Below, piece after piece: positions 1-64,000 of a stretch of 64,000 nt of DNA (position 1 is the first letter of the stretch; the number at the start of each line of letters is the position of its first letter). The translations under genes and the position numbers were made by a program. The notes under the pieces are model-generated. The model was not told where the DNA came from, searched no databases, and saw only the letters and a list, made by a program, of their open reading frames with translations. Origin of the DNA: Pseudomonadota bacterium (lineage in GTDB: Bacteria > Pseudomonadota > Gammaproteobacteria > Burkholderiales > Thiobacillaceae); contig JAURYL010000036.1 of NCBI GenBank assembly GCA_030653935.1, forward strand, positions 1 to 64,000, written 5' to 3'.

Positions 1-1009
1 CGCCGTGGTAGACGCGCACGTGGCCGTCGATATACAGGTAACCGGCTTCATCGGGATCGCCCTCCATCCAGGTTTGGGCCAGTTCATGCATCCAGGCCGC
101 CGGATCGCCCGTGCTGGCCATGAGGCTGATTTTTTCGCGCAGGGTGCGGACTTCCGGTATCCGGTCGATCCCGATGACTTTGCCCAACTCACCCGGGGAC
201 TGGTGGCGCAGGCCTTCCGGACGGCGGATGCGCGCCAGCGCCATGAAGCCGAGCGTCAGCAGGATGTGCAGGCAACTATAGAAGCCGGCCGGGAGCTTGA
301 GATGCCGCCCGATGCCGGACAACAGTCCGTTGGCGCACAGGGCGGGGAGCCCGGCCAGAAGGCCGCCCAGGCTGAGGTCGGAGACGGCTTCGAAGCGGGT
401 GGTCGCGCTTTGCGCCAAGCCGATGGCGGCCGCCATACGTTCGTTGACGCGGGTACAGGCAGTACCGATTCCGTCCGCCGCCTCGGCGTCGATGCGACTG
501 CGTTCGGCCTTGGTGGTGGCCGTCTCCGGTTGCATGCCCTGTGCTGCGGCGGGTTCCGCTGCCGCGATCAATGTCTTGCGCACGATGGCTTTGCGCAGCG
601 TGGATTCGCCTACCCCGGCAAGGCGTGCAACCTCAGCCGGGTTGTGACCAGCGGCCAACAGCCCGGCGCATTCGGCGGCCTTCTCGGCCGTCATGACGCG
701 CGGCTTCCTCGCCGGGGCCGGCCGGTAAAACGTGCCGGGCCCCTGCTCTCGGTACTGCGTCATCCAGTTCATCAAAGTGCGGTGGGGATATTTGCGAGCG
801 CTGCGTTCCAGCTCTGCCGCACGCACATGCCGGTTGGCCATCAGGTTGGACAGGGCAAACCGCTCACCCGCTGCGTCGTCCTCCGCATGCGAGAAGTAGT
901 TGTCGCCGCCAACGAAGTAGGTGACCCACTTGTCTTGACGAAGAATGCTGAGCATCGGGTTGATCCGCTCTGCACCTTCCGGAAATCCCGGTAGAAGTAT
1001 CTGCGTCAT
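1..1009 (-). CDS. Transposase-like protein, 5' part only (3' end lies outside the window)
   Basis: A reading frame with no stop codon runs from an ATG at 1009 on the minus strand down to the left edge, about 336 codons. The product begins MTQILLPGFPEGAE and contains the block PHRTLMNWMTQYREQG, then a helix-turn-helix-like stretch (AEVARLAGVGESTLRKA), and near the edge YLYIDGHVRVYHG. I recognise this as the N-terminal half of a family of long transposase-like proteins with a DNA-binding helix-turn-helix and, further on, a presumed DDE-type catalytic region; the last visible block would contain the first acidic residue (YIDGH). A ribosome site (AGGA, about 9 nt upstream) supports the start. The gene is intact as far as visible. 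Whether the element has terminal repeats cannot be judged here. The family assignment is from memory of similar sequences. Confidence 0.75.
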   Translation of the reverse strand, partial: MTQILLPGFPEGAERINPMLSILRQDKWVTYFVGGDNYFSHAEDDAAGERFALSNLMANRHVRAAELERSARKYPHRTLMNWMTQYREQGPGTFYRPAPARKPRVMTAEKAAECAGLLAAGHNPAEVARLAGVGESTLRKAIVRKTLIAAAEPAAAQGMQPETATTKAERSRIDAEAADGIGTACTRVNERMAAAIGLAQSATTRFEAVSDLSLGGLLAGLPALCANGLLSGIGRHLKLPAGFYSCLHILLTLGFMALARIRRPEGLRHQSPGELGKVIGIDRIPEVRTLREKISLMASTGDPAAWMHELAQTWMEGDPDEAGYLYIDGHVRVYHG

Positions 1010-1050
1010 ATGCCAGTCCTGCCGCTTCAGTAAAAATCAGTTTGGCAATA

Positions 1051-1068
1051 TTGCATGATCCAATGCAA
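1051..1068. promoter_or_regulatory. Short perfect inverted repeat upstream of the transposase-like gene
   Basis: TTGCAT and ATGCAA form 6-bp arms around a 6-nt centre about 45 bp upstream of the transposase-like start codon. It could be an operator, or part of an element end. No function is shown. Confidence 0.3.
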
Positions 1069-1119
1069 AGAAGTGTGCCATCGCAATTTCCGGTTCAGGG
1101 GCGGGTTTACTGGTAGGGA

Positions 1120-1353
1120 TCAGGAAGTCTGAATCTCGCGCGCAGCCACTTTGCCATGCAGGATTTCCAGCGTGGCGATGGCAACCCAGGCTTCACGTCC
1201 TTCGTTGAGCACGACATGAAAGTGTGGAGGCGCGTGGTCTCGCGGGTTGATGGCAACCCGGCAATTTGAAAAGCACTGGATGACTGGAATGGGACTAGAC
1301 GCTAGTGCAATGGTTGCACACATGCAATTCAACTTCCGGCGCGTGTTGTCCAT
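1120..1353 (-). CDS. DUF4160-like small protein, N terminus uncertain
   Basis: The C-terminal 45 residues of this 77-aa frame carry INPRDHAPPHFHV followed by a beta-strand-like stretch and LEILHGKVAAREI, the signature of DUF4160 proteins. These are small proteins often found with DUF2442 partners in toxin-antitoxin-like pairs. The first 25 or so residues (from the ATG at 1353) do not look like the family, and no good ribosome site precedes either this ATG or the internal ATG at 1323. The 5' end may therefore have been replaced or decayed. No DUF2442 partner is visible next to it. The domain is seen by eye; whether the protein is made is unknown. Confidence 0.5.
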   Translation of the reverse strand: MDNTRRKLNCMCATIALASSPIPVIQCFSNCRVAINPRDHAPPHFHVVLNEGREAWVAIATLEILHGKVAAREIQTS

Positions 1354-1790
1354 TGCACCGTCATGGGTCGCCCAAGCGGGGTTAGGTCATGCAATCACAC
1401 ATTCAGCCTGAACCGCGACCGTCACTTACGGCCGATCAACAGCCGCTCACGCCGCCAGCCTGTTCGTCTGAAACGGGTTGAGAACGGCCAGCACGCAGAC
1501 GATAAAAAACGGTCGTTCAGGAATTCCCGCTTCCTGGATGCGGTGCATGCCAGCAACGGCTGAGCCGACGAGCTTCATGGCACCCAAGTCGTTGCCGGTG
1601 CATTCGCTTGGGCCGGCGGCTCTATTGCCACGAGAGGGGTAACGGGTAGATCACCCCATGAGCGGTTATCCTTGCGCCCCCAACCTTCCTCGCTTCCAGC
1701 CCCTCTCATGAATAGGCCCATCATTCGAGCATCCCGTTCAACGTCGGCGGCCAAGTTGACGGTTAACCCTAGGTAAGCGGGGAGATAACC
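1354..1790. other. Intergenic stretch, no gene supported
   Basis: Between the DUF4160 ORF and lipA I find no convincing gene. A 66-codon plus-strand frame at 1363-1563 has no family features. A 22-codon ORF (1708-1776) ends just before lipA, and its product ends KLTVNPR. The lipA ribosome site (GGGGAG) lies at the end of this stretch. lipB, the usual upstream neighbour of lipA, is absent. Confidence 0.5.
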
Positions 1791-2717
1791 ATGGCCGATT
1801 CCGAACTGCACAAGGGCGCCGCCAAGACCGCGCGTATTCCGATCAAGATCGTGCCGAAGCCGCGCATGAAGTTGCCGGCTTGGATCAAGGCGCAGGCGCC
1901 GTCGGCGCCGGAGGTGGTCGAGCTGAAGGCGATCTTGCGCCAGGCAAAGCTGCATACCGTGTGCGAGGAGGCGTCTTGCCCCAATCTGGGTGAGTGTTTC
2001 CGCCACGGCACCGCGACCTTCATGATCCTGGGCGATCTGTGCACGCGGCGTTGCCCGTTCTGCGATGTCGGCCACGGCAAGCCGTTGCCACCCGACCCGG
2101 AGGAGCCGCGCCATCTGGCGGAGACGCTGGCCGCGATGCGCTTGAAGTACGTGGTCATCACCAGCGTTGACCGCGACGACCTGAAGGATGGCGGCGCCGG
2201 ACATTTCGTAGAGTGCATTCGCGCCGCTCGCGCCGCTTCGCCGGGTACCCGCATCGAAATTCTGACGCCGGATTTTCGCGGGCGCCTCGATGTCGCGTTG
2301 GACATCGTCGCCGCCGAGCCGCCGGATGTGATGAACCACAACCTGGAAACCGTGCCGCGCTTGTACAAGGCCTGCCGCCCCGGCGCCGATTACACACATT
2401 CGCTGTTGCTGTTGCGGCGCTTCAAGGAACGCTGCCCGGGAGTGCCGACCAAGTCCGGGATCATGCTGGGCCTGGGTGAGACTGACGAGGAAGTGCTGGA
2501 AGTCCTGCGCGACCTGCGCGCGCATGACGTGGACATGCTCACCATCGGCCAGTACCTGCAACCCTCCGGCCACCATCTGCCGGTGGAGCGCTTCGTGCCG
2601 CCGGATCAGTTCGCGGAATTCGAGCGGATCGCCCTGGAGATGGGCTTCAAAAACGTCGCCAGCGGCCCGATGGTGCGCTCCAGTTATCACGCGGATCAGC
2701 AGGCGGCGGGGGTTTGA
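1791..2717 (+). CDS. lipA: Lipoyl synthase
   Basis: Radical-SAM enzyme that inserts two sulfurs into protein-bound octanoyl groups to make lipoyl cofactors of 2-oxoacid dehydrogenases and the glycine cleavage system; cytoplasmic. The 308-aa product has the auxiliary-cluster cysteines in [12 protein letters not shown], the radical-SAM CxxxCxxC motif as CTRRCPFC, and the family C terminus RSSYH whose serine ligates the auxiliary cluster. The length is normal. Start: ATG preceded by GGGGAG at good spacing. It overlaps the end of the convergent Fic gene by 22 bp. It is an isolated housekeeping gene in a region of mobile debris, without lipB. Function is very secure from motifs. Confidence 0.97.
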
Positions 2718-4228
2718 GGGACAAGGCGGGCGAGGAAGTCGGTGAGCGGCGCGATGTTCTGGGCGACGCTGGCTTCTTCCAGCGCGGTTATGTAGGCGTC
2801 GCGCTCCTCGACCGGGACTACTGTCCACGGATAGCCGCCGGCTGCCAGCATCACATTCATCAGGAAGCGCCCCATGCGGCCGTTGCCATCCATGTAGGGA
2901 TGGATATTGACGAACACGAAGTGTCCGAGCACGACGCGCACGGACGGTTCGGTTTCCTCGCGCAGCAATTCGAATAAGGCGGGCATGAGATCCCGCACCG
3001 CTTCTCGGTTGGGCGGGACATGCATCGAGCGCCTGATATAGACCTGATCATTGCGGTATCCGGCAAGGTCGGCGGGTTTGAGCAGACCGACCGTGACGCT
3101 GGGGGCGAACATCTCCCGATACCAGACGCGGTGATCTTCATCGGCGACCGTGCCGGGATTTGCGTTCTGCAACACTTTTTCCACGCTCTCGCGCACGGCC
3201 TGGAAAGCCTGCCAGTAACCACGCGCCGCCATGGCGTTGCGCTGGTTCCGGTCGTCCTCTTCCGTGTCCGGGTTCCAGTTGCCTGTGCGGACCCGCTCGA
3301 TCAGTTCGCGATTGACCCGATAGCCTTCAATCGAGAGCGAGTGGTAGGCATCGGTGAGATAAGTCTCCTCGACCTGTTGCAAATAGGCCTTGGTCTCTTT
3401 GGGCATACCCGGTGCCTTGGGGAAGCGCTCGATCACCGGTTCCCGCATCTCCTGCCACATCAGGCGGAGGCGGTTGACGTAGGGCGAAGTCTCGCGTGCG
3501 CTCAAGATCGCCGGTGGGCGGGTCTCGAACGGATCTTTTTCGCGCACGTCGTAACCCGCCGCGCGCATGGTCTCGATGATCTCGTCCGCGATGCGGGTGC
3601 GTCCGAGATTACGGAACGCTCCGGCGAGTCGGCCCGCGATGGTGCTGTGGCCGCCTTCCAGTAGCCGGCGCAGGATGTCGGAGGCATCCTGCACCATTGA
3701 CAGCGCGGCCCGCGCATCGGTCGGGTTCTGGGCGTAGAAGCCGGGCGCGCAGGCGACCAGTGCCGAAGGCGGCGAGAACAGGCGTAGACCGTTGTTCTTT
3801 GCGATATCCCGCTCATCCGGCAATGAGGCGCGGACATCGAGCAGGGAGGTGCCGTGCGGGAAGTGGGTGATGTTGTTGCGGGCTTTCTTCGCACGCACCA
3901 GAAGCTGGCGCGGCACGGTCCGGTTACCGGCATGGAGAGAGAGGGACTGCTCCGGGGAAAGGCACCACGCCTGATCAAAGCGCTCATTCAGATAGGCGGC
4001 GCAGAAATCCCAGTAGGAGGCATACCAGGCCGTGCTTTCCCCGGCGATCTCATCCGGGCGGGAAGGGATGTGCCAGCCCTTCATGACCTCCTGGAGGAAG
4101 CCACCCTTGATCAGCCGCTCCCGATGGGTGCGGGTCAGATCGCCCGAGCGGATCGCAACGAGGCCGCGATCTTGAAGCGCATGCAGCGCTTCGAGCGATT
4201 GCGCCAGTTTTTCGGAAGGGGTGGCCAT
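2696..4228 (-). CDS. Fic-domain protein with N-terminal winged-helix-like region
   Basis: 510-aa Fic protein. Fic domains transfer AMP or other nucleotide parts to target hydroxyl groups. The core motif is [12 protein letters not shown] at residues 443-454, with catalytic His443. Upstream at residues 297-302, SLSIEG fits the (S/T)xxxE(G/N) inhibitory-helix motif, so this should be a self-inhibited Fic protein (class II/III type) with Glu301 blocking the active site. The N-terminal ~230 residues resemble the AbiEi-type antitoxin fold, beginning with a winged helix ([27 protein letters not shown]), and may bind DNA. The start ATG at 4228 is not preceded by a strong ribosome site. It overlaps lipA tail-to-tail. 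Four direct repeats lie just upstream and are plausible autoregulatory sites. Its target is unknown; a role in defence or toxin-like regulation is inference. Confidence 0.88.
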
Positions 4229-4246
4229 GGTCTGCGTGTGTCCTGT

Positions 4247-4332
4247 CGCTTGTTGTGCTGTGCCTTAGTTCGCTTTATATGCTGTAACAAATCGCGCTTA
4301 TTGTGTTGATCTATATTTAGCTTATTCTGCTT
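4247..4332 (-). repeat. Four direct repeats at 24-bp spacing upstream of the fic gene
   Basis: Read on the plus strand, 14-bp units start at 4247 (CGCTTGTTGTGCTG), 4271 (CGCTTTATATGCTG), 4295 (CGCTTATTGTGTTG) and, more degenerate, 4319 (AGCTTATTCTGCTT). The spacing is exactly 24 bp, a little over two helical turns. The stretch is much more AT-rich than its surroundings and sits 19-104 bp upstream of the fic start codon, so it is likely the promoter/operator region. The fic N-terminal winged-helix region is the obvious candidate ligand, by inference. Confidence 0.6.
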
Positions 4333-4479
4333 ATTATTTGTGTACAAGACTGTTTCTTTCTGAGAAAGACCCGGGAATTTCGTCTTCCAAGGGTGACATA
4401 AGGTGGACGTCACTATGGTGGAGAACGCGCATCGGGCAGGGACTGGAATGGCGAATTGAAGGCGAGCAGCCGGTGATTG

Positions 4480-4836
4480 ACATGTTCCCCGTATCACGGA
4501 GAAGGAAGACGACTGCGTGCAACGCGAGCAACTGACGATTTGGTTCCAGTCCGTGCGCCACCTGCCTCCTGTACAAGCCGCTTACCCGCCGCATTTCTCC
4601 AATATGGCCTACGCCGGTCTTTCGGTACTCTGGCGGAATGGGCGGAAGCGCCCGTGGGCGTGGTGGCGCGGATCATGGGCCGAAAGCCCTCCGCCATCGC
4701 CGAAAAGCACTACCGCCACCGCTCCCTGGGCCTGCTCAGGATGTGGCATATCAAAATCGAAGTCTGGATTCTCGAACAGGCCGGTATCGCACAGCCGGGC
4801 GAAACTCAGGAAGGCCTCAGGCTGGTGAAGCGTTGA
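4480..4836 (+). pseudogene. Remnant of a tyrosine-recombinase integrase (internal deletion and frameshift)
   Basis: Two pieces in different frames match the integrase family. The first, around 4480-4590, reads ITEKEDDCVQREQL and then WFQSVRHLPPVQAAY, typical of the start of the catalytic domain. The second, from about 4600 to 4836, reads YGLRRSFGTLAEW, VGVVARIMGRKPSAIAEKHY and then MWHIKIEVWILEQAGI, the C-terminal end of prophage/island integrases. It includes the LRRSF arginine and the nucleophilic tyrosine in EKHYRHR. Roughly a hundred residues between them are missing, and the expected His of GHK is Arg (GRK). It cannot encode an active recombinase and marks an old island boundary. Confidence 0.8.
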
Positions 4837-4877
4837 TTACCGTCGATGCCATATTGGTATCGTTCTAGGGTTGACTC

Positions 4878-5171
4878 TTGCGGATTATTGCCCTGTCCAC
4901 CCTGCGCGATTTCTGGGAAAAGCGCCCAGATGCCGAAACATCGCTACGAGCATGGCATGCCTTGGCAAGTCGGTCGGACTGGTCGACGCCGGCGGACATC
5001 AAGGCAGCCTATCGGAGTGCCAGTTTCACCGCCGATAACCGGGTGGTGTTCAACATCAAAGGCAATGACTACCGACTGGTGGCGGCGGTCCGCTACGAGA
5101 AGGGGCTGATGTATATCCGGTTCATCGGCACTCATCGCGAGCACGACAAGATCGACGTGGAAACGATTTGA
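4878..5171 (+). CDS. higB: HigB-type mRNA interferase toxin
   Basis: 97-aa RelE-superfamily toxin of the HigB group. The sequence follows the family: MRIIALSTLRDFWEKRPDAE at the N terminus, VVFNIKGNDYRLVAAV in the middle and YIRFIGTHREHDKID at the C terminus. HigB cleaves mRNA at the ribosome. The start is a TTG at 4878, with AGGG about 6 nt upstream; most relatives use ATG here, so translation may be weakened. It is followed after 11 nt by higA, the normal toxin-first order. The partner antitoxin has lost its DNA-binding half (next feature), so whether this toxin is neutralised or silent is an open question. Confidence 0.87.
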   Translation: MRIIALSTLRDFWEKRPDAETSLRAWHALASRSDWSTPADIKAAYRSASFTADNRVVFNIKGNDYRLVAAVRYEKGLMYIRFIGTHREHDKIDVETI

Positions 5172-5182
5172 AGGAGGCAGGC

Positions 5183-5364
5183 ATGGAACTGAAGCCCATC
5201 CGAACCCAGAAGGAATACAAGTCCGCCCTGGCCGACGCCGAGCGTCTGTGGGATGCGCCGGCCAAGTCGCCCGAAGCCGACCGGCTCGATGTGCTGGCCA
5301 TGCTGATCGAGGACTACGAGCGCCGGCATTTCCCCATTCCCGACCCCGACCCCATCGAGTTTCT
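5183..5364 (+). pseudogene. higA: Truncated HigA antitoxin (N-terminal half only)
   Basis: ATG with a strong AAGGAGG site. The product matches HigA from its start (MELKPIRTQKEYKSALADAE) to the proline-rich linker PIPDPDPIEF at about residue 60. The helix-turn-helix half that normally follows is gone. At about 5363 the sequence switches abruptly to a subtilisin-like gene in another frame; the higA frame continues to 5539 as an unrelated tail of about 58 residues. The remaining half contains the region expected to contact the toxin, so partial neutralisation is possible, but operator binding and autoregulation should be lost. Confidence 0.8.
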
Positions 5365-6330
5365 AAGCCCAAAGTGGTTTTCGAAGGCGGCAACGTCAGC
5401 CGAAGTGGTGATTTCGTCGGCACACAATCCAGCCTCAGCTTGCTCACAACGCATCACAAACCGCACGAGCGCCTCTTCACCACCAGCAACGCCACCAGTG
5501 CCGCCTCGGCCCTGTGTGCCCGCATGGCGGCGCAGTTGATGGCGGCCTACCCGCAACTGCGGCCCGAGACCATCCGGGCGCTGATCGTCCATTCCGCCGC
5601 ATGGACCGCTGCCATGCGGCGGATGTATCTACCCGCTGGCAAGCCCGCCACCAAGAGTGACTATGCCCACCTGATCCGCCACTGTAGCTGGGGCGTCCCG
5701 GACCTGGAGCGCGCCCGCTGGAGTGCCGCCAACTCCCTCACTCTGATCGTGGAAGACGCCCTACACCCCTACAAAAAAGAGGGCAGCAACATCAAGACCC
5801 GTGACATGCGTCTGCACGCCTTGCCCTGGCCCCAAGAGGAACTGGAAGCCCTGGGTGAAACGGAAGTACGGATGCGGGTCACCCTGTCCTACTTCATCGA
5901 ACCCAACCCCTCGGCGCGCGGCACAAGCTCGAAATTCCACTACCCCTCCCACCGCCTGCGTTTCGACGTGCGCCGTGCGCAAGAATCCACCGAGGAATTC
6001 ATGGCCCGGGTGAACGCGGCGGCGGCCCTGGAAGAGGACGAACAGGCCAGCAACCCGAAAGACCCGAACTGGTGCCTGGGCGGCCAGCAGCGGCACAAGG
6101 GTTCGCTCCACCAGGACATCTGGACCGGCAGCGCCGCCGACCTCGCCAGTCGGGGCACCCTGGCCGTCTACCCCGCCATGGGCTGGTGGCGCACCCGGCC
6201 CAGGCTGGAACGCTTTAATCGCCCCGCCCGCTACAGCCTGATCGTTTCCATCCGCGCGCCGGAAACCGAGATCGACCTCTACAACGCCGTCGCCGCACAA
6301 ATCCCCGTGCCGGTGACCATCACCACCTGA
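5365..6330 (+). pseudogene. C-terminal half of an IetS-like subtilisin (S8) protease
   Basis: From about 5365 the frame reads KPKVVFEGGN, LSLLTTHHKPHERLFTT, NATSAASALCARMAAQLMAAYP, then PETIRALIVHSAAWT. This is the catalytic-serine half of S8 peptidases of the type paired with an AAA ATPase in the IetAS anti-phage system. The TSAA motif carries the serine. About 250 further residues form the family's C-terminal extension, ending at a stop at 6330. The catalytic Asp and His regions are absent and no start codon belongs to this piece; a frame that opens inside higA (5248) merely reads into it. No ATPase partner is present. The remnant sits directly before a broken hsdM. Confidence 0.75.
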
Positions 6331-6341
6331 CCCGCACACTC

Positions 6342-6899
6342 ATGGATTACCAGGAACAAAAACAACTCGAAGACGACCTCTGGGAGGCCGCCGACCAGTT
6401 GCGCGCCAACTCCAAACTCACCGCCAGCGAATACTCCATGCCGGTGCTGGGCCTGATCTTCCTGCGCCACGCCACCACCCGCTTTGATGCCCTCCTGCCG
6501 GAAGTCGTCAAGACCATCCCCGCCCGCGCCAGCGGCGCCCTGCGCGAGGAACGCATCAAACTCGGCTTCCAGGGCAAAGCCGCCATCTACCTGCCGGAAA
6601 GCCCGTTACGACCATCTCGCCAACCTGCTGACGGGATTGATCCTTACTCCTATCTTTATGAGGTACTGGAGTCGCATGAGATCGTTTTCTCCGATGCCAC
6701 CGGGGCCGCGCGGCAAAGCTGCCATGACGGTTGCTTCGACTGGTCGCGTTTCGAGCAGGACTGGCGCGAGGAACAGGACATGCAAGTCGTCAGAGAGATA
6801 GCGGAACGGATGCTGGGAATGGGCCTGGATGACCGCTCAGACTTCAAGGCCGCCTTGTTGGCGGCGTATCGGGCGGGCAAAGCGAACAGCGCCACGTAA
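6342..6899 (+). pseudogene. hsdM 5' fragment with frameshift, joined to an unidentified tail
   Basis: The first ~85 residues (MDYQEQKQLEDDLWEAADQL, then LTASEYSMPVLGLIFLRHAT and RFDALLPEVV) are the start of a type I DNA methyltransferase of a different subfamily from the intact hsdM at 39.7 kb. After LPE at about 6598 the expected continuation ARYDHLANL lies in another frame, so one base has been gained. Homology stops soon after. The open frame continues with an unrelated stretch (CFDWSRFEQDWREEQDMQ and MLGMGLDDRSDFKAALLAAY) that I do not recognise. All catalytic motifs are missing. Together with the protease remnant this is debris of a lost defence cluster. Confidence 0.7.
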
Positions 6900-7709
6900 T
6901 CTTATGGGTTCGGTTAGCCACCTGGCCCGCTTGCGAGGTGGCGGCGCTATCGGTGCGACTCAGGGCAGGTTGGTCCTGGCCGCCTGAGCAGCCCAGGTTC
7001 CCGGCGCTCGCGGAAGCGCGACGTCGAGAGGGCGCTGCCTTTGACGGTCTGGCCGGCGATCCGCACGTCGGCTTCTTCGCCGAGGCGCAAGTTGCGCGGC
7101 CTGGGCGGCCCCGATGGGCGCGCGTAGTTCCCAATCAAACGAAAAATCAAACGGGCCAGGCTCGAAACGAATCCAAGAGATGGTCGAGTGGGAACTGCCG
7201 GATCGATTGAATGCCTGCTGCGGGGAACGCGAGCATCGGGCTGGAACCGGCTGAGAACGGAAGTCCAAGCCGCTACAGTGATCGTCTCAAAGTCGGCCAT
7301 TCCGGTCAGTCACCCTACCCGTGCGTGATCGTGTGAACGTCGGCTATGTGGCGCTGGGCCGGCGGACAGCTCACGGCCAGGAGCAGCCATTCGGTCTCCG
7401 GGAATTTTTCCGGGCTGAGCGTCAGCATCGCCTCACATTGCAGCCCTTCATAAAATCGGGGGCGGCCTCAGAAATTCGTCCATAACGGCTGTTCGTCCCG
7501 ACTTGATGCCGGCCATTCACCAATGGCTACTTTCTTCGGCAACGAAGAAGCGGTACTGACCCCGAATATCCGCCCGTTACGCGCCGCACCAACGGCTGCA
7601 AACAGCAAGAGTTGGCAGCTTTGCAGCCCATAGCTGCATTACCTCGATTTTTTCCTACACCGCCCCCTTACAATCGGGCGGATTCAAATATGACGATGGC
7701 GGGTGTGGC
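6900..7709. other. 810-bp stretch without a supported gene
   Basis: No intact gene is seen. On the minus strand about 7325-7465 reads like a degraded protein tail (FYEGLQCEAMLTLSPEKFPE then TEWLLLAV) ending at a stop near 7321, but it has no start. Short minus- and plus-strand frames at 6938-7300 lack family features. The end of the stretch should contain the promoter of the accessory cluster that begins at 7710; I could not identify it with confidence. Confidence 0.45.
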
Positions 7710-10700
7710 ATGGCAGCAGCTGGCTTCAGACACATTCCCTGCGGGGCGGCGGTCAATGCGAGCGAGGCGCTCGCCATCGAAAAACTCAAGAACAAGCTGC
7801 AAGGCATCTCCGGTCCCTGGGTACTGCTCTCCAATCTCAGCCATTCCAGCCATGCCTCGCGGCTCTCGGATGAAATCGACCAGGTTGTCATCGGTCCCCC
7901 TGGGGTATTCGTGGTCGAGGTCAAACACTGGGATGCTGCCTGGCTCAAACAGAACCCCCAGACCGTCGACAACGAAGCCGACCGCATTAACGACAAGGCC
8001 AAACGGATTGCCGGAAAGCTGAAAACCGCCTTCGATCCCGGCTTCGTGGCGCCACGGTTGTTGCTCACACGCGGCGGCACTGGCATGCAGGTGGGGCAAC
8101 GCATCAAACACCGTGGGGTACCGGTATTCGGACTGGGCGAGTGGCGTGAACTGGTCGAAGCCGATGCCGCCGTGCAATTAACGTCCGAGCAAATCGAACG
8201 CGCCGCCCTGGTTCTGGAGCCAAGCGCGCGCGCCTCACTGACCGGCGACCTGCGCAGCTTCGCCGGGTTGATCAATCTGGAGCGCATCCCCACGCTGGAC
8301 GCGCCTTTTCACCGCGTTTATCGCGGCCAGCATCCCACCCGGCGCGACAAGGTCGTTCTGCACCTCTACGACCTCTCCGCTGCCGACGGCAAGGATGCTG
8401 AAAACCGGGCGAAGCGCGAATACGAAGTCATGCAGCACTGGCAAAAATCGCCCTATCTGCCCAGCTTGCTCGACTCTTTCCAGGAAGCGGAGCGTTATCC
8501 AGGCGAGTTGTACTGGTTCTCCATGGTCGATCCGGCCGCGCCCACCCTGGCCGAACGTGCCCAGGATGCCCATTGGAGCCTGGATGACCGCCTGCGCTAC
8601 GCCCGTGAAGCGCTGTCGGCCCTGGCCGGATTTCACCAGCCGGTCGAGGCTGGGCTGCCGTGCCTCGTCCATCGCCGCATCACCCCGCAGACCTTGCGGG
8701 TACGCCACAACGGCCGTCCCTTGTTCACCGATTTCAGCGTGGCCCGCCTCGATCAGGCGCTGACAATTTCCCTCGCTCCAGAGGATTTCGGCGAGGACAC
8801 GCCCTATGTCGCGCCGGAAGTCCGGCAAGGGGGGCTGGCGGCGGCCGATGCCCGCTCCGACATCTATGCCCTGTGCGCCAGCCTGATGCCGCTGTTTGCC
8901 GGTGACGAAGCCCGCGCCAGGGAAGCGCGTCAGTTCCTGGAACAAGGTTGTGCCCAGAATCCCGAAGGCCGCGAGTCACTGGCCGACCTGGCCGCCGTGC
9001 TGGAGCGGAACACCGCGCCGATTGCCCAGGCACAACCGGAACTCCCCGCCCCGGAATACTGGGATGAAGACACCGTGGTGCCTTTCCAGAATGCCAAATA
9101 CAAGATCGTCAGTCGTCTGGGGCGCGGCGGCATCGGCCAGACTTTCAAGGTGGTCGAGGTGGATGCGAGCTCCGACGAACGCTACGGCACCTACGTCGCC
9201 AAGCTGATCCATCACGAGGCGGATGCCGAACCGGCGTTACGCGCTTATCGCAAGGCGCGCGCCTACACCGTGCATCCACACCTTTCCGCCATTCACGAAA
9301 TCGCCCCGGACTGGCGAGCTGACCGTTTCGTCGCCTTGTTGAAATGGGTGGAAGGCATGCCGCTGGCCGATCTTGCCGGTGTGCTCGCGCTGCACGCGGA
9401 GGAGTTGGGAGAAACCAGCCTGCAAGACTTGGTGCTGCGCTGGCTGCGTGATCTCTGTGATGCGCTTTGGGCGTTGCATCAGGTGGGTTTGGTGCATGGC
9501 GATGTCAGCCCGCGCAACCTCATCGTCCAGGGTGGCGAAGTGGTGTTGACCGACTACGACACCGTCACCAACGCCGGCAGTGCCGCGCGCAGCCGAAATC
9601 CCTTGTATGCCAGCTACAGCGTGGAAAGCGGTGCGGCGATCCAGGCCAGCGATGATCTTTTCGCCCTGGCCGCCAGCTTTTTTCATGTGTTGTTCGAGCG
9701 CGAGCCCTTCAACTTCGCCGGGCAGCGCATCAAGAACCGTGGGCTGAATTGGGAAGGGCTGGAAAGCGCGGGACTGGAGCGGGTCGTCGAGTTTCTGAAT
9801 CGCGCCACCAGCACCATCGAGGCCAATCGATTCACGGATGCCCGCGTCGCGCTGGCTTTTCTCGCGCCCACCCCATCGGGCACGGTCGAGCCACGTCTTC
9901 CGGCGCCGACATACAGCGAAAACACCGCGCCGCGCCTGGCCGAATTGCTCTCGGCCTACCCTGGCTCCCGCCACGGCAACAGCGAAACCCGAGGCCTCGA
10001 TTCGACCTTCGCCGCTGACACCTACGTGGAAACCCGGCTGGATCATGTGCTGCGGCAAGAACTCGAACAGGATAAGGTCAAGCTCGCCATCCTGTTCGGC
10101 AATGCTGGTGACGGGAAAACCGCGTTCTTGCAGCATCTTCTGGCGGGGCTGGGCTTGTCCGATGTCCACTCATCCCAGCGTGTGCAGGCGCATCGCTTGG
10201 CCGATGAACGCCAGTTGACGGTCAATCTGGATGGTTCCGCCGCCTGGCAAGGCCAGTCGGCCAACACCCTGCTCGACCAGTTCTTCCTGCCTTGCCACGA
10301 CCTGGTTTTCGACGGTGCAGCCAGCAACCCCCGCGTGCTCGCCATCAACAGCGGCAAGCTGCTGGAATGGCTGGAGACCCAGGACGACAGCCCGCTGACG
10401 CGGCAACTCTACGGCGTGCTGTTCGAGACCGACGACGAAGACGAGCCGGTGCTCGATTCGCGCATTCGCCTCATCGACCTGAACCGCCGTTCCCTGGTGG
10501 GCGGCATCCAGGCCGGCGAAATCCGGGTGGATTTCCTCACCGCTCTGCTGGATCGTTTTCTCGGTGTCGGCCTGAAACAAGACCCCTGGGCCGGCTGCGC
10601 CACCTGCATGGCACAACACCGTTGCACCGCCTGGCATTCGGTGCAGACCTTGCGCGCACCGGACATCGGCATGCGTCTGCGCGCCCGCCTCGCGGATGCA

Positions 10701-11621
10701 CTGCAAGCCTGTCACCTGCGCGGGGAAGCCCACATTACCGCGCGGGAACTGAGGGCGGCGCTGGTCTTCCTCTTCTTCGGCGTGCATGACTGTGGAGAAC
10801 TCCATGCCAACCCCGAGTTGATGCCACCCCGTTATTGGGATCGCGCCTTCGCCGCCGATGCGTCGCAACGCCAGGGTGAACTGCTCGCGGAACTCGCCCG
10901 TTTCGACCCGGCGCTGGACAGCAACCCGCTGCTGGATCGGCATCTGCTCAGGGAAACGCCGCACGGCCCCGACGACATCGCCGCCGCCCTGGCCTCCGCC
11001 CGCCGCCGTGCCTGGTTCGAATGGGACGACGCGCGTTACACGGCGCTGCAACTCCCCGCCGATGCCCTGCCGCTGTTCGGCGGCCGCCACCTCGACCGTT
11101 TCCGCCGCGTGCCGCTGATGAACGAGGATGAGCGCGAAGCCCTCTGCCGTGAGCTTTGCCTGGGTGTCGCCCGCCTGGAAGACCTGCCCGAGGCCGCCTT
11201 CGCTCGCGAGATCGGCCTACCGCTGCGCATCCAGCCGCGCACCCCCACCGAAAGCGCCTTCTGGGTGGTGAAACTCTGGGAACGTTTCCACCTGGAAGCG
11301 CCCTTGCCGCGTACCGCCGAAGGGCTGGAAGCGCTGCATACCCACCTGCTGTTGATCTATCGCTACGCGGCTGGGGGCGAGGAACGTTTGCCTGTCGGCC
11401 TGGAATTGTTCCACCTGCTGCTGGCCCTGAAAGACGGCGCCCAGTTGGCCGGCGCCGGCCAGGAAGGCGTGTTCGCCCATCTGGAAATCTTCACCCAGCG
11501 CCTGGCCCAGGAAGACGCCCGCGAACTGCACGGCTGGCATCCCGGCGATGAAGCCAGCGTGTTCCGGGTGCGGGTCGAGGCGCGGGATGGCCGGCAAATA
11601 TTGGTGAGGGAGGCGGCATGA
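7710..11621 (+). CDS. NERD nuclease-like / pseudokinase / protein kinase / P-loop ATPase fusion
   Basis: 1303-aa multidomain cytoplasmic protein. Residues ~16-130 are a NERD domain with D57 (EIDQVVI) and E70/K72 (VEVKHW), matching the nuclease-related core. Residues ~190-435 resemble a protein kinase whose catalytic loop is HRRITPQTL and whose metal motif is DFS, with no clear lysine; it is probably a pseudokinase. Residues ~460-720 are a second kinase with the glycine loop GRGGIG (471-476), VAKLI (K498), HGDVSPRN (D598, N603) and DYD (D615); it looks active. A P-loop GNAGDGKT (797-804) starts a C-terminal ATPase-like region with a C963/C966/C972 cluster. NERD plus kinase recalls PglW of BREX type 2, but no pglX, pglY or pglZ is nearby. 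It overlaps the next gene by 4 nt. A signalling or sensor role in defence is inference. Confidence 0.85.
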   Translation: MAAAGFRHIPCGAAVNASEALAIEKLKNKLQGISGPWVLLSNLSHSSHASRLSDEIDQVVIGPPGVFVVEVKHWDAAWLKQNPQTVDNEADRINDKAKRIAGKLKTAFDPGFVAPRLLLTRGGTGMQVGQRIKHRGVPVFGLGEWRELVEADAAVQLTSEQIERAALVLEPSARASLTGDLRSFAGLINLERIPTLDAPFHRVYRGQHPTRRDKVVLHLYDLSAADGKDAENRAKREYEVMQHWQKSPYLPSLLDSFQEAERYPGELYWFSMVDPAAPTLAERAQDAHWSLDDRLRYAREALSALAGFHQPVEAGLPCLVHRRITPQTLRVRHNGRPLFTDFSVARLDQALTISLAPEDFGEDTPYVAPEVRQGGLAAADARSDIYALCASLMPLFAGDEARAREARQFLEQGCAQNPEGRESLADLAAVLERNTAPIAQAQPELPAPEYWDEDTVVPFQNAKYKIVSRLGRGGIGQTFKVVEVDASSDERYGTYVAKLIHHEADAEPALRAYRKARAYTVHPHLSAIHEIAPDWRADRFVALLKWVEGMPLADLAGVLALHAEELGETSLQDLVLRWLRDLCDALWALHQVGLVHGDVSPRNLIVQGGEVVLTDYDTVTNAGSAARSRNPLYASYSVESGAAIQASDDLFALAASFFHVLFEREPFNFAGQRIKNRGLNWEGLESAGLERVVEFLNRATSTIEANRFTDARVALAFLAPTPSGTVEPRLPAPTYSENTAPRLAELLSAYPGSRHGNSETRGLDSTFAADTYVETRLDHVLRQELEQDKVKLAILFGNAGDGKTAFLQHLLAGLGLSDVHSSQRVQAHRLADERQLTVNLDGSAAWQGQSANTLLDQFFLPCHDLVFDGAASNPRVLAINSGKLLEWLETQDDSPLTRQLYGVLFETDDEDEPVLDSRIRLIDLNRRSLVGGIQAGEIRVDFLTALLDRFLGVGLKQDPWAGCATCMAQHRCTAWHSVQTLRAPDIGMRLRARLADALQACHLRGEAHITARELRAALVFLFFGVHDCGELHANPELMPPRYWDRAFAADASQRQGELLAELARFDPALDSNPLLDRHLLRETPHGPDDIAAALASARRRAWFEWDDARYTALQLPADALPLFGGRHLDRFRRVPLMNEDEREALCRELCLGVARLEDLPEAAFAREIGLPLRIQPRTPTESAFWVVKLWERFHLEAPLPRTAEGLEALHTHLLLIYRYAAGGEERLPVGLELFHLLLALKDGAQLAGAGQEGVFAHLEIFTQRLAQEDARELHGWHPGDEASVFRVRVEARDGRQILVREAA

Positions 11622-13408
11622 ACACGAAAACCATCGTCGAGAACGTATTGACCCCGGCGCGTGCCAAGGAGTTATGGAGCGCCAACTATTTCACGGCGCT
11701 CCCCTTTACCCCCCAGCACTTCGAGGTAGGCAGTCTGTTGCCGGCCATGCTTTACATGGCGCGCTGGGGCCACCGGCGTGGCAAGGGGCATTTCATCGAG
11801 ACCTTTGGCCGTCAGGATGCCCAGGGAAAGGCGCAACCGCCCCGGTTGGTCGATGTGGCAAGTGGCTTGCTCACCCGTGCTGGCGGCGAATTCGACGGCT
11901 TCGCTGGCGACCACGGCCCGGCCATGCTGGCCGATCTGCTGCTCACTTATTGCCTGGAGAACAAGGAGCATGCGCTGGGGCATGGTGAGGGGGTGCAGCG
12001 GGTTTTCCCCACGCATTACCTGGCGAGTTGGCTTGATTTGCCCAAAGAAGTAGCCAACTTGCGCGGCGTCCCCGAAATGCTGACGGCCCTGCTGGCCTGG
12101 CAGGACAAGGGCGGAACGCTTGCCCAGCGTGCCAGCAAGGCTTTTCCTGTTGGTGGTGATTTCAGCGAGAGCCCGCTGTTGGCCTTGTTTGGCCGCCATG
12201 TGGAGATCGACGGCCCCGCCGCCAACCTCGCTTCCGACCGTTTCATGGAACAAACCGCCGACGATCTGGGTGTGGATGAACTGCTGGCGATACGGTTGGC
12301 ACAGGTCTGCGGCCACGCGCCCGGCAAGGTGCCTGGCGCGGGTGCGGACATCCCCAACCGCTGGCCCATCGCCAAAACCGCAGCCAAGTATCTGCGCGGC
12401 GATCTGTCCACCTTCATCGAGGCCTATGGCGCATCGCTACCGCGTCAAGCCTTCCTGCCCATGCTGGAGGCGGGAATAGGCCTCGGCATGGCCAACCTGC
12501 TGTTTTCCACCATGGTTTGTCTGTCCGACTGGGCGCTTACCGGTGCCGTTCCCAAAGACCAGCAGCCGATGCCCTTGTTCGTGGACTGCTCGCACGGTCT
12601 GGACGCCAAGCTGCGCAATGTCTCGGAAGCGGGGATGAGCGAGGCGCTTGCCCGCTTTGAGCGCCTGCCGGTGCTGATGATGCTGGCGCGGGTGTTGGAC
12701 GACCGGGTTAGCCACCATCCCAGGCTAATGAACGATCTGCCGCCCCGGCAACCCGACGCGACAGCCTGGCTCAATCTGCTCGGGGAGGTATACCGGGAGC
12801 GGCACGACAGGGCCGAGTCAATCCTGGAAAGACTGGAAGAAGACTGCGGCCGCCTGGCGGACGAACTGGAAAAGGCAGATGAGGCGCTAGAAGTGGTGCG
12901 GGCGTTGCGCAACGACCAAGTCAATTCTGCGTTGAGGTTAGCGGAAGCGTTGGCGGAGCTTATTGGCTATCAGCAACAGGGACAAAATTACTTGAAGGCA
13001 CTGGACAGCAGCCTCATGCCCAACCGCCCCAACGGACTCGCCTTCAAACGGCGTGTTTCCCGCAGCGAAGCCGGCACGAAGAAGTCTGTAGACCTGCGTT
13101 CCATCGTGCTGTCCCACGCTCTGCTGGACTTTCTGGTGCATCGCCATCTGCGCAAGGACGGTGAAGGCAAAGCTGCGCGGCCCCTCACTCTGCTCCGCTT
13201 CCTCGACATTCTGCGCGACCACTACGGGCTGTATGTGGACCGCGAACCGCCAGGCATGTCCGTGCCGCAAGACCTGCTGCGTGCCAACAAAGCCTGGCTG
13301 GAACGCCGCTTGCGCGACCTGGGCCTGCTGGTGGGGGTGAACGATGCGGAGTCGATGAAGCAGTTGCGGGCGCGGTTTGTTGTGCCGGCAACGGAAGATG
13401 GGAAATAG
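11618..13408 (+). CDS. Unrecognised 596-aa protein of the kinase/ATPase cluster
   Basis: It starts at an ATG overlapping the stop of the kinase gene (ATGA), so the two are translationally coupled. I do not recognise the family. The protein is soluble, with no signal peptide or membrane segment. A charged helical stretch at about residues 395-440 (RAESILERLEEDCGRLADEL) suggests a coiled coil. The C terminus (SIVLSHALLDFLVHRHL, YGLYVDREPPGMSVP, LERRLRDLGLLVGVND) looks like a folded helical domain. Tight coupling indicates that it works stoichiometrically with the NERD-kinase-ATPase protein. The kinase / unknown / large ATPase order invites comparison with the late genes of the MADS defence system, which I could not test. 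Confidence 0.7.
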   Translation: MNTKTIVENVLTPARAKELWSANYFTALPFTPQHFEVGSLLPAMLYMARWGHRRGKGHFIETFGRQDAQGKAQPPRLVDVASGLLTRAGGEFDGFAGDHGPAMLADLLLTYCLENKEHALGHGEGVQRVFPTHYLASWLDLPKEVANLRGVPEMLTALLAWQDKGGTLAQRASKAFPVGGDFSESPLLALFGRHVEIDGPAANLASDRFMEQTADDLGVDELLAIRLAQVCGHAPGKVPGAGADIPNRWPIAKTAAKYLRGDLSTFIEAYGASLPRQAFLPMLEAGIGLGMANLLFSTMVCLSDWALTGAVPKDQQPMPLFVDCSHGLDAKLRNVSEAGMSEALARFERLPVLMMLARVLDDRVSHHPRLMNDLPPRQPDATAWLNLLGEVYRERHDRAESILERLEEDCGRLADELEKADEALEVVRALRNDQVNSALRLAEALAELIGYQQQGQNYLKALDSSLMPNRPNGLAFKRRVSRSEAGTKKSVDLRSIVLSHALLDFLVHRHLRKDGEGKAARPLTLLRFLDILRDHYGLYVDREPPGMSVPQDLLRANKAWLERRLRDLGLLVGVNDAESMKQLRARFVVPATEDGK

Positions 13409-13427
13409 CCCGTAAAGGGGTAAAAAG

Positions 13428-13928
13428 ATGGGGAAGAAACGTCGTAAATCCAAGGTAGTACCAGGCGTTAGTACAGCCAACGCAAGCGGCTTGTATGGTT
13501 ACCACGATCCCAAAATGCTTCCCCCGCAAGGCAGGATACCCGCGCCCTCGAAGAGTCTTGTTGGCCGAACAGAAGCGCCAAGTCTCGGCATAGGTGATGT
13601 GGTTAGCCATGAGGGAATGACCATTGGTCACACTGTTGTGGCGGGCTACATGGTTAACTTTGTCGCGACCTCATGCTCCTGTGGTGGCGAGAACCCGAAT
13701 TGCTACAAGTGCGATGGAACTGGTTATTACGTCGTGGAGCGGCCGGGTTGTGAGGTTGTCGCCCACTGCGAAGGAAAGAAGAAAAAACGGAAATCAAAGA
13801 AACGTGTTGCATCGACCGAGGCAAGTTTCTCGAACGATGCTCGGGGCGGCGACTATGCGATACGGGAAAACGGGCGTTTCTTGAGTAATCCGCTGCATGA
13901 CGATTACGACGATGAATCCACCTCGTAG
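13428..13928 (+). CDS. Small Cys-rich hypothetical protein
   Basis: 166 aa, starting at an ATG behind an AAAGGGG site, 19 nt after the preceding gene. The N terminus is basic (MGKKRRKSKVV). A central CSCGGENPNCYKCDGTGYY resembles one zinc-binding repeat of DnaJ-type zinc fingers (CxC...CxxC-G-x-G), followed by a second basic run (KKKKRKSKKR) and an acidic C terminus. The coding sequence is visibly richer in A than its neighbours, which suggests separate acquisition. The basic runs fit nucleic-acid binding; this is inference. No known family is recognised. Confidence 0.6.
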   Translation: MGKKRRKSKVVPGVSTANASGLYGYHDPKMLPPQGRIPAPSKSLVGRTEAPSLGIGDVVSHEGMTIGHTVVAGYMVNFVATSCSCGGENPNCYKCDGTGYYVVERPGCEVVAHCEGKKKKRKSKKRVASTEASFSNDARGGDYAIRENGRFLSNPLHDDYDDESTS

Positions 13929-13949
13929 GTGCGTGATTCCTCGATTGAA

Positions 13950-13991
13950 TGTAGCCTAACAAGCTTCATTTGTAGCTAATTAAACTACATC
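13950..13991 (+). promoter_or_regulatory. AT-rich promoter/operator region of the MNT gene
   Basis: ATGTAG at 13950, TGTAG at 13971 and CTACA at 13985 form nested inverted repeats immediately before the GTG start at 13992. There is no ribosome site, so a leaderless transcript or repression by the gene's own helix-turn-helix domain is plausible. Confidence 0.4.
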
Positions 13992-14600
13992 GTGCTTGCT
14001 TCCCTATTACTTGGCTCCTACCGCCAGAAAGTGCTGGCCCTCCTGCTGTTGCATCCGGAGCAGCACTTTCATGTGCGGGAAATCGCCCGCCTGACCGGTA
14101 CCTCGGCCGGCACGCTGCACAAGGAACTGGCGCGGTTGGCTCTTGCCGGGGTGCTGAGTAGGGAGGAAGTCGGCAATCAGGTGCGCTACGGCGCCAATCA
14201 ACAGTGCCCGATCTTTCCGGAACTGGCGGGGATATTGCGCAAGACGGCGGGGCTCGCGGATGTGTTGAGAGAAGCTTTGGCCGGCTTGGGTGGGCGCATC
14301 GCGCTTGCGCTGGTGTTCGGCTCCGTGGCACGCGGGGAAGAAGGGCCGCGCAGCGATGTGGATGTGTTGCTGGTGGGTGAGATCGGTTTCGCCGAGGTGG
14401 TTCGCGCGCTGTATGAAGCACAGGCGCGCATCGGCCGGGAGATCAACCCAGTGGTGCTGTCGCCCGCCGAGTTTCAGGAAAAGGCGAGTGCGGGCGACGC
14501 CTTCCTCGCCGAGGTGTTGAACAACGAAAAACTGTTTCTGATGGGAGATGAGCATGACCTTGGAAAACTTGTTGGCGATAAAGCGGTTGCAACGGCATGA
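13992..14600 (+). CDS. HTH-nucleotidyltransferase (MNT-type antitoxin)
   Basis: 202 aa. Residues ~10-70 form an ArsR-like winged helix (FHVREIARLTGTSAGTLHKE). Residues ~100-180 are a minimal nucleotidyltransferase with GSVARGEEGPRSDVDVLLVG, where G110-S111 and D122/D124 are the nucleotide-binding and metal residues. MNT proteins pair with HEPN toxins (type VII toxin-antitoxin) and neutralise them, often by adding AMP to the toxin. The HEPN partner starts within its 3' end (about 47-nt overlap), the standard layout. The start is a GTG with no ribosome site behind palindromic DNA. The pair is embedded between the 596-aa/Cys-rich genes and the HerA-like gene. Confidence 0.83.
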   Translation: MLASLLLGSYRQKVLALLLLHPEQHFHVREIARLTGTSAGTLHKELARLALAGVLSREEVGNQVRYGANQQCPIFPELAGILRKTAGLADVLREALAGLGGRIALALVFGSVARGEEGPRSDVDVLLVGEIGFAEVVRALYEAQARIGREINPVVLSPAEFQEKASAGDAFLAEVLNNEKLFLMGDEHDLGKLVGDKAVATA

Positions 14601-14979
14601 GGCCGGGCGCGCCGCCATTCTGAAATTGCTGGCGGCGGCCGCGCGCAATCTGGCCGACGCCAAGGTCACCACGATCAGCGCGGAAAACCGCTTCGACGCC
14701 GCCTACAAGGCCATCCTGCAATGTGCGATGGCCGCGCTCTGGGCCAAGGGTTTCCGCACATCCACCAGCGAGCCGGGCCACCACCAGACCGCCATCCAGG
14801 CACTGCCCCTGACTCTGGCACTGGACAGCGCCACCGTCATCGTTCTCGACGCGCTCCGCAAACAACGCAATCTGAACGACTACACCGGCGACGGCGTCAA
14901 CGATGCGCTACTCGCCGAGTGCATTGCCCAGGCGGAAGCCCTGTTGCAGCACGCCCGCACCACCCTCGGAGTGTCTTGA
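14554..14979 (+). CDS. HEPN-domain protein (probable RNase toxin partner of MNT)
   Basis: 141 aa, all-helical. It carries the family's C-terminal motif as RKQRNLNDY, the RN(x)3Y variant of the HEPN active site. The start at 14554 is chosen over 14548 because GGGAG lies 6 nt upstream of it and would abut the earlier ATG. HEPN proteins of this size are usually ribonucleases kept silent by the MNT partner, whose gene overlaps it here. It ends one nucleotide before the HerA-like gene, so the pair is almost certainly cotranscribed with it and may stabilise or guard the cluster. Confidence 0.8.
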   Translation: MTLENLLAIKRLQRHEAGRAAILKLLAAAARNLADAKVTTISAENRFDAAYKAILQCAMAALWAKGFRTSTSEPGHHQTAIQALPLTLALDSATVIVLDALRKQRNLNDYTGDGVNDALLAECIAQAEALLQHARTTLGVS

Positions 14980-14980
14980 C

Positions 14981-17900
14981 ATGCCCCTGAACGAAAACGC
15001 GGCACCCATCCTGGCGCTCGCCTTGAAAGAACTGCTGGGGCCGGCCTTGCCTGGCAGCATGGCATTCATCCGTTGCCTACCCGGCGAGGTGGCGCGGGAA
15101 CTGGCGGCAGATCAACGCTTCCTGGTGCCAGGTTGGCGGGTCGCAGTGGTCGGCCAGACGGCGGATGAAAACATCCGCGCCATCACTGCGGACCAGGCGG
15201 TGGAGTGGCGCGAGGACAAGGCGGAAGCGGTGCTGTTGCTGGTGGATACCGCGCAGGCCGGTGCCGGTATGGACGGTATCTACGGCGCGGCGCGTGACAT
15301 CGCTGAAGCAGAATTGTTTGCCACGGCGAAAAAACTGGCGCGTGAGAAGCTGGCACACGGCGGCAAGGGTTTCGCCGACAAGGCTTTGTCCAAGGCGCGC
15401 CGGCTGGCGCGTAACAAGACCTTGTCGCCTTGGCGCGAGTTCGCCTATCTCTGCCGCGCCGCCTACAGCGAGGGAGGTCTGGGTGCGGCCTTGCCGGAAA
15501 TCGGCCTGTGGCCGGTGGCGATTGAGGAAAATGCGGATGACGACGACCTGGAGAAATCCGCCCGCCTGGTGGAACGCCTGCTGGCTGGCAACCGGCAATC
15601 GGCGGAAACGCGGGTGGCGGGCCTGCAACTGCCGGCGGCGGATGAAGCGGTGGGCCGCGAGTTGGCGGAGTTCCTGCGCGAGGCGGACAGTCTTTCTCGG
15701 CTGGATGCGCTGGCGAGGGTGGAAGGGCGGGAGGCCTTGTGGCTGAACAACCTGCGCCCCGGCTTGTTCGATAGCCAGGCCTTGCAGTCGATTCGCTGGG
15801 TGAATTGGCGCGGCAAGAGCGGCAAGCCCGCAGCCTGGTCCGGCCTGGGTGTGGATGCCGATGACCGTCTGGTGTTCAAGCTTGCGCTGACGGATAACCC
15901 GCAACAGCGGGTGCGCCTGGAAGTGCGTTGGGAGACAGAGCCCACCACCTTGGCGAAAGGCGCTGTGGATTACACGGTGGAAATCCGCGCGGGTGGCGAC
16001 GCGCTGGCGGAGAAAACCGTCAGCCACATCGTGAAAAGCCCGCAGAAATGTGTTTTCACTCAGGACGACTTCGGCGAACTGGGTGAGAGTGCCCGCTTCG
16101 AGGCGGAGGTGGTGATCCGGGCACTGACTGCGGAAGCCTTGCTGGAAGGCGATGACCAGGAAAGCCCGTTTCGCGCCTTGAGCAAGGATTTCATTCTGTG
16201 CTTCGGCGAAACCGACAAGCCCGCCAAAACCAGTGCCGGCAGCGTTTACCCCACGCTGGCATTGGCCGCCATCCAGGTGGCGAAAGAGCGGGAGGAGTTC
16301 GACCGGTTGGCCGACAACCCCGGTGACAGGCAAGCCTTCAGCCGGGATGCCAAGGGCTATATCGCCTGCCGCGTGGACGGCAAGGCAGCGCGAGTGCTGT
16401 GCCCGAATCTGTTGCTCGACCTGGCGGCTGACTGGGTGGGGCATGGCGGCGAATCGGGTCGCTGGCGGCTCAAGGTTCGGGCGGATGGCACGCCCGACGG
16501 CAAGCCCGAATTTGTTCCGGTGCCTCCAACCAGCGACGAGGCGGGAAGACGCTTTGCCCAGATTTCCAGAGATTTTTCCCGTTGGCTGGCCACCTCCAGC
16601 CAGGGGCCTCTGGCGGTGCTCTATACGGAACGCAAGATCATCAACGATTACGTCAACGCCGCCACCACCTGGTGGGATTCCGCGCCCGCTCGCGCCACCC
16701 TGATTCACACTCTGGAAGTCGAAGGCGTGGGCGGCCAGCGCATCGGCCTCATCGTGTTGCCCACTCATCCGCTACGTGTCGCCTGGCAACAGAGTTTCGA
16801 CATGCTGGTGTGGCGCCATCGTTATGAGGAAGGCGCGCCGCCGACCAAGGTGGCCAAGCTGCTTGGATCACTGATCGGCGCCCATTACCCGGCCATGCTG
16901 CCGGGTTTCAAAGAAGGCGAGGCCTTCGTGTTCGCCGACAGCCTGGGCTTTCATACCGTGGCGATGACGGCCACCGACGATGCCGAGCCCAAGGCCACCG
17001 TGGCCTTGCTCTCCCGTCTTCTGGGGGATGGCGATGCCAAGGGCGAGGAATTGATGGCCCCTTCAGTAGGCAAGAGCGCTTCCCAACTACTGGGCGAAGA
17101 AGTCGCGCGTTATCTCAACCTGCACCCGGAAACCCGGCGCGTGCATGTCCATGCGCTGCGCCCAGGCGATGCCATGCCCGCAGCGCGTGCCCTGGGTTGT
17201 GCCTTGCGCGGTGCTGAGGCTGCCGAGGTGGATGAAGACGGTGAAGCGCGGGATGGTCATGCCAAACGCGCCTTCGTGCTGGATCTTTTCCCGGCCCCAT
17301 CGCTGGCAAACGGCCGCAAGAGCATGGTGGGACGATTCCTGTCCGCCACCGCCGAGCGTCGCCGCAGTGGCGCCGGGGCGGTGCCGGAGGAAGATCGCTG
17401 GCTGCTGGACAGCGTGACCCGCCCCGGCGGCGTGAGTCTGCCGCGCCTGGCCTGGGCACGGCGCGAGAGCGTAACCCCGGCGACGCCGGCGCATCTGGCC
17501 CTGGCCTTCGACATCTTCACCACCCGCCTGGAATGCGTGCCGAAAGCCAGTGTCCCCGATGCCGCGCTGGAAGTGCATGGCCTGGCCCTGACGCCGGAAC
17601 GCCGTTTCGAGGCAACACCGGTGCCGCGCTGGGTGTCGTCGATCCCGACTGCGCCGGAAGGCGATAAACATCCCGTCGGGCGGGGTTTTTCCGAGCGATT
17701 GGTGAAGGCGCATTCCGCGCTGTTGCGCTGTGTCGCCAAGCGCATGGGCGCGGGCGAGAACGACTGGCCGGTATTGATCACCGAAGTGTCATCCGACCAG
17801 GGCGAGATGTTGGCGAGCCTGCACCGGCTATGCGATTGGGTGGTGACGGTGGACCGCCATGCCGGCGTCGAGTATTTCGACTCCCCGCGCGATCTGCCGA

Positions 17901-19963
17901 AGTTGTATGAGGCCTACCTGATCGACTGCGTGCCGGAACGCGACGACCTGGGTTTTCTGCAACTCATCACCTCCACCAGTTCGCTCGACGAGATCGTGCG
18001 GCTGCTGGATGCCGCCCTCGGAGAAATGGGTTTGTCGGTCAGCCCGCGCAACTGCGCCTTTCTGCTCGATGCGCTGAAAGCGGTGAGCGGCCGCCTCGCC
18101 TTGCGCCTGACCCAATCCGGTACGGTGGCCCAGGAAATGGTGGCGCTGGCGCTGACGCAAAGCCATTGCGCGGGGGGCGGGGAAGAACCCTGGCTTTCCC
18201 TCAAGGAAGGTTTCTTCGTGCCCCTCGACGATGTGCCGGAATTGTTCCGAGCGGTGGGCGAGAGCAAGGACAAGGACGAAACCGGTCAGCGCGCCGATTT
18301 GTTGTATGTGACGGCGGGCCGGCGCGGCGGCTTGAAGTTCAGCTTCGTGGAAGTAAAGTTCCGCCGTTACCTCAAGACCGCTCGCGCGCTGGACCTTCTG
18401 GAGATGATTTCCAGCCAACTCGAAGCGTCCTGCCAGCTCTGGGAAAAGCTGTTCGGGCCGGACACCGCGCCGCTGGAAAAGACCGTGCAACGCGCCCGTC
18501 TGGCGCGGGTGTTGCGTTTCTACGCACGCAAGGGACGCCGCCACACGCTGACGGAAGAAGCGTTTTCCCGCATCGACAAGGAACTGGATAAGTTGGCGCG
18601 CGAAGGTGCCAGTTACGGGCTGCCGACCTTGCTGGAACAGGAGCGGGCCAAGGTAGGCCTGGTGTTCTGTCCGGAATATGGCGGGGCGAAACCGGTGGAG
18701 ATTGGCGCGGACATCTGGTTGTTCGGGCCGGTGCGGCTGCCGGAGACCCAGCCGGGTAGGTTGGGCAAAGCCGAAGGTGTGCCCAACGATACCGACGGTG
18801 ATGTTGGGCACGCTGCGCTTTGCCCAACCTACGTTGCTAACCAGGAGGCACCGGGGAGTGAGCCGGTGCGCGCGGCGCACCCTACGCCGAATCCGCCTGC
18901 AAGCGAGGCGGATGGGAGCGGTTCGGGTGGTGTCGAACTTCTCCTCGGCCAACGAGACGGCAGCGACGAACCGGTGCATTGGCGGGTGAGCATCCAGGGC
19001 AACCCGCATCTGCTGATCGTCGGTTTGCCGGGGATGGGGAAAACCACCTGTTTGATCCAGCTTTGCCGGCAATTGATGGAGGCTGGTATTGCGCCCATCG
19101 TGTTTTCCTACCACCAGGACATTGACGAGAAACTGGGCGCCCTGTGGGGCGATGCGCTACGCACCGTGAGTTATGCCGGCCTGGGCTTCAACCCGCTGCA
19201 AGTGGTGAGCGATGCACCGCTCGCCTACATGGACAACGTGACCCTGCTGCGTGACAATTTCGCGGCCATCTTCCCGGACCTGGGCGACGTGCAGTTGGGC
19301 CGGATGCGCGAGGCGATCAAACAGAGTTATGTAGTCCAGGGCTGGAAAGTGGGCACCCAAGGCGAAATCCCACCCTTCTCTGCGTTCTACGACTTGCTCA
19401 AGGCCGACCCCAAACCGGACAAGGGACTGATGACCCGGCTGGCGGAGTTGGCGGATTACGGATTGTTCGAGTCCACCACCGGTGCGCCCAGCCTGCTTGA
19501 CAGCGCAAGCCCCGTCCTGGTGCAAATCCACAGTTCGCAAAATGAAGTGCTGCAAAGGGCGTTTTCCACCTTCGTGCTGCACAACCTCTACCAGTCCATG
19601 TTCCGGCGTGGCACGCAAAGCCGCATCACCCACGCCATCATCTTCGACGAGGCGCACCGCGCGGCCCGCTTGAAGCTGATTCCGACCATGGCCAAGGAGT
19701 GCCGCAAATATGGGCTGTCCTTCGTGGTGGCATCGCAGGAGGCGAAGGATTTCGACTCCTCCCTGTTCACAGCCGTTGCCAACTACCTGGCGCTGCGGGT
19801 CAACGAATCCGACGCCAAGTTGATGGCGAAAATCTTCGCCCCTTCGGACAAAGTGACGCTCTACGCGGATCGGATCAAACAGATGGCCAAGTTCAAGGCC
19901 TGGTTTTATTCGGAAGGGATGCGGGCGCCGGTTCCTGTGGCGCTTGGGAATGGTGAACATTGA
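14981..19963 (+). CDS. Large protein with PD-(D/E)XK-like motif and HerA/FtsK-type ATPase domain
   Basis: 1660 aa; ATG at 14981 immediately follows the HEPN gene stop. A ~1000-residue N-terminal part has no family I recognise. A nuclease-like core follows: D1106 (RADLLYV) then E1124-V-K1126 (FVEVKFRR), matching D...ExK. After a low-complexity linker (about residues 1250-1320), a C-terminal HerA/FtsK-type ATPase has Walker A GLPGMGKTT (1348-1356) and Walker B IIFDEAHRAAR (D1556, E1557). A DNA-pumping nuclease is a reasonable reading, and architecture and size recall DptH of phosphorothioation-dependent restriction, but no dnd genes are present. The linker contains a mobile palindrome in frame (18756-18832). 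It is the last gene of the cluster. Confidence 0.82.
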   Translation: MPLNENAAPILALALKELLGPALPGSMAFIRCLPGEVARELAADQRFLVPGWRVAVVGQTADENIRAITADQAVEWREDKAEAVLLLVDTAQAGAGMDGIYGAARDIAEAELFATAKKLAREKLAHGGKGFADKALSKARRLARNKTLSPWREFAYLCRAAYSEGGLGAALPEIGLWPVAIEENADDDDLEKSARLVERLLAGNRQSAETRVAGLQLPAADEAVGRELAEFLREADSLSRLDALARVEGREALWLNNLRPGLFDSQALQSIRWVNWRGKSGKPAAWSGLGVDADDRLVFKLALTDNPQQRVRLEVRWETEPTTLAKGAVDYTVEIRAGGDALAEKTVSHIVKSPQKCVFTQDDFGELGESARFEAEVVIRALTAEALLEGDDQESPFRALSKDFILCFGETDKPAKTSAGSVYPTLALAAIQVAKEREEFDRLADNPGDRQAFSRDAKGYIACRVDGKAARVLCPNLLLDLAADWVGHGGESGRWRLKVRADGTPDGKPEFVPVPPTSDEAGRRFAQISRDFSRWLATSSQGPLAVLYTERKIINDYVNAATTWWDSAPARATLIHTLEVEGVGGQRIGLIVLPTHPLRVAWQQSFDMLVWRHRYEEGAPPTKVAKLLGSLIGAHYPAMLPGFKEGEAFVFADSLGFHTVAMTATDDAEPKATVALLSRLLGDGDAKGEELMAPSVGKSASQLLGEEVARYLNLHPETRRVHVHALRPGDAMPAARALGCALRGAEAAEVDEDGEARDGHAKRAFVLDLFPAPSLANGRKSMVGRFLSATAERRRSGAGAVPEEDRWLLDSVTRPGGVSLPRLAWARRESVTPATPAHLALAFDIFTTRLECVPKASVPDAALEVHGLALTPERRFEATPVPRWVSSIPTAPEGDKHPVGRGFSERLVKAHSALLRCVAKRMGAGENDWPVLITEVSSDQGEMLASLHRLCDWVVTVDRHAGVEYFDSPRDLPKLYEAYLIDCVPERDDLGFLQLITSTSSLDEIVRLLDAALGEMGLSVSPRNCAFLLDALKAVSGRLALRLTQSGTVAQEMVALALTQSHCAGGGEEPWLSLKEGFFVPLDDVPELFRAVGESKDKDETGQRADLLYVTAGRRGGLKFSFVEVKFRRYLKTARALDLLEMISSQLEASCQLWEKLFGPDTAPLEKTVQRARLARVLRFYARKGRRHTLTEEAFSRIDKELDKLAREGASYGLPTLLEQERAKVGLVFCPEYGGAKPVEIGADIWLFGPVRLPETQPGRLGKAEGVPNDTDGDVGHAALCPTYVANQEAPGSEPVRAAHPTPNPPASEADGSGSGGVELLLGQRDGSDEPVHWRVSIQGNPHLLIVGLPGMGKTTCLIQLCRQLMEAGIAPIVFSYHQDIDEKLGALWGDALRTVSYAGLGFNPLQVVSDAPLAYMDNVTLLRDNFAAIFPDLGDVQLGRMREAIKQSYVVQGWKVGTQGEIPPFSAFYDLLKADPKPDKGLMTRLAELADYGLFESTTGAPSLLDSASPVLVQIHSSQNEVLQRAFSTFVLHNLYQSMFRRGTQSRITHAIIFDEAHRAARLKLIPTMAKECRKYGLSFVVASQEAKDFDSSLFTAVANYLALRVNESDAKLMAKIFAPSDKVTLYADRIKQMAKFKAWFYSEGMRAPVPVALGNGEH
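18756..18832. repeat. REP/MITE-like palindrome inside the HerA-like coding sequence
   Basis: Arms of about 30 nt start GTAGGTTGGGCAAAGC and end GCTTTGCCCAACCTAC around a ~15-nt centre. The same element recurs at 25307-25380 upstream of malQ-treY. Here it is translated without interrupting the frame. A second repeat-like piece follows (GGTGCGCGCGGCGCACCCTACG split over 18866-18890). Confidence 0.85.
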
Positions 19964-20593
19964 TGGCCTTGGTACTGGCTGGCCTCCGAGAGTTGTAATG
20001 GGACTACATGGCCTTCTGACAACTCTGGGTCGTTCGTTCTGCCAAGATAGCCAGCAGCCACTGCGTTGGTCTTGTCCGTCAGAAGCTGTCCGAGGATATG
20101 GATTAAGCCGATTTCCCACTGCGGTCATTCGCCAACAATTTCTCGGTTCCAGCACCGTCCGCAATGGCCGGTAAGCCGGTATCCGCCTCGAATTTATGAA
20201 TGGCGGCTTGAGACCAGTTAGTTGCCCGTCAAGACGCTGAAAGTCGAACGACTCTTCCGGGTCGTCAAGAGCCCGCCGACGGTAAAGGAAACAGTCATTC
20301 ATGAGCGGCTACCATCAGGTCAGGGCCAGCGGCCAGTCTGGCCGATCAAGAGACGGTCGCCGAAGCCTGGAAAACTTCTGCTTCGGGCTGATCGCGCCAG
20401 TTCCCTGCTTCGAGTAGCAGACGCTCAACCTTGAACTGGAATTCCGGCTCGAATGGCTGGACAGGCCAGGCAAGACTCCTCGGCCTGTTCGCCCTGAAAG
20501 TCAGCACTGTGCTCGACATCCGCCAAGTGGCGGCCGTGCCTTGTTGTCCCGGTTACTCGGACGGCAAGGCACGCCGCGATCACCCCGCCGCCG
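19964..20593. other. 630-bp stretch without a supported gene
   Basis: This lies between the end of the HerA-like gene and the end of the convergent malQ-treY gene. Several short frames exist, but none has a ribosome site or family features. The DNA resembles other empty stretches of the window (for example 1363-1560), sharing short words such as GGCCGATCAA. No clear terminator hairpin was found. Confidence 0.5.
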
Positions 20594-23500
20594 TCAATCG
20601 ACTGTCTCCGAAGCCAGCAGCACCACCGGGAAGGTGGCGAAAAGCTGTCCCAGCGCCAGTTGGCCGGCTGCCGCGTGGCGCTCGCCGGTGAAGGCGTTGC
20701 GCCAGGCGGTGCCGGCAAGTTCGACGGGGAGTTCCAGCACCGAGTCGCCCCACACCTCGGGCCCCAAAGGCAGGATGGGGTTGTCGCCGAGGAGGCGGGC
20801 AGGCAGGCGCGGGACCAGGGTGATCAGGGTGTGATCGCCGTGCCGCCGGGCGTAGGCGCAGGCGTGGAGGGCGCGTTCTCCACTCACCGTCAATGGCAGG
20901 TAACTGCCGTCGCGGAAGACTTCGGGCCATTGCTGGCGCAGGGCGAGGGTTTGCCAGAGGGTGTAGAGCTTGATGCGGCCGTCGCGCATGTCGTCGAGCA
21001 GGGGGCGCAGGCGATCCGGCCATTGTTCCGGCGGCGCCTCTACCAATGCTTTCGTTTCGGCGAGCAGGTGACGGCGTTGCTCGAAGTCCACCGGCCGGCG
21101 GTTGTCCGGGTCGACCAGGTTGAACTGCCACAGTTCGCAGCCCTGGTAGATATCGGGCACGCCCGGCGAGGTGATCTTGATCAGCGTCTGGGCGAGGGCG
21201 TTGATCAGCCCGTGGTGGCTGATGGTCCGCACCATCTCCACGAAGTCGGCGAGGAACAGGTTCTTTTCACCGGGCGCCAGCAGGGCCTGGATGAAGCCGC
21301 TCACCGCGCCTTCGTATTCGCCGTTCACCTGCACCCAACTGCTGTGTTCCTTGGCTTCGCGCAGGGCCTTGATCATGTAGGCGTCGATCCGCGCGCGATA
21401 GTCGGCCAGGGCGGCGTCGTCGAGCGGGGTCAGCGGCCAGGTGCCGACCAGGGTCTGATAGAGCAGGTACTCGTCGTTGCGCGAGGGCGCCTCGACCTTG
21501 TCAATCAGGCGTTTGCGGCCGCGATTGAGGCGGCGCCAGCGGCGCAGCATCAGCTTCCACGCCGCCGGGATTTCGGAGAGCACGTTGAGGCGGGCGCGCA
21601 CATCTTCGGAGCGCTTGCTGTCGTGGGTGGAGGTGGCCAGCATGTTGTGCGGCCAGCTGAGGGCGCGGGCGCGGGTGGCGCCGTGGAAGGCGGCCACGGA
21701 GATACCGAAACGGCGCGGTTCGCCGCCGACGTCGTTGAGCGAGGTGAGGCGGTGGTAGCGGTAGAAGGCGGTGTCCTCGACCCCCTTGGCCATCACCGGC
21801 GATGAAACCTGCTGGAATTTCATGGCGAAGGCCTGTACCCGCTCGCGGAACGAGGCGCCGCGGCCACGGGCGAGGTCGCAGGTCAGCACGCCCTCGACGA
21901 AGTCGTAGATGCCGGTGTCGGCCAGCGGGCTGCGTTTCTTGGCCACGGCGATGGCCCAGGCGATGTGGCGGCGGTCGTCGGCGGACAGCTCGCCGTGGGC
22001 GACATAACTACGGTAGACCGGGAAACAGGCCACCACTTCTTCCAGTGCCTCGCGCAGGCCGTTGAGGGTGAAGTCGCAGGTGTCGCGGCTGGCGGCGGCG
22101 ACGCGCCAGTAGGCGAGGCGGTAGCCCTGCTCGCGGATCAGTTCGTGCAGCAGGTCGAAGCTGGCGGGTTGGCCGGGGGTGCCGTTGAGTTCCGCGAGGT
22201 TATCGGTGATGTGATGCCCAATCGCGGCCTGCGCGTCACTCAGGGCGGCGAGATGGCGCTTGTGCACTTCCTTGTCGCGTTGTCGCTCGGCCATCCGTGC
22301 CGGGTCGCTGTCGGTGCGCGCCGGCAGGTGGCCGAAGGCGGTGAGCAGGGCTTGCAGTTCGCCGTACTGCTTGCTGTGCTCGCCGAGCGCCGTCGCCAGG
22401 CGTTCGCACCGGTGGCCGATGATGCGCGGATAGCTCGCCGGGTCCACCGGCAGCCGGTGTTGGTAGTAGAAGAGGCTGAATTCGCCGCGCGCCGCGTCGT
22501 ATTCCAGGCGCAGTTCGCCACGGTTCAGAACGGTGCCGTAGTGGTCGCCCAGCAGCGGCAGCAGCACCTTGCCGGTGAGGTCCGGGTTTTGCGGGTCCCA
22601 GTCGATGTCGAAGAAGGCGCCCCAGGCCGAGGCCGGGCCGTTCTCCAGCACGTCCAGCCACCAGGCGTTGTCGGCGCCCATGACGCCCATGTGGTTGGGC
22701 ACCACGTCGAGAATCTGGCCGATGCCGTTCGCCTTCAGCGCGGCATCGAAGTCCTCGTAAGCTTGCGAGTCGCCGATTTCCGGGTTGAGCCTGGCGTGGT
22801 CGACGATGTCGTAGCCATGGCCGCTGCCTGGCCGCGCTGTCAGGTAGGACGAGGCGTAGCAGTGGCTCACCCCCAGTTCGGCGAGATAGGGCGCCATGGC
22901 CTGGGCCTGGGCGAAGGTGAAGTCGCGGTTGAACTGGAGCCGGTAGGTGGCGCGCGGAATGACCGCCACGCGGTTGACCGGCGGCGGTGCGTCGCGCGGC
23001 GATACCGCGCTGCCGCGCGCTTGGCGCAGCGTCTCGCCGAGTTCTCTGAAACGGCCGTCGTCCAGCCAGTCCTCCAGGTCCAGCGGCAGGCGCCGGCGCC
23101 AGTTGGGGTGCTGTGCGTCAAGGCTGCCCGGCAGGTTGACCTGCTCGACGAGGCCGAGGATGTCCTCGGGTTGCACCACCAGAATTTGCGCCGGCGTCCG
23201 CGCCAGGTAGGCGTGGATGGCGACCATCAGGGCCGGCGTCATTTCCGGCGCGGTATTCGGATGGATGCTGGCGCCTTCCGGCAACAGGCCTTCGCGCTCC
23301 AGCGCCACCAGGAAACGGGCGCGGTCCTGGGCGCGGTTTACCACCAGCGGGCCGTATTGGTCCGGGTCGCTGAACAGGCGCAGCGCCGCGCGGGTGTCGA
23401 GGTCGCTCCCCTTCCAGAAGCCGGCGAGCGTCGGCAGGTCGTGGGTGCTCACCGCCACCAGCGCCTGGCGCGGGTAGGCGGTCGGCGACGAGAAACCGCC

Positions 23501-25210
23501 GGCCGCGTCGCTCTCGAACAGGAAGGGCCGGTAGGACAGCACGCCGGCGGTGGCGAGCAGCGGCCGCAAGCCCTCGGGCACGGTGCCCAGGTCCTCGCCG
23601 ATGATCAGACAGCGGTTGCGCTGGCTCTCCAGCGCGAGGATGCCGAGCAGATCGTCGAGCGGGTAGGACACATAGGCGCCTTCCGTCGGCGACAGGCCGC
23701 CGGGCACCCAGAACAGGCGCGTCAACCCCATGACGTGGTCGATGCGCAGCGCGCCGCAGTGGCGCATGTTGGCGCGCAGCACGGCGATGAACGGTGCATA
23801 GGCCGCTTCCCGCAGGCGGTGCGGCACCAGCGGCGGCAGCCCCCATTCCTGGCCGAAATGGTTGAATTCGTCGGGCGGCGCGCCGACGTGGGCGCCGATG
23901 GCGTAAGCATCTTGCCAGGCCCAGGCCTCCGAGCCGCCCGGGTTCACCCCCACCGCCAGATCCTGGTAGAGGCCGACGCCGAGACCGCGGCGCCAGGATT
24001 GCTCGCCCAGGGCATCGAGCTGTTCATCGGCCAGCCATTGCAGCCAGGTGAAGAATTCGACGCGATCGGCGTGTTCCGCCGCGAACGTCGCCACCGCCGC
24101 CGATGCGGGGTCGCGGTAGGCCTCCGGCCAGGCCGGCCAGCCCCAGGCGGCGGCGCTCTCGCGGCGGAAGTGTTCCTGCAGGGCCTCGAAGCGGGCGTGC
24201 TGTTCCAGCGCCTCGCCCATTTCCGCGCGGAAGCGGCGGAAGGCGCGCGCGCGCTCGCTGTCGTTGCCGAGGTGCTGCTCGCGGAAGTGGTGGTAGAGCA
24301 GGGCCAGCACTTCGAGCTTGGCGGTGGACACTTCCTCATAGGCGACCTGCTCGCTGGCGCGCAGCCGCCGCAGCCGACCCTGGAAGCGCTCGGAGGCGAC
24401 CAGATTGCGCGCCACGGCGCACTCGGCATATTCCGGAACCGCCTCGACGTCGAGGTAGAGGATGTTGACGAAACAGCGGCTGGAGGGGCTGTAGGGGCTG
24501 ACTCGGGTGGGGTCGTCCGGGAACAGGGCGTGCAGGGGGTTGACCCCGACCACGCCGCCGCCGGCCGTGGCCGACAGATCGACCACGGCGCGCAGATCGC
24601 TGAAGTCGCCGATGCCCCAGTTGCGCCGCGAGCGCAGGCCGTAGAGTTGCACCGTCGGGCCCCAGACGCGGCCTTCGCCTTGCACCGCCTCGGGCTGATA
24701 ACAACTGGCCGGCGTCGCGATCAGGGCCATCATCGCCTGGGCCTGGCCTTCTCGCCCTACCTGCTCGATTTCGAGACGGTGATAACCGGAGCTGTCCAGA
24801 GGCGGCAGGCTGAGCTCGCCGCGCAGGAACAGGGCGCCATCCAGGTTTTCTTCGCCCAGTCGCGGCAGTTCGGTGGGGATGAAGTCGCCGCCGCGCGTGG
24901 CGCCGTCCTCGGTCGTCAGGAGCCAGCGGTGCGGTTTGCCCGCCCGCGCCGCCGGCAGCGTGACCGGCACGGCGAGGGGAGAACCGGCGGCCAGCACCAT
25001 GACCGGCGGTAGCTGCCGGCGCCAGTCCTGTTCCTCGATGTCGCGCAACAGCAGCGCGGGGTCCGCCTCGGCCGGGAAGTGCATGGCGGCGAGCAGGGCG
25101 TGCAGGGTGCGTTCCGAGGTTGCGTGGCGCTTGCCCCAGATGTCGTGGTACTCGGCGGCGATGCCGCAATGGGCGGCGAGTTTCGCCAGGGCTTCCTGGG
25201 TCGTGGTCAT
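20594..25210 (-). CDS. malQ-treY: Fused 4-alpha-glucanotransferase / maltooligosyl-trehalose synthase; TreY part lacks its catalytic core
   Basis: 1538 aa. The start at 25210 is chosen for its AAGGAA site; the frame opens further upstream only through a repeat. Residues ~1-735 are a GH77 amylomaltase with D491 (LRIDHVMGL), E539 (IIGEDLGTVP) and D591 (STHDLP). From ~750 a GH13 TreY domain begins (TYRLQFNRDFTF, SGHGYDIVDH, DVVPNHMG) and runs to the end (VPDIYQGCELW, DPDNRRPVDF, TFPVVLLA). Between YWRVAA (residue ~1039) and CDFTLNGLREAL the ~165 residues that normally contain the nucleophile block (DGLRIDHPDGL) and the acid/base block (EKIL) are missing, in frame. MalQ should work; TreY should not. 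Last gene of the minus-strand operon. Confidence 0.9.
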   Translation of the reverse strand: MTTTQEALAKLAAHCGIAAEYHDIWGKRHATSERTLHALLAAMHFPAEADPALLLRDIEEQDWRRQLPPVMVLAAGSPLAVPVTLPAARAGKPHRWLLTTEDGATRGGDFIPTELPRLGEENLDGALFLRGELSLPPLDSSGYHRLEIEQVGREGQAQAMMALIATPASCYQPEAVQGEGRVWGPTVQLYGLRSRRNWGIGDFSDLRAVVDLSATAGGGVVGVNPLHALFPDDPTRVSPYSPSSRCFVNILYLDVEAVPEYAECAVARNLVASERFQGRLRRLRASEQVAYEEVSTAKLEVLALLYHHFREQHLGNDSERARAFRRFRAEMGEALEQHARFEALQEHFRRESAAAWGWPAWPEAYRDPASAAVATFAAEHADRVEFFTWLQWLADEQLDALGEQSWRRGLGVGLYQDLAVGVNPGGSEAWAWQDAYAIGAHVGAPPDEFNHFGQEWGLPPLVPHRLREAAYAPFIAVLRANMRHCGALRIDHVMGLTRLFWVPGGLSPTEGAYVSYPLDDLLGILALESQRNRCLIIGEDLGTVPEGLRPLLATAGVLSYRPFLFESDAAGGFSSPTAYPRQALVAVSTHDLPTLAGFWKGSDLDTRAALRLFSDPDQYGPLVVNRAQDRARFLVALEREGLLPEGASIHPNTAPEMTPALMVAIHAYLARTPAQILVVQPEDILGLVEQVNLPGSLDAQHPNWRRRLPLDLEDWLDDGRFRELGETLRQARGSAVSPRDAPPPVNRVAVIPRATYRLQFNRDFTFAQAQAMAPYLAELGVSHCYASSYLTARPGSGHGYDIVDHARLNPEIGDSQAYEDFDAALKANGIGQILDVVPNHMGVMGADNAWWLDVLENGPASAWGAFFDIDWDPQNPDLTGKVLLPLLGDHYGTVLNRGELRLEYDAARGEFSLFYYQHRLPVDPASYPRIIGHRCERLATALGEHSKQYGELQALLTAFGHLPARTDSDPARMAERQRDKEVHKRHLAALSDAQAAIGHHITDNLAELNGTPGQPASFDLLHELIREQGYRLAYWRVAAASRDTCDFTLNGLREALEEVVACFPVYRSYVAHGELSADDRRHIAWAIAVAKKRSPLADTGIYDFVEGVLTCDLARGRGASFRERVQAFAMKFQQVSSPVMAKGVEDTAFYRYHRLTSLNDVGGEPRRFGISVAAFHGATRARALSWPHNMLATSTHDSKRSEDVRARLNVLSEIPAAWKLMLRRWRRLNRGRKRLIDKVEAPSRNDEYLLYQTLVGTWPLTPLDDAALADYRARIDAYMIKALREAKEHSSWVQVNGEYEGAVSGFIQALLAPGEKNLFLADFVEMVRTISHHGLINALAQTLIKITSPGVPDIYQGCELWQFNLVDPDNRRPVDFEQRRHLLAETKALVEAPPEQWPDRLRPLLDDMRDGRIKLYTLWQTLALRQQWPEVFRDGSYLPLTVSGERALHACAYARRHGDHTLITLVPRLPARLLGDNPILPLGPEVWGDSVLELPVELAGTAWRNAFTGERHAAAGQLALGQLFATFPVVLLASETVD

Positions 25211-25306
25211 GAGTGTTTCCTTGTTTGGGCCGTTGGATGCGGTTCGCTCAGTTTTTAGTCGCTTGATCCCAAGTTGGACAAGCCGGAACCGAATGGCGCG
25301 TATAGC

Positions 25307-25380
25307 GTAGGTTGGGCAAAGCACGGCGTGCCCAACAAAACCGTCGCGATGTTGGGCACGCTTCGCTTTGCCCAACCTAC
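25307..25380. repeat. REP/MITE-like palindrome, second copy
   Basis: Two 30-nt arms (27 of 30 positions pair) starting GTAGGTTGGGCAAAGC and ending GCTTTGCCCAACCTAC around a 14-nt centre, between treZ and malQ-treY. It is the same family as 18756-18832. Confidence 0.85.
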
Positions 25381-25399
25381 GGGCTTCCTTGTTGCTGTC

Positions 25400-25491
25400 G
25401 TAGGTCAGGTTGCGGTTTTATCGCTACCTGACGATTCATTGAAATGGGTAGGACGCACGTCAGGTAGCGATGAAGCCGCAACCTGACCTAC
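25400..25491. repeat. Long hairpin-forming inverted repeat downstream of treZ
   Basis: 34-nt arms at 25400-25433 and 25458-25491 (GTAGGTCAGGTTGCGG... and its complement) differ at only two positions, with a 24-nt loop. It ends 4 bp before the treZ stop. It may act as an mRNA-stabilising or attenuating structure between treZ and malQ-treY. Confidence 0.8.
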
Positions 25492-25495
25492 AGAG

Positions 25496-27315
25496 CTACG
25501 TTGCGCTCGTTTGCAGATGCCAGGCCACCGACCAGGGCGGCAACTGCCCGGCAGCGAGTAGGGCGGCGTCGAGATTGGCGGTGGCGAAAAGCAATTCGCC
25601 AGCGGCGGGCGATGTCGCGACCACGTCTTCAGCGAAATTCGCTTGCAGCGTCAGCAGGCTGCCGTCGCCCAGGCGCCAGCGCAGATCCAGCGCGCGTTCC
25701 GATAGCAGCGTCAGTTTCGGATCGCCGTTGCCCATGCCGGCCAGGCGTGGCGCGATCCACTGTTTGCGCCGCGCCAGCAAGCGCCGGTGCAGGTCGAGCA
25801 CGGCCTGGTGCGGCGCCTGTTCGATGCTGCCCCAGTCAAGCACGCAAGCCTCGAAGGTGGCCACCGCGTTGGGGTCGGGGATGCGTTCGCGCGCGGCCGG
25901 GTCGGCGAAGCGGGCGAAACGCGAGAACTCGCGCCGCCGGCCCTCGGTCACCGCGCGCGCCAGTTCCGGGCCGAAGTCGCAGAAAAACAGGAAGGGCTGG
26001 GCGGCGGCGAATTCCTCGCCCATGAACAGCATCGGCGGCTGCGGCGCCAGCAGCAACACGGCGGTGACGGCTTCCTGGATCAGTGGCGCGGCGAGGTGGT
26101 TCAGGCGTTCTCCGAAGGCGCGGTTGCCGATCTGGTCATGGTTCTGCAGGAAATTGATGAAGGCGCCGGGCGGCAGGTGGGCGCTCGGTTCGCCGCGCGG
26201 CTGGTCGTGGTCGAAGGGCGAGGGCTCGCCCTGATAGGCGAAGCCCTCGGCGAGACAGCGGCCGAGTCGGCGCATCGGCTCGCCGGCGTAGTCGATGTAA
26301 TAGCCGTCGTCCTCGCCGGTGGCGAGGACGTGAAAGACGTGGTGGATGTCGTCGTTCCATTGCGCCGTGGCCTGGCGCGGCACTTCTCCGTCCCGTCCCA
26401 GATAGCGCGCCTGGTTGCGCTCGTTTTCCAGCACCATGTGGACGTGGCGCTCCGGGATGGCGCGGAAGGCCGCCGCGAGTTCCTCGATGATGTCCGGTTT
26501 GCTGTCGTCGCGGATGGCGTGGATGGCGTCCAGCCTGAGGCCGTCGAGATGGAATTCCTCCAGCCAGTAGCGCACGTTGTGGACGAAGAAGTCGCGCACC
26601 GGGCGGTTGTTGTCGCCGTCGAAGTTGATCGCCGCGCCCCAGGGGGTTTCATGGCGCGGGTTGAAGAAGTCGGCGGCGTAGGCGTGCAGGTAATTGCCCT
26701 CGGGGCCGAAGTGGTTGTAGACCACGTCGAGCAGCACCATCAGGCCGCGCGCGTGGGCGGCGTCGACCAGGCGCTTGAAGTCTTCCGGGCGGCCGTAGGC
26801 GGCGTCGGGCGCGAACGGCAGGACGCCGTCATAGCCCCAGTTGCGTTGTCCGGGAAAGTCGGACACCGGCATGATCTCCAGCGCGGTCACGCCCAGTTCG
26901 ACCAGATAGTCGAGCCGCTCGATGACACCGGCGAAGGTGCCCGCCGAGGTGAAGCTGCCGATGTGCAGTTCGTAGAGCACCGCCTCTTCCCAGGGGCGGC
27001 CGCGCCAGTCGCCATCGGACCAGTCATAGACGGCCGCGTCGATCACTTCGGAGGCGCCGTGGATGTCGTCGGGGTTGTAACGCGAGGCTGGGTCCGGCAC
27101 CAGGAGACCGTCGGGCAGACGGAAGCTGTAGCGGCTGCCGGCGCGCGCCGTGGCCACGGTCAACTCGAACCAGCCGTCACCGACGGCAGTCATCGGCAGT
27201 TCTTCCGTTTCGTCGAGCCGCAGCGTCACCGCCGTGACACTGGGCGCCCAGAGGCGAAAACGGACGCCGCCGGCGGCGAGCGGGGTGGCGCCGAAAGGCA
27301 TGTCGTGCTGGCGTT

Positions 27316-27319
<4 letters not shown>
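25496..27319 (-). CDS. treZ: Malto-oligosyltrehalose trehalohydrolase
   Basis: 607-aa GH13 enzyme that releases trehalose from maltooligosyl-trehalose made by TreY. There is an N-terminal beta-sandwich (FRLWAPSVTAVTLRL), then the barrel with WGYDGVLPFAP, DVVYNHFGPEGNY, the nucleophile region LDGLRLDAIHAI (D264), VLENERN (E298) and QNHDQIGNRA. It is full length. The start at 27319 has GGAG 7 nt upstream and overlaps the glgX stop (4 nt, ATGA). Its substrate supply within this operon should be missing if the TreY deletion is genuine, unless another treY exists elsewhere. Confidence 0.94.
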
Positions 27320-29442
<2,123 letters not shown>

Positions 29443-29451
29443 GGTGGGTTC

Positions 29452-30671
29452 CTAAATCTGGTAGCGGGTCACGTCCGGCACGTCCAGGCCCTTGGGTACC
29501 ACCACCACGCCGCCCTCGCTGACGGTATAGCGGGCGCGGTCCGCCACCGGATCGAAGCCGATCCGGCTGTTCGCGGCGATGTCGTTGTAGCGGTCGACGA
29601 TGACCCGCTTGAGGCGTGAGCCGCGGCGGATGATGGTGTAGTCCATGATCATGCAGTCATCGATCTCGACGTCGTCTTCCACGATCACCTCGCGGCGCAG
29701 GATGGAGTTGCGGATGCGCGCACCCTTCACCTTGGAGCCGGCACCGATGGCGCTGTTCTCGAGTTCGCACGAGACGAAGCGAGGCGCCGGCCCCTGGTAA
29801 TTACTGGAATTGACGAACCACTGCGGATTGAACAGATCGAAGCGCGGCTGGTCGCCCAGCGCGTCGTGGTGGGCGGCGTAAAAGGCGTCGAGGGTGCCGA
29901 CGTCGCGCCAATAAGGCTGTTCCTCGTAGGGGGCGATGCCGGGGATGCGGTTGTCGGCGAAGTTGTAGGCGAATACCCGGTGGCTGTGAATCAGGCGCGG
30001 CAGGATGTTGCCGCCGAAATCGTGTTCGCCGCGTTCCTTCGCTTCGACCAGGGCCGTAAGCAGGACATCGGTATCGAACAGATAGTTGCCCATCGAACCA
30101 TAGGCGCGGCTCGGGTCGGAGGGCATCGGCGGCGGGTTCTTCGGTTTTTCCAGGAAGCCCTTGATGCGGCCGTCGGACGCGGTGTCGATGATGCCGAAGG
30201 CCGAGGCCTCCTTCAGCGGCACCGGAATCGCCGCCACCGACACATGCGCCGATTTCTGGCGATGGAAATCGACCATCTGCCGCACGTCCATGCGGTAGGT
30301 GTGATCGGCGCCGAACACCGCGACCATGTCGGGCGCGTGGCGCTTGATCAGGTTGATGTTCTGGAACACGGCATCGGAGGTGCCCTGGAACCATTTCTGG
30401 CCCTCGCTCATCTGCGGCGGCACGACCGTGACGAACTGGCCGGGACAGGCATTGGCCTGGCCCCAGGCCTTGTTCACGTGCTCGATCAGCGATTGCGACT
30501 TGTACTGCACCATCAGATAGATGCCGCGAATCTCGGAATTCATCAGATTGCTGAGGACGAAATCGGCGATACGGTAGCGGCTGCCGAAGGGCACCGCCGG
30601 CTTGGAACGTTCAGCCGTGAGCGGATGCAGACGGGAACCCTGGCCGCCGGCCAGGACCATGGCGAGTACTT

Positions 30672-30675
<4 letters not shown>
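29452..30675 (-). CDS. glgC: Glucose-1-phosphate adenylyltransferase, copy 1
   Basis: 407 aa. Makes ADP-glucose from glucose-1-phosphate and ATP, the committed step of bacterial glycogen synthesis. Motifs: GGQGSRLHPLT (nucleotide loop), ERSKPAVPFG, WFQGTSDAVFQN, FGADHTYRMD, FLEKPK and WRDVGTLDA, then a left-handed beta-helix C terminus. The start at 30675 is set by homology and by the ATGA overlap with the treS stop; the open frame extends further upstream without meaning. In the relatives I know, activity is controlled allosterically by glycolytic intermediates and AMP/ADP. Confidence 0.95.
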
Positions 30676-34025
<3,350 letters not shown>

Positions 34026-34037
34026 GATTACCTTTGC

Positions 34038-36026
<1,989 letters not shown>

Positions 36027-36051
36027 GCTTTATGCCTCCATTGGCCGAGCC

Positions 36052-36109
36052 GTAGGAGCGGGCTTGCCCGCGAAACCACGGCGCTTATCGCGGGCAAGCC
36101 CGCTCCCAC
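36052..36109. repeat. REP-type palindrome between glgB and glgE
   Basis: 22-nt arms (36052-36073 and 36088-36109; 21 of 22 pair) built on GCGGGCTTGCCCGC. The same family appears at 57340 and 57484. Located in the 97-bp gap of the operon, it may differentially stabilise the glgB mRNA segment. Confidence 0.85.
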
Positions 36110-36123
36110 AGCACTTTGCTGGT

Positions 36124-38058
36124 TCATGCCGATTCTCCGGAAACCTGTTTCAGATACACCACCCCGAGCGGCGGCAGCGTCAGCGAGAGGGCGTGGTAAT
36201 AGCCTTGCGCCGCCACCGGCGAGGCCTCGACACCGCCGAGATTGCCGACCCCGCTACCGCCGTAGAGCGCGGCGTCGCTATTGAGGATTTCCTTCCAGTA
36301 GCCGCCGTGGGGCACGCCGACGATGTAGTTCTGCCTCGCCACCGGGGTGAAGTTGCAGACCACCAATACCGTGTCCTCGGGCTTCTTGCCGTGGCGCAGG
36401 AAGCTGATCACGCTTTCCTCCCAGTCGTGGAAGTCCACCCAACTGAATCCCTCGGGCGTGAAATCCTTCTCGTACAGCGCCGGTTCCGCGCGGTAGCAGC
36501 GGTTCAGATCACCCATCCAGCGCTGCGCGCCGGCATGCAGGGGATATTGCTGGACATGCCATTCCAGGCTCTCGTCGTGCTGCCATTCACGTTTCTGGCC
36601 AAACTCGCAGCCCATGAACAGCAGCTTCTTGCCGGGATGCGCCCACATGTGGCCGTAGAGCAGGCGCAGGTTGGCGAACTGCTGCCACTCGTCGCCCGGC
36701 ATCTTGCCGATCAGCGAACCCTTGCCGTGTACCACTTCGTCGTGTGACAGCGGCAGCATGAAGTTCTCGGTGAAGGCATACCAGATGCTGAAGGTGAGCT
36801 TCTCGTGGGAATACTTCCGGAACACCGGGTCCTGCTGGTAATACTTCAGCGTGTCGTGCATCCAGCCCATATTCCACTTCATGCCGAAACCGAGGCCGCC
36901 GGCATAGGTGGGGCGCGACACCATCGGCCAGGCGGTCGATTCCTCGGCGATGGTCAGGGTATCCGGGTGATCGCGATACACCGCCTCGTTGAGCCCGCGC
37001 AGGAAGGACATCGCGGCCAGGTTCTCGCGACCACCATGCTCGTTGGGAATCCATTCGCCCGCCTTGCGGCCGTAGTCGAGATAAAGCATCGAGGCAACGG
37101 CGTCCACGCGAATGCCGTCGATGTGGTACTTGTCGAGCCAGAACAGCGCGCTGGACATCAGGAAGGCGCGCACTTCGTTGCGGCCGTAATTGAAGATGGC
37201 GCTGTTCCATTCGGGATGGAAACCCTGGCGCGGATCGGCATGCTCGAACAGATGGGTGCCGTCGAAGTAGGCGAGGCCGTGTTCGTCGCTGGGAAAGTGC
37301 GAGGGCACCCAGTCCAGGATCACGCCGATACCGGCCCGGTGCAGTTCTTCGATCAGATACATCAAGTCCTGCGGCGTGCCCTGGCGCGAGGTCGGGGCGA
37401 AGTAGCCGGTGGTCTGATAGCCCCAGGAGCCGAAGAACGGATGCTCGGTCACCGGCAGCAATTCGACGTGGGTGAAGCCGAGGTCAAGCATATGCGCCAC
37501 CAATTGCGGCGCCAGCTCGCGGTAGCTCAAGGAACGATTGCCGTCCTCCGGCACCCGCCGCCACGAGCCCAGATGCACTTCGTAGATCGACATCGGCGCG
37601 TCCAGCGCGTTGGCCGCGCGGCGGCGTCCCATCCATTCCGCGTCGTTCCAGGTGTAATCCATATCCCAGACGCGGGAACCGGTGCGCGGCGGCACCTCGC
37701 TGAAGCGGGCATAGGGGTCGGCCTTGTCGACCTGGTAATCATTGTCGCGCGCGACGATGCGATATTTGTAGCAGTCGCCGTTGCCGATACCCGGCACAAA
37801 GCCTTCCCAGACGCCGGAACCGTCGCCTCGCGCTTGCATCGGGTTGGGTGAGCCGTTCCAGCCGTTGAAGTCGCCGACCACCGACACCGAGGCGGCATTC
37901 GGTGCCCACACCGCGAATTGCACGCCGGCGACGCCGTCCCGGTTGGTGAAATGCGCGCCGAGTTTTTCGGAAAGGCGCGCATGCGTTCCCTCCTTGAACA
38001 GAAAGATGTCGTGCTCGGTGAGCTGGCAGCCCATGTTCTGTGTGGCGGTTTGATTCAT
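36124..38058 (-). CDS. glgB: 1,4-alpha-glucan branching enzyme
   Basis: 644-aa GH13 enzyme that creates alpha-1,6 branches. It has an N-terminal CBM48 ([20 protein letters not shown]) and the barrel with [36 protein letters not shown] (nucleophile D319), [10 protein letters not shown] (E372) and [14 protein letters not shown]. Start 38058 is preceded by AGGAGGG. It is the first gene of the minus-strand operon; a divergent MarR-family gene and a palindrome lie upstream, which suggests transcriptional control of the whole operon from here. Confidence 0.96.
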
Positions 38059-38196
38059 CCAAGGCCCTCCTGGGCAGTATTTCATGCGGTGGGCGGCGGT
38101 CGATCCCGGTAGGAAAGACAGCGCCCCGCCGTTTCAAGAAAGCGGGTGGCGATGGCCGGTAGCGCCATCGTGATTCCGGGCTGCTGGAAAAAAGTG

Positions 38197-38258
38197 TTGA
38201 CTTTATGCAGCCGGCAGATGTTATCGTCTGCAAACATTTTGCGTGAAACATGTTTGCA
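38197..38258. promoter_or_regulatory. MarR operator candidate and promoter region between glgB and marR
   Basis: A perfect 9-bp inverted repeat, TGCAAACAT at 38229-38237 and ATGTTTGCA at 38250-38258, with a 12-nt centre, lies in the AT-rich divergent gap. TTGACT at 38197 with TTATCG at 38221 could be a plus-strand promoter that overlaps the palindrome. A second small hairpin (GCTTGC/GCAAGC, 38266-38280) follows. The layout is what a MarR repressor that controls itself and its divergent neighbour would use. Confidence 0.6.
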
Positions 38259-38312
38259 CAATAATGCTTGCTCGGCAAGCGAAAGGAGCTCGTGGCGGTG
38301 GACCAAGGAACA

Positions 38313-38813
38313 ATGAATAAGTGCGGAGCGGCGACCGAAAAAAACGCCGCCAATGGCTCGAAGGACGAGCCCGCGCCAGCGGTGGACAGCGCCGAGGAAG
38401 CCTTTGGCAAGCTCCTGCAATTGGTGCGCGCGGTGCAGTCCGGCATGCGGAACATCGACGCCAGCCACGGCCTGAGCGGCTCCCAGGTTTGGGCGCTCTG
38501 GCAGATTTCCGCGCAACCCGGTCTGCGCGTCACCGAACTGGCCGAGGCGCAACAACTCCACCCCTCCACCGCCAGCAACCTGCTCGACAAACTTGAGACC
38601 CATGGATTGGTGCGCAGAGAGCGGCGCGACACGGACAACCGCGTGGTCCGTCTCTACCTCACAGACGCCGGCCTCGAACTGGCCAAGAACCTTCCCGGCC
38701 CCCTGCAGGGCCGCCTGCGCCAGGCCTTGCGAGCGTTGCCGCAAGTGGAGTTGGCGGGGTTGCTCAATGGGGTGACGTCGGTGCTGGAGCGCATGAACGC
38801 GTCGCCCCGGTAG
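38313..38813 (+). CDS. MarR-family transcriptional regulator
   Basis: 166 aa from the ATG at 38313, which has AAGGAA at good spacing; GTG starts at 38292 or 38298 behind AAAGGAG are possible and would add 5-7 residues. The winged helix is clear: SGSQVWALWQIS, GLRVTELAEAQQLHPSTASN, LLDKLETHGLVRRERRDTDN. MarR proteins are dimeric repressors released by small ligands. Divergent from glgB with a perfect palindrome between them, so regulation of the glycogen/trehalose operon is the best guess. The ligand is unknown. The N-terminal ~30 residues are low-complexity. Confidence 0.88.
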   Translation: MNKCGAATEKNAANGSKDEPAPAVDSAEEAFGKLLQLVRAVQSGMRNIDASHGLSGSQVWALWQISAQPGLRVTELAEAQQLHPSTASNLLDKLETHGLVRRERRDTDNRVVRLYLTDAGLELAKNLPGPLQGRLRQALRALPQVELAGLLNGVTSVLERMNASPR

Positions 38814-38835
38814 CGTGCGCCATGCGCACGCACAT

Positions 38836-39030
38836 GTAGCGCCGGCTTCCAGCCGGCGTTTTTCAAAACTGTCAGCAGCCGATGCTGTAAAGGGCGCATC
38901 GAAAAACCCGTCATTCCCGTGAATGCGGGAATCCAGTGTGTTGATTTCACTGGGTTCCCGCATTCGCGGGAACGACGAATTGGGGGTTATTCGAGGTGCC
39001 CTAAAGACGCCGGCTGGAAGCCGGCGCCAC
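38836..39030. repeat. Pair of inverted GCCGGC repeats flanking the gap after marR
   Basis: GTAGCGCCGGCTTCCAGCCG at 38836 and its complement-like partner (GACGCCGGCTGGAAGCCGGC, 39006-39030) face each other. The same family forms a compact pair at 62154-62234. The gap also contains the palindrome at 38909-38977. No gene is visible at 38814-39149. Confidence 0.75.
38909..38977. repeat. Palindromic repeat of the GTCATTCCCGCGAATGCGGGA type
   Basis: Arms at 38909-38938 (CGTCATTCCCGTGAATGCGG...) and 38948-38977 are near-perfect complements around a 9-nt centre. This is a widespread dispersed repeat type in proteobacterial genomes. Confidence 0.8.
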
Positions 39031-39149
39031 ACGCGGTGCATCGGCCATGTTTCTTCGGAACGATTTGTGGTGGCTGGCCGATTACTCCGCGCTTTACGCG
39101 GCCACATAAAAACAAGCAAAATCCATGCATCAACTTGATTGGTGCATCA

Positions 39150-39737
39150 ATGGAAATTGAATTGACGGCCCTCGTCGACCTCCAGGCGGGGCACCCGTTC
39201 AGGGGAAGCGTCCCCGAGGACCCCGACGGCAACGCCTACGCGCTACAGATGCGGGATATCAGTCCCGAAGGCGGCGTCGTCTGGTCGGGGTTGGTGCGCA
39301 CCTCGCTGGAGAAGCACAAGAGCGCCGTGTGGCTGCAACCGGGCGATATCGTTTTCGTCGCGCGGGGCATGCGCAACTACGCCTTGTGCCTGGAAGAAGT
39401 CCCGCTGCCGGCGGTGTGTTCCCAATACTTCTTCCTGTTGCGGGTCAAAGCGCCGAATCTGCTCCCCGAATTCCTCGCCTGGCAGATCAACCGGGCACCG
39501 GCGCGGCGCTATCTGGCCAGCCATGCCGAAGGCACGGACCAGTTGAGCATCCGCCGTGGCGTGCTGGAAGCCCTGCCCATCGTCGTGCCTGGGCTGGAAC
39601 AGCAACAGCGCATCGTCGCCCTGGCCAAGGATGCCGGCCGCGAGCGGCAAGTGCTGGAAACCCTGATTCATAACCGCGAGCAACAACTCGACGCCCTGGC
39701 GTTCGAGCTGCGCGCCGCCCACCCACTCAATCGGTAA
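39150..39737 (+). CDS. hsdS: Half-size type I restriction specificity subunit (single target-recognition domain)
   Basis: 195 aa. Contains one target-recognition-domain fold: VDLQAGHPFRGSV, QPGDIVFVARG, LPEFLAWQINRAPARRYL, SHAEGTDQLSIRRGVLEALP and VVPGLEQQQRIVALA, followed by one conserved-spacer helix. Normal HsdS proteins are about 400 aa with two such units; half-subunits can dimerise to recognise a palindromic target. The gene lies 6 nt upstream of hsdM. Start 39150 is set by homology; a direct repeat TGCATCAA (39126 and 39143) flanks the upstream region and could be regulatory. Confidence 0.72.
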   Translation: MEIELTALVDLQAGHPFRGSVPEDPDGNAYALQMRDISPEGGVVWSGLVRTSLEKHKSAVWLQPGDIVFVARGMRNYALCLEEVPLPAVCSQYFFLLRVKAPNLLPEFLAWQINRAPARRYLASHAEGTDQLSIRRGVLEALPIVVPGLEQQQRIVALAKDAGRERQVLETLIHNREQQLDALAFELRAAHPLNR

Positions 39738-39743
39738 ACCAAC

Positions 39744-41255
39744 ATGGCAGACAGCCAAATCAACCAGGACGCCATCAACGCCGCCGTCTGGAACGCTTGC
39801 GACACCTTTCGCGGCACCGTGGACCCCAGTATTTACAAGGACTACGTCCTGACCATGCTGTTTTTGAAATACATCTCGGATGTCTGGCGGGACCACTACG
39901 ACGCCTACAAGACCGAGTACGGCGACCACCCCGAGCTGATCGTGGAAATGCTGAAAAACGAGCGCTTCGTGCTGCCGCCCGCCGCCAACTTCTATGCCCT
40001 GCACGACGCGCGGCACCAGCCCGGCAACGGCGAGCGCATCGACAAGGCCCTGCACGCCATCGAGGAAGCGAACATCGGCAAACTGCGCGACGTGTTCCAG
40101 GACATCAGCTTCAACGCCAACAAACTGGGCGACGAAGCCCAGAAGAACGACATCCTGCGCCACCTGCTGGAAGACTTCGCCAAGCCCGAGCTCAATCTGC
40201 GTCCCAGCCGCATCGGCACCCTGGACGTGATCGGCAACGCCTATGAATTCCTGATCAAGAATTTCGCTTCCAGCAGCGGCAAAAAGGCGGGCGAGTTCTA
40301 CACGCCGCCGGAAGTCTCCCGGCTGATGGCCCTGCTGGTGGCGCCCCGGGAGGGTGATGAAATCTGCGACCCCACTTGCGGCTCCGGCTCCCTGCTCATG
40401 AAATGCGGCCAGCTCGTGCGTCAAAACAGCGGTACGCGCAAATATGCCCTCTACGGCCAGGAAGCCATCGGCAGCACTTGGGCGCTGGCCAAGATGAACA
40501 TGTTCCTGCATGGCGAGGACAACCACCGCATCGAATGGGGCGACACCCTGCGCAACCCCAAGTTGCTGGATGGCGACGGCCTGCTCAAGCACTTCGACAT
40601 CGTTGTCGCCAACCCGCCGTTCTCGCTGGAAAAATGGGGCCATGAAGGCGCCGAGGCGGACAAATACAAACGCTTCCGCCGGGGCGTGCCGCCGCGCACC
40701 AAGGGCGACTACGCCTTCATCCTGCACATGATCGAAGTGATGAAGCCCGGCACTGGCCGCATGGCCGTCGTGGTGCCGCACGGCGTCCTGTTCCGGGGCG
40801 CGGCCGAGGGCAGAATCCGGCAAAAGCTGATCGAGGAAAACCTGCTCGACGCCGTCATCGGCCTGCCGGAAAAACTCTTCTACGGCACCGGCATCCCCGC
40901 CGCCGTCCTGGTCTTCCGCAAGAGAAAGACGGACGACAAGGTGCTGTTCATCGACGCCAGCCGCGACTACCAGGACGGCAAGAACCAGAACCTGCTGCGC
41001 GAGCGGGATCTGGAAAAAATCCTCGCCACCCATGCCGTGCGCCGAAGCGTCGACAAATACGCCCACCTCGCCACCCCGGCCGAGATCGCCGAGAACGACT
41101 ACAACCTCAACATCCCCCGCTACGTCGACACCTTCGAGGAAGAGGAAGAAATCGACCTGATGGCGGTGCGCGCGGAACGGGAAAAGCTCAAGGCCGAACT
41201 GGCGGTGCTGGAGGAGCGGATGGCGGGGTATTTGAAGGAGTTGGGATATGAGTAA
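39744..41255 (+). CDS. hsdM: Type I restriction-modification system methyltransferase subunit
   Basis: 503 aa, N6-adenine methyltransferase that works with HsdS to protect host DNA. The N-terminal helical domain (NAAVWNACDTFRG, MLFLKYISDVW) is followed by the SAM site DPTCGSGSLL (209-218) and catalytic motif NPPF (290-293), with EFYTPPEVSRLM before them and RKRKTDDKVLFIDAS after. It is full length. Preceded by a half-size hsdS and followed by a palindrome array, rhuM, a truncated hsdS and hsdR. Confidence 0.95.
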   Translation: MADSQINQDAINAAVWNACDTFRGTVDPSIYKDYVLTMLFLKYISDVWRDHYDAYKTEYGDHPELIVEMLKNERFVLPPAANFYALHDARHQPGNGERIDKALHAIEEANIGKLRDVFQDISFNANKLGDEAQKNDILRHLLEDFAKPELNLRPSRIGTLDVIGNAYEFLIKNFASSSGKKAGEFYTPPEVSRLMALLVAPREGDEICDPTCGSGSLLMKCGQLVRQNSGTRKYALYGQEAIGSTWALAKMNMFLHGEDNHRIEWGDTLRNPKLLDGDGLLKHFDIVVANPPFSLEKWGHEGAEADKYKRFRRGVPPRTKGDYAFILHMIEVMKPGTGRMAVVVPHGVLFRGAAEGRIRQKLIEENLLDAVIGLPEKLFYGTGIPAAVLVFRKRKTDDKVLFIDASRDYQDGKNQNLLRERDLEKILATHAVRRSVDKYAHLATPAEIAENDYNLNIPRYVDTFEEEEEIDLMAVRAEREKLKAELAVLEERMAGYLKELGYE

Positions 41256-41262
41256 AACCCGG

Positions 41263-41601
41263 CAACCTTACGAAGACATCGTAAGGTTGAAGCGCGAGGA
41301 AATGATTCAACCCGTGACGAATCGTCACGGGTTGGACGGCAAAGGGGGGGGACAAGTTGTCCCCCCCCCTTGTCGCGGAACCGCTTCGGCAGGCGGTTCA
41401 ACCGTACGAAAAATTCGTACGGTTGATTCATCACGGCTTGAGTGGCAAAGGGGGGAGGCAAATTGCCCCCTCCCTTGTCGGAGCGACGAGATGAACAAGC
41501 AGCCCATCACGTCCCCCGAATCCCCAAATGACAAGGGAGCCTGTAAACCATGACCAAGCCAACCAAGCGCGCAACGGTTGCAATAAATGCAACCGTTGCG
41601 C
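41263..41601. repeat. Cluster of six short palindromes after hsdM
   Basis: Perfect or near-perfect inverted repeats follow one another: 41263-41289 (11-bp arms, CAACCTTACGA), 41308-41334 (13-bp arms, 1-nt centre), 41344-41368 (12-bp arms, G8ACAA), 41399-41425 (12-bp arms, CAACCGTACGAA), 41444-41475 (imperfect, G/C runs) and 41569-41601 (14-bp arms, 5-nt loop, inside the start of rhuM). The third and fifth share flanks (GGCAAAGGGGGG ... CCTTGTCG). Reading the stretch as protein gives nothing family-like. Confidence 0.85.
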
Positions 41602-42641
41602 CGCCTCTCGAAAACGAGCCTGCCCGCGGCGAACTGTTGCTCTACACGGCGGAAGACGGTGGCGGCCAGTTCTATCTGCGGGCCGAGGGCGGCACCGTCT
41701 GGCTGACCCAACTGGAATTGGCCGAACTGTTCCAAAGCTCCGTGCCCAACATCAACATCCACATCCGGAACCTGCTGGCCGAAGGCGAGTTGTCGGCGGA
41801 GGCAACTATTAAAGAAAACTTAATAGTTCGATCAGAGGGCAAGCGCACCGTAAAACGCCCCGTCAAGCTCTACAACCTCGACCTCATCCTCGCCGTCGGC
41901 TACCGGGTGCGCTCCCCGCGCGGCACCCAGTTCCGCCAGTGGGCCAGCAGCCACCTCAAGGAATACCTGATCAAGGGCTTCGTCATGGACGACGCCCGTC
42001 TCAAGGAACCCGGCGGCTGGGACTATTTCGACGAACTCCTGCAACGCATCCGGGAGATACGCGCCTCGGAGAAGCGCTTCTACCAAAAGGTGCGCGAGCT
42101 GTTCGCCCTCGCCAGGGACTACCGGGACACTCCGGAAACCACCGACCTGATCTTCGCCGAAGTCCAGAACAAGCTGCTCTATGCCGTCACCGGCAAGACC
42201 GCCGCCGAAATCGTGGTGGACCGCGCCGACCCCGGCCAGCCCAACATGGCCCTGCAAAGCTGGAAGGCCGGACGGGTGCGCAAGGCCGACGTCATCGTCG
42301 CCAAGAACTACCTGCACGCGGAAGAAGTGGACGAACTCAACCGCCTGGTCACCATGTTTCTCGACTACGCCGAAGACCGGGCGAAGAAGCGCCAGGACAT
42401 CGCCCTGGCCGACTGGCGGCAATACACCGCCAACTTCCTGGCCTTCAACGAGCGCGCCCTGTTGCAGGGGGCCGGCGGCATCCGCCGGGAGGTGATGGTG
42501 CGGATCGCCCATGAACGGTATGAAGCCTTCGATGCCAAGCGGCGGGGAGAGGAGGTGCGACTGGCGGATGCGGAGGACATCAAGGAGTTGGAGCAGGTCG
42601 GGCAATCAATGGCGGGAAAGGTGGGAAAGAATGGTTCCTAA
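41550..42641 (+). CDS. rhuM: RhuM-family protein
   Basis: 363 aa. Sequence blocks WLTQLELAELFQSSVPNIN, KRPVKLYNLDLILAVGYRV, GTQFRQWASSHLKEYLIKGF, RFYQKVRELFALARDY, AVTGKTAAEIVVDRAD and KNYLHAEEVDELNRLV are those of the RhuM family (first named in a Salmonella pathogenicity island), whose members often sit inside type I restriction loci. The biochemical function is not established; a virulence label is historical. It sits between hsdM and a truncated hsdS, overlapping the latter by 11 nt. A strong hairpin (41569-41601) covers codons 7-17 and might limit its translation. Confidence 0.88.
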   Translation: MTKPTKRATVAINATVAPPLENEPARGELLLYTAEDGGGQFYLRAEGGTVWLTQLELAELFQSSVPNINIHIRNLLAEGELSAEATIKENLIVRSEGKRTVKRPVKLYNLDLILAVGYRVRSPRGTQFRQWASSHLKEYLIKGFVMDDARLKEPGGWDYFDELLQRIREIRASEKRFYQKVRELFALARDYRDTPETTDLIFAEVQNKLLYAVTGKTAAEIVVDRADPGQPNMALQSWKAGRVRKADVIVAKNYLHAEEVDELNRLVTMFLDYAEDRAKKRQDIALADWRQYTANFLAFNERALLQGAGGIRREVMVRIAHERYEAFDAKRRGEEVRLADAEDIKELEQVGQSMAGKVGKNGS

Positions 42642-43122
42642 TGATTGGAAAGCTCTGCACCTTCGCAGCCTGATTTCTTCGCTTGATGGAGGAGTGAGTG
42701 TAAATGGGGAGGATCGTCAAAAGTTACCAAACGAAAAAGGCGTTCTACGGGTTAGTGCGGTTTCAAATGGCGAATTCAGTTTCCGGATCAAAGAAGGTGT
42801 TGACGCTGATTTCGACTTCTTCCGGCACTATTTCGAGGCAGGACTCCTGAACGAAGAAATTTCGGGCATCGCACAGGAAGGGGCGCGCAATCATGGTCTG
42901 CTGAATGTCGGCATAGGCGATTTCTTCAAGCTACGGCTGCATGTGCCGCCGGCACCAGTTCAACGCAAGATCGCCGAGGCGATCAACGTGGCCGAGGCAG
43001 AAGAACGGCTGTTCGAATATCAGTTGGAACGCTTCCAGATCGAGAAACGCGCCCTCATGCAACAACTCCTCACCGGCAAACGCCGCGTGAAACTCGACCA
43101 GCCCGCCGAGGCCGCGCCATGA
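42631..43122 (+). CDS. hsdS: Truncated HsdS-like specificity subunit
   Basis: 163 aa. It begins like an HsdS domain (WKALHLRSLISSLDGGVSVN, GVLRVSAVSNGEFSF), then jumps to the domain's end (DFFRHYFEAGLLNEEISGIA, KLRLHVPPAPVQRKIAEAIN) and a conserved helix (FQIEKRALMQQLLTGKRRVKL). About 70-80 residues of the recognition core that should lie between residues ~60 and ~75 are missing in frame, as is a second recognition domain. Start ATG 42631 inside the end of rhuM; the stop overlaps the hsdR start (ATGA). It could act only as a spacer/assembly piece beside the 39.2-kb half-subunit, or be a decaying allele. Confidence 0.72.
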   Translation: MVPNDWKALHLRSLISSLDGGVSVNGEDRQKLPNEKGVLRVSAVSNGEFSFRIKEGVDADFDFFRHYFEAGLLNEEISGIAQEGARNHGLLNVGIGDFFKLRLHVPPAPVQRKIAEAINVAEAEERLFEYQLERFQIEKRALMQQLLTGKRRVKLDQPAEAAP

Positions 43123-46100
43123 CCGTCCCACAAACCCGCGAGCAATACAGCGCGCACATTCCGGCGCTGCATCTGCTGTGCAATCTCGGCTGGCAATACT
43201 TGAGCGCGGCGGACTGTCTGGCGCTGCGTGGTTCCACCCGTGAAGTCATCCTCAAGCCGCGCCTGATCGAGGTGCTGCAAAGCCGGCGCTTCGAGTACAA
43301 GGGCGAGTGGTTTCCGCTCTCGGCCAATGCCATCGAGCAGATCGTGCGCGAGGTGTCGGCGTTGAACCTGGGTGAGGGGCTGTTGCCGGCCAACGAGCGG
43401 CTGTACACGCGGCTGGCGCTGGGGGTGACGGTCACCGAGTTCATGGCGGACGGCAAGAAACATCAGCCGACCATTGCGCTGATCGATTGGGCCAACCCCG
43501 AGGCGAACCGTTGGGAGGTCAGCGAGGAGATGGCGGTGCTGTCGGCGCAGGGCACTCATCACCGCGTGCCGGATGTGGTCGGCTTCGTGAACGGGATTCC
43601 GCTGCTGGTGATCGAGGCGAAGCGGCCGGAGTCGGGGAATCAGAACAAGTCGATGGTGGACGAGGGCGTCAGCCAGCATCTGCGCAACCAGCGTCAGGAC
43701 GAGATTCCGCATCTGTTCGCCTATGCCCAGTTGCTGCTGGCGGTGAGCCACGGCGAGGGGCGTTACGGCACCACCGAGACGGCGGCGAAATTCTGGTCGC
43801 GCTGGCGCGAGGAGGCATTCGACGAGGCGTTTGACGACAAACACATGGCGGCGGTGAAGAACCGGACGCTGGACGCGGCCACCGTCGCCGCGCTGTTCGC
43901 GGGCAAGCCGGAGAAGCTGCGCGCGTATTTCACGTCGCTGTGGTCGCGGCCGATGTTGCCGACGGATCAGGACCGGCTGCTGGTGAGCCTGCTCACCCCG
44001 GCGCGGCTGCTGGAGTTGCTGCGCTTTTTCATCCTGTTCGATCGCAAGGTGGGCAAGGTGGTGGCGCGCTATCCGCAGTTCTTCGGCATCCGCGCCCTGC
44101 TCGCGCGCATCGAGCAGCGCAAAGCCGATGGCGGCCGCGAGGGCGGCATCGTCTGGCACACCACGGGCTCGGGCAAGTCTTTCACCATGGTGTTTCTGAC
44201 CAAGGCGCTGGTGCTGCACGACAGCCTGAGTGCCTGCCGGGTGGTGGTGGTGACGGATCGCCTGGACCTGGAGGATCAACTCGCCAAGAACTTCATCAGC
44301 GGTGGCGCCTTCGGTTCGCCGCTCTCGACCCGCAAGGAAGGCGAGAAGGCCAAGGTGAGCTCGGGGCGCGAGCTGGCCCGGCGCATCGGCTCGGGCACGG
44401 AGCGGATCATCTTCACCCTGGTGCACAAGTTCAATACGGCTTCGCAACTGCCGGAGTGCCACAACCCGTCTTCCGATCTGATCGTGCTGGTGGACGAGGG
44501 CCATCGCAGCCACGGCGGCGAAAGCCACGAACGGATGCGCAAGGCCTTGCCCCACGCGGCCTATGTGGCGTTCACCGGCACGCCGTTGCTGAAAAAGGAG
44601 AAGGCCGCCAACAAGTTCGGCCCCATCGTGCATGCCTACAGCATGCGCCGCGCGGTCGAGGATGGGACGGTGTCGCCGCTGCTGTACGAGGAGCGGGTGC
44701 CGGAACTGACCATCAACGAGGCGGCGGTGAATCGCTGGTTCGACAAGATCACCGTCGGCCTCGCGGAAGCCCAGCGCGCCGACCTGAAACGGAAGTTCGC
44801 CAACAAGGGCGCGGTCTACGGCTCGGCCAACCGCATCGAGCTGATCGCCTGGGACATCGCGGTGCATTTCAGCGAGAACATCAAGAAGCTGGAGATGGGG
44901 CTCAAAGGTCAAGTTGCCACCACGAGCAAGCTGGACGCCATCCGCTACAAGAAGTATCTGGACGAAACCGGGCTGGTGAGCAGCGCGGTGATCATCTCGC
45001 CGCCCGATACCCGCGAAGGCAACACCGAGGTGGATGAGAGTGGATTGCCGGAGGTGCAGAAATGGTGGAAGGAGCACGTCGGCAAGGACCCGGAAGCCTA
45101 TGAGCACAAGGTGCTGGCGGATTTCTCCCGCGAGGGGGCGCCGGATTTGCTGATCGTGGTGGATCGGCTGTTGACCGGGTTCGACGAGCCGGCGAACGCG
45201 GTGCTGTACATCGACAAGCCGCTCAAGGAACACAACCTGATCCAGGCCATCGCCCGGGTGAATCGCCTGCATGAAGCCAAGCGCTACGGAGTGCTGGTGG
45301 ATTACCGGGGCATTCTCAAGCAACTGGATACGGCGATACGCGCCTATCAGGACCTGGAAACGCGCACCCAGGGCGGCTACGAGTTGAGCGATATCGAGGG
45401 GCTCTACAGCCAGTTCAGCACCGAGTACAAACGCCTGCCCGGCCTGCACGAGGCGCTGTGGGCGTTTTTCCGGGAGGTTAAAAACCGCCGCGACCTGGAG
45501 CAGTACCGGCAGGTGTTGATGCCGAAATTCGCCCCGGACCCGAGCGGCGAGGCGGGCGAAACCTACGACACACGGCAGAAACTGCGCGAGGACTTCCACG
45601 AGGCGCTCACCCAGTTCGGCCTCTGCCTGCAAACCGCCCTGTCGTCGCGCGGTTTCTACGAGGACAACAGTTTCTCGGAACAGGATGTGCGCACCTACAA
45701 GGAGGATCTGCGCTTCTTCATCAGCCTGCGCGGGATCGCCCGGCGGGATGCCCTGGAGACGGTGGATTACAGCGTCTACGAGGAGCAAATTCGGCGCATG
45801 GTGGACAAGCAGGTGATCGGCAAGGAAGTACGCGAGCCGGAGGGCGTCTACCTGGTGCACAAACTGGGTGGGGAAACCGACCCCGGCACCTGGAGCGAAG
45901 AGAAGACCCGCAACGAGACCGACCTGATCCGCACCCGCCTGAAACGAACCATCGAGCAGGAGCTCGCCGACGACCCCTATGCCCAGAAGGTGTTCGCGGA
46001 GCTGCTGAAACTGGCCATCGCCGAAGCGGAGGCGATGTTCGACCACCCACTCAAGCAGTACGCCCTGTTCAGTCAATTCGAGGAACAGGTGGCGCGGCGC

Positions 46101-46427
46101 GAGGTGGCGGGCATTCCCGACCATTTCGGTGACAACCCCCATGCGCGCGCCTATTTCGGCACTTTCAGGCTGGTGCTGGGCGACGCCTGTTTCGACGCCG
46201 GCGATGCGGACGAGACGGGGCAATACGTCGAGGAAGCGCGGGCCATCGACGCGGCGGTGCGCGATGCCGTCGCCGAAAATTCGCTGAACCCGCAGAACAT
46301 CGAAGCGGCGATCCGCAAAGCTCTGCTGCCGCGTTTGTTCGCGCTGATGGGCCTGGAGAAGGCCAAGGAAGTGATCGAGCAGGTTATCCACATCACCCGC
46401 ATCGGCCTGAGTCGCGGGAAGCTGTGA
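43119..46427 (+). CDS. hsdR: Type I restriction enzyme endonuclease subunit
   Basis: 1102 aa. The N-terminal PD-(D/E)XK nuclease has D152 (VPDVVGFVNG) and E166/K168 (LVIEAKRPE). The SF2 translocase follows with Walker A TTGSGKS (348-354), VVVTDRLDLEDQL, DEGHRS as the DExx box and AFTGTPL as motif III, then QAIARVNR near motif VI. It cuts unmodified DNA after ATP-driven translocation in complex with HsdM and HsdS. Full length. It is coupled by ATGA/GTGA overlaps to the truncated hsdS before it and to the metallopeptidase after it. Confidence 0.95.
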   Translation: MTVPQTREQYSAHIPALHLLCNLGWQYLSAADCLALRGSTREVILKPRLIEVLQSRRFEYKGEWFPLSANAIEQIVREVSALNLGEGLLPANERLYTRLALGVTVTEFMADGKKHQPTIALIDWANPEANRWEVSEEMAVLSAQGTHHRVPDVVGFVNGIPLLVIEAKRPESGNQNKSMVDEGVSQHLRNQRQDEIPHLFAYAQLLLAVSHGEGRYGTTETAAKFWSRWREEAFDEAFDDKHMAAVKNRTLDAATVAALFAGKPEKLRAYFTSLWSRPMLPTDQDRLLVSLLTPARLLELLRFFILFDRKVGKVVARYPQFFGIRALLARIEQRKADGGREGGIVWHTTGSGKSFTMVFLTKALVLHDSLSACRVVVVTDRLDLEDQLAKNFISGGAFGSPLSTRKEGEKAKVSSGRELARRIGSGTERIIFTLVHKFNTASQLPECHNPSSDLIVLVDEGHRSHGGESHERMRKALPHAAYVAFTGTPLLKKEKAANKFGPIVHAYSMRRAVEDGTVSPLLYEERVPELTINEAAVNRWFDKITVGLAEAQRADLKRKFANKGAVYGSANRIELIAWDIAVHFSENIKKLEMGLKGQVATTSKLDAIRYKKYLDETGLVSSAVIISPPDTREGNTEVDESGLPEVQKWWKEHVGKDPEAYEHKVLADFSREGAPDLLIVVDRLLTGFDEPANAVLYIDKPLKEHNLIQAIARVNRLHEAKRYGVLVDYRGILKQLDTAIRAYQDLETRTQGGYELSDIEGLYSQFSTEYKRLPGLHEALWAFFREVKNRRDLEQYRQVLMPKFAPDPSGEAGETYDTRQKLREDFHEALTQFGLCLQTALSSRGFYEDNSFSEQDVRTYKEDLRFFISLRGIARRDALETVDYSVYEEQIRRMVDKQVIGKEVREPEGVYLVHKLGGETDPGTWSEEKTRNETDLIRTRLKRTIEQELADDPYAQKVFAELLKLAIAEAEAMFDHPLKQYALFSQFEEQVARREVAGIPDHFGDNPHARAYFGTFRLVLGDACFDAGDADETGQYVEEARAIDAAVRDAVAENSLNPQNIEAAIRKALLPRLFALMGLEKAKEVIEQVIHITRIGLSRGKL

Positions 46428-47155
46428 GCGTGCGACGCTTCATCCACTACGGCGAGGCGCGCATCGGCTTCACGATCAACTTCGTGGCGCGGCGAGCGAA
46501 GCGGGTGGCGATCCACGTTCATCCCGATGGCGCGGTGGAAGTGGATGCCCCGGAAGACACGGAAGTCGGCGAGGTGGTGGCTGCCGTGCGCCGCCGCGCC
46601 CGCTGGATATGGCAGCGCCTGCGCGCCTGTCGTGAGCGCGCCCGGCATGTCCTGCCCAGGGAGTATGTGAGCGGCGAGAGCCACTTCTATCTGGGCCGGC
46701 GCCACCTGCTCAAGGTGAGCATTCAGCCCGCGCAGCCCCAGGGCGTGAAATTGCTGCGCGGCAGACTGGAGATCAGTAGCCGTTCAAGCGCGGCGGACAA
46801 GGTGCGCGGCTTGCTCGAAGGCTGGTATCGGCATCGCGCGGGGGAGGTGTTCGCCCGGCGCCTCGCCGACTGCGCGGCGAAAGTACCGTGGCTGAAAACC
46901 GCCCCCAACTTTCGCCTGCTGACCATGCGCACCCAATGGGGCAGTTGCTCACCCAAGGGCGAACTTCTGCTGAATCCGCTTCTGGTCAAAGCGCCGGGGC
47001 AATGCGTGGATTACGTGATCTTCCATGAGCTGTGCCACCTCAGGGAGCACAACCACAGCCCGAAGTTTTATGCCCTGCTCGGCGCGCAGTTGCCGGATTG
47101 GGAAAAGCGCAAGGCCGAGCTCGATGAATTGGCGGAACAGCTGTTGAATCGGTGA
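46424..47155 (+). CDS. YgjP-type zinc metallopeptidase (DUF45)
   Basis: 243 aa starting at a GTG that overlaps the hsdR stop. The zinc site is HELCHLREHNH (H201, E202, H205), within the family blocks RTQWGSCSPKGELLLNP and VDYVIFHELCHL. This domain family commonly rides directly behind hsdR in type I restriction operons. Its substrate is unknown; a role in turnover or control of the restriction complex is inference from context. Confidence 0.9.
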   Translation: MSVRRFIHYGEARIGFTINFVARRAKRVAIHVHPDGAVEVDAPEDTEVGEVVAAVRRRARWIWQRLRACRERARHVLPREYVSGESHFYLGRRHLLKVSIQPAQPQGVKLLRGRLEISSRSSAADKVRGLLEGWYRHRAGEVFARRLADCAAKVPWLKTAPNFRLLTMRTQWGSCSPKGELLLNPLLVKAPGQCVDYVIFHELCHLREHNHSPKFYALLGAQLPDWEKRKAELDELAEQLLNR

Positions 47156-47210
47156 AATCCACGCGCCCTTGGGGGGCACTGTGAAACAGCCGGCATCGAA
47201 GCCCCGCGCT

Positions 47211-47357
47211 TGATGCGGTTCGCTGCGCTCACCACATCCTACGTCCCTGATATCGGCAAGGTTCCCCCCTTTGAAAAAGGGGGAAGTCACCTTCTCATCG
47301 GCTTTCACGCAGTACTGTTTGATGCGGTTCGCCGCGCTCAGCACATCCTACGTCCCT
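47211..47357. repeat. 38-bp direct repeat pair
   Basis: 47211-47248 and 47320-47357 both read TGATGCGGTTCGC(T/C)GCGCTCA(C/G)CACATCCTACGTCCCT, two mismatches in 38. They flank a CCCCC/GGGGG hairpin (47261-47290). The gap 47156-47411 holds no gene. Confidence 0.85.
47261..47290. repeat. Solo copy of the CCCCCTTTG/CAAAGGGGG hairpin
   Basis: GTTCCCCCCTTTGAAAAAGG followed by GGGAAGTCAC matches the outer end of the ~103-bp repeat at 59371 and 61972, here without its inner part. Confidence 0.65.
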
Positions 47358-47411
47358 ATCGGAGGCAATGATGGCGCCCGCTCCCACATCCACTGCAAGC
47401 CCGACGCGCGG

Positions 47412-48068
47412 TTACCGTCGTTGCGCCTCGTGCAGCGCCGCGTCGACCAGGTCGGTGAGTTGCTGGAAGCCGAAGCTGGGCAGGGGGCGGCCGTTGACGA
47501 AGAAGTCCGGGGTCTTGGTCACGTTGAGGGTGTTGGCGTCGGCCAGGTCTTGTGCGATCAGCGCGGCGACTTCCGGGGCGTTCATGTCGATCTTCAGTTG
47601 GTCGATGTCCAGACCCAGGCCTTCAAGGTGCGGCCAGACCAGGTCGACATTCGCGACGTGGTGTTCCGTCCATTCGGCCTGGCTGTTGAGCACGGCTTCC
47701 AGCGTCGGCCAGAACTTGCCTTGTTTGCGCGCGGCTTCCAGCACCGCGACCACTTTGTCCGAGCCGGTGTGGAAGGGGGTAAAGCGCAGCACCAGGCGGA
47801 TCTGGTCGGGATGCTCGGCCATGAGTTCCTTGACCCTGGGGTAGAAGACTTTGCAGGTCTCGCAGGCGGGGTCGAGAAATTCGACGATCACGACCGGCGC
47901 GTCCTGCTTGCCGAGGGCCGGCGAATGCATGCGGATGAGGGCGTCACTGTTGCTGTCGGCCAGTTGTGTCGATTGTTCCACCTGCTCGCTGGTATAGAAC
48001 AGGGTGCCGACGACGAAAGCCAGCAGCAGTCCTACCGCGGCGAAGATGAAGAGCGTTTTCTGACTCAT
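47412..48068 (-). CDS. DsbA-like thiol:disulfide oxidoreductase, membrane-anchored
   Basis: 218 aa. The N-terminal hydrophobic segment (residues 4-24) is an anchor or signal. The thioredoxin fold has the redox pair C69/C72 in DPACETC and the cis-proline in TKTPDFF (P187); DsbA-type helical insert in between. It should act in the periplasm as thiol oxidase, with DsbB (encoded upstream, 4-nt overlap) re-oxidising it. The C-E-T-C active site differs from the classical CPHC, so redox properties may differ. Such BdbD/BdbC-like pairs often serve a subset of proteins. Confidence 0.87.
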   Translation of the reverse strand: MSQKTLFIFAAVGLLLAFVVGTLFYTSEQVEQSTQLADSNSDALIRMHSPALGKQDAPVVIVEFLDPACETCKVFYPRVKELMAEHPDQIRLVLRFTPFHTGSDKVVAVLEAARKQGKFWPTLEAVLNSQAEWTEHHVANVDLVWPHLEGLGLDIDQLKIDMNAPEVAALIAQDLADANTLNVTKTPDFFVNGRPLPSFGFQQLTDLVDAALHEAQRR

Positions 48069-48502
48069 TTTGAACCCTTGAAATGGGTCGCCAGAAGCAT
48101 GGCGACGATGAATGAGAAGGCCAGCACGGAAAGCAGCGGGATGTTGATGAAGCCGAACCAGACTACTTGTAGATCAGAACAGGGCACCCCCTGGCGGCAG
48201 GGTTGCAGGTTTTCCGGGATGAGGCCGCCGACCAGGGCCAGATGATAGACAGCCAGCAGCCAGCCGGAAAGCGCGAGCGGCAGGGCGTAGCGAATCACCT
48301 TCGGGTCGAATGGGAACAGTCCGGCGGCGAGCACGAGAACCAGCGGGAACATGCAGATCCGCTGGTACCAGCAGAGCAGGCAGGGGGTGTAGCCCATGAT
48401 TTCGCCAAGGAACAGCGCGCCCAGGGTCGAGGCGGTGGCGAGTAGCCAGGCGAGAAAAATCAGGGTCCAGCCGGGGCCGGGCGAGTCATTGAGCGTGGAC
48501 AT
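48065..48502 (-). CDS. dsbB: Disulfide bond formation protein B
   Basis: 145-aa inner-membrane quinone reductase with four hydrophobic segments. The first periplasmic cysteine pair is C41-LL-C44 (CLLCWYQR) and the second C102/C108 (PCRQGVPC), the arrangement of BdbC/DsbB proteins. It re-oxidises the DsbA-like partner encoded 4 nt overlapping downstream. Divergent from malQ across a 104-bp gap. Confidence 0.92.
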   Translation of the reverse strand: MSTLNDSPGPGWTLIFLAWLLATASTLGALFLGEIMGYTPCLLCWYQRICMFPLVLVLAAGLFPFDPKVIRYALPLALSGWLLAVYHLALVGGLIPENLQPCRQGVPCSDLQVVWFGFINIPLLSVLAFSFIVAMLLATHFKGSK

Positions 48503-48606
48503 GGGGTTCTCATGGGGTGGAAGGCCGATACGCTTTGTTCGTCAACCCGTGGCGTGGCGCGGCGGGGATGGTGTAAGGTGGCCGAAGCTTACCGCCAGAA
48601 CTTCAA

Positions 48607-50535
48607 ATGATCGACCCGCCCAGAGCCACGCCCACGCAGCCCGACCCCGACCTGGTCGAAGCGCTGGCCCTGCTGGGCAAGCCGGATTTCCTCCTGGCGG
48701 TGCACGACGCCAGTTTCCCCGGGATCGAGGGCGAGGATGGCGGACGGGGCAGTCCTTACGGCGCGGGTGGTCTGGCGCTGGCCGATTTCGCGCGTTCCCT
48801 CGGTTTCACCGGCCTGCAACTGGGGCCGCAGGGGCAGACTTCCCCGATCAATCCCTCGCCCTACGACGGCACCCTGTTCTCCCGAAATTTCCTTTCCCTG
48901 GACCTCGCCGCGCTGGCGCGAGACCCGGAATGGGGCGGGTTGCTGAGCGAGGCCACCTGGCGCGCGCTGGCGGATGGCAACCCTTGTCCCGACGGGCGGC
49001 GGGTGGCCTACGCGTATGCCTTCCATGCTTATGCGCAGGCGCTGGAGGAAATCCACAACCGCTTCAGCGCGGCGCGCGACCGAGGTGAGCCCGAGGCGAT
49101 GCGGATCGCATGCGGGTTGGCCACGCTCTGGCAAGGCAATCGCTGGCTGCGCGACGACGCCTTGTATGAAGCGCTTTGCCTGGAACACGGCCGCATTCCC
49201 TGGCGGCACTGGCCGCGACAAGGGGAGGGCGCGCTGGATTGGCAACTGCCGGTTTTGTCGGACGCAGCGGCCGACGCGCGGCGGCTGGAACTGGAACAGA
49301 AATATGCGGTGATGCTGGAGCGTCATGCCCTGGTCCAGTTCATCCTGTTGGAGCAGCATCGGACCTTCCACGAGCGCATGCGGGCGCTCGGCCTGAAGCT
49401 CTATGGCGACGTGCAGGTGGGGTTTTCCCAGCGCGATGCCTGGGCGCGGCAGGCCCTGCTGCTGCGCGACTACTACATGGGGGCGCCGCCCAGCCGCACC
49501 AATCTCGCGGGCCAGCCCTGGAACTACCAGGTGCTGGACCCGGCGCTGTATCTCGATGCGGAGGGCGGGCCCGGCCCGGTGCTGAATTTCGTAGCCGAGC
49601 GCATGGGCAAGGTGCTGGCGGAGTTCGACGGCCTGCGCCTGGACCATCCGCACGGCCTGGTCTGTCCCTGGGTCTACCGCATCGACGATCCCGATTCCTA
49701 CCACGCGGTGCAGTACGGGGCGCGGCTGTTCTCCTCGCCCGACCTGCCCGACCACCCCGGCCTCGCGCGCCATGCCATCGTCAGTCCGGAGCAATTGAAC
49801 CGGAACCGGCCGCGTTATGCCGACGACTGGGTGCGCGACCTGGACGCCGCGCAGGAGGGCCGTTACGCGCTGCTGCTGGATGCGCTCATGGCGCAGGCGA
49901 GCACCCACGGGCGGCGCCGCGAGGACATCCTGTGCGAGGTGCTGTCCACCGAGCCATTGCCGTTGCGGCGGGCTCGCGTGCAGCACGGGCTGGGCCGCTT
50001 CCGGGTGACACAGAAGGCCAACCTGGCTGATCCCGGCGATGTCTATCGCGGCGAGAACGCGCGACCCGAGGACTGGATCATGGTGGGCAACCACGACACC
50101 CCGTCGATCTGGCGTCTGGCGCGGGCCTGGCAGGGAACGGCGGCGGGGCGTGAACAGGCCGCCTATCTCGCCAGCCAGTTGTGGCCGGATGACCCCGATC
50201 CCTTGGCGGCGATGCTCGCCGCCGACCCTTGCAAGCTGGCCCATGCCAAGGTGGCGAAGCTGTTCCTCACCCGCGCCCGCCACGTCATGTTGTTCTTCGC
50301 CGACCTGCTCGGCATGGAGGAGACCTACAACGCGCCGGGCATCGTCAGCGAGGACAACTGGACGCTGCGGGTGCCGCAGAACTTCGCCCACGCCTATGAA
50401 CACGACCGCCGCCAAGGCCGCGCCCTCAATCTGCACGCCGCTCTGGCGCTGGCCCTGCGCGCCTGCCCGGAGATTGCCGCCGAGGCGCTGATCGCCCGGC
50501 TGGACGCCAAGGCGGGCTGGCGCGTCGACGCATGA
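48607..50535 (+). CDS. malQ: 4-alpha-glucanotransferase (second, stand-alone copy)
   Basis: 642-aa GH77 enzyme that transfers glucan segments between maltodextrins. Recognisable motifs: [26 protein letters not shown] (nucleophile D346), [15 protein letters not shown] (acid/base E444 by position) and [14 protein letters not shown] (D497). It is shorter and diverged from the MalQ half of the fusion at 20.6-25.2 kb, and is not simply a duplicate of it. The start ATG has a weak ribosome site. First gene of the plus-strand operon malQ-treS/mak-glgC-glgX. Confidence 0.88.
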
Positions 50536-50548
50536 GGAAAGAAAGACG

Positions 50549-53853
<3,305 letters not shown>

Positions 53854-53857
<4 letters not shown>

Positions 53858-55094
53858 AAAAACCCAAAGTCCTCGCATTCGTCATGGCCGGCGGTGAAGG
53901 CAGCCGCCTGAGCCCGCTCACCCTGGAGCGTTCCAAACCTTCGGTGCCTTTCGGGGCGCGTTACCGCATCGTCGACTTCGTGTTGTCCAACCTGGTCAAC
54001 TCCGGCATCCACAGCATCTACCTGCTGGTGCAGTACAAGTCGCAATCGTTGATCGAACATGTACGCAAGGCCTGGGTGCTGCCGCCGATGCTGCCGGAGT
54101 ACTTCGTCACCGTGGTGCCGCCGCAGATGCGTTTCGGCCAGGAATGGTTCCAGGGCACGGCGGACGCGATCTACCAGAACATCGACCTGATCCGCCAGCA
54201 TGCGCCGCAGATGGTGCTGGTGTTCGGCGCCGACCACATCTACCGCATGGATGTGCAGCAGATGATCGACTTTCATCTGGAGAACAAGGCCGCCGCCACC
54301 GTCGCGGCCCTGCCGGTGCCGCTGAAAGACGCCTCGGCCTTCGGCGTCATCGACGCCGACGTCGAAGGCCGCATTCGCGGTTTCCTGGAAAAGCCCAGCC
54401 AGCCGCCGGCGATGCCGGACCGGCCCACGCACGCCTACGCCTCCATGGGCAATTACCTGTTCAACACCGAAGTGTTGTTGGAGGCGCTGGAAAAATCCCG
54501 CGCCGAAGGCGGCACCGACTTCGGCAAGCACGTGCTGCCGGACCTGATGCAGGGCGGCAAGCTCTTCGCCTACAACTTCGCGAAAAACAGCGTGCCCGGT
54601 GTTCGCCCCTACGAGGAAAAAGCCTACTGGCGCGACGTCGGCACCCTCGATGCCTACTTCGAGGCGCACACCGACGTGCTCGGCCTGGAGCCGCGCTTCG
54701 ACGTGTTCAACGCCCGCTGGCCGATGTTCTCCAGCAGCTACCAGGGGCCGGCGGCGCGCTTCGCGAAGGCGGATCTGGAAAACAGCATGATCAGCGCCGG
54801 CTGCCTGATCGACGGCGCCAAAATCAAGAACTCGGTGCTGCGCCGCGAGGTGGTGGTGGAGCCGGGCGTCGAGATCGAAGACTGCATCATCATGGATTAC
54901 TCGATCATCAAACGCGGCGCCAAACTCAAGCGCGTCATCGTCGACCGCTACAACGTCATCGGCGAGAACGAGCGCATCGGCTACGACCTCGAACAGGACC
55001 GCAAGCGCTATCACGTCACCGAGTCCGGCATCGTGGTCCTGGCCAAGGGCGAACGCTACGGCTCCCTGCGCGGTTCCTTCGAGGGCGAGGATTG

Positions 55095-55095
<1 letters not shown>
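53854..55095 (+). CDS. glgC: Glucose-1-phosphate adenylyltransferase, copy 2
   Basis: 413 aa. All GlgC motifs are present: GGEGSRLSPLT, ERSKPSVPFGARYRI, WFQGTADAIYQN, FGADHIYRMD, FLEKPSQPP, WRDVGTLDAYFEAH. Start at 53854 (GGAG site, overlapping the treS stop) rather than the upstream in-frame ATG at 53803. Its stop overlaps the glgX start (TGATG). It is similar to, but clearly diverged from, copy 1; the two may differ in allosteric control. Confidence 0.95.
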
Positions 55096-57227
<2,132 letters not shown>

Positions 57228-57339
57228 GTTGGGTTGATCCCGGAAAACGCAGGCGGCCTTGTCTTATCACCGACACGCGCGTCCACAGGCGTTGCGGGCC
57301 TTGATCGCACAATCGTTTGTGTGAATCCGTGTAGTACCT

Positions 57340-57505
57340 GTAGGAGCGGGCTTGCCCGCGATTGGCGGCGGTTACCGCGCTCCCACTGAGTATCAGGCAA
57401 CAGACGCGACGGGGAAAACGGCTCTATGTGATTCGTAGGGGCGGGTTTGAAACCCGCCCCTACCCGCGACGCAACGGGGGCTATCGCGGGCAAGCCCACT
57501 CCTAC
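57340..57505. repeat. Nested inverted repeats after the second sugar operon
   Basis: Outer arms 57340-57361 and 57484-57505 (GCGGGCTTGCCCGC family, as at 36052) enclose a perfect palindrome at 57435-57463 (GTAGGGGCGGGTTT, one-base centre). No gene is supported in 57228-57710. The arrangement may act as the operon's 3' boundary. Confidence 0.8.
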
Positions 57506-57710
57506 GATCTCCGTAGCGTGCGCTGTGCGCACGATTCAGGTCCCGCAAAGCCCGGCATGAACAATCGTACGCGCGGTGCCCGCTACCATAGCCGGTATGC
57601 AGGCGCCGGCGTGACCTGCCCGCCGAACTGGCTCGACTACCCAATGCAAACGACATGGTTCCGGGAAAACACCTAATTGCCATTGATCAAAAACGCCCAC
57701 TTCAGTCGAT

Positions 57711-58090
57711 GTGCCCACCAGCCAGCTTGCAATCGAGAGCGAAGTCATCATTCAGCAATTCAATGAGACGCCACTCGATTTCCTGGTGGCCAACTACGCA
57801 CTCAGCTACCCATTCGTCTATCAACCCGATGATGTCATTTTGCTGTTGCCCTATATGGCATTTCCGGACGATCAAACGAAACAGCAGCTGACTGAATGGA
57901 TTGCCCATTTCTGGCAATCCGGTGAACAGATTCAGACTTACACCCTGTTACAACGACTTGCCAACTACATTAATCAAACACTGTCGTATCAACGGCGGGA
58001 AGAACCCGGCGTGCAAACTGCGGCGCAAACACTGGCTTATGGCACCGGCTCGTGCCGTGACTTCGCGACCCTGTTCATGGAATCGGCCCC
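57711..58090 (+). pseudogene. 5' fragment of a transglutaminase-like protein gene
   Basis: From a GTG at 57711, about 126 residues match the N-terminal part of transglutaminase-like proteins: TPLDFLVANYALSYPFVY, IWHFW-like AHFWQSGEQIQTYTLLQRLA, then GTGSCRDFATLFMESA with the catalytic Cys115. The match stops there; the expected continuation with the catalytic His and Asp is absent, and the frame runs on to 58397 antisense to the HPP gene. The 3' end was lost at the junction with the HPP-CBS gene. Confidence 0.72.
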
Positions 58091-58132
58091 GACGAGCCTG
58101 GTTATGGCCGCGATGTTTCCATTACACACCCG

Positions 58133-59308
58133 CTACTTCATCGCCCCGCCGGTATACAAGGCGGCGATCAAATCGGACTGCGTCACCATGCCGACCAGGC
58201 GGGCATCGGCATCGACCACCGGGATATGGTGCAGGCCCTTGTCCGACAGCATCTGCACCAGTTCGACAATGTGCATGTCCTCGCGCGCGGTCACGACCGG
58301 CGTGGCCATGATCTGGCCGACCACCTCGGGTTTTTCCGAGGCGACGCCGGGCGTGCGGCGGATGAAGCGGATCAGCTTGTCCTCGAAGGTTTCGTAGGTT
58401 TTCAGGTTGGCGCGCTTGATGAAATCCACCAGGGTGATGACGCCGATCACGCGGCGAAACGGGTCGATCACCGGAATCGCCTTGATCTTGTGGTAACGCA
58501 ACCGCGCCCAGGCTTCTTCCAGTTCGGTGCCGTATTCCGCCGTGGACAGATCGCGCGACATGATGTCGGCGCAGGTGATGTTGCCCATCTTGCGGCGGAA
58601 GGCGTGGATGCCCGCGCGGCTGTAGACCCGGTCGAGATCCGCCTCGCTGATGTCCAGGTAGGTATCGAGATCGCGCAAGGCATTGCGCAGATCGGTGCGG
58701 TCCAGGCCGAGGCGGTCGAGCGGCGTCGGGTCGTTGTGGCGATGCCGCTGGTCTTTCCGGGTATTCGGCCGGGCGGGATAGCGATGTCCGGGCATCAGGT
58801 TGTTGATGACCAGGGCCATCAACAACAGCAACAGTACGTTCAGCCCCACCGGCTCCAGCATGAAGCGGAAGCCCTCCGCGTGAACGGCATCGCCACCCAG
58901 TACAGCCACCAGCGCCACCGCCCCACCGGGTGGATGCAGGCTGTGGCTGAAGTGCATGGCGAGAATGGCCAGTGCTACCGCCGCCGCTGCCGCCGCCCAG
59001 GGATCAGCGATCAATAGCGCGCAGACCACCCCCACGAAAGCCGCAATCAGGTGGCCGCCCACCAGTGGCCAGGGTTGTGCCAACGGGCTGTTCGGGGTGA
59101 CAAACAACAGAATGGCCGAAGCCCCCATGGAGGCCACCAGAACCAGCAGGCCGGCCCCTGCCAGAAATTGGCTGCTGACATAGCCCACCGCCAGCATGGC
59201 GACGAACGCGGCCAGCGTGGAACGCAGTTTTTCCCCTACGCTGAGCGGGGTGGACTCGGTAACCAGATAGGGACGAAGTCCCGACAAGAACTGCCTGAGT
59301 GCGTGCAT
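58133..59308 (-). CDS. HPP-family membrane protein with two CBS domains
   Basis: 391 aa. Residues ~28-175 contain four to five hydrophobic segments with the family signature HSLHPPGGAVAL (HPP at 125-127). The C-terminal half (from about residue 240) has two CBS domains (CADIMSRDLSTAEYGTELEE, VIGVITLVDFIKRAN; QIMATPVVTAREDMHIVELV, LVGMVTQSDLIAALY). HPP proteins are integral membrane proteins, linked in some organisms to nitrite transport; CBS pairs usually bind adenine nucleotides and gate the membrane part. Its exact substrate is unknown. Confidence 0.9.
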   Translation of the reverse strand: MHALRQFLSGLRPYLVTESTPLSVGEKLRSTLAAFVAMLAVGYVSSQFLAGAGLLVLVASMGASAILLFVTPNSPLAQPWPLVGGHLIAAFVGVVCALLIADPWAAAAAAVALAILAMHFSHSLHPPGGAVALVAVLGGDAVHAEGFRFMLEPVGLNVLLLLLMALVINNLMPGHRYPARPNTRKDQRHRHNDPTPLDRLGLDRTDLRNALRDLDTYLDISEADLDRVYSRAGIHAFRRKMGNITCADIMSRDLSTAEYGTELEEAWARLRYHKIKAIPVIDPFRRVIGVITLVDFIKRANLKTYETFEDKLIRFIRRTPGVASEKPEVVGQIMATPVVTAREDMHIVELVQMLSDKGLHHIPVVDADARLVGMVTQSDLIAALYTGGAMK

Positions 59309-59370
59309 GAAACGACCTTTCCCGTGCCTTTATCCAGGTCGGCATTATGGGTGAAGCGGTTGGCACGGGG

Positions 59371-59473
59371 GTTCCCCCCTTTTGCAAAGGGGGGCAGGGG
59401 GGATTTTCGGACGCTTAAACTGGCACAACCCTTGGAGAAATCCCCCTCAATCCCACTTTGAAAAAGGGGGAGG
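59371..59473. repeat. ~103-bp MITE-like repeat, copy 1
   Basis: Begins GTTCCCCCCTTTTGCAAAGG and ends in a complementary CTTTGAAAAAGGGGGAGG, with an inner segment shared with 61972-62075 (GGACGCT(T/C)AAACTGGC(A/T)CAAC). Each end is itself a small CCCCC/GGGGG hairpin. The rest of 59309-59563 contains no gene. Confidence 0.85.
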
Positions 59474-59563
59474 CAAAACCCTCGGGCGCTTTCTGTCGCA
59501 TCACCCGCCAACGCGCGCCGCGCCTTCTAGAATCACGGCCTCCCTTTCCCTGCCGAGAGCCCC

Positions 59564-61879
59564 ATGAGCACTGAACTGCGCCACGGCTATTGCGCCCTCT
59601 GTATCTCCCGCTGCGGTTGCGTGGCGACGCTGGAAGATGGCGTGCTGACCCGCGTCGATGCCGACCCGGCGCATCCCACCGGCCAGGCCCTGTGCGTCAA
59701 GGCCAAGGCGGCGGCGGAAGCGGTTTACGCACCCGATCGCATCCTGCACCCGCTGCGCCGCACCCGCCCCAAGGGCGAAGCCGATCCCGGTTGGGAGCGC
59801 ATTTCCTGGGAGGCCGCCCTCGATCTGATGGCCGCCAAGGCGCACGCCGCGATCGAGCAACACGGCCCCCAGGGTCTGGCTTTCGGCGTCGCCACGCCGA
59901 GCGGCACGGCGGTGGCCGACAGCTTCGCCTGGATCCACCGTCTGGCCCATGCCTGCCATAGCCCCAACCTGATTTTCGCCACCGAGAACTGCAACTGGCA
60001 CAAGGACTTCGCCCCGGCCTACACCTTCGGCGCCGGCATCGGCATGCCGGATTACGAACACACCGGCTGCATCCTGTTGTGGGGCTTCAACCCGTCCACT
60101 TCCTGGCTGGCGCAGGCGACGGCGGTGCAGCAGGCGCGCAAACGCGGCGCCAAGCTGATCGTGGTCGATCCCCGTCGCGCGGGGCTGGCCGCCGCCGCCG
60201 ACCTGTGGCTGCGCCCCCACCCCGGCAGTGACGCGGCGCTGGCGCTGGGGCTGGCCCATTGCCTGATCGAGTCAGGGCGCTTCGACCGTGAATTCCTGGC
60301 GCGCTGGAGCGATGCGCCCTTCCTGGTCGGCGAAGACGATGGCCGCCTGTTGACCGAAGCCGATCTCCACGACGGCGGCAACGCGGGTCATCCCCTGGTC
60401 TGGGACGAGGAGAAGGGCGCGCCCCTGCCCTGCCCGCCGCGACCACCCAATGCCACCCCGGCAACCCGCCTGGCCTTGCGCGGGCGCTTCACACTGCAAA
60501 CCCCGCGCGGCGCGGTCGTCTGCCGCCCGGTGTTCGAGCGGCTCGCCGAACGCTGCCGCGCCTGGCCCGCCGCCCGCGTCGCGGAAGTCACCGGCATTCC
60601 CACCGAACAAGTCGAGGCGGCCGCGAACCTGATCGCCGGCAATCTGCCGCTGTCCTTCTTCACCTGGACCGGCACCTGCCAGCACGGCAACGCCACCCAG
60701 ACCGGCCGCGCCATCGCCGCGTTGTACGGCCTGACCGGCTGCCTGGACGCGCCCGGCGGCAATGTCTGGTTCAGCAAGCCGCCAGTGGCCGATGTCATGG
60801 GTTTTGCCTGGGTCACGCCCGAGGAGCGGGCGCTGACCCTGGGCCACGACGAACGCCCGCAAGGGCCGCCGCAAAAAGGCTGGATCACCAGCCGCGACCT
60901 GTTCCGCGCCGTGGTGGAAGGCGAACCCTATCCGGTGTCCTGCCTGATCTCCTTCGGCAGCAATTTCTTGCTCTCCAAACCCAACACCCGATTGAGCGAA
61001 GCCGCCCTGAAGCAGCTCGACTTCTTCGCCCTGACCGAATTGGTGGAAACGCCGACCGCGCGCTACGCCGACCTGTTATTGCCGGTGTCCAGCGCCTGGG
61101 AGCGGGAAGGCCTGCAAGCCGGCTTCCAGGTGAGCGCGGCGGCGGAAGCGCATGTGCAACTGCGCCCGGCCCTGGCGCCGGCACAAGGCGAGAGCCGTTC
61201 CGATACCTGGATCGTGTTCGAGCTGGCGAAACGCCTGGGCCTGGCCGAACAGTTCTTCGGCGGCGATCCGGAAACAGCTCTGGCCGCAATGTTGGCGCCG
61301 GCCGGCCTGACCCCGGAAGCCCTGCGCGCCGCGCCTGGCGGCATCACCCTGGCGCTGGAAACCCGCTACCGGAAATATGAGCGGGACGGTTTCGCCACAC
61401 CCAGCGGTCGGCTGGAATTGCACAGCGAACGACTACGCGGCGTCGGCCTCGACCCGCTGCCCGATTACGTCGCGCCCGCCACGCCGAGCGACCCGCGTTT
61501 CCCCCTCACCCTCACCACCGCCAAGTGGCCGCAGTACTGCCACAGCCAGCAACGCAACCTGCCCTCTTTGCGCCGCCGCATGCCCGAACCCCTGGTGGAA
61601 CTGCACCCCGAGACGGCGGCGGCACGCGGCATCGGCGAAGGTGACTGGATCGAAGTAGCCACGTCGATGGGCGTCATGCGCGCCCGCGCCCGGCTGGACC
61701 GGCACCTCGCGCCGGAGGTGGTCTGCGCGCAGTACGGCTGGTGGCAATACGAAGATGGCGCGGGTGACGCCAACCGGCTGATCGACGGCGAATGCTTCGA
61801 CCCGGTGGCGGGGTCCAACAGCTTGCGTAACTTCCCCTGCCAGGTGTCGCCGCTACTCAGCCCGCGTGGGGCGCAATGA
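59564..61879 (+). CDS. Molybdopterin-dependent oxidoreductase (stand-alone catalytic subunit)
   Basis: 771 aa. The N-terminal [4Fe-4S] motif is C10-x2-C13-x3-C17-x26-C44. ENCNWHKD places C143 as the probable Mo/W ligand. Other family blocks: GCILLWGFNPSTSWL, KLIVVDPRRAGLAAAADLWL, HPGSDAALALGLAH, TGRAIAALYGLTGCLDAPGG, and the C-terminal cofactor-binding domain VELHPETAAARGIGEGDWIEV. There is no Tat signal, so it is cytoplasmic. No iron-sulfur, membrane or chaperone subunit lies nearby, so the electron partner and substrate are unknown. It is flanked by two copies of the same repeat. Confidence 0.93.
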   Translation: MSTELRHGYCALCISRCGCVATLEDGVLTRVDADPAHPTGQALCVKAKAAAEAVYAPDRILHPLRRTRPKGEADPGWERISWEAALDLMAAKAHAAIEQHGPQGLAFGVATPSGTAVADSFAWIHRLAHACHSPNLIFATENCNWHKDFAPAYTFGAGIGMPDYEHTGCILLWGFNPSTSWLAQATAVQQARKRGAKLIVVDPRRAGLAAAADLWLRPHPGSDAALALGLAHCLIESGRFDREFLARWSDAPFLVGEDDGRLLTEADLHDGGNAGHPLVWDEEKGAPLPCPPRPPNATPATRLALRGRFTLQTPRGAVVCRPVFERLAERCRAWPAARVAEVTGIPTEQVEAAANLIAGNLPLSFFTWTGTCQHGNATQTGRAIAALYGLTGCLDAPGGNVWFSKPPVADVMGFAWVTPEERALTLGHDERPQGPPQKGWITSRDLFRAVVEGEPYPVSCLISFGSNFLLSKPNTRLSEAALKQLDFFALTELVETPTARYADLLLPVSSAWEREGLQAGFQVSAAAEAHVQLRPALAPAQGESRSDTWIVFELAKRLGLAEQFFGGDPETALAAMLAPAGLTPEALRAAPGGITLALETRYRKYERDGFATPSGRLELHSERLRGVGLDPLPDYVAPATPSDPRFPLTLTTAKWPQYCHSQQRNLPSLRRRMPEPLVELHPETAAARGIGEGDWIEVATSMGVMRARARLDRHLAPEVVCAQYGWWQYEDGAGDANRLIDGECFDPVAGSNSLRNFPCQVSPLLSPRGAQ

Positions 61880-61971
61880 GCGTAGCGCCTGGCGTCGGCA
61901 GCGCGACCATTCGGCGTAACGCCCGTTGTTTATGGTTTTTTTCCCGTTAGCTCGTGACGCGGACTGGCAAG

Positions 61972-62075
61972 GTTCCCCCCTTTGCAAAAGGGGGGTTAGG
62001 GGGGATTTGCGGACGCTCAAACTGGCTCAACCCTTGGGTAAATCCCCCTCAATCCCCCTTTGCAAAAGGGGGAGG
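61972..62075. repeat. ~103-bp MITE-like repeat, copy 2
   Basis: GTTCCCCCCTTTGCAAAAGG ... CCCTTTGCAAAAGGGGGAGG, nearly the same as 59371-59473. The two copies are direct repeats around the molybdenum oxidoreductase gene. No gene is seen in 61880-62309. Confidence 0.85.
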
Positions 62076-62153
62076 TCACCCTCCCATCGGCTCACGCGCA
62101 GATCACAAGCTAACGAGAAAAGAGCGAAGAAACGCGGCCAATGCACCTCGCGT

Positions 62154-62234
62154 GTAGCGCCGGCTTCCAGCCGGCGTCTTTACGGTAAAGGCTGCTGGCC
62201 GTTTTGAAAGAAGCCGGCGGCAAGCCGGCGCTAC
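62154..62234. repeat. Inverted GCCGGC repeat pair
   Basis: GTAGCGCCGGCTTCCAGCCG faces CAAGCCGGCGCTAC at 62221-62234 across ~45 bp; same family as 38836-39030. Confidence 0.8.
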
Positions 62235-62309
62235 ATGTGCGAGAAAGTCTTGATTCGCTCCTGCGTGGGGCGGATGGCGGGTGGTGGTCAGGTGTCGGGG
62301 CGCGGCGAA

Positions 62310-62597
62310 TCACGGCGTCTTGAGCGTGCGCTTGCGTTCCTTGGTGTAGCGCCACCAGGGCAGCGGCGGTTCGCCGGCCATGAAGCGGGTGGCGGCGATG
62401 AAGGTGTCGAGCAGGCAGGGGTCGTGGAGAACGCCGGTCTGGGTGCACAACTGCTGGTAGAGCACATAGGGGTCCTGGCCCTTGAGGTCGGCCGGCAAGT
62501 GGATGCCGAGTTGGCCCAGGTGCCCGGCGACCACCGGGCCGATGTTGGGGATGGCTTCAAGTTCCTGGGCCTGATCCGCCGTCTTTGCTTTCTTCAT
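62310..62597 (-). CDS. Helix-hairpin-helix protein (mitomycin-resistance-protein-like)
   Basis: 95 aa from the ATG at 62597, chosen for its GGAGGA site; the frame extends upstream without meaning. LEAIPNIGPVVAGHLGQLGIHLPADLKGQDPYVLYQQLC is a helix-hairpin-helix of the type found in small proteins annotated as pathogenicity-locus or mitomycin-resistance-like, and the C terminus RFMAGEPPLPWWRYTKERK fits them. HhH units bind DNA non-specifically or mediate protein contacts. The true function is unknown. Confidence 0.83.
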   Translation of the reverse strand: MKKAKTADQAQELEAIPNIGPVVAGHLGQLGIHLPADLKGQDPYVLYQQLCTQTGVLHDPCLLDTFIAATRFMAGEPPLPWWRYTKERKRTLKTP

Positions 62598-62797
62598 GTT
62601 CTCGTTCCTCCAAAAAATCCATACCTCCCGGGGTATTCCCGCAGGGCGCGTCACTGGCACCAAGATCGGCGGGGTGAGGGTCTTTTTACACGAAGCGGGA
62701 CTCGGGTCGAGTGGAGAGTGATGTCGGCCGGTTGGCAGCGCGCCCGGTTTGCGGTTCCATGTGGCCATTGCCACGCTTTTTTCGGAGCAGTCCTGCC

Positions 62798-63763
62798 ATG
62801 GATATCATGTTGTTCGCGCCGGCCGACGGTGCCCCGCGCAAGCTTGATCAGATCGAGTCTCTCCCCAGCGAGGGTTTCGTCTGGCTGGATTTCAACCGCG
62901 TCCAGGAAGTGGGCTGGCATGAGCCGGTGGAACGCCTGTGCGCCGGCAGGATTCACGAGGGGCATGTCCGCGACAGTTTGAATCCCGCGCACCCGTCTTT
63001 TTACGACAGCACCAGTGGCTACGACATGGTGATTTTTCGGGGCCTGGCGCCGGAAATGGAGAACGACGAGTTCAGCACGCATCCCATCGTGTTCTTCCTG
63101 TTCGAGCGCATGCTGGTGACGGTGCAGCCGGGCGAGAGCCGTTCGGTGCGCTCGGTGAAGGAGCGGATGCTTGACCAGGGCGGTCGCGTGCCGGTCGATC
63201 CGGCGGCGCTGATGCATATGATTCTGAACGCGATGGTGGATCGTTTTCTGGCGTTGCGCGAACCGCTGACCAGGCAGATGGAAGTCTGGACGGAACGCTT
63301 GATCGACCCGCGCCACCATACCCACAAGTGGTATCGGGTGCTGGATCACCGCAAGCAACTGCGTCGCCTGGAAATCCTTTGCGATGAACAGGAGGACGCC
63401 ATCGTCACTTGGCGCGACAGCACCCGCCAGGATATCCGCGAGGGCTTGTTCGTGCGTTACACCGATTTGCTGGAACACATCCGCCGCGTCGGCAAGTTCG
63501 CCAGCAGCCAGCAACAGGAAGTGGAAGGCCTGATGCAGTTGCATTTCTCGGCGGTGGCGCACCGCACCAACGAAATCATGCATCTGCTCACCGTGCTCTC
63601 CGCCATCTTCCTGCCGCTTGGCCTGATCGCCGGCATCTACGGCATGAATTTCGAGCACATGCCGGAACTGCATACCCGCCATGGCTATTTCATCACGCTC
63701 GGCGGCATGGCGCTGCTGGCCGCCAGCCTGCTGACCTGGTTCCGCTGGAAGAAGTGGGTTTGA
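62798..63763 (+). CDS. CorA/ZntB-family divalent cation transporter
   Basis: 321 aa. Start at 62798 (GGAG about 11 nt upstream); the frame opens earlier but without family sequence. A large cytoplasmic alpha/beta part (FVWLDFNRVQE, HPIVFFLFERMLVTVQPG) and long helices precede two C-terminal membrane segments with the selectivity motif YGMNF (GMN) after the first. It forms pentameric channels for Mg2+, Co2+, Ni2+ or Zn2+; the exact ion cannot be told from sequence by eye. Confidence 0.92.
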   Translation: MDIMLFAPADGAPRKLDQIESLPSEGFVWLDFNRVQEVGWHEPVERLCAGRIHEGHVRDSLNPAHPSFYDSTSGYDMVIFRGLAPEMENDEFSTHPIVFFLFERMLVTVQPGESRSVRSVKERMLDQGGRVPVDPAALMHMILNAMVDRFLALREPLTRQMEVWTERLIDPRHHTHKWYRVLDHRKQLRRLEILCDEQEDAIVTWRDSTRQDIREGLFVRYTDLLEHIRRVGKFASSQQQEVEGLMQLHFSAVAHRTNEIMHLLTVLSAIFLPLGLIAGIYGMNFEHMPELHTRHGYFITLGGMALLAASLLTWFRWKKWV

Positions 63764-63776
63764 GTGAAACCAGCCC

Positions 63777-63799
63777 CGCCCGCCGGCGTCGGGCGGGCG
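63777..63799. terminator. GC-rich hairpin between convergent genes
   Basis: CGCCCGCC (63777-63784) pairs with GGCGGGCG (63792-63799) across a 7-nt loop, 13 bp after the corA-like stop and just before the end of the minus-strand gene. No T-run follows, so intrinsic termination is uncertain. Confidence 0.4.
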
Positions 63800-63803
63800 C
63801 CTC

Positions 63804-63989
63804 TCAGCCGCTGCTGCGCAGGCTCAGCGCCAGCCAGAACATGCGGCGGGTGGCTTCTGCCTTGCGCGCGGAACTGGTCTTCGACTGGACGCTCGGCGCC
63901 GGTGCCGTGGCCCCGGCTTGCGCGGCTCCCGTCTGGCTCGGGCGCGATGTTTCCGCCCGCGCCATTCCGACCGTCAGCAACATCATCAA
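63804..63989 (-). CDS. Small predicted exported protein
   Basis: 61 aa or slightly longer. The N terminus (MMMLLTVGMARA) looks like the end of a cleavable signal peptide, and the frame stays open upstream to the window edge (LIGLMMLLTV), so the real start may lie outside. After the signal the chain is Ala/Ser/Gln-rich and ends RMFWLALSLRSSG. No family recognised. Starts at TTG 63989 or ATG 63986 are possible. Confidence 0.4.
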   Translation of the reverse strand: MMMLLTVGMARAETSRPSQTGAAQAGATAPAPSVQSKTSSARKAEATRRMFWLALSLRSSG

Positions 63990-64000
63990 ACCTATCAGAG

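What the first reader, a model, noticed from the sequence alone, without database searches (positions are those of the whole stretch)
7710..19963. Candidate undescribed defence system: NERD-pseudokinase-kinase-ATPase, 596-aa partner, Cys-rich protein, MNT/HEPN pair, nuclease/HerA-like motor
Six co-directional genes with overlaps or tiny gaps form a 12-kb unit in a region full of defence debris. Seen: NERD D57/E70/K72; two kinase domains, the first degenerate (HRR, DFS), the second with intact K498, HGD598 and DYD615; P-loop GNAGDGKT; in the last gene D1106/E1124-V-K1126 and Walker A/B at 1348 and 1556. Known: NERD-kinases occur in BREX type 2 (PglW), large nuclease-linked ATPases in Dpt/Dnd and HerA systems, kinase plus ATPase genes in MADS. 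None of the companion genes that define those systems (pglX, pglZ, dndB-E, a MADS methyltransferase) is present. Inference: kinase signalling coupled to a DNA-translocating nuclease.
Basis: partly seen in the sequence, partly recalled or inferred. Interest (0 to 1): 0.88.

Follow-up and report, generated by a model that had tools for sequence, protein, structure and literature searches.

The report
Kinase-fused DndFGH-type restriction module
A three-gene bacterial defence module, related to known systems that damage invading phage DNA, carries a built-in protein kinase, has no obvious DNA-marking partner gene beside it, and in some bacteria also hosts a toxin-antitoxin-like gene pair between its second and third genes.

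Summary
The unit is a conserved three-gene core (F 7710-11621, G 11618-13408, H 14981-19963) with an optional Cys-rich gene and MNT/HEPN pair inserted between G and H; all six genes recur in 1 of 17 relatives. F-G-H recurs in loci labelled Pseudomonadota, Myxococcota, Nitrospirota and Bacillota. F, G, H are one-to-one homologues of MAD6, MAD7, MAD8 of MADS (F full length, H over its body, G over its C-terminal part); F also matches SspF and DptF. The order NERD, pseudokinase, kinase, DndF core was already described for a subset of DndF (Rakesh 2024). Seemingly new: MAD6-8 is tied to Dnd/Ssp-FGH; H joins a MAD8-like body to a DptH-type HerA motor; MAD5 precedes MAD6 in 6 of 6 MADS loci, but phmmer found no MAD2/MAD5 upstream of F in 16 relatives; a MNT/HEPN cassette in one lineage is under purifying selection. 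Some relatives have other methyltransferases nearby, and this genome has a DndC module elsewhere, so a mark made in trans is not excluded. Most likely a kinase-controlled, DNA-translocating nuclease against invading DNA. Family placement about 0.9, defence role about 0.8, kinase control about 0.4. New variant of a known kind.

The parts
7710..11621 (+). F: 1303 aa; NERD (17-115), pseudokinase, active Ser/Thr kinase (464-668), DndF/SspF-type P-loop domain with CxxC(x5)C insert, C-terminal region; MAD6 homologue
   Evidence: Pfam NERD 3.3e-9 and Pkinase 4.8e-16; SspF 3.6e-16 on 774-1027; NCBIfam MADS6 7.7e-56, below cut-off; hhalign to MAD6 full length E 1e-89; residues
11618..13408 (+). G: 596 aa; MAD7 homologue in the DndG/SspG position, probable DNA-contact subunit (inferred)
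   Evidence: NCBIfam MADS7 2.2e-30, below cut-off; hhalign MAD7 98.2% over the C-terminal part; AF2 model pLDDT 72, no PDB match at E 0.001
13428..13928 (+). 166-aa protein with CSCGGENPNCYKCDGTGYY motif; optional, relative found only in L012
   Evidence: no family hits; 45% identity to a Sulfuritalea ORF, none in the other 20 loci searched; no plasmid match
13992..14600 (+). MNT nucleotidyltransferase with N-terminal HTH (PADLOC PDC-M05A); optional cassette
   Evidence: PDC-M05A 8.1e-77; GSx10DxD intact in 6 of 6 aligned; dN/dS 0.17
14548..14979 (+). HEPN-like partner (PADLOC PDC-M05B); RNLNDY motif, no canonical Rx4-6H (motif recalled)
   Evidence: PDC-M05B 1.1e-64; RNLxDY in 4 of 4 aligned; dN/dS 0.11
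14981..19963 (+). H: 1660 aa; MAD8-like body, PD-(D/E)xK-type nuclease D1106/E1124/K1126, DptH-type HerA/FtsK motor (Walker A 1348, Walker B 1556)
   Evidence: DndH motor 1.2e-19 and SspH middle 2.3e-5; hhalign body vs MAD8 7.9e-46, motor vs DptH 1.5e-22; residues
6342..6899 (+). relic: about 86 N-terminal residues of a type I HsdM followed by unrelated sequence; debris, not part of the system
   Evidence: HsdM_N 4.9e-9; MTase_I 2.6e-24 over residues 4-86

Best explanation
The cluster is a stand-alone, kinase-fused DndFGH/MAD6-8-type restriction module. H is the effector: a HerA/FtsK motor moves along DNA while its PD-(D/E)xK domain nicks or cuts. G is a DNA-contact subunit. F is the control subunit: a nucleotide-binding P-loop domain with a probable zinc-bearing lid, preceded by a NERD nuclease domain, a pseudokinase and an active kinase. 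Shown here by sequence: homology, domain order, conserved catalytic residues, operon conservation, no intact modification gene next to the cluster in the window. Inferred: that the complex attacks invader DNA (from experiments on DndFGH and SspFGH), and that the fused kinase, rather than a dedicated co-encoded DNA mark, holds the nuclease off or switches it on. The MNT/HEPN pair is an optional cassette of one lineage, plausibly a back-up toxin released if the main module is blocked.
For: Profile-profile: F vs MAD6 E 1e-89 full length; G vs MAD7 3.7e-14; H body vs MAD8 7.9e-46; F vs SspF 2.4e-16 and vs DptF 2.2e-10; H motor vs DptH 1.5e-22. Mismatched pairs as controls: best probability 0.7, 0.6 and 0.5% and 0.2 and 0.1%. 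DndF hallmarks: GNAGDGKT, Asn at Walker B, N-x-D (16 of 16), CxxC(x5)C lid insert (16 of 16). F-G linkage in 16 of 17 and G-H in 15 of 17 loci. No flanking ORF shared between any two loci at E 1e-6. MAD5 just upstream of MAD6 in 6 of 6 MADS loci; phmmer with one MAD2 and one MAD5 found neither within 3.5 kb upstream of F in 16 relatives, 12 of which have at least 1.4 kb there. DndFGH is a translocation-coupled nickase restrained by its PT mark, and a phage kinase can disrupt it by phosphorylation (PMC11662687, passages).
Against: No experiment on this family. A mark could come in trans: this genome has a DndC-containing module on another contig, its close relative L009 comes from a genome with a partial DndC match, and DndC is mildly over-represented among genomes with the module (4 of 18 with any match against 12 of 228, Fisher p 0.02; over cut-off 2 of 18 against 4 of 228, p 0.06; without the own genome p 0.08 and 0.30). 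Four of 17 examined loci have a DNA methyltransferase in the flanks; that of L020 lies 21 bp upstream of F, has an NPPF motif and matches the mad2 profile weakly (1.9e-8), and those of L030 and L032 also match MAD2 weakly. MADS has both kinase and methylation, so the kinase is not simply a substitute for a mark. AF2 models were of moderate quality and gave no significant PDB match. G shows no detectable similarity to DptG, and H's body none to DptH's. In L023 the REase residues are lost.
Confidence: 0.55

Rival explanations
1. It uses a DNA mark supplied in trans by whichever modification system the host has (phosphorothioate from the Dnd-type module on contig C67, or N6-methylation by resident type I or neighbouring MTases), so it is a split restriction-modification system.
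For: DndC over cut-off in this genome with DndD/PbeC-like and HerA genes; mild excess of DndC among genomes with the module; MTases near 4 of 17 loci; type I RM genes at 39744-46427.
Against: 14 of 18 distinct genomes with the module have no DndC match; the neighbouring MTases differ in family, side and strand, and 13 of 17 loci show none in the stretch held, though several stretches are short.
Confidence: 0.3
2. It is a degraded MADS locus whose mad1-5 were lost and which no longer works.
For: Upstream debris with truncated HsdM and subtilase relics; F, G, H map one-to-one on MAD6-8.
Against: Purifying selection and intact catalytic residues; F-G-H without upstream MAD2/MAD5 hits in 16 relatives; the HsdM relic matched three type I models and no mad2 model at E 0.001; H's motor is of another type than MAD8's.
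Confidence: 0.07
3. The kinase, NERD and MNT/HEPN are suicide effectors; the system works by abortive infection, with the HerA-nuclease serving mainly to sense or hold invader DNA.
For: Rakesh 2024 interprets N-terminal fusions of DndF as back-up effectors; MNT/HEPN pairs are toxin-antitoxin-like (NCBIfam MntA hit below cut-off).
Against: REase residues of H are conserved in 12 of 13; MNT is absent from 10 of 15 loci with G and H; the HEPN lacks the canonical Rx4-6H.
Confidence: 0.2

Closest known systems
MADS (methylation-associated defence system), MAD6-MAD7-MAD8
   Same: Same three genes in the same order; F homologous over full length, H over about its first 1185 columns, G over its C-terminal part
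   Different: MAD2 and MAD5 not found beside it; H carries a DptH-type rather than MAD8-type HerA motor; scores below the NCBIfam cut-offs
DndFGH/DptFGH, in particular the NERD-pseudokinase-kinase-fused DndF subset (Rakesh 2024, PMC10853773)
   Same: Three-gene F-G-H layout; DndF P-loop hallmarks and lid insert; HerA motor of the DptH type; stand-alone occurrence
   Different: G not detectably similar to DptG and H body not to DptH body; no dnd genes alongside; DptF model TIGR03238 does not ring in its own genome
SspFGH (PMC8092258)
   Same: SspF-like P-loop domain in F; SspH-like middle region in H; weak SspG-like C-terminus in G
   Different: No ssp modification genes alongside; N-terminal NERD and kinases; different HerA motor
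BREX type 2 PglW
   Same: NERD plus inactive and active kinase at the N-terminus (PMC12839542, passages)
   Different: Best PglW stretch covers only residues 20-401; pglX/pglZ/pglY not seen in the window ORFs scanned
PADLOC candidate PDC-M05A/B
   Same: MNT and HEPN proteins at 13992-14979 are strong members
   Different: Here embedded between G and H of another operon

Membership tests
MADS | MAD6, MAD7, MAD8 homologues in order | tested here: met
   but below the NCBIfam equivalog cut-offs
MADS | MAD2 methyltransferase and MAD5 specificity subunit in the operon | tested here: not met
   none next to the window cluster among ORFs scanned; phmmer found none within 3.5 kb upstream in 16 relatives; own-genome MAD2 matches all under cut-off; the same model also rings under cut-off in 10 of 14 control genomes
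DndFGH (broad sense of Rakesh 2024) | F: P-loop kinase with canonical Walker A, Asn in Walker B, N/D motif, augmented lid | tested here: met
   motifs and lid insert in 16 of 16; hhalign to DptF 96.8%. Lid size and strand order not checked
DndFGH (broad sense of Rakesh 2024) | G: triple winged HTH | tested here: inconclusive
   AF2 model moderate, no PDB match at E 0.001; no hhalign match to DptG
DndFGH (broad sense of Rakesh 2024) | H: REase followed by HerA/FtsK motor with sensor Gln | tested here: met
DndFGH (broad sense of Rakesh 2024) | H: SWI2/SNF2-like domain, HTH, beta-sandwiches, TRDs, inactive DAM | tested here: inconclusive
   AF2 of residues 1-1200 pLDDT 65; Foldseek list holds beta-sandwich folds but nothing at E 0.001; H body vs DptH body 0.6%
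SspFGH | sspBCD or other PT genes adjacent | tested here: not met
   none among window ORFs scanned; a DndC module lies on another contig
BREX type 2 | pglX, pglZ, pglY with pglW | tested here: not met
   none among hits listed for the cluster and 22 other window ORFs (two PADLOC lists and one are cut at 25 families)
PDC-M05 | A (MNT) and B (HEPN) adjacent | tested here: met
   8.1e-77 and 1.1e-64

The most novel reading that the evidence does not exclude
This is a mark-free restriction machine: the fused kinase replaces DNA modification as the self/non-self safety, keeping the HerA-nuclease off by phosphorylation until infection disturbs nucleotide pools or the kinase. It would be a sister form of the MADS effector, so that MAD6-8 is the missing restriction arm of MADS, a translocating nuclease of the DndFGH superfamily whose motors can be swapped.
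Probability: 0.25. Interest if true: 0.8.

Novelty: new variant of a known kind. Interest (0 to 1): 0.55.

Why it matters
A 2026 review lists MADS among systems whose restriction mechanism is unknown (PMC12904381, passages). The window family ties MAD6-8 to the biochemically studied DndFGH nickase-translocase and so makes a direct prediction for MADS. It also offers natural versions of the machine without an obvious adjacent modification gene, good material to ask whether a protein kinase can take over self/non-self control. The H chimera points to motor exchange between restriction systems.

Tried and rejected
A single six-gene system: rejected; all six genes recur in 1 of 17 loci (L012), MNT in 5 of 15 loci with G and H. 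BREX type 2: the best PglW stretch is residues 20-401 of F. A conserved flanking modification gene: none found, by all-against-all of flank ORFs, Pfam on 16 selected flank ORFs, PADLOC on 6 and phmmer with 13 MTase/HsdS references on 428 flank ORFs of 17 loci (L013, L025 and the duplicate L016, L019 were left out, and no cytosine-C5 MTase was chosen as reference). Structure route: G and H models gave no PDB match at E 0.001. A tree of HerA motors was too long-branched to use, and there L023 did not group with the other window-family motors; the motor claim rests on hhalign alone. Viral contigs (six peptide patterns) and phage records gave no G relative. Rows dropped: L012, L022, L024, L025 from the G alignment for AF2, L067 from the DptG and DptH sets. 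A notebook entry writes kinase D600; the correct number is D598.

Full report
What is there. The window holds six co-directional ORFs at 7710-19963 as reported. The last ORF most likely starts at 14981, 1 bp after the HEPN stop, giving 1660 aa.

Family hits. Gene 1 (F): NERD and kinase, an SspF-type P-loop stretch at 774-1027, and NCBIfam MADS6 at 189.9 bits against a cut-off of 460. Gene 2 (G): MADS7 (106.2 of 410 bits), PADLOC mad7 (4.7e-10) and a marginal SspG. Last gene (H): DndH motor, mad8 and SspH stretches. The small pair is PADLOC PDC-M05A/B with E-values of 8.1e-77 and 1.1e-64. The 166-aa Cys-rich gene has no family hit.

The core is three genes. A genome-collection scan with three G sequences gave 17 loci. 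An F match lies next to G in 16 of 17 and an H match follows G in 15 of 17 (L024 ends at the contig end, L025 is a broken G with neither). Two Rhizobium plasmids carry the same triplet. Record titles, mostly MAGs, name Accumulibacter, Sulfuritalea, Hydrogenophilus, Competibacteraceae, Paraburkholderia, Thiohalocapsa, Magnetococcales, Myxococcota, Nitrospiraceae and Bacillota. In whole genomes the module is rare: 3 of 369 in the class sample, own included. In the order sample 4 of 399 matched the G profile, but the three others are MADS loci matched only at the C-terminus of G, and none of the five same-genus genomes listed matched. It is therefore accessory and probably horizontally acquired (inference).

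The insert. MNT lies between G and H in 5 of the 15 loci with both genes (L009, L010, L011, L012, L022); HEPN is whole in three of these, in two overlapping pieces in L022 and internally deleted in L011; the other 10 of 15 and both plasmid loci have neither by tblastn. On a G tree the label needs two changes, best read as one gain with one loss in L013, but support there is modest. MNT and HEPN evolve under purifying selection (dN/dS 0.17 and 0.11 against L009; F 0.12, G 0.11). The MNT active-site motif is intact in 6 of 6; the HEPN has RNLxDY and no Rx4-6H in 4 of 4 (motif definitions recalled). The Cys-rich gene has a relative only in L012 (45%), so all six genes recur in 1 of 17 loci. In L042, a relative with a kinase-free F, the same G-H junction holds an N6-methyltransferase and an HsdS gene, so this junction has taken inserts more than once.

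Relation to MADS, Ssp and Dnd. HMMs built from the window family hit MAD6 (1.7e-89), MAD7 (3.5e-14) and MAD8 (2.6e-56) in locus L041, whose MAD2-MAD8 all pass NCBIfam cut-offs. With hhalign: F vs MAD6 full length, E 1e-89; F vs the kinase-free F of L042 1.1e-42; F vs SspF 2.4e-16; F vs DptF 2.2e-10; G vs MAD7 3.7e-14 over the C-terminal part; G vs SspG weak (74.6%, 50 columns); G vs DptG nothing; H vs MAD8 2.3e-44 over columns 13-1185; H vs SspH 5.4e-9 over a middle stretch; H vs DptH 3.5e-19 over columns 1241-1583 only. Split into body and motor, the body goes with MAD8 (7.9e-46; SspH 1.6e-9; DptH body 0.6%) and the motor with DptH (1.5e-22; MAD8 motor 9.1e-6; SspH motor 10%). H is therefore a chimera, as expected from the 'HerA capture' described by Rakesh et al. 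(PMC10853773, section 22). Reference sets were small (2-4 sequences per reference family, one for L042), and direct Ssp-Dpt comparisons were not significant with them.

Known hallmarks. Rakesh et al. describe DndF as a P-loop kinase with Asn at Walker B, an N/D motif, a large lid with an optional zinc insert, and in some cases successive N-terminal wHTH, NERD and inactive plus active kinase fusions (passages). Sixteen of 16 F sequences, three MAD6 included, have GNAGDGKT, [IV]N at Walker B and N-x-D and C-x2-C-x5-C. So the architecture itself is in print. I did not find the identity with MAD6-8 stated; searches made: (one search found 15 papers, 10 were listed). The MADS paper itself (Maestri 2024) is not held and could contain it.

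Modification genes. In 6 of 6 MADS loci MAD5 lies just upstream of MAD6 (L031, L040, L041, L063-L065); MAD2 was seen in 4 of these, the L031 stretch starting inside MAD5 and L065 showing none in its remaining 1.6 kb. In the window family, phmmer with one MAD2 and one MAD5 found neither within 3.5 kb upstream of F in 16 loci, of which 12 have at least 1.4 kb there. Against this: some methyltransferase lies in the flanks of 4 of 17 loci (L015, L020, L030, L032). That of L020 is 21 bp upstream of F, has an NPPF motif and matches the PADLOC mad2 profile at 1.9e-8, below a type II model at 4.6e-12, so that member may have its own mark; the single-sequence phmmer missed it. The two of L032, just downstream of H, match mad2 at 2.8e-6 and 1.2e-6, the first also mad1 at 2.4e-7, with type II models far ahead; one of L030 matches MAD2 at 7e-7, and an HsdS-like ORF of L015 matches MAD5 at 2.6e-7. 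No flank ORF is shared between any two loci at E 1e-6. In the window itself only an HsdM relic lies near; an intact type I HsdM lies at 39744 (PADLOC type I 5e-137, mad2 4.5e-48).

Phosphorothioate in trans. The own genome has, on contig C67, DndC over cut-off, a DndD/PbeC-like ATPase, a HerA with SspH-like motor and a further ATPase. Of 20 handles with the module (18 distinct genomes), DndC matches at E 0.001 in 4 and over cut-off in 2; one of the other two, in the genome of the close relative L009, is a 165-bit partial match with a stop inside. The class sample has 13 of 229 and 5 of 229, own included. Fisher tests give 0.02 (any match) and 0.06 (over cut-off), or 0.08 and 0.30 without the own genome. 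PT in trans is thus possible here, with a mild excess, but 14 of 18 genomes have no DndC match.

Mechanism. Established for relatives: DndFGH is a 2:2:1 complex with translocation-coupled nicking, restrained by the PT mark, and a phage Ser/Thr/Tyr kinase can disrupt it by phosphorylation (PMC11662687, passages); SspFGH damages unmarked DNA and is toxic without its mark (PMC8092258, passages). Inference: the window module is a nuclease-translocase of this type whose built-in kinase provides control. Whether the kinase is a lock, a trigger or a suicide effector cannot be told from sequence. The MNT/HEPN cassette is plausibly a back-up.

Limits. The AF2 models of G (pLDDT 72) and of H residues 1-1200 (pLDDT 65) gave no PDB match at E 0.001, so the triple wHTH of G and the N-terminal domains of H remain untested. 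In L023 the REase residues are lost. The copies in L010, L013, L022 and L025 are interrupted, from decay or assembly error. Many loci are short MAG contigs.

Noticed in passing
window 4846-6899: Deletion debris: a HigB-like ORF (by eye, recalled), an ORF running into a subtilase/IetS relic (5248-6330), and an HsdM N-terminal relic followed by unrelated sequence (6342-6899).
   Followed up: partly
window 39744-46427: Type I RM genes: HsdM and HsdR matches, a PDC-S05 gene between, and an HsdS ORF of only 203 aa matching mainly the C-terminal part of specificity subunits.
   Followed up: no
L055 (G000:C67) 4704-10796: Dnd-type module on another contig of the same genome without F, G or H hits: DndC, DndD/PbeC-like ATPase, HerA with SspH-like motor, AriA/PtuA-like ATPase.
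   Followed up: partly
L042 8907-19500: F without kinase, G, N6-methyltransferase, HsdS, then H, beside an integrase and a Panacea-domain gene: an intermediate between SspFGH, MADS and the window family.
   Followed up: partly
L031 1144-12625: MAD6-8 with a MAD5-like ORF upstream on a Piscinibacter plasmid near genes annotated TnsA-like, TniB and TniQ.
   Followed up: no
window 2696-4228: Fic-domain protein on the minus strand next to a 417-aa ORF (1575-2828) without Pfam or PADLOC hits at E 0.001.
   Followed up: no
L032 21410-25631: Two DNA methyltransferases and a PLD-family gene directly downstream of the triplet on a Rhizobium plasmid; the first MTase also matches the short mad1 model.
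   Followed up: partly
L023 11794-16590: H of the Bacillota copy has lost the REase D/E/K residues while Walker motifs remain.
   Followed up: no
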